This document shows, piece by piece, positions 1 through 23,286 of a stretch of 23,286 nucleotides of DNA. The notes below the pieces were generated by a model. It saw only the letters and a list, made by a program, of their open reading frames with translations, had not been told where the DNA came from and made no database searches. Position 1 is the first letter of the stretch, and each line of letters starts with the position of its first letter. A program made the position numbers and the translations under genes. The stretch comes from a virus, in the IMG/VR virus record IMGVR_UViG_3300025087_000302, positions 1 through 23,286 of that record; one strand, 5' to 3'.

Positions 1-1
1 G

Positions 2-94
2 GCGTGGCAAAATGATGATGGCACAATTGAAGGGTTGCGTAAACTTTACGAAGCCCAACAAAGCGCGGAGCGGACGGGTGAACAGTCGGGCTAA
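2..94 (+). CDS. C-terminal end of an unidentified protein (partial)
   Basis: An open frame enters from the left edge in frame 2 and gives 30 residues before a TAA stop at 92-94. The visible sequence includes the segment AWQNDDGTIEGLRKLYEAQQ and ends in a hydrophilic tail. The mix of acidic and helix-forming residues looks like the end of a real soluble protein. No domain can be recognised from so short a piece, and the start lies outside the window. It is on the same strand as the next small gene, but the roughly 110 bases between them contain no clear gene. Confidence 0.4.
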   Translation, partial: AWQNDDGTIEGLRKLYEAQQSAERTGEQSG

Positions 95-205
95 TTTTAT
101 GGTATTGCATGGCGGCGGCTCTGGTTTAGTCCACCCGTCGCTCACGCAAGCTGTTCCGGCTTTTCAAAAGGAGAATCAAATGAACAAAGTTGAACTTTTC
201 ACAAA

Positions 206-412
206 ATGTATTCTGAAAACAAAGAAAGACTCTTTTTCGGAACGCCATTGACTGAGGAGGAAATTGCAAGCACAGCGTTTTTTGCTGGCATAGAAGCCGA
301 AGAACAAATGCAAGCGGACGGCTACGACTTCACCGATCCAAACGATAATCCCTACATTTTGTCGGGTGAAGATTTGGCTCGTGCCGAAGCGCCCGCTCAT
401 GCTGACCGTTAG
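206..412 (+). CDS. Small acidic hypothetical protein (68 aa)
   Basis: This codes for a 68-residue acidic protein with no cysteines or membrane segment and a helical stretch around LTEEEIASTAFFAGIEAEEQ. No family is recognised. The start is odd. The ATG at 206 has no ribosome binding site, whereas an AAAGGAG (about 167-173) precedes an ATG at 181 in a different frame. That 181 frame gives only 23 residues (MNKVELFTK...) and stops at 251. One extra base in the short A run near 202-206 would join the two frames into a single protein beginning MNKVELFTKMYSENKERLFF. So this may be a frameshifted gene, a translationally coupled pair, or a gene with a weak start. Confidence 0.5.
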   Translation: MYSENKERLFFGTPLTEEEIASTAFFAGIEAEEQMQADGYDFTDPNDNPYILSGEDLARAEAPAHADR

Positions 413-468
413 GCATTCATCATGAAAATAGCAACTCTCTTTTCTGCAATGACAAAGGCTCAAAAATC

Positions 469-1164
469 ATGGATTACCAACCCAAACTTCTGCACGCCTC
501 TCTCGCATCCATTCTCTCCGTCTGCCTGATCGCCCTCAGCGATCGGGCGCGGGGAAATGTTTTTACCGCGCTTATTTTTGGCGCAATTGTTTTTTTCGGC
601 ATGACGTGCGTCATTATTTGGATGATTGCCTATTCCAACCATTACGATACGGTGATCCGCTACATCGAATCGTTTATCAAGCTGGACCCGGAACAACGAT
701 CCGCGCTGGCGTTCCATTTGCCATCCATGCGCTTGAGGGCGAGCCGCGGGCAGGTACAACAATTATTTGAGGATACCCGCGCGACGGGCGAACATGTTCG
801 TTTGTTTCTTGTGGATAGCGACTCTCTCCACACGTCGTCTCAGCGCGCTTGGAATACGGCGGAAAAGCCGCGCTGGGCGTGGGAGGAGATTTACGATTGG
901 CTTGTTCGTCACAATAAAGTTAATCCAGATAGTGCCGCCGGATCACATTCCTACGAATGGCGGGGGACGGCCTATCAGAGCATGATATTATATTGGCTCG
1001 ACTCGTCCGTGCCAGACCTAAACGCCGTAGACGGCTTCGAGGCTCCCAGCGTGTATGCGTCCGAAATCCCCTCCCCCTCTCTCTCCGACTCCCCCTCTGG
1101 CGTATTTCAAGGTGGTTCACACAGTAGGGGGCACGAAAACGGGCAGAATCGGGGAGGTGGTTAG
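469..1164 (+). CDS. Membrane-anchored protein of unknown function (231 aa)
   Basis: The protein has two N-terminal hydrophobic segments, at about residues 8-23 and 33-54, separated by a short charged loop. A soluble domain of roughly 120 residues follows (rich in W, Y and R; it contains EEIYDWLVRHNKV). The last 40 residues are low-complexity S/P/G and probably disordered. A weak AAAGG precedes the ATG by about 10 nt. The topology suggests an inner-membrane anchor with a soluble domain. I recognise no family. Holin, superinfection-exclusion or host-takeover roles are all possible, but nothing in the sequence selects one. Confidence 0.6.
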   Translation: MDYQPKLLHASLASILSVCLIALSDRARGNVFTALIFGAIVFFGMTCVIIWMIAYSNHYDTVIRYIESFIKLDPEQRSALAFHLPSMRLRASRGQVQQLFEDTRATGEHVRLFLVDSDSLHTSSQRAWNTAEKPRWAWEEIYDWLVRHNKVNPDSAAGSHSYEWRGTAYQSMILYWLDSSVPDLNAVDGFEAPSVYASEIPSPSLSDSPSGVFQGGSHSRGHENGQNRGGG

Positions 1165-1206
1165 TGTTTATGAATTTTCATTTACCGGACTTCTGGCGGA
1201 AGAGAT

Positions 1207-1761
1207 TTGACGATGAACAGGATTAATATTATTCTGCCTGGCCTCGCTCTTGCGTTGACCTGTTTGAGTTGCGCGTTGCTCTCGTATTTCACGCCACTCG
1301 TTCAACCCGAAACGCATTACGCAAAATTCACAATCGTAAAAGAATTTTCTGAGGAGAAAAATACTATGAATGAAATTGACCCGCAAGTTATGGTATGGGC
1401 GATTGGAATTATCGTCGTCGTAGTCATCCTATGGAACATATTCAAAAGCGGCTACGGCTCGATCCTGATATTCGGCGCGATGGCGTTCGCCGTGATCGGC
1501 CTGGTTTTCTGGCTGTTGCTCTTTCGCGGACAGGATGTGTCCACGGCGACAAGCCGTGACGCAAATCTACAGACAATTCGGGTAGTTCAACCGGGTGGCG
1601 ATTCTGTTGTGGATGAGGCCTACTCGGAGATTAACAGGAAGAATGCCGGGACGAATGTTATCAACGCGGGCGGGGTCGCCGTCTACACCATGCTGATTTG
1701 GGTGACTATCGTTTTATTTTTCAGCATCGGGATTTTCCTGTGGTTTTTGAAGCATAGATGA
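1207..1761 (+). CDS. Multi-pass small membrane protein of unknown function
   Basis: The frame opens at TTG 1207 with an ATG two codons later (1213). The N-terminus has a hydrophobic stretch ending in LALTCLSC, which looks like a signal or lipobox. An in-frame ATG at 1366 has a better ribosome binding site (GAGGAG, 9 nt upstream) and would make a 131-residue protein with its own start at MNEIDPQV. After that point there are two adjacent membrane segments (IIVVVVILW and a GAMAFAVIGLVFWLLLF stretch), a soluble loop, and a last membrane segment ending in a basic tail (FLKHR). The 1366 product alone would be a three-pass membrane protein. Function unknown; a holin-like role is only a guess. Confidence 0.55.
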   Translation: MTMNRINIILPGLALALTCLSCALLSYFTPLVQPETHYAKFTIVKEFSEEKNTMNEIDPQVMVWAIGIIVVVVILWNIFKSGYGSILIFGAMAFAVIGLVFWLLLFRGQDVSTATSRDANLQTIRVVQPGGDSVVDEAYSEINRKNAGTNVINAGGVAVYTMLIWVTIVLFFSIGIFLWFLKHR

Positions 1762-1848
1762 TGGCGCAAAAAATGAATTTGCTTTCGAGAGATAGTACTC
1801 GGAATTTCCAGAAGCCCTGCACGGCAGAGGCCAGCCGGAATACGCGCT

Positions 1849-2007
1849 CTAATTGTTTGCCCATCCAATAGAGACGGCCACGATAATTTCAGACTCTCCA
1901 GAAACTGCAAGGCGCTCGAAGTCAATTTTGCGCGGGGTGTCGGGGTAATTCCTGAGGCGGATGCGCGCCCAAAATTTTCTGGGGTTGTTATTTCGTTGTA
2001 CGAACAT
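1849..2007 (-). CDS. Small hypothetical protein (52 aa), last gene of the minus-strand operon
   Basis: The start ATG at 2007 follows an AAGGAAA box, and the gene begins 6 nt after the stop of the upstream gene. The 52 residues (MFVQRNNNPRKFWARIRLRN...) have a basic N-terminal half and end in a short hydrophobic strand (EIIVAVSIGWANN). The compact spacing and ribosome binding site argue that it is real despite its size. It is the last recognisable gene of the minus-strand run, and no terminator is visible after it. No family is recognised. Confidence 0.5.
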   Translation of the reverse strand: MFVQRNNNPRKFWARIRLRNYPDTPRKIDFERLAVSGESEIIVAVSIGWANN

Positions 2008-2013
2008 TTTCCT

Positions 2014-2271
2014 TTACTCCTTGCCCGCGCTCACACCGGCGAGCAGTGGTGTTTGGGTTGCGGCCATTTCCCCCCTGGCTTCTGCAATCTCGATCTTTAG
2101 TTCCGCCCAGGCCGTGTCCACGAGGCGCGACATATAGCGGTCAAGCGCAAGGCCGCTGAGATGCGTATCTTTTTCGGCCAGGTAATCGCGGACGGCCTGG
2201 CGCGCACCGGACACGCCGAGTCCGCTTTGTGCGGCGTAGTGAAAAACTTCGAGAGCGTGAGTGTCAAACAT
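2014..2271 (-). CDS. Small helical hypothetical protein (85 aa)
   Basis: I start this gene at the ATG at 2271 because a GGAGG lies 6 nt upstream. An ATG 36 nt further up is open but lacks such a signal. The 85 residues (MFDTHALEVFHYAAQSGLGV...) are mostly helix-forming and soluble, with a run of charged and aliphatic residues around WAELKIEIAEARGEM. The start overlaps the end of a 27-codon frame, and the stop lies 6 nt before the next gene, so it belongs to the same polycistronic message. Unknown function. Confidence 0.6.
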   Translation of the reverse strand: MFDTHALEVFHYAAQSGLGVSGARQAVRDYLAEKDTHLSGLALDRYMSRLVDTAWAELKIEIAEARGEMAATQTPLLAGVSAGKE

Positions 2272-2347
2272 TCGGGACCTCCACAAATAATTTATGGCAC
2301 TTCCCATATTCGCGCGGCAGGTCGGAGAGGCGGGAGAGGGTGGTCAT
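2264..2347 (-). CDS. Putative 27-residue peptide coupled to its neighbours
   Basis: A 28-codon frame starts at ATG 2347, which overlaps the TGA of the upstream gene in an ATGA arrangement. It ends at a TGA (2264-2266) that overlaps the first codons of the downstream gene by 8 nt. The peptide (MTTLSRLSDLPREYGKCHKL...) has mixed composition with a single cysteine. The exact ATGA coupling and the absence of any other gene in this gap support translation. At this length it could also be a coupling device rather than a functional protein. Confidence 0.35.
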   Translation of the reverse strand: MTTLSRLSDLPREYGKCHKLFVEVPNV

Positions 2348-2547
2348 TTTGCGTCCCACCCTTCGCAAAACTCACGCGCCAGGGTTGCGATTTTCTCGCC
2401 GCCGAAACAAGCAATCTCGTAGGTACTGCCCTCTGAGTTTATCGCGAATCCGATACCCGCATAGTGCAGGGTGAGCGCGTCGAGCAAGCGGTTGACAGAT
2501 TTTTTGTTGATTACGGACTTGTCGAAAATTATCACGATTTGTCTCAT
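2344..2547 (-). CDS. Small hypothetical protein (67 aa)
   Basis: The ATG at 2547 has a strong AAGGAG 6 nt upstream. The product begins with a beta-strand-like run (MRQIVIIFDKSVINKK), then a helix (SVNRLLDALTL) and further strand-like segments ending FCEGWDAK. This gives an alternating alpha/beta pattern like a small ferredoxin-like fold. No family is recognised. It follows the Csx16-like gene by about 80 nt, and its stop overlaps the next start (ATGA), so it is part of the same operon. Confidence 0.6.
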   Translation of the reverse strand: MRQIVIIFDKSVINKKSVNRLLDALTLHYAGIGFAINSEGSTYEIACFGGEKIATLAREFCEGWDAK

Positions 2548-2629
2548 TCTGACTCCTTTTTTTGATTGTCTAAGAGCGGTCTAACGGCAAGCATAAGCGG
2601 CAAAGGCGGGGCTTGAAACGCGCTTGCCT

Positions 2630-2800
2630 TCACGCTTCAAGCATGGAAATTTCCGTAACTGAACTGGCGAGAATGCCGATGACATCATTTCCTTTGATGT
2701 CATTAGGTGTGGCCTGGGCAATTACATTGCCAATGATACCATTGCGTCGCAACCATTCGACGGCGGCATTGTGACGAGTGACGATTACAATAGTAGCCAT
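2630..2800 (-). CDS. Csx16 (VVA1548)-like protein, short phage form (56 aa)
   Basis: Seen: the 56 residues begin MATIVIVTRHNAAVEWLRRN and continue with a strand/helix pattern ending in GNDVIGIL. The landmarks are V7-T8-R9-H10, A13, E15-W16, G21 and D39-V-I-G42. Family knowledge: Csx16 (the former VVA1548 family) has an N-terminal V-S/T-R-H-x-G-A-x-E-W signature followed by a G-D-x-V-I-G-x-L segment, is about 85-110 residues long, and is encoded with type III CRISPR systems. It has been linked to cyclic oligoadenylate turnover. Inference: a phage copy could blunt type III signalling. It is shorter than the family because the C-terminal third is missing, and I found no convincing continuation in another frame. 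Its ATG overlaps the upstream stop (TAATG), so translation is probably coupled. The assignment rests on remembered motifs and needs a profile search. Confidence 0.6.
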   Translation of the reverse strand: MATIVIVTRHNAAVEWLRRNGIIGNVIAQATPNDIKGNDVIGILASSVTEISMLEA

Positions 2801-3009
2801 TACATCGCCTCCAGTTTCTCGGCTAATTCAGGTGATATGTACACCTGAAAAACTTTGCCATCATACTCAATTTGGTGGGCTACGTGAGTATCGGCGTCAA
2901 AACCGGCCTGATAAGCAAGAGAGCGGATGCCTTGCTCGATTTCATCAGGATTAACAAGAACAGATGTATTACGACATGCTACGACGGGCTTCCAATTTTT
3001 AGGTATCAT
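2800..3009 (-). CDS. Small hypothetical protein (69 aa) coupled to the Csx16-like gene
   Basis: The ATG at 3009 is preferred because AAAGGAA sits 5-6 nt upstream, and the codons before it have no signal. The product (MIPKNWKPVVACRNTSVLVN...) is a compact alpha/beta-looking protein with one cysteine (C12) and a helical tail (SPELAEKLEAM). Its stop shares one base with the start of the Csx16-like gene, so the two are probably translated together and may act together. No family is recognised. Confidence 0.6.
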   Translation of the reverse strand: MIPKNWKPVVACRNTSVLVNPDEIEQGIRSLAYQAGFDADTHVAHQIEYDGKVFQVYISPELAEKLEAM

Positions 3010-3084
3010 TTCGATTTCCTTTTCTCTCCGATACAAAGCCTACGGAAGCGGGCTAACGTGGTGGTGGTCATCCTTGCCACCTGC

Positions 3085-3109
3085 CCGCCCTCTAACGAGT
3101 AGAGGGCGG
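3085..3109 (-). other. Stem-loop in the gap between two minus-operon genes
   Basis: A perfect 9-bp stem (3085-3093 with 3101-3109) closes a 7-nt loop between the stop at 3127 and the start at 3009. No U run follows on either strand, so it is unlikely to be a simple intrinsic terminator. It could be an RNA processing or stability element within the operon. Confidence 0.5.
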
Positions 3110-3126
3110 ATGCTGGCGGGGATTGA

Positions 3127-3501
3127 TTATTTCATCCAGGGAAACCAGGGGCTTTCCAAAGCCGCCTTGATTTCGTCATCGCTGAAGCCCGCCTCGCTGG
3201 CGGCGAATTCAAACTCATGGCTGAGTTCGTCGTTATTGGCGGCGCGGCCATTTTCAACGATGCTGGTTACGATATGGGTTGTTTCGCTTACGTTCATTTT
3301 TTGCTCCTGTTGATTTGTTTCCGGCCACAATATCGCGTACATTCTCGCGACATCCTCAGCCGTTGCCCGCGTCATGGTTGCGGGGTTGAAGTCTACGACC
3401 CGTTCCTCTGGGGCAAACTCACAAGTCGCGCATTTGGCAAGCGGGTAAATTAATGTGCAGGCTTGGCAGGTGGTGGAGGGGGCGGGGCGTAGGTCGGTCA
3501 T
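3127..3501 (-). CDS. Cys-rich N-terminal protein (124 aa), first gene of the minus operon
   Basis: The N-terminal 30 residues hold two CxxC pairs (C13-C16 and C24-C27 in CQACTLIYPLAKCATC), a likely zinc knuckle. The C-terminal part is acidic and helical and ends in WFPWMK. The ATG at 3501 lies exactly 6 nt after a TATAAT box, so it should be read from a leaderless transcript. An in-frame ATG at 3297 has a good AGGAG 6 nt upstream and would produce a separate 56-residue C-terminal protein, so two products are possible. As first gene of an early-type operon it could be a regulator, but no DNA-binding fold can be named. Confidence 0.6.
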   Translation of the reverse strand: MTDLRPAPSTTCQACTLIYPLAKCATCEFAPEERVVDFNPATMTRATAEDVARMYAILWPETNQQEQKMNVSETTHIVTSIVENGRAANNDELSHEFEFAASEAGFSDDEIKAALESPWFPWMK

Positions 3502-3507
3502 GCTTTT

Positions 3508-3513
3508 ATTATA
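3508..3513 (-). promoter_or_regulatory. -10 box for the minus operon, giving a leaderless transcript
   Basis: A perfect TATAAT on the minus strand ends 6 nt before the ATG at 3501, which places the expected transcription start on the A of the start codon. No convincing -35 element lies 16-19 nt upstream, and no ribosome binding site precedes the ATG, as expected for leaderless expression. Confidence 0.55.
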
Positions 3514-3515
3514 TA

Positions 3516-3552
3516 GCGATTTGCGATTTGAATCATTGCAGTTTCATTGCAG
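3516..3552. promoter_or_regulatory. Paired direct repeats between divergent promoters (possible operator)
   Basis: Two tandem copies of GCGATTT (3516-3522, 3523-3529) are followed by two copies of TCATTGCAG (3533-3541, 3544-3552) spaced 11 bp apart, about one helical turn. They lie between the two divergent -10 boxes, where a regulator could control both transcription units. The regulator is unknown. Confidence 0.4.
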
Positions 3553-3588
3553 CCAGAATCGGAGGCAGGGGCGTCGTGGCGGGCGGAT

Positions 3589-3599
3589 TGTGCTAAAAT
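3589..3599 (+). promoter_or_regulatory. Extended -10 promoter for the methyltransferase/late operon
   Basis: TGTGC-TAAAAT ends 6 nt before the ATG at 3606. The TGn extension can replace a -35 box, and the spacing puts the transcription start on the start codon. The same TGTGN-TA pattern recurs at 9536-9546 and, on the minus strand, at 16610-16620. Confidence 0.55.
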
Positions 3600-3605
3600 G
3601 GGGAT

Positions 3606-4931
3606 ATGAAAAAGACGAAATCCAAACGACCCGCGCCGAAAGTGGGCGACGTGGAAATCCGGCCGATAGACGAAGCGGCAACTCTGGATTTGCAAAATAC
3701 GAACAAGCATACCCAGCGCGGCGGAGGCCTGCTCGAAAACTCCCTGAGACGACGCGGGGCGAATCGTTCGGTTGCCAGCGCGGGGAAGGGCGTAGAGACC
3801 CCCGTCATCACGGCGGGAAATTATACCTATGAAAAAGCGGTCACGCTGGGATTTGAAAATGTGATGAATGTCTACACGGATGGAAAAACGCTTGTGAACG
3901 TGGTGCGAATGGACGTTGCGCCGGGAAGCGCGGAGGCGATTGCGCTTGGAATCGAAGATAACGAAATTGGCAAGCAATCATACGCGCCAGACGTTGACCT
4001 CATCGCACAACTTGCGGCTGGCGACTCGGCGGTGCTGGCGGCGTTATACAAGGAAGATTCTGTATTCAACTCGATGGTGGAGGGGATGGGGGTGCGGGAG
4101 GAAGCGCAGGACGCGGAACCGGAATTCGACCGGGCGGAGGAGTTGCGGAAAAAATGGGGCGTGGAATTTGGAGATGTTTGGGAACTTGAAAAGCATTTAT
4201 TGATTTGCGGGGACTGCACCGAAAAGGCAACTATTGAAAGAATAATGAATAAGGAAAAGGCGACCTTGCTTTTTACCGATCCGCCCTACGGTGTTTCGAT
4301 TGGTGCAAAGAACAGGATGCTAAATTCCTTCCAGAAGGCTGGAAAGAATTTAGCAAACCTAAAGGCAGACGACGATAATGCCGACGATTTGGGCGCAATG
4401 CTTTTATCCGCTTTTACTCTGGCGAAAGAATTCCTAGCGGACGATTGTTCGGTTTTTGTTTGCAGTCCGCAGGGCGGCCAACTTGGCATGATGATGATGA
4501 TGATGATGATGAATGCCGGATTAGAGATTCGACACGTTTTGAATTGGATAAAAAACTCTCCGACATTTTCGATGGGAAGATTAGATTACGACTATCAACA
4601 CGAACCGATTTTATTTACATGGACAAAGAAACATAAGCGCATTATGGCGGGTAAGTTCAAAACCAGCACTTGGGAAATAGATAAACCCCGCGCCAACAAA
4701 GAACATCCGACTATCAAGCCGGTTGGGTTGTACGAAAATGCAATGCTAAACCATACCGAGAAAAACGATATTTGTTTTGATAACTTTTGTGGAAGCGGGA
4801 CTATGTTGGTCGCCTGCCAGAATCTCAACCGACGCGGGCGGGTAGTGGAAATCTCTCCCACCTATTGTGCGGTCATTCTCGAACGCATGGCGACCGCCTT
4901 CCCCGACTTGGAAATAAAGAGGTTGAAATGA
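3606..4931 (+). CDS. ParB-like domain fused to DNA methyltransferase
   Basis: The 441-residue protein has an N-terminal ParB/Srx-like domain (about residues 13-150, with NTNKHTQRGG and LLENSLRRRGANRS). The C-terminal domain is an S-adenosylmethionine-dependent amino-methyltransferase: DPPY at 225-228 is the catalytic motif, and FCGSGT at 394-399 binds the cofactor. The order DPPY then FxGxG fits beta-class N6-adenine or N4-cytosine enzymes. It probably modifies phage DNA against host restriction; the target site cannot be predicted. Residues 295-302 are eight consecutive methionines encoded by an (ATG)8 repeat, which is unusual inside the catalytic domain. Such ParB-methyltransferase fusions are common next to phage terminase genes, and the next gene overlaps it by 4 nt. 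Confidence 0.9.
   Translation: MKKTKSKRPAPKVGDVEIRPIDEAATLDLQNTNKHTQRGGGLLENSLRRRGANRSVASAGKGVETPVITAGNYTYEKAVTLGFENVMNVYTDGKTLVNVVRMDVAPGSAEAIALGIEDNEIGKQSYAPDVDLIAQLAAGDSAVLAALYKEDSVFNSMVEGMGVREEAQDAEPEFDRAEELRKKWGVEFGDVWELEKHLLICGDCTEKATIERIMNKEKATLLFTDPPYGVSIGAKNRMLNSFQKAGKNLANLKADDDNADDLGAMLLSAFTLAKEFLADDCSVFVCSPQGGQLGMMMMMMMMNAGLEIRHVLNWIKNSPTFSMGRLDYDYQHEPILFTWTKKHKRIMAGKFKTSTWEIDKPRANKEHPTIKPVGLYENAMLNHTEKNDICFDNFCGSGTMLVACQNLNRRGRVVEISPTYCAVILERMATAFPDLEIKRLK
4488..4511 (+). repeat. (ATG)8 trinucleotide repeat inside the methyltransferase gene
   Basis: Eight perfect ATG codons in a row encode Met295-Met302 of the methyltransferase. Slippage here would add or remove methionines without changing frame. 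Confidence 0.95.
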
Positions 4932-5386
4932 CCAACCCCGCTATAAATAAAGCCGAAAACAGCGGCAAGAAAAAAGCGACTGGCCGCCCGTTCACGAAGG
5001 ACAACAAGGCGACGGGCGAGAAGGATTCCAGGATAAATCGCCGAGGCCGTCTCGTCTCGGATATGACCGCGCTCAAAAAGGAATATCAAAAAGTCTGGTC
5101 GGAGATAATGTTCGTGGAGGCGATGGACGAAAACGGCAGGCCGATCCTGGACAAGAAGACGGGCAAGCCGAAAATGGTTCCCGCGCTTGATGAAGTTACG
5201 GGGGAAAAATTAACCCGCTTAACGGCGCGCTTGCGCGTGTCCACGTCCTCACGCAATACGCAGGAATTCCAAACCGCGCTAGCGTATGCGTTCGGGAAAC
5301 CAAAGGAAGAGATTGAGGGAAATCTCAAGGGCGAAATCGTTCTTCGGATAGTCCGCGAGGAAACAAAAAAAACCGATGGCGACTGA
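4928..5386 (+). CDS. Putative small terminase subunit / DUF5681-like protein (152 aa)
   Basis: The ATG at 4928 overlaps the methyltransferase stop (ATGA), with GAGG just upstream. The N-terminal 50 residues are very basic and glycine-rich (GRPFTKDNKATGEK), like the leading segment of DUF5681 proteins often found before terminase genes. A helical domain follows with a hydrophilic insertion rich in K, G and D. The gene lies directly upstream of the large terminase and overlaps it by 11 nt, the usual place of the small subunit that recognises phage DNA. The assignment depends mostly on position and on the basic N-terminus. No helix-turn-helix is obvious. Confidence 0.55.
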   Translation: MTNPAINKAENSGKKKATGRPFTKDNKATGEKDSRINRRGRLVSDMTALKKEYQKVWSEIMFVEAMDENGRPILDKKTGKPKMVPALDEVTGEKLTRLTARLRVSTSSRNTQEFQTALAYAFGKPKEEIEGNLKGEIVLRIVREETKKTDGD

Positions 5387-6641
5387 ACTGACCGTTCACT
5401 TGCGAGTCCTGCATCCGAAGCAGGAGTTAATCAAAGCGTCAACTGCCAAGCGGATAATAGTCCGCGCTGGTCGGCGCGGCGGCAAAACTGTATTTGCCGC
5501 TGATTGGGCGGTGGACAATTTTCTTGACGGGAAGCGCGTCCTGTATGGTGTGCCGACTTCCGACCAGTTGCAGAAATTTTGGTTCGAGGTGACGCGTGCG
5601 CTTGCGGAGCCAATCGAAGCGGGGGTATTCAAGGTGGACAAAACCATGCACACCATTGAAAGGCCAGGGACAGAGAATCGCATCCGCGCCAAAACCTGTT
5701 GGAATGCGGATACCCTGAGGGGGGATTACGCCGACCGGCTTGCACTGGATGAGGTCCAACTTATGGCAGAGGATACGTGGGGAACGGTGGGCGCGCCTAT
5801 GTTGTTGGATAATAATGGCGACGCGCTTTTTATCTATACCCCGCCGTCACTCCATTCTCGCAGTACTAGCAAGGCCCGCGACAAAGGCTGGATGACAAAA
5901 TTCACCAAGCAACACGCCAACGATCCGAAAGGACGCTGGAAGATATTTTCGTTCACGTCGCATGACAACTCATACATTTCCGCCGAGGCGCTGGATGATA
6001 TTACCGAGGACATGAGCGCGACTGCGATCCGGCAAGAAATTTACGCGGAGGACATGGATGAAGCGCCGGGCGCGTTGTGGCATAGGCAGAAAACGCAAAT
6101 CGGGACTCAGTGGATTTTGGGACTGGATGATAACCGCGTTTTCAAAACGCCCGAATTGATTCGGGTTGTGGTGGGAGTAGACCCGTCCGGTTCGTCTACG
6201 GGTGACGCGTGCGGTATAATCGGGGCTGGCATGGATAACAACAAACACCATTACACGCTGGAAGACAATAGCATCCAGGGCAGCCCGGACATGTGGGCGC
6301 GTGAGGCGTGCAAGACGTACCACAAATTAAAAGCGGACGTGATGGTCGCTGAGAAAAATTACGGCGGCGAGATGGTCGAAAAGGTTATCCGTGACACCGA
6401 TCCGACAGTCAACGTGAAACTCGTAAGCGCGACGCGCGGGAAGGCCGTCCGCGCCGAACCAATTTCAGCACTGACCGAGCGCGGCACGGATCACATGGTA
6501 GGAAGTTTCCCATCGCTGGAAGACGAATTGTGCCTGTGGGTTCCGGGCGATGCCAGCCCGAACCGATTGGATGCTAAAGTCTGGGCGGATACGGAATTAG
6601 GGGCAGGACTCAGCCCGTTGCAACTCGTGGACTATGCGTGA
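5376..6641 (+). CDS. terL: Terminase large subunit (packaging ATPase and nuclease)
   Basis: This 421-residue protein pumps DNA into the prohead and cuts it. Residues 30-38 (RAGRRGGKT) form the P-loop, and LALDE at 122-126 is the Walker B strand with its catalytic glutamate. The C-terminal RNase H-like nuclease shows VGVDPSG (D269), VAEKN (E326) and DAKVWAD (D400/D405), the expected acidic metal ligands. The length is in the normal range. The gene sits between the small terminase candidate and the portal, as in many siphoviruses, and is translated by overlap with the gene before it. Confidence 0.93.
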   Translation: MATELTVHLRVLHPKQELIKASTAKRIIVRAGRRGGKTVFAADWAVDNFLDGKRVLYGVPTSDQLQKFWFEVTRALAEPIEAGVFKVDKTMHTIERPGTENRIRAKTCWNADTLRGDYADRLALDEVQLMAEDTWGTVGAPMLLDNNGDALFIYTPPSLHSRSTSKARDKGWMTKFTKQHANDPKGRWKIFSFTSHDNSYISAEALDDITEDMSATAIRQEIYAEDMDEAPGALWHRQKTQIGTQWILGLDDNRVFKTPELIRVVVGVDPSGSSTGDACGIIGAGMDNNKHHYTLEDNSIQGSPDMWAREACKTYHKLKADVMVAEKNYGGEMVEKVIRDTDPTVNVKLVSATRGKAVRAEPISALTERGTDHMVGSFPSLEDELCLWVPGDASPNRLDAKVWADTELGAGLSPLQLVDYA

Positions 6642-6649
6642 GGTAAACA

Positions 6650-8251
6650 ATGGCAATTTTTGGTATACCAACTCGAAAGGACATCGCCGCGCTGAAAGAC
6701 GAACTCGACGCGCTGAAAGCGGAGCGATATAAATATCAGCCCTGGCAACTGGAAACAGCCGAGGCGGAAAAGTGGAATCAGCCAGACCCAAGCGTTTATA
6801 AAAACCAGGCAGACCTATATCGTACCCTGTCCTGGGTGATGACGGCGGTTGACATCACTGCGTCCACCACCGCGCTTGTCCCATTTTCCGTAATGTCGGC
6901 AGTCGGGGAACAAGAGCCGAGGGAAATTGTCAATCATCCATTCGAGATGCTATTGCGTCACCCAAACGAACTTGATTCGCGTTTTGAATTCCTGTACGCC
7001 ACCGTCGCGTTGTGGAAATTGACAGGCAACGCGTATTGGTGGCTTAATCGCGCAAATGAAAACGCCGCGCCGACTGAGATGTGGGTCATCCCGTCGCACA
7101 TGATTGAGCCTATCCCGGATGGGCGGATGTACCTGGACGGGTATGCCTACTCGCCAGGAAACGGAAATACTATCGCGCTGGAAAATTGGGAGATTGTAGA
7201 CTTCCGCCGCTTCAATCCGTTCTCGCGTTTTCGCGGCCTATCCGCCATTGAATCGTTGGCGTTGGTCGCACAGGGCGACATTGGGATGCAGGAATACAAC
7301 ACAAAACTATTCAAGGATAAGGGTGGGCAACTGTCCGGTATTCTCGCGTTCAAATCCATAATCGAAACAGATCAATGGAAAAAAATAAAACAGGACAAGC
7401 GCGACGCGGCCAGCAAGCGCGAGGACATGATGCTAAACGGCGTGGGCGATGGTGGGGTAGAATGGCTACAAAACGCGTTCACGCAAAAAGATATGGAATT
7501 TTTGGAAGGCCGCAAATTTAACCGCACCGAGATTTACGGCGCGCTTGCGCCTGGCCTGGAATCCATGACCGACCCGTCTGCAACTGAGGCCAACGCTAAT
7601 GCGGGCGAGCGCGTGTTCATGGGGAAAAACATTTACCCGATGCAGGTGATGATGGCGGAGAAAATCAGCAATTCTATTCTGCCCGCCTATGGTGAAAATC
7701 TGATTGCAGAATTCGAGGACGTGCGTATCTCTGACCGCCAATTGGAATTACAAGAACGCGCGGCAGACGAAAAGATTATGACGCTTAGGGAACTTCGCAA
7801 AACCTACAATCAACTTGAACCTCTTGGAGACGAACGCGACGATCTGCTTCCCGTCCAAATCACCGCGCAGACTGGGCAACCCGAATCACCCGCGCCGGTT
7901 ATTGTGCAATCTAATCAGCCCGACGTGGACCAGACCCAGCCTGATACGATCCAGGGACAAGAGCCGCCCATAGACGCGGACAATCCCGACGCGGATAACA
8001 ACGCGCTGAAGGCCGACCTGGACAAGTGGAAACGCATCGCGCTCAAAAAGGTTGGCAAGGCTGTTCCATTTGAATCGTTTGAAATACCGGACGGGATGCG
8101 GTTGGAGATTACCCGCGCCTTGTCTGCCTGCAAGTCCGAAGCGGATGTGCGCGGTGTGTTCGCCAAACACGCGGCGGCGAAACCGAAGGCCAGTGATGTG
8201 CTGGAATTGGCGCGCGCGATGAACCGCGCGGTGGAAGAATTGGCGAAATGA
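6650..8251 (+). CDS. Portal protein (HK97-like)
   Basis: The 533-residue protein forms the ring through which DNA enters and leaves the capsid and to which the terminase docks. It opens with a short coiled coil (KDIAALKDELDALKAE) and has the usual portal core: YRTLSWVMTAVD, FEMLLRHPN and GNAYWW segments near the N-terminus, a central RFRGLSAIESL segment, and the YGALAPGLESMTDPSATEAN region further on. The C-terminal 120 residues hold a P/D/Q-rich linker and a charged helical end, longer than in a minimal portal. GAGGT precedes the ATG. The TGA overlaps the next start. Confidence 0.9.
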   Translation: MAIFGIPTRKDIAALKDELDALKAERYKYQPWQLETAEAEKWNQPDPSVYKNQADLYRTLSWVMTAVDITASTTALVPFSVMSAVGEQEPREIVNHPFEMLLRHPNELDSRFEFLYATVALWKLTGNAYWWLNRANENAAPTEMWVIPSHMIEPIPDGRMYLDGYAYSPGNGNTIALENWEIVDFRRFNPFSRFRGLSAIESLALVAQGDIGMQEYNTKLFKDKGGQLSGILAFKSIIETDQWKKIKQDKRDAASKREDMMLNGVGDGGVEWLQNAFTQKDMEFLEGRKFNRTEIYGALAPGLESMTDPSATEANANAGERVFMGKNIYPMQVMMAEKISNSILPAYGENLIAEFEDVRISDRQLELQERAADEKIMTLRELRKTYNQLEPLGDERDDLLPVQITAQTGQPESPAPVIVQSNQPDVDQTQPDTIQGQEPPIDADNPDADNNALKADLDKWKRIALKKVGKAVPFESFEIPDGMRLEITRALSACKSEADVRGVFAKHAAAKPKASDVLELARAMNRAVEELAK

Positions 8252-8991
8252 AACGAGACACCCTCCTCCGCTTCATCCGCCGCGCCGCGCAGGCGGTCCC
8301 ATCTGTTGTGGAGCATCTGAGCGCGGATGCAAAAAACATGCTGGCGCTAAAGGTTGGCGAGACGGGCGACTATAACGAATATCTGCAAAGCATAGAAGTT
8401 CTTGTCCAGAAACTTTATGATTACGGATTAAGCGAATCGGAGTTCAAGGAACAATTCAAGGCTTTGATAGTCGCGCAACTTATGGCGGCATACAATAGCG
8501 CATGGTTTGACACAATGGACACGGACGAGATACCGGATTATCTGGACGAGGGCCTGCGGGAGGAGATAAAAAAACAATATGGGTATGTCAATAGGTATTA
8601 CGAAGACATAGTAAAAGCGCGCGGCCTGGCAATGGGAATTGCTTTGCTTTTGTCGCGTGCCAGTCTGTGGGCGGGCGCGGTTGTGGGGGCATACAGTAAC
8701 GCGATCCTGCAAATCGCAACCGTGGAAGGTCCAAAACCAGATACGCCAATATTGGAAAATCTTGTTTGGCGTTTGGGCGCAACTGAACAGCACTGTAAAG
8801 AATGCTATTCGCTGAATGGGATAGTGGCGTCCGCGGGTGATTGGGGGAGAAGCGGATTCCGTCCGCAAATGCCGCCTAACGAAATGTTATCCTGTGGCGG
8901 CTGGCGTTGCGATTGCTCGCTTCTGCCATCTCTGGAAATAGCAGATGCCGACGCGGCAGAGCGATTGAATCAAATAGCGGCAGGTATCTAA
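8248..8991 (+). CDS. Minor head protein (SPP1 gp7 / Mu F-like)
   Basis: A helical N-terminal two-thirds is followed by the cysteine-rich signature of the Mu F/SPP1 gp7 group: HCKEC (C183, C186) and CGGWRCDC (C216, C221, C223), with a tryptophan and glycines between. These proteins bind the portal and are packaged in small numbers in the head, where they help assembly or DNA delivery. The order portal then minor head protein and the 4-nt overlap with the portal gene support the call. The 247-residue length is typical. Confidence 0.8.
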   Translation: MKRDTLLRFIRRAAQAVPSVVEHLSADAKNMLALKVGETGDYNEYLQSIEVLVQKLYDYGLSESEFKEQFKALIVAQLMAAYNSAWFDTMDTDEIPDYLDEGLREEIKKQYGYVNRYYEDIVKARGLAMGIALLLSRASLWAGAVVGAYSNAILQIATVEGPKPDTPILENLVWRLGATEQHCKECYSLNGIVASAGDWGRSGFRPQMPPNEMLSCGGWRCDCSLLPSLEIADADAAERLNQIAAGI

Positions 8992-9524
8992 TGCAGATTA
9001 GATTTAAAATTGAAGGCCTCGAAAACATCAGATCGTTTTTTCTGGATGTTTCAAGAACTGTCCCGCACGTTGTCATTAATGCCATTGCGGAACATTTGAA
9101 AAACGCGCTACAGCAAGACCGGGCGCAGTATAAATACATTAGCCGCGCATCTGCTTATGGTTCAACGGGCGCAACGTTTGAAAATGGGAATCCCGTCCCA
9201 GATGGATATTTCAGCGCAAAGCAATTCCGTTATGTCATGGCGAAAATTACAGACGGCACTATGACTCCCGGAACAGAAAACAGGACAGGGAAAAGCGCGG
9301 CAGGATGGGGGTATAATCCAATTGCAGAGGGGGAGAATACAGGATACATTACCAACCAAACCCCCGGCGCGTATTACACCACGAGCGACATTGGTCAAGC
9401 GCGCCAACCCGCAAAAGTCGGGTGGTTAAAAAACTCCATCGTCATTGCAAAAAACATTGTCGGCGCATTGTCGGCGGCAAAAGACGCGGTTGACAAATTC
9501 ATAATTTCATCGAAAGGAAAATAG
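8991..9524 (+). CDS. Head/neck-associated protein of unknown function (177 aa)
   Basis: The chosen ATG shares one base with the upstream TAA (TAATG). The product begins MQIRFKIEGLENIRSFFLDV, a strand-helix opening reminiscent of HK97 gp10-type tail-completion proteins, then a long Gly/Asn/Thr-rich middle and a helical C-terminus (ALSAAKDAVDKFIISSKGK). Position after the minor head protein would suit a neck or tail-completion role, but the genes for those functions usually lie after the capsid gene. Its exact function is therefore left open. It is the last gene before the non-coding island. Confidence 0.6.
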   Translation: MQIRFKIEGLENIRSFFLDVSRTVPHVVINAIAEHLKNALQQDRAQYKYISRASAYGSTGATFENGNPVPDGYFSAKQFRYVMAKITDGTMTPGTENRTGKSAAGWGYNPIAEGENTGYITNQTPGAYYTTSDIGQARQPAKVGWLKNSIVIAKNIVGALSAAKDAVDKFIISSKGK

Positions 9525-9535
9525 CCTCTTGTTTT

Positions 9536-9546
9536 TGTGGTATACT
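9536..9546 (+). promoter_or_regulatory. Extended -10 promoter inside the structural gene cluster
   Basis: TGTGG-TATACT lies 12 nt after the stop of the upstream gene, with no recognisable -35. The expected transcription start is near 9553. It matches the TGTGN-TAWAMT pattern of the other two proposed promoters. Confidence 0.5.
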
Positions 9547-9552
9547 ATTTTT

Positions 9553-9700
9553 GGTAGGAGATTGGCCAAACTAAAAAGTTTGGCCTTTCCGCAAGGAATA
9601 ATCGAGATAACCCTATTCAAACGCTGAGAGGCTCTTTGCGAGACCGGAAATGGTAAACAAAGGCGACGCGTACAGGAAACTGTATGTGTCGCCTTTTTGT
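9553..9700 (+). ncRNA. Candidate structured small RNA or attenuator leader upstream of the protease/capsid genes
   Basis: No protein gene fits here. The predicted RNA of about 148 nt can form a perfect 9-bp hairpin with an AAAA loop (9564-9585). A helix UUUCCG/CGGAAA (9586-9591 with 9645-9650) can enclose two smaller stems (9596-9600/9614-9618 and 9631-9634/9640-9644 with a bulge). A strong terminator stem closes the 3' end. An alternative UUCC-GCAA-GGAA hairpin (9587-9598) competes with the enclosing helix. I could not match it to a known riboswitch or ribozyme. It could act as a free small RNA or as a conditional terminator for the capsid genes. Confidence 0.5.
9661..9700 (+). terminator. 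Intrinsic terminator before the prohead protease gene
   Basis: A 15-bp stem (9661-9675 with 9680-9694, two G-U pairs) closes a GAAA tetraloop and runs into TTTTTGTTTT. This is a textbook rho-independent terminator, yet it lies in the middle of the morphogenesis operon, 15 nt before the protease start. Late transcription must read through it or restart. Confidence 0.85.
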
Positions 9701-9714
9701 TTTGGAGCATGCAG

Positions 9715-10569
9715 ATGAAATTACCGCCCAAAATCAGAGAAGCAATCAAGGCCGTCACCGACGCGCCGAATTTGCGCGGGGACGAACAGCAAACCTGTCG
9801 CAACTGCAATTATTTTAAGTACATGCCTACCGATGGAAGTGATTTTGAGGGCGTCTGCAATCTTCACGAATTCACCGCGAAAGAAGTCTGGGTGTGCGAT
9901 GATTGGGAATTAATCCCGCCCTCCGAACCCGCACAAGTGGAAAGCGCAGTCAAAGCCATCGGGGATTGGGAACTTGAAATTCGCGCCGTGCCATTTGGTG
10001 TAGACCGCGAAAAACAATCGTTTGACGCTGAAACTAATTATATGCTTGAGGAGTTTCAGACGCCCGTCGTTACATACCACCACGGAATCAATCCGGGCAG
10101 AAAAGGTATGCAGGTCAACCCAGTCATCATCGGAAAAACAATCAGCGTAGAAAAGCGGGCAGACGGGATTTGGATTCGTGTCCTACTTGACAAGACTTTG
10201 GATTTTGCCCGCCGCGTATGGGAAGCGGCGAAAAAAGGACTGGCCGTTGCATCCTCCGATTCAATTGCACATTTGGCGCGGCTTGAGGTGAACGGACGGG
10301 AAGAGTTTTACGATGGCGAAAAGCCAGGCAGAATTTCTGTCTGGCCGCTGGCGGGTGTGAGTTTGTGGGATTCGGGCAATGGAAATTTTCGTCCCGCCTC
10401 CCCGAACGCCATCGCCCTGCCTGCCATGAAAGCGATTTATCGGGAAGCGGGACTCCCCTTCCCGGACTTCAATCCCCATGACGCTTTACCAGAGGCCGCG
10501 CGAGCGGCGGGGAAGCGCACAAGGGAACAGGCACTTGCTTATTTAATCACCATTCCTAACGAGGAGTAA
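9715..10569 (+). CDS. Prohead protease with an N-terminal zinc-finger-like domain
   Basis: I start at ATG 9715 because GGAG lies 7 nt upstream; the ATGs at 9697 and 9709 are too close to it or precede it. Residues 28-61 hold C28, C31, C48, H51 and C61 in a zinc-finger-like arrangement that minimal HK97 proteases lack. The rest matches the protease fold: strands from DWELEIRAVPFGVD, a candidate catalytic His at 122/123 in VVTYHHG, and a candidate Ser within ASSDS (180-183). It would cleave the capsid delta domain and scaffold during maturation. The 284 residues include a Pro/Ala-rich helical tail. The gene lies 7 nt before the major capsid gene. Confidence 0.8.
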   Translation: MKLPPKIREAIKAVTDAPNLRGDEQQTCRNCNYFKYMPTDGSDFEGVCNLHEFTAKEVWVCDDWELIPPSEPAQVESAVKAIGDWELEIRAVPFGVDREKQSFDAETNYMLEEFQTPVVTYHHGINPGRKGMQVNPVIIGKTISVEKRADGIWIRVLLDKTLDFARRVWEAAKKGLAVASSDSIAHLARLEVNGREEFYDGEKPGRISVWPLAGVSLWDSGNGNFRPASPNAIALPAMKAIYREAGLPFPDFNPHDALPEAARAAGKRTREQALAYLITIPNEE

Positions 10570-10576
10570 AACAACC

Positions 10577-12193
10577 ATGAAAGATCAACTCAAGAAACTC
10601 CGCGCGCAAATCAAAGTGTTGGCCATCAAAGCCGACCTGACCGACGCGGAGGACGCCGAACTGAAAAAGATGATGGCGCAAGCCGTCAAACTCGAAGGCC
10701 AGATCGAAGCCGCCGCGCTCGCCGCGAAGGGCGACGAAGCGGAACAGGCCGAAGCCGAAGCCGCGAAGAAACTGGAATTCGACGCCGCGCTCAAGGCTGA
10801 AAAGGTCAAGTGGGAAGCCGAGGCCGCGAAAGGACGCCGCCTGCCGATGGGCGACGGCGCGCCACATCAAACGCGATTTGCGGATACCCTGAAATACGAT
10901 TATCTGTCTCCCGGCGATCTTGGCCTGGCGATTCACCTCGCCAACGGACTCTCCCGCGCCAACACCGCAGGGATTGACGTGCGGCTTGGCCAGGGCGCGC
11001 TGAAAGCCCTCGCCATCAAATTGATCGAGGACACACGCGATTTTGGACATGCCGCCCTCGGACGAGGCTATTCGCTCAAGGCGATGTCCGAAGCGGGTCT
11101 GTCGCTAGACAAGGACGCGTATAAGGACGACGCGGCGATGAAGGCCGTTACCGATCCGATGTACACCGGCGGCACGACCGAAGGCGGAAACTGGGTGCAT
11201 ACCTCCTACAGCCGCGAGTTGTGGGCGGCATTGCGCGCCCCTACCGCCGTGCTTGGAAAACTTCCGGTGCAGATCATCCCGGACGGTTCTAAGTCCGCGA
11301 CTATCCCATTGGAAGGCACTGATTTGACTTGGTACTCCGCCCCCGAAGCGACTGCGAGCGACACGACTTTGCTTGTCCCGTCCGCGACGGTTGGCGGGAC
11401 GCAGATCACCACGCCCACCAACAAAGAAATTACCGTCGGCAAAATGGGTGCGCGCGGCCTGTACAGCGGCGAGTTGACCGAAGATTCCATTATCAACTTC
11501 GTCCCGCAACTCCGCGAACAATTGATCACCGGCGGCAACGAGCAGTTGGAACACGCTGTAATCGATGGCGACACCGAAACGGCCGCGACCACCAATATCA
11601 ACCACATCGGCGGCACGCCCACTTCGACGGGCATCAGCCGCGATCTTTTCCTGATTTTCGATGGATTCCGCAAATTGGCGCTCGTCACCAATACCGACAA
11701 CTCCGTTGCAGGCGGCGCGCTGACCGAGGACGATTACCTGGATACCATGTGGCTAATGGGTACGGCTGGACTGGCCGGTGCAGACCTCTCCAAGTGTGGT
11801 TTCATCATTGACCCGAACATCTACAAAAAGTCGCTGAAATTAGCGACTTTGAAAACCAAAGACGTTTGGACCCAAGCCACGATGGAAAGTGGCGTTCTCA
11901 CGAAACTGTGGGGCTACGACATTTTCGCCTCGTGGTTCATGCACTACAAATCGACCGTCCGCAAGGCAAACAGCGCGGGCAAAGTGGATCAAACCACCGT
12001 CGCGAACAACACCTACGGCTCGATTCTCGGCGTCCGTTGGGATCAGTGGCGGTTCGCGTACAAGCGCCAGATGACCATCGAGACGACCCGTATCGCCAAC
12101 GCCGACTCCTACGAGATCGTTGCCTGGGCACGCGTCGGACTCGGCTACCGTGACACGGAAGCCTCTGCCATTTCCTATGGCATCACCGTCTAA
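10577..12193 (+). CDS. Major capsid protein, HK97 fold with N-terminal delta (scaffold) domain
   Basis: The first 90 or so residues are a highly charged coiled coil (MKDQLKKLRAQIKVL onward, rich in K, E and A), the delta domain that acts as an internal scaffold and is removed by the protease. The remaining 440 residues form the capsid core, with recognisable segments such as RELWAALRAPTAVL, the SATVGGTQ turn and a C-terminal region ending DSYEIVAWARVGLGYRDTEA. AGGAG precedes the ATG. The codon use is more GC-rich and uniform than in the neighbours, as expected for a highly expressed gene. A hairpin follows the stop. Confidence 0.9.
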   Translation: MKDQLKKLRAQIKVLAIKADLTDAEDAELKKMMAQAVKLEGQIEAAALAAKGDEAEQAEAEAAKKLEFDAALKAEKVKWEAEAAKGRRLPMGDGAPHQTRFADTLKYDYLSPGDLGLAIHLANGLSRANTAGIDVRLGQGALKALAIKLIEDTRDFGHAALGRGYSLKAMSEAGLSLDKDAYKDDAAMKAVTDPMYTGGTTEGGNWVHTSYSRELWAALRAPTAVLGKLPVQIIPDGSKSATIPLEGTDLTWYSAPEATASDTTLLVPSATVGGTQITTPTNKEITVGKMGARGLYSGELTEDSIINFVPQLREQLITGGNEQLEHAVIDGDTETAATTNINHIGGTPTSTGISRDLFLIFDGFRKLALVTNTDNSVAGGALTEDDYLDTMWLMGTAGLAGADLSKCGFIIDPNIYKKSLKLATLKTKDVWTQATMESGVLTKLWGYDIFASWFMHYKSTVRKANSAGKVDQTTVANNTYGSILGVRWDQWRFAYKRQMTIETTRIANADSYEIVAWARVGLGYRDTEASAISYGITV

Positions 12194-12210
12194 CCTATAT
12201 TTCGCGTGAT

Positions 12211-12235
12211 GGCGGGAGGGGCGTTCCCTCCCGCC
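12211..12235 (+). other. Perfect GC-rich hairpin after the capsid gene
   Basis: GGCGGGAGGG (12211-12220) pairs completely with CCCTCCCGCC (12226-12235) around a 5-nt loop. It starts 18 nt after the capsid stop. No U run follows, so it is more likely an RNA stabiliser or processing barrier than a strong terminator. Confidence 0.7.
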
Positions 12236-12259
12236 GGACGTGATAGGAGAAAAAATCAA

Positions 12260-13222
12260 ATGGCTACTTATATTTTGCGAAAGGGTGTTGCGTCCCTGAA
12301 CGATTTGTCCAATGGCGTATTGGCTGGCTTGCTACTCAGCGGCGCGCAGGGTGATGTTTTCTACTGCGACCCCACCAACGGCAATAACGCCAATGATGGT
12401 CTGTCCCCGGATACTGCCAAAGCGAATCTCAAAAACGCTTACGATTTGACCACCGATAACCACAACGATGTGGTTTGTTTTATCGGCGGTGCGACTGCCG
12501 ACAACCCGGCGGCGGCCATCACCTGGTCGAAATCCTATACCCATCTGATTGGCATCTCATCCCCCGTATTCGGCCTGGGTCAGCGATGCCGCGTGGTCAC
12601 GCTGGCGGCTACAGCCGTCACCCCGGTCATCACCTTCTCTGGTAGCGGTTGCATCGTCGCGAATATGCAGTTCTACAACGAGAAGGCGGCAGGTTCGGCG
12701 GCAGGTTGCGTCATCGTCACCGGTCTGCGGAATTACTTCGAGAATGTGTTCTTCATGTCGCCGGTTGCGACCGACGCCGCGTCGTATTCACTCAAACTTG
12801 GTTCATCTGAAAATGTGTTCGTCCGTTGTACCATTGGACAGTTTACGAACCCGCGCACAGCCGCGAGTTATGGATTGTGGGTACATGGTGCCGGAGTAGT
12901 TTCTCGCAACAAATTTGTCGAATGCGAGTTTCTGTCCTGGGGCTACGACGCCACCCATTGCCACGTGCTCTTCGATGCCGACATGGCCGCCGTCCCACAC
13001 GTGACCTGGTTCGAGGATTGTCTATTTCAGCAAAACGCCACACAGTTGACGCAAGCCATTGACGATAACTCTACTGCCGCCGGTCATCAGATCGTTTTCC
13101 GTGGCCGCAACAATTTGGTTGTCAATGCCGCCGCTGTTGGCGATGTGCTGACCTATATGTTTGCCCCGAACCCCGACGCGAGCATCAGCGGTCTGCTGGC
13201 CGTCACAGTCGCCGAATCTTAA
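12260..13222 (+). CDS. Beta-helix protein at the capsid decoration position (320 aa)
   Basis: The ATG at 12260 has TAGGAG upstream. After an N-terminal helix-rich leader, the protein has the repetitive strand pattern of a right-handed parallel beta-helix. It starts from VFYCDPTNGNNANDGLS, typical of pectate-lyase-like domains, followed by rungs such as CIVANMQFYN, NYFENVFFM, ENVFVRCTIG and RNKFVECEFL. Phage beta-helix proteins are usually tailspikes or fibers, but this gene follows the major capsid gene directly. It could therefore be a head decoration or head fiber protein that binds or processes surface sugars. No catalytic residues are assigned. Confidence 0.65.
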   Translation: MATYILRKGVASLNDLSNGVLAGLLLSGAQGDVFYCDPTNGNNANDGLSPDTAKANLKNAYDLTTDNHNDVVCFIGGATADNPAAAITWSKSYTHLIGISSPVFGLGQRCRVVTLAATAVTPVITFSGSGCIVANMQFYNEKAAGSAAGCVIVTGLRNYFENVFFMSPVATDAASYSLKLGSSENVFVRCTIGQFTNPRTAASYGLWVHGAGVVSRNKFVECEFLSWGYDATHCHVLFDADMAAVPHVTWFEDCLFQQNATQLTQAIDDNSTAAGHQIVFRGRNNLVVNAAAVGDVLTYMFAPNPDASISGLLAVTVAES

Positions 13223-13233
13223 GGAGCGCGAAA

Positions 13234-13386
13234 ATGCTAATCAAACTTCTGCAAGATTCAGATGGCTTTGACAAAGGCGACGTTGTGGAAATTTCCAAAC
13301 CGCGCGCCGAGCAACTAATCGCGGAGGGCAAGGCGGAACTGTACGTCGCGCCCGAACCCGCCAAGTCCACCAAAAAATTCAAGTAG
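13234..13386 (+). CDS. Small phage structural-cluster protein (50 aa), DUF7210-like
   Basis: AAGGAG precedes the ATG, and the frame gives 50 residues starting MLIKLLQDSDGFDKGDVVEI, then AEQLIAEGKAELY and a Lys-rich end. This is the pattern of tiny phage proteins (strand, GDVVE turn, helix ending in a glycine) found next to capsid genes. The protein encoded at 14877-15119 shows the same layout, so the two are probably distant paralogues. Function unknown. Confidence 0.65.
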   Translation: MLIKLLQDSDGFDKGDVVEISKPRAEQLIAEGKAELYVAPEPAKSTKKFK

Positions 13387-13389
13387 TTT

Positions 13390-13413
13390 GAGGAGGGGCG
13401 CGAGCCCCTCCTC
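13390..13413 (+). other. GC-rich hairpin with GCGA tetraloop
   Basis: A 10-bp perfect stem (13390-13399 with 13404-13413) closes a GCGA (GNRA) loop, 3 nt after a stop codon and upstream of the next ribosome binding site. No U run follows. It resembles the hairpin after the capsid gene and may protect or separate mRNA segments. Confidence 0.7.
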
Positions 13414-13427
13414 TCTCGGAGTAATCC

Positions 13428-13805
13428 ATGAAGGAAATTTTCCTGAAACTCTCCACCGGCGCGGCAGACGGCGCGGCTTTAATACTTGCTCCATCTGCCG
13501 TGCTTGGAAAACTGTACGCAATTGAATATCAGCCCGGCGATATTGCTACCGGCGCGACACTGACGCTCACCTGCCTCGGCGCGAACGGCGCGGAAAAGCC
13601 CCTGCTCACGAAGGCCAGCGCAGGCACGGCGAATAGTTGGTACTACCCCCGCGACCTGGTTCACGCGGTGGCAGATGGCGCGGCACTGACTGGCACATCT
13701 GGCGGCGATAGGGCAATGCCAGTTTTGCAGGGTGTGGTTAAGGCGGTCATCGCATCCGGCGGAAATTCCAAAGTCGGTTACGTGGCGTTGTACTACGAGG
13801 ACTGA
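13428..13805 (+). CDS. Small structural protein of unknown function (125 aa)
   Basis: A CGGAG box precedes the ATG by 7 nt. The protein begins MKEIFLKLSTGAADGAALIL and is rich in Gly, Ala and Thr with alternating hydrophobic strands, consistent with a compact beta protein. No cysteine-rich or catalytic motif is seen apart from a single Cys. Its place between the capsid gene and the connector gene, and its composition, fit a minor head or decoration protein, but no family is recognised. Its TGA overlaps the next ATG (TGATG). Confidence 0.6.
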   Translation: MKEIFLKLSTGAADGAALILAPSAVLGKLYAIEYQPGDIATGATLTLTCLGANGAEKPLLTKASAGTANSWYYPRDLVHAVADGAALTGTSGGDRAMPVLQGVVKAVIASGGNSKVGYVALYYED

Positions 13806-14428
13806 TGACGATCACAAACGGCTATAGTTCACTCGCGGAATTCAAAGCCTGGGTCACGGTGCGTGGCGGTACTGCTTCAACCGACGCGGCGGACGACGCG
13901 GTGATGGAAAGTATCATCGAAGCCTGCTCACGCAAGATTGATGAATTGACTGGGCGCAAATTTTGGAAAAACAGCGTTGCTGAAACGCGTTATTTCCAGG
14001 CGCGCGAGGCGTTTTACCTGGATTTGGAAGATCTGGTGAGCATCGCCACCTTGTCTGTGGATTACGCCAACACCCGCACGTACACGGATTTGGTGGCCGC
14101 TGATTTTGAACTCAGCCCGCCCAACGCCGCGTTGGACGGCAAGCCGTACACCGAGATTTTTATCTCCCCGACCAGCGCGGCATACTTCCCTGTTTTCGAT
14201 GCGGGCGGAAGCCGAAGCGTAAAAATCTCAGGCGTTTTCGGCTGGCCGTCTGTGCCGACCAATATCAAAACCGACTGCATGACCATCGTTCACAACCTTT
14301 GGATGGCGCGTTCCGGCCAGGTTGGAAGCGGCAAGGTGAGCGTCACGGCGGGCGGGATCGTCATTCGCCCCGAGGACATTCCCGATCACGTTATGCAGGA
14401 CATCCTAACTCTTAGGATACTGCGATGA
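13805..14428 (+). CDS. Head-tail connector / adaptor protein (gp6/gp15-like)
   Basis: The first 70 residues are helical (SLAEFKAWV, VMESIIEACSRKIDELTGRKFW), the usual opening of the adaptor family that forms a ring under the portal. A beta-rich middle follows (FYLDLEDLVSIATLSVDY), with VSGVFGW-like strands and a C-terminal helix ending HVMQDILTLRILR. The helix-strand-helix layout, 207-residue length and position after the capsid gene support the adaptor role. Confidence 0.7.
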   Translation: MTITNGYSSLAEFKAWVTVRGGTASTDAADDAVMESIIEACSRKIDELTGRKFWKNSVAETRYFQAREAFYLDLEDLVSIATLSVDYANTRTYTDLVAADFELSPPNAALDGKPYTEIFISPTSAAYFPVFDAGGSRSVKISGVFGWPSVPTNIKTDCMTIVHNLWMARSGQVGSGKVSVTAGGIVIRPEDIPDHVMQDILTLRILR

Positions 14429-14880
14429 CCGTCAACGTTAATTTTGTCGCCGTCGCAAACGCGATTGGAAACCTGACCGTCTCTGGCGTGACGCTTAGGG
14501 ACATTGACCAGATTACCGCGTCGGTTTTGGTCGCTCCTGCCACGCTCGCCCCGAAGCCGGGCGGATGGATTACGAATATGCGCGTTACTACAGATTCTGT
14601 CGGCACAGGCGGCGCGCAAAAGATGACGTTGTACTACACGCTGAATTACACCTATTACCACTGCCAGATTGGGAGCGTGCTGGATTTCGGATCGTATTCG
14701 GCGATGATAACGAACATTGCCGCCATCCTGGTTGTGCTTTTGTCCAACGATGTGATAACGGGCGCGCTTGACCAGACGCCAAAAGTTTCCGACATTGGGC
14801 CCGTTTTGGATCCGGCAGGAAATTCCTATCATGGTTGCGTTTTTTCGCTGGACATCGAGCAATTTGTAGAGGTCGCATGA
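14425..14880 (+). CDS. Probable neck or tail-completion protein (151 aa)
   Basis: The gene overlaps the connector stop (ATGA). The product is mostly beta-strand (MTVNVNFVAVANAIGNLTVS, MRVTTDSVGTGGAQKMTLYY) with a hydrophobic helix in the middle (AAILVVLLS) and an acidic C-terminus ending IEQFVEVA. Head-closure, tail-completion and tail-terminator proteins occupy this slot between adaptor and tail tube. I cannot decide which it is from sequence alone. Confidence 0.5.
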   Translation: MTVNVNFVAVANAIGNLTVSGVTLRDIDQITASVLVAPATLAPKPGGWITNMRVTTDSVGTGGAQKMTLYYTLNYTYYHCQIGSVLDFGSYSAMITNIAAILVVLLSNDVITGALDQTPKVSDIGPVLDPAGNSYHGCVFSLDIEQFVEVA

Positions 14881-15119
14881 AAATCAAATTTCTGTGTGAT
14901 TACATCGGGCGGGAAACCGCTATGAAACAGTATCACGAAGGCGACGTGGCCGAATTCGACCACCAGGCCGCGATTGAAATTATTCGGTTAGGCGGCGGTA
15001 AGGAAGTCCCCAATCCGAGGGTAGAGGCCATGCTACAGGAATTCACGGACGCGATGGACGATCTTCTCCCGCCCGCGCCGAAAAAGAAAAAGGTGAAATA
15101 TGAGCCGAACGAATCATAG
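14877..15119 (+). CDS. Small protein (80 aa), paralogue-like to the 50-aa gene at 13234
   Basis: The ATG overlaps the upstream TGA (ATGA). The product begins MKIKFLCDYIGRETAMKQYH, followed by EGDVAEFD, a helix (AAIEIIRLGGGKE) and a C-terminal helix ending in a PKKKKVKY basic tail. The strand, GDV turn and helix-glycine order match the 50-residue protein at 13234. The last 20 bases are shared with the next gene in another frame. Role unknown. Confidence 0.65.
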   Translation: MKIKFLCDYIGRETAMKQYHEGDVAEFDHQAAIEIIRLGGGKEVPNPRVEAMLQEFTDAMDDLLPPAPKKKKVKYEPNES

Positions 15120-15879
15120 GTTTATCCGAGCGTATGTCAGCGGCTACGACCTCAGCGGAACGGCACGCGATATTGGCTCTGTCGGATATGCCTTCGACAA
15201 CGAACCGAACGCGGCTTTCTCGGATGGAGTGAAAAATATCGTCAACGGCCAGATGACAGTACAGGCCGACCCGCTAAACGCGTTCCTGTCTCCTGAAACG
15301 TCTCCGGCCATCGGCCTGCATGAATTGCTAAAATCCGGCGCTGGACTGCAAACCTACACCATCGCGTACGGGATTCTAGCCGCTCCCGCGCAAGGTGATT
15401 TTATCTTTTCGATGCCAATGGAGCAGGCCGCGTATCAGGCCGAGGGCGTGGCGGTGAACGTAGGCTGGGGGGGTCCAACGTCAACCAATACCCTGATCAG
15501 TCTGGGCTACTCGTGTCCGTTCGGGCGACTGCTCCACCCCTTCGGCGTAGAGACCGCCGTCAATGCCGCTGTTGGCATAGACGATTACGGCGCAAGCCCT
15601 CCCGAACTCGGAGGGATACTGACCTACCACCTGTATTCGAGCATTGGTGGAAACATTACCATCAAAGTTCAGGAAGCGGACACCAACACAAATGGAAGTT
15701 TTACAGATATCACGGGCGCAACTAGTGGACTTATTGACGCTTCTTCTTCCCCCAAACATGGCGTCGTTGCGATTAGTGCGACCTATGCAGTGAAGCGATA
15801 TTTACGCTGGCAGGTTGTTTTCAATGTGGGAACAAGCGCAACATTTTTGGCAGGATTCAATCGGAGGCTTTGGTCGTAA
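15100..15879 (+). CDS. Tail tube-like structural protein (259 aa)
   Basis: The N-terminal half reads like a phage tail tube subunit (RAYVSGYDLSGTARDIGSVG, then a SDGVKNIVNGQMTVQ segment). The C-terminal half looks like an added beta-sandwich (strands NITIKVQEADT and KRYLRWQVVFNVGTSATFLA). It is placed just before the likely tube protein at 16632, from which it is now separated by an antisense HNH gene whose 3' end overlaps its last 23 bases. It could be a second tube protein or a tail protein carrying a surface domain. Confidence 0.6.
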   Translation: MSRTNHRFIRAYVSGYDLSGTARDIGSVGYAFDNEPNAAFSDGVKNIVNGQMTVQADPLNAFLSPETSPAIGLHELLKSGAGLQTYTIAYGILAAPAQGDFIFSMPMEQAAYQAEGVAVNVGWGGPTSTNTLISLGYSCPFGRLLHPFGVETAVNAAVGIDDYGASPPELGGILTYHLYSSIGGNITIKVQEADTNTNGSFTDITGATSGLIDASSSPKHGVVAISATYAVKRYLRWQVVFNVGTSATFLAGFNRRLWS

Positions 15880-16489
15880 AGTATTCTATCCAATACTCAC
15901 GATTACCATTGGTTTTTACATGACAACTTTGACACAAAGTAATGCAATTTTCGGGAAAGGTATCGTTCTTTATGTAGTTAATGTGATGAACTGCCTTACC
16001 AAATTCGCCACAAATAGCGCAAGTGTAATTGTCTCGTTTGCGAATCTTTTCTTTGAATTGCTTGTTGAAGACAATTGGGTAAGGTTCGAAAGAAAGTCCG
16101 CCTCTCCAATTAGCGGCATTTTTGCCAATGGCACTTTTTATATAACAAGAACGAGAACAGTATTTTTGAGATTCTTTTCCACCGTGAGGCGGAGTAAATT
16201 CTTTTCCACAAAAGCGGCACAATCGCAAGGTTTTAATCTTTCTCGATATAGAATGGCATTTTATAGAACAATAACGTTGTGTAAGGAATCGGAAAAGTTT
16301 TACGGAATACGTTTTACCACATATCTCACACGTCTTGTTTTTTTCTCCTCCATTCCAGTTGCTAGATTTTTCTTTGACGAGATTTTCAGACCTCCACTTT
16401 CCAGCGCAGGCAAAAGAACAGCACTTTATGTCTGGTCTCGTAAATTTCGCAGAAAACACCTTACCGCAAATGGCGCAAGTTTTTTTCAT
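15857..16489 (-). CDS. HNH homing-type endonuclease with three N-terminal zinc ribbons
   Basis: The 210-residue protein has three zinc-ribbon-like units, C5/C8...C24/C28, C54/C57...C74/C78 and C91/C94...C111/C115, each of the CxxCGK...YCSxxC type. A NWRGG linker (127-131) follows, then a C-terminal HNH nuclease: C157xxC160, H168-H169, N181 and C186xxC189-H190. H169 is the likely general base; the four cysteines hold structural zinc. Free-standing phage HNH enzymes like this cut related genomes lacking the insert and so spread themselves. The gene is antisense to the operon and AT-rich (20 G+C of 60 at 16261-16320, against 32 of 60 at 16801-16860), suggesting recent arrival. AAGGAT lies 6 nt before the ATG. 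Confidence 0.9.
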   Translation of the reverse strand: MKKTCAICGKVFSAKFTRPDIKCCSFACAGKWRSENLVKEKSSNWNGGEKNKTCEICGKTYSVKLFRFLTQRYCSIKCHSISRKIKTLRLCRFCGKEFTPPHGGKESQKYCSRSCYIKSAIGKNAANWRGGLSFEPYPIVFNKQFKEKIRKRDNYTCAICGEFGKAVHHINYIKNDTFPENCITLCQSCHVKTNGNREYWIEYFTTKASD

Positions 16490-16603
16490 GGTTATCCTTA
16501 ACGGGAGCCTCCCGTTCTATAAGTCAGTATTGTTGTTCAGGCAATATAGACAGAACAGGAGGCACGATAAAAGTAAAAATCTGACTATTGCAATTGCCTG
16601 AAC
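16490..16603 (-). ncRNA. Structured 5' leader of the HNH gene with interleaved helices
   Basis: On the minus strand three segments are each followed by their complements in the same order. These are the A pair (16593-16605 with 16533-16545, 13 bp), the B pair (16581-16586 with 16522-16527, 6 bp) and the C pair (16552-16563 with 16507-16518, 12 bp with one G-U). The order A B C A' B' C' cannot form simple nested hairpins, so pseudoknots or alternative states are implied. The C pair needs a G-U that exists only in minus-strand RNA; the plus strand would have a C-A mismatch. A local hairpin (16500-16516) competes with the C pair right next to the ribosome binding site. This suggests translational control of the nuclease. 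Confidence 0.5.
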
Positions 16604-16609
16604 AATTAG

Positions 16610-16620
16610 ATTATATCACA
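16610..16620 (-). promoter_or_regulatory. Extended -10 promoter for the HNH gene
   Basis: The minus strand reads TGTGA-TATAAT, a perfect -10 with TGn extension, about 120 nt upstream of the HNH start. It overlaps the ribosome binding site of the rightward tail gene at 16632, so the two transcription directions face away from a shared short region. Confidence 0.6.
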
Positions 16621-16631
16621 GGAGTAACAAA

Positions 16632-17084
16632 ATGACAGTTAACGCAGGACGTACTAATCTTAAATTCGTAGGGTTCTGGCTGGACAACGCCGCCGGGACG
16701 CTGACAGATCTAACGGCGTACCTGAAAGACCCCGGAACGGTGGGCGCGCAGTTTGAGGCCGCCGCCGTCGAAGCGGTGGGGGATGGAAGCAAAAACGTGG
16801 TTGTTGGTATGCCCGCCTACCCGCTTTCGATCACGTTTGTTTGGGATACGGTCATCCTGGCGCATCTCGCCGCGCTTGATCCGTGGACGCCGCTATCCCT
16901 GGACATTCGCTACGGCGTGCGCCAGGCACAGGTTACGGGCGAACCCCAATTCGGAATCACCATGAGCGCCACATCGGGCTACGTGATAACCGGATTCCAG
17001 TGCAATGGCGTGGAAAGCATCACCGCGACTTTTGACGTGTACGGCGCAACCGCTCCGGCGTTTGGAACGACAAATGAAACGTGA
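16632..17084 (+). CDS. Major tail tube protein (likely)
   Basis: AGGAG lies 7-8 nt before the ATG. The 150 residues begin MTVNAGRTNLKFVGFWLDNA and contain the tube-type opening GTLTDLTAYLKDPG, followed by beta strands and a C-terminal FDVYGATAP stretch. The gene sits directly before the two frameshift-coupled tail chaperones, which is where the major tail protein is found in most siphoviruses. Its size is at the small end for the family. It would polymerise around the tape measure to form the tail tube. Confidence 0.7.
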   Translation: MTVNAGRTNLKFVGFWLDNAAGTLTDLTAYLKDPGTVGAQFEAAAVEAVGDGSKNVVVGMPAYPLSITFVWDTVILAHLAALDPWTPLSLDIRYGVRQAQVTGEPQFGITMSATSGYVITGFQCNGVESITATFDVYGATAPAFGTTNET

Positions 17085-17099
17085 TGAAAGCCAGGATAA

Positions 17100-17423
17100 A
17101 TGTCAAAACAAATTACCTCACCATCGAAACGCTGGCCGGGGTCGGTTACGATTTCCGACCCCCTGACCATTCCACAAGCGCAATTCATCGAAGCGGGCTT
17201 GAAACAGCCCGCGCAGGAGGGCGAAAAGGTTTGGTTTACTACGCTTGACGTGATGAAACTGCCCGCCGTCATTGGATGCGTGGAAAAATGGGAACTTGAA
17301 AACTTTGCCCCCGACCCGTTTCCCGCCTCCCCGCGCAAGGATAGCCATTTGCTGATTGATTGGATTTTCGGCGAGTTGCTGAAAGTTTATTCCGGCGAGG
17401 CGATTGTCCCAAACGAGTCCTGA
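17100..17423 (+). CDS. Tail assembly chaperone, short form (gpG-like)
   Basis: A 107-residue protein with AGGA before its ATG and a helical C-terminal half (LLIDWIFGELLKVYSGEAIV). It lies between the tail tube and tape measure genes and ends with a slippery heptamer near the stop, as expected for gpG of lambda-like tail operons. The chaperone binds the tape measure protein during tail assembly and is not part of the virion. No sequence similarity to lambda gpG is claimed; the call rests on position and the frameshift. Confidence 0.75.
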   Translation: MSKQITSPSKRWPGSVTISDPLTIPQAQFIEAGLKQPAQEGEKVWFTTLDVMKLPAVIGCVEKWELENFAPDPFPASPRKDSHLLIDWIFGELLKVYSGEAIVPNES

Positions 17424-17710
17424 CCGATGCCTACCTGCACGCGTGCGGTGGCGCGGACGAAGAAATGCAGGCAGGAAGAGGTCACTACTCGCCCGAAATA
17501 GATTTGCTTCGTAAGATCGATCGGTTTGGCCTGGAATCCATTACCGGCAGGCGGCAGTTTTATTTTGGAGAACTTCGCAGAATGATAGTTTCAGAAAATA
17601 TTGTCACCGCCTACCAATCACGCGCCCAATCGAAAGATTGGGCTTCATGGGTTAATAAGAATCCGGTTATGGCGAATCTGTTGGCAGAGGCGGAGAGATT
17701 ATGCCAATAA
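17100..17710 (+). CDS. Tail assembly chaperone, long form by -1 frameshift (gpGT-like)
   Basis: Ribosomes that slip back one base at CCCAAAC (17408-17414) continue in the next frame to the TAA at 17708-17710. This yields about 203 residues: 105 from the short form and 98 from the extension (RVLTDAYLHACGGADEEMQA onward). The extension has no credible start of its own (only a TTG at 17360 without ribosome binding site), which supports production by frameshifting. Its end overlaps the tape measure start by 10 nt. The long form is expected in a small ratio to the short form. Confidence 0.8.
17408..17414 (+). promoter_or_regulatory. -1 ribosomal frameshift slippery site
   Basis: C-CCA-AAC in the reading frame of the short chaperone fits the X-XXY-YYZ rule. 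It lies 6 nt before the zero-frame TGA at 17421, and the -1 frame is open for a further 98 codons. A GC-rich, partly palindromic stretch (GCACGCGTGC region) follows about 25 nt downstream. Confidence 0.8.
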
Positions 17711-20151
17711 CCGGCGCGGGCGTAAGCGGAATCAATGTCGAGATAACCGGACGGGCGGATGATTTAATCGCGGAGATTAATAAGACCAATAAGTCGCTCG
17801 ATCAATTCAAGCAAAAAATCAAAGACGAAAAAGCCGCGCTTGCGGAGCAGGCGAAACAGGTCAAATCCGCCACCATGTCATGGACGGATTTTCGCTCCAT
17901 GTACCAGACCGTGCTGGACGTGGTACGCGTGGGGCAACAGGTTTGGAACGCGTCCATTGATAAATTTATAGATTACACCGAACAAATCAGGAGGGTTCAG
18001 CGCGTAATGGGCGGGGATGTTGAAAACGCCTCCCGCCTGATTCAGGTTGCGGATGACGTTGGCGTAAGTTTTGAACAGATGGCATTAGCCATGCGAATGG
18101 CTACAAAAAACGGGGTTGATGTAAGCGTAGACAGCCTCGCTAAACTCGCCGACCAGTTTATTGCTATTGAATCTCCGATAGACCGCGCAAAATTCGCGCA
18201 GAAGATATTCGGTAAAAATTGGGAGGCGATGATTCCGATTCTTGAAAAAAGCGGCGCGGGCGTAAAAGACCTTTACGATGGAATTGACGATGGGCTTATC
18301 GCGACAGAGGCGGGCGCGGCGGCGGTTGACCAATACAAAATATCCATAGACGAACTTGGAGAGGAGTATGACGCGTTTATAAACCAAGTCGCACCGCCAT
18401 TTTTGGATTTCTTAAATCAGGCATTGATGGGATGGCGCATAATTTTAGAAATGGCTGACCAGATGGACAAAATAGATTTTAGCAAAGGGGAAGTATTTAA
18501 GCAGATTGCTATAATCCATGACTCCATTAAGGATACGTTGGAGGCGGACGACGCGCTAAAGAAATTCATAAAAACAGAGGGCGGAATTCCAGGTGAGGTT
18601 GATCCGGCGACAGACGCGCTGGAAAAAGAAACCGAAGCCCTTGACCTGCTCAAAGACGCCGCGCAAATAACCTCCGATGCGCTTGAAGAAATATCACAGC
18701 GTAACCAGGACATCATAAGCACGGTTGAAAAATTCGCCAGTCTAAACAAAAGCCACGCTGATGAAATGGCAGACGCGTATGATGAATTAAAAAATAAACA
18801 AGAAGACCTGGCGGAAGCGCAAAAAAAAGGTGACGTGAAAGGCATAAAGAGGGCTACCGAGGCAATCAATGAACAGCGCGAAACAATCAGCGGGCTGGTT
18901 GTGGATTACGTTAACGCGGGTGATGCGATTGTCTATGAGATGATTAAGGCAGAACTTGCAATCGGCGGTTTAACTGACGCGGAATATCTGCTCACGCTCG
19001 AAGCGGGCAAGGCATTTGGGGTTATCACCGACGCGGATATAGCAATGGCGCAAGCGGCCATGACAGAGAGGAACGCTTTTATTGACGCGGCAAAAGCATC
19101 TGGGCAATTAGGAAATGAGGTTGACGCGGCAACCAATAAAATTATTTTCGACATGATGCTCGCGAAACTCGCAGTAGACGGATTGACCGATGCGGAATTT
19201 CAAGCCGCGTTGGAGGTTGGTAAAAACCTGGGCGTTATTTCAGACGCGGCCATACAGGTTGCCAAAGACCAGCAGGAGGCGGCCAACGAACTAATCGCAG
19301 GCACTGGATTGACGACGCCAGAGGAAACGACAGTAGACACCACAAACGCAACCGTTGACACGTCAGACACTGTCATCAACAGTGGCGCGACTACCGTAAG
19401 CGGAGATGGCGTAACCGTTGAAAGCGGAATGGTCACAATCAACGGAACCGCCGTTACACTAGATCAGGAACAGGTTACGCAGGCAATCCAGGATTCGATA
19501 GATAAACAGGATAGATTCACCCAATCGTTAGAGGTTACTTATTCTGTCATCAGAAACGAAGCAGTTGCCGTTGAAAATGTTAGTGTGTCCGTGCGAGATT
19601 TAACTTTTTGGCAGGACAGATTTACTCAATCGTCAGAGGTTACCTATTCCGTCATCAGAAACGAGGCGCTGGCCGTTGAAAATGTTAGTGTGTCCGTGCG
19701 AGATTTAACTTTTTGGCAGGACAGGTTTACTCAATCGTCAGAGGTTACCTATTCCGTCATCAGAAACGAGGCGCTGGCCGTTGACAACGTAGTTCTGTCA
19801 ATTCAAAATGCAATAATGACACAAAACGCTTTAACCAATTCTATCTGGCAGTCCGTTTCCGCGCAAAACGCGCTCAATTCTGCTGTGTCCTCCGGCGGCA
19901 CAATCGCGCCCTCCATGGATTCGGGCGGAGTCGGGCGCGCGGGACAGGAGTACATGATTGGCACGGGCGCGCAACCTGAACGATTCACGCCGCTCACGAA
20001 TGGCGTGTTTACCCCGAACGCTGGACGCGCCGGAAACAGTGGCAGTAGTCATAGCGTGACGGTCAATATCCATAATCCCACCGGACAGTCCTCCGATAAT
20101 AGCATTCGCAAGGAACTCAAAAAACTTTCCTACCTGGGGGTGCTGAGATGA
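17701..20151 (+). CDS. Tail tape measure protein
   Basis: At 816 residues this is the longest complete gene here and follows the chaperones, as tape measure genes do. The N-terminus is a coiled coil (LIAEINKTNKSLDQFKQKIK). A helical body includes FDxM-type modules repeated at a 71-residue spacing (IKAELAIGGLTDAE and LAKLAVDGLTDAE). A Thr/Val-rich beta stretch and a 35-residue tandem repeat precede the Gly-rich C-terminus, whose AGQEYMIGTGAQPERFTP segment is typical of tape measure ends. The protein sets tail length and leaves the tail during DNA injection. No lytic enzyme domain is seen. It is small for the family, suggesting a short tail if the one-residue-per-1.5-angstrom rule holds. Confidence 0.85.
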   Translation: MPITGAGVSGINVEITGRADDLIAEINKTNKSLDQFKQKIKDEKAALAEQAKQVKSATMSWTDFRSMYQTVLDVVRVGQQVWNASIDKFIDYTEQIRRVQRVMGGDVENASRLIQVADDVGVSFEQMALAMRMATKNGVDVSVDSLAKLADQFIAIESPIDRAKFAQKIFGKNWEAMIPILEKSGAGVKDLYDGIDDGLIATEAGAAAVDQYKISIDELGEEYDAFINQVAPPFLDFLNQALMGWRIILEMADQMDKIDFSKGEVFKQIAIIHDSIKDTLEADDALKKFIKTEGGIPGEVDPATDALEKETEALDLLKDAAQITSDALEEISQRNQDIISTVEKFASLNKSHADEMADAYDELKNKQEDLAEAQKKGDVKGIKRATEAINEQRETISGLVVDYVNAGDAIVYEMIKAELAIGGLTDAEYLLTLEAGKAFGVITDADIAMAQAAMTERNAFIDAAKASGQLGNEVDAATNKIIFDMMLAKLAVDGLTDAEFQAALEVGKNLGVISDAAIQVAKDQQEAANELIAGTGLTTPEETTVDTTNATVDTSDTVINSGATTVSGDGVTVESGMVTINGTAVTLDQEQVTQAIQDSIDKQDRFTQSLEVTYSVIRNEAVAVENVSVSVRDLTFWQDRFTQSSEVTYSVIRNEALAVENVSVSVRDLTFWQDRFTQSSEVTYSVIRNEALAVDNVVLSIQNAIMTQNALTNSIWQSVSAQNALNSAVSSGGTIAPSMDSGGVGRAGQEYMIGTGAQPERFTPLTNGVFTPNAGRAGNSGSSHSVTVNIHNPTGQSSDNSIRKELKKLSYLGVLR
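19507..19788 (+). repeat. 105-bp tandem repeat (2.7 copies) in the tape measure gene
   Basis: Units start at 19507, 19612 and 19717, each encoding 35 residues that begin QDRFTQS and include EVTYSVIRNEA. Bases 19567-19679 and 19672-19784 are identical except for one A/G change (19620 versus 19725), so the middle unit combines the 3' half of the first with the 5' half of the third. Confidence 0.95.
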
Positions 20152-20930
20152 GTACATGGAAATTCGGCGGTACTGCGTTAACGACCTACGGAAAAATAAC
20201 CACAGTAGATGGTGATTTGGGTATGGCCGCGCGGCGCGGTGATGATCAATTTATCCCATTTCGCGACGGGGAACAACACGTCCAAAAGTTTTACGGAAAG
20301 CGCGTGATAACTTTCGGGATTGCCGTGACTGCCGTAAATCTGGCTGCGCTGGAAGCATTGCTCGATACCATGCACCAAAAGTTTGCGCCAAAAACGCAAC
20401 AGGTGCTTGAAGTCACACGAGAAGATTCGTCTGCGAGGCAGGCGAATGCGGTTGTTGACAACGAAATAACCGTTGTTCCGGTCACAAGCAAATTCGCCCG
20501 CGTGGTGGTGGAGTTTTCCCTTGCCAAACCGTTCTTCCGGTTGTCTACCGAAATCGCGGACAACACCACAACCATTGACGCGTCCCCGCACGCGATGACC
20601 GTGACGAATCCGGGAACGACAGAAGAGCGCGACCCGACAATTATCCTGACTGGCCCGCTTACCAATCCGGTCATTACAAATTCCACAAACGGAAAAATCC
20701 TGACCTATACTGGCATAATCGCGGATGGAGATACGGTAACAATTTCCACGAATACAACCGGCGAGTACATCGCCGTCCATAGTGCGAGCGGCAACGTGAT
20801 TGGCAACATCACCCATTCTGGTGATACCGCGCTGATGACGTTCGACGTGGGCGCGAACACATTGGCGATCACCTCCGACGTTGCCACCACCGGAACAGTC
20901 AAGGTGACTTTTAGCGCGCCTTTTGCGTAG
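20148..20930 (+). CDS. Distal tail protein (Dit-like)
   Basis: The gene overlaps the tape measure stop (ATGA). The 260 residues begin MSTWKFGGTALTTYGKITTV. The N-terminal half has the Dit core pattern with RRGDDQFIPFRDGEQHV and RVITFGIAV strands, and a second beta domain starts near HAMTVTNPGTTEERDPTIIL. Dit forms the hub at the tail tip that connects tube, tape measure and the receptor-binding protein. Order and length agree with this. Confidence 0.8.
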   Translation: MSTWKFGGTALTTYGKITTVDGDLGMAARRGDDQFIPFRDGEQHVQKFYGKRVITFGIAVTAVNLAALEALLDTMHQKFAPKTQQVLEVTREDSSARQANAVVDNEITVVPVTSKFARVVVEFSLAKPFFRLSTEIADNTTTIDASPHAMTVTNPGTTEERDPTIILTGPLTNPVITNSTNGKILTYTGIIADGDTVTISTNTTGEYIAVHSASGNVIGNITHSGDTALMTFDVGANTLAITSDVATTGTVKVTFSAPFA

Positions 20931-20938
20931 AGAAAAAC

Positions 20939-23286
20939 ATGGCAGATTCAGATCCCGTAGAATTCAGGCTTTACGACACAGATTTTATAACGATCATTGC
21001 AATCCTGCCCGTCGCGGCCGGTTCGCGTTTGTATTTGGAGTTGAATGAACCCGGAAGTGGGATGGTCGTCATCCCGAATGACTGCGCGGCGGCGGCGCTG
21101 GTCGCCGAGAATCAATTCATCGTGGCCTTCTATCGCGGCGCGTATCGGGGCGGATTCCTGGTTGACAATATCGAAACAGTCGGCGCGTCGAGCGGGGAGG
21201 GCGGCGACAAATGGATGCAAATATCCGGGCGCGGTCCGCTGGCGCTTTTGAACGAAGCGATTATCTGGCCGGAGGACGCCGCCAAAACAACGCGGGAATT
21301 CGATGATTACAAATGGTCTACCATGTTCATTTTCCTGTTTGCCGAGGCATCCATGCGCGGCGCGGTGGCAAACGTTACGCTGGACTGGACAGACGCGGTA
21401 GACAGCGATGGAACGGCCTGGACAGATACCGGATATTACAGTTACACAAACGGCGAGAGTCTGCTGGACGTTTTACGCGACATCGCCAAACTGGGCTATG
21501 AATTTACCATGACCTTCGGGGATGTGACGCCTGGCTGGTTCACACTTCACGCTTACAAAAATCCCACCGGCACGGACAAATCCGAAACGATATACATGCG
21601 CGTTGGGACGAACTGCGAAGAGGTCGGCGTGAGTGAGAAAAGCGATGAACTGGCAAACGCATACCTGATTAAGTACGCCAAGAGTTACACCTCCACCGAG
21701 GATCCCGTTTCCATTGCCGCCAATCGCAGGCGCGAAAAACTTTATCATTCGGACGAGGCCTCCTCCCCCACCCTGGCGCGGCAGTGGGGAAATGCCATGC
21801 TCGACAACACCACCGATCCGAAAAAGGAAATTCGCGTCAAAGTCTACGACGGCGTTCGTCCTTACGCGTTTGTGGAATATTCCGTAGGTGATACCGTTGT
21901 CCTAGACAATAAGGGAACGGAAACCGACTATAGACTGCGCGGGATGGAATTAGAATGGGGTAATGACCAGTATGCCAGCATCATGTTATCGCTCAACTCC
22001 TCGTTTGTGGAATATGAATTACGCGTCGCGCAAGAATTGGAGCGATTGAAGCGGCTGTACACAAAAGCGCATGATTCAAATTTGCTGGAAACAAGTTTCT
22101 GGGCGGCGATTGGCGAGTTAAGCGCAATAGATCAAATAGCCGCATTGGCGCAAATTGGAAATGAGATTTTCGTCGGCGGAATTTTCACGAAAATTGGAAA
22201 TGTAGCCTGCAATAATCTGGCGTCCTATGATATTTCAACCGGAGAGTGGACGGCCATCGGGAGTTTCACTGCAGCAGAAAGAATTAATGCGTTGACGGTT
22301 ATTGGGACAGATTTGTATATAGGATTTCTTGGAATTCTTGGCGCAACCAACACCGCAATATTAAAATGGGATAGTATAACCAAGTCCATGTCCGCGCTCG
22401 GGACGGGGATGCAAGACACATCTCAAGCAGAGGTAAGTGTGTTGGCGGCAAGCGGGACGGATTTATACGCCTCGGGCAGTTTTTTAAGTGCCGGTGGCGT
22501 GGCCGATACAAAAGCTATTGCCAAATGGAACGGCACGGCGTGGTCGTCTATCGGCGCAGTGGGCGCGACGGGGTACGCCTGGCCAATGGCAATGGTGGTG
22601 ATTGGCACAGATTTATACGTGGGAGGGACATTCACGCAATTTTGCGGAATTACAGCGAATTACATTATAAAATACAACGGCTCAACCTGGTCGGCTTTTG
22701 CAACCGAACCAAACAATGGCGTCTTCGCGCTTGCCACAGACGGGACAAATTTATTTGTGGGTGGTAGTTTTACCGCAATCGGCGCGCTGACGGCGGCAAA
22801 TTATATTGCTAAGTGGGATCCGATTTTAGGCGCATGGTCTGCGCTAGGCAACGGCACAGACGACTTCGTCTATGCTTTATTTGCAAACGAAATAAGTCTC
22901 TATGTCGGGGGGGTATTTACTACGATAAATGGCGTGGCAATTAGTTGTGTGGCTTTGTGGGATGGTTACAATTGGTACGATCTGGCGGGAGGGGTAAATT
23001 CAATTGTGTACGCGCTACACTGGTCGAATGATGCTCTTTATGTAGGCGGCAATTATTCAAGCGCCGGAGAGGGCGCTGGCGCGAAGGTCGCGGATTCCAT
23101 CGCCGCGTACATCACCTCGTTCAATCCGCTGGTTGAACATTTAGACAAAGGGGGGAAAAAAGCGCGCTGGGGACAAATCAGCGGAACGCTTTCCGACCAG
23201 TTGGATTTGCAGGCGGAGTTGGACACAAAGGTAGACTCGGTTGGGACCGCCAATGGACTCTCGATTGCGGGAACTGCAAATCCAAC
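20939..23286 (+). CDS. Tal/tail-tip protein with C-terminal beta-propeller (partial, runs off the right edge)
   Basis: The frame opens at ATG 20939, 8 nt after the Dit stop, and stays open to the end of the window, giving at least 782 residues. Residues 1 to about 390 match the tail-associated (Tal, gp37-like) baseplate fold: strands FRLYDTDFITIIAIL, then GFLVDNIETV and GESLLDVLRDIAKLGYEFTM. From about residue 409 there are seven repeats of 46-50 residues marked by EIFVGG, DLYIGF, DLYASG, DLYVGG, NLFVGG, SLYVGG and ALYVGG, each with an IAKWDG..WSALG-like strand. Seven units suggest a closed seven-bladed propeller, a plausible receptor or glycan binder. A collar-like segment (ARWGQISGTLSDQLDLQAEL) follows and continues beyond the window. 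Confidence 0.8.
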   Translation, partial: MADSDPVEFRLYDTDFITIIAILPVAAGSRLYLELNEPGSGMVVIPNDCAAAALVAENQFIVAFYRGAYRGGFLVDNIETVGASSGEGGDKWMQISGRGPLALLNEAIIWPEDAAKTTREFDDYKWSTMFIFLFAEASMRGAVANVTLDWTDAVDSDGTAWTDTGYYSYTNGESLLDVLRDIAKLGYEFTMTFGDVTPGWFTLHAYKNPTGTDKSETIYMRVGTNCEEVGVSEKSDELANAYLIKYAKSYTSTEDPVSIAANRRREKLYHSDEASSPTLARQWGNAMLDNTTDPKKEIRVKVYDGVRPYAFVEYSVGDTVVLDNKGTETDYRLRGMELEWGNDQYASIMLSLNSSFVEYELRVAQELERLKRLYTKAHDSNLLETSFWAAIGELSAIDQIAALAQIGNEIFVGGIFTKIGNVACNNLASYDISTGEWTAIGSFTAAERINALTVIGTDLYIGFLGILGATNTAILKWDSITKSMSALGTGMQDTSQAEVSVLAASGTDLYASGSFLSAGGVADTKAIAKWNGTAWSSIGAVGATGYAWPMAMVVIGTDLYVGGTFTQFCGITANYIIKYNGSTWSAFATEPNNGVFALATDGTNLFVGGSFTAIGALTAANYIAKWDPILGAWSALGNGTDDFVYALFANEISLYVGGVFTTINGVAISCVALWDGYNWYDLAGGVNSIVYALHWSNDALYVGGNYSSAGEGAGAKVADSIAAYITSFNPLVEHLDKGGKKARWGQISGTLSDQLDLQAELDTKVDSVGTANGLSIAGTANP

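Follow-up and report, generated by a model that had tools for sequence, protein, structure and literature searches.

Is a 56-residue protein of a tailed virus that resembles Csx16 an inhibitor of type III CRISPR signalling, or is it what is left of a longer ring nuclease? The protein is encoded in IMG/VR record IMGVR_UViG_3300025087_000302, from a metagenome, of which 23,286 nt were analysed (the window). An earlier note on this DNA proposed a Csx16-like candidate inhibitor, which could be a minimal enzyme, a sponge or a remnant. The link that it drew to cyclic oligoadenylate removal is sound, as Csx16 has been demonstrated to be a ring nuclease specific for cA4, which it cleaves in vitro (PMC12409355). 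The ORF lies among small minus-strand ORFs clustered at 2014-3501, and the features around it are the following.

2344..2547, minus strand: downstream small ORF of the same cluster, 67 aa, with a weak PADLOC match (PDC-S02, E = 0.025)
2630..2800, minus strand: truncated Csx16-like ORF, 56 aa, ATG start
2800..3009, minus strand: overlapping upstream ORF, 69 aa, unassigned
3606..4931, plus strand, divergent from the minus-strand ORFs: DNA methyltransferase with a ParB-like N-terminus (PF01555 3.6e-23; phrog_498 4.9e-71; phrog_8071 8.9e-8)
5376..6641, plus strand: terminase large subunit (phrog_2 1.3e-24; 55% identity to Methanosarcina virus MetMV)

The terminase large subunit marks the record as that of a tailed virus, and the genes after the methyltransferase on the plus strand are those of terminase, portal, head-tail and tail proteins. 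On the host the signals are mixed: the terminase resembles that of MetMV, whereas the best cultured matches of the portal are actinophages at about 25% identity. Over 4997-23279 the window is 100% identical to an overlapping contig (L011/L062), with which the known DNA of the virus reaches 28.6 kb. Within the methyltransferase gene, eight consecutive ATG codons (4488-4512) encode eight Met in a row; this may be a microsatellite of variable length. In a related virus, DNA at L010:4004-7626 matches the methyltransferase gene in two stretches separated by about 3 kb, between which there may be an insertion (a mobile gene, an intron or an intein). An 816-aa ORF at the position expected for the tape-measure gene contains 2.6 copies of an in-frame tandem repeat of 105 nt (19507-19784; 93% match). 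At 15857-16489, on the minus strand and opposite to the surrounding structural genes, lies a 210-aa ORF that has Cys-rich repeats and whose C-terminus is HNH-like; it resembles a homing endonuclease that has been inserted.

The 56-aa product, MATIVIVTRHNAAVEWLRRNGIIGNVIAQATPNDIKGNDVIGILASSVTEISMLEA, ends at a TGA stop at 2630-2632. It matches PF09652 with 29.3 bits (E = 9.8e-7; curated cut-off 25), over profile positions 2-44 of 91 only, and three PADLOC Csx16 models (9.2e-7, 2.6e-6 and 4.6e-5). A plasmid protein annotated as Csx16 is 36% identical to it (E = 1e-4), full-length viral copies are 53-55% identical, and a profile made from full-length relatives scores about 51 bits over residues 4-45. 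The homology to Csx16 is beyond chance. The family call of the earlier note is thereby borne out, and the three motifs on which it relied are present at V7-T-R-H10, A13-V-E-W16 and D39-V-I-G-I-L44. Of the two profiles that it named, PF09652 recognises the product; TIGR02620 gives only 16.9 bits, below its cut-off of 46.35, because the alignment covers just positions 2-43 of 93. We class the window copy as a truncated relative and do not count it among the full members of Csx16. No sequence match to AcrIII-1 (Crn2) was obtained in Pfam, NCBIfam or PADLOC.

Comparison with 31 full-length relatives divides the gene into a conserved part, a deletion and a short tail.

2669..2800, minus strand: conserved part, residues 1-44, beta1 (VTRH)-alpha1-beta2-beta3 (DVIGIL)
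2667..2670, minus strand: point after Leu44 at which 7 residues (21 nt) are deleted in frame and where alignments place the P-x-H-L-A-x-x of the relatives
2633..2668, minus strand: tail ASSVTEISMLEA, a beta4-like segment that matches the family's beta4 columns, followed by the stop

Twelve columns are conserved in at least 85% of these relatives. Five of them are kept in the 56-aa ORF: R9 (29/31 relatives), H10 (31/31), V40 (30/31), G42 (31/31) and L44 (30/31), so that the N-terminal (T/S)-R-H and V-x-G-x-L motifs of Csx16 are both present. One further column has changed from His (28/31) to Gln, as in a few relatives. The remaining six are absent, namely P (31/31), L (28/31), R (28/31), G (31/31), L (30/31) and Y (28/31). 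The Pro belongs to the P-x-(H/N)-L loop, which follows beta-3 in the family and is missing here. The tail matches the beta-4 columns at an offset of 7 from the position of this Pro (shuffle p = 0.0047), and only 0.16% of the 12-mers from the six-frame translation score as well on these columns. The exact fit indicates that 7 residues, or 21 nt, were lost in frame. Since the chain stops just after beta-4, the R-G-x-(E/D)-L motif and the last strand are also absent. Of the three conserved motif regions, only one survives in the window copy. The statement that the C-terminal third is lacking is right as to the truncation, but it leaves out the internal motif, which has been deleted as well.

The missing half is not encoded elsewhere in the DNA searched. 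Downstream of the gene, no C-terminal half was found in other frames (best frame -1.7 bits, matched by 65% of shuffles). A frameshifted remnant was considered, as LKREGKRVSSPAFAAYACR in the +1 frame resembles ELRGKELS by eye; the C-terminal profile scores nothing there. A split gene was also rejected, as a search for its second half in the window and the adjoining part of L011 (28.6 kb) gave nothing better than E = 0.59. Because the lost motifs, the Pro loop and RG-x-(E/D)-L, are absent from both the 56-aa ORF and the rest of the virus DNA searched, the proposal that this copy inhibits type III signalling is unsupported. Among viral contigs, the exact DNA of the gene has no second copy. The searches brought up no near relative of the truncated form from which selection could be gauged; 14 viral contigs collected through the terminase gave no Csx16 match, several of them being short fragments that end before the region. 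In the tree, the end branch of the window copy is 0.63 long, as against a median of 0.47. Given the good conservation of the N-terminal half, either the other parts were lost recently or selection still acts on this half.

For a full-length viral relative (L027), AlphaFold2 predicts a strand-helix-strand crossover with a helix between beta-3 and beta-4 (pLDDT 96.4). The best matches of this model among solved structures have the viral AcrIII-1 fold (2J6B, Z 4.9; 6SCF, Z 4.0), and it also matches the Csx1-Crn2 fusion 8Y7G (Z 4.2); these Z scores are modest. A published DALI comparison likewise pairs Csx16 with 2J6B (Z 4.8; PMC12409355). Foldseek returned nothing significant for the full-length model, its best hit (E 0.25) being a Cad1 chain bound to cA4. 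The 56-mer is predicted with lower confidence (pLDDT 76.8), with beta-3 running directly into beta-4 and no crossover helix, so that two strands follow each other directly; over its last two blocks pLDDT is 65 and 53. The best matches of this model are unrelated alpha/beta domains (Maf, aminoacyl-tRNA synthetase), and it did not retrieve the AcrIII-1 fold. In the structure prediction, a step suggested in the earlier note, the full-length relative comes nearest to AcrIII-1, at a modest level. The 56-mer is predicted to be rearranged and to lack the complete Rossmann-like (CARF-like) fold of Csx16, to which the beta3-helix-beta4 crossover belongs.

The 56-aa gene has kept its signals for translation. 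As had been noticed earlier, its ATG overlaps the stop of the upstream 69-aa ORF (TAATG), and GGAGG stands a few bases before it. The upstream product has 69 aa from the ATG at 3009 and 78 aa from a TTG at 3036. It has no family match in Pfam, NCBIfam, PHROG or PADLOC, no relatives among the viral contigs, and none beside other viral Csx16 genes.

Are there full-length copies in other viruses? A three-sequence alignment query found relatives in 14 viral contigs and a second query added one more (L040), giving 15. Representative locations in the viral and plasmid branch are listed below.

L040:4998-5276: full-length Csx16, 92 aa
L027:5001-5273: full-length Csx16
L024-L037: Csx16, nearly all full length
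L016:6001-6264: full-length Csx16
L020:2992-3276: full-length Csx16

All 16 records holding L024-L039 match PF09652 above the cut-off, and in 14 of the 16 the match spans positions 2-89 or 2-90 of 91. The shorter matches are those of L026 (2-85) and of L029 (2-63), the latter ended by the contig end. The window copy is the only internally truncated one among these records. Its closest relatives, on the viral contigs L040 and L027 and on a MAG contig (L039), are full length with all motifs present and 52-57% identical over the shared part. The 15 contigs are IMG/VR records, five of which carry a recognisable large terminase of one family, and the neighbours of the L040 gene encode a small terminase, an HNH endonuclease, an endolysin-like peptidase and a methyltransferase. 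Of the cultured and deposited phages in the collection searched, only the methanogen viruses Drs3 (AXN53384) and PhiF3 (QGZ14607) were found to carry Csx16. These are probably the two phage genomes with Csx16 already reported by Hoikkala et al. 2025 (PMC12409355). Longer proteins also occur in the viral and plasmid branch, of 671 aa on Allomeiothermus plasmid pMESIL02 and of 274 aa in an ORF of L027.

Outside viruses, relatives of full length were seen at a few loci in Deinococcota. In 84,980 cellular genomes the three-sequence query found two loci only. One is in Meiothermus luteus (L038/L057) and has a tandem double domain; the other is the MAG contig, which carries a replicative-helicase-like and a TnpB-like ORF (ORFs read by eye). 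Among 398 genomes of the phylum of this MAG, 11 besides the MAG itself have a clear Csx16 scoring 116-140 bits, whereas the top matches of the viral and Deinococcota type score 41-97 bits. In the tree, CRISPR-type cellular copies (94/98) stand apart from viral and plasmid copies (95/90), a split that needs an unbiased survey because the two sets were gathered by different routes. The window copy groups with the viral and plasmid branch and not with Drs3, whose Csx16 forms a long branch beside the cellular group. None of the 15 viral records with full-length copies contains Cas10, and no Cas10 was detected among the scanned neighbouring ORFs of the window (Pfam, NCBIfam, PHROG, PADLOC). As a control, Cas10 is on the same contig, at most about 11 kb from Csx16, in 5 of 11 CRISPR-type cellular genomes. 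The description of the family as otherwise found beside type III CRISPR genes is therefore incomplete, its closest members here being on Cas10-less viral contigs and plasmids.

Compared with CRISPR-linked Csx16 (PF09652/TIGR02620/Cas_VVA1548), the window copy is homologous over residues 1-44 and has T-R-H and V-x-G-x-L in common. It differs in lacking the P-x-(H/N)-L loop, RG-x-(E/D)-L and the last strand, in having no adjoining cas genes, and in being 56 aa long instead of about 92-105 aa. Drs3 and PhiF3 are likewise tailed viruses with an annotated Csx16; their copies are full length (103-104 aa) while that of the window is truncated, and Drs3 is nearer to the CRISPR-linked branch. AcrIII-1/Crn2 (2J6B, 6SCF) is a viral cA4 ring nuclease and the probable working model for the full-length ancestor, although it is of another sequence family than the Csx16 copies and the structural match is modest.

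We consider it fairly probable (about 0.6) that decay has left the 56-aa ORF as the remnant of a viral Csx16-type cA4 ring nuclease. It would descend from a full-length protein of about 92 aa, a member of the Csx16 branch that viruses and plasmids carry. Those members of the branch that are full length probably act like AcrIII-1, binding and cutting the cA4 made by Cas10 during infection, so that cA4-dependent effectors would not be activated. In the window virus, the 21-nt in-frame loss would have removed the Pro loop and the crossover helix, and all that follows beta-4 would have been lost too. The product is probably still translated and no longer cleaves cA4. Since neither an active site nor catalytic residues of Csx16 are described in the literature cited, its probable inactivity is judged from conservation only. 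We infer the ring-nuclease activity of the viral branch, its loss here, and decay rather than a new function. The kept N-terminal half, the in-frame deletion and the coupled start with a good Shine-Dalgarno sequence are points against a remnant.

One alternative is a non-catalytic binder. Such a fragment would di- or oligomerise and hold cA4 as a sponge, or pair with host Csx16 or CARF proteins and poison them. The TRH loop and the beta1-beta3 core are kept and the translation signals are intact; on the other hand, only one of the three conserved motif regions is left and the predicted 56-mer has an altered topology with a low-confidence tail. It is also argued that sponging is ill suited to type III, which makes much cA4 (PMC13148439). 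We regard a binder as unlikely, though not negligible. A minimal active ring nuclease, in which a beta1-alpha1-beta2-beta3-beta4 dimer suffices to cut cA4, is very improbable. It would retain the invariant His10 and Arg9, and no metal site is needed, as the published Csx16 assay was run in EDTA (PMC12409355), but the Pro and Arg-Gly motifs that it lacks are kept in nearly all of the highly diverged viral and cellular relatives. Hence, among the possibilities first offered, a remnant fits best, and binder and minimal enzyme are unsupported. It is rather improbable that the distinct viral and plasmid branch is a widespread cA4-cleaving anti-type-III protein and that, in addition, the minimal form in the window still binds or cleaves cA4.

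The overlap of start and stop with the 69-aa ORF and the conserved N-terminal half would also suit an unrelated new role in the small-gene operon, for example in partnership with the 69-aa product. This is improbable, as relatives of that product are not seen next to other viral Csx16 genes and no conserved pairing was observed. There is only a very slim chance that an assembly or sequencing error conceals an intact gene. A single metagenomic contig spans the region and its exact DNA is in no second contig, but a 21-nt in-frame loss together with the absence of C-terminal similarity in all frames is more than one indel error can produce. The identity with L011/L062 also speaks for a consistent assembly over the overlap, outside which the gene region lies.

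Two findings are new: the truncated variant itself, and relatives, nearly all of full length, in 15 viral contigs from metagenomes, where two phage genomes had been reported earlier (PMC12409355). Viral Csx16 itself is not new, having been reported by Hoikkala et al. 2025. As the cited literature describes no active site, the natural truncation is informative in singling out residues of interest in Csx16, those of the Pro loop and RG-x-(E/D)-L. The window copy is probably a fossil, and the wider interest lies in the group of full-length viral copies. Since Csx16 is a demonstrated cA4 ring nuclease, these copies are plausibly anti-CRISPRs by analogy with AcrIII-1. If they cleave cA4, Csx16 would stand beside AcrIII-1 among the antidotes that viruses have against type III CRISPR.
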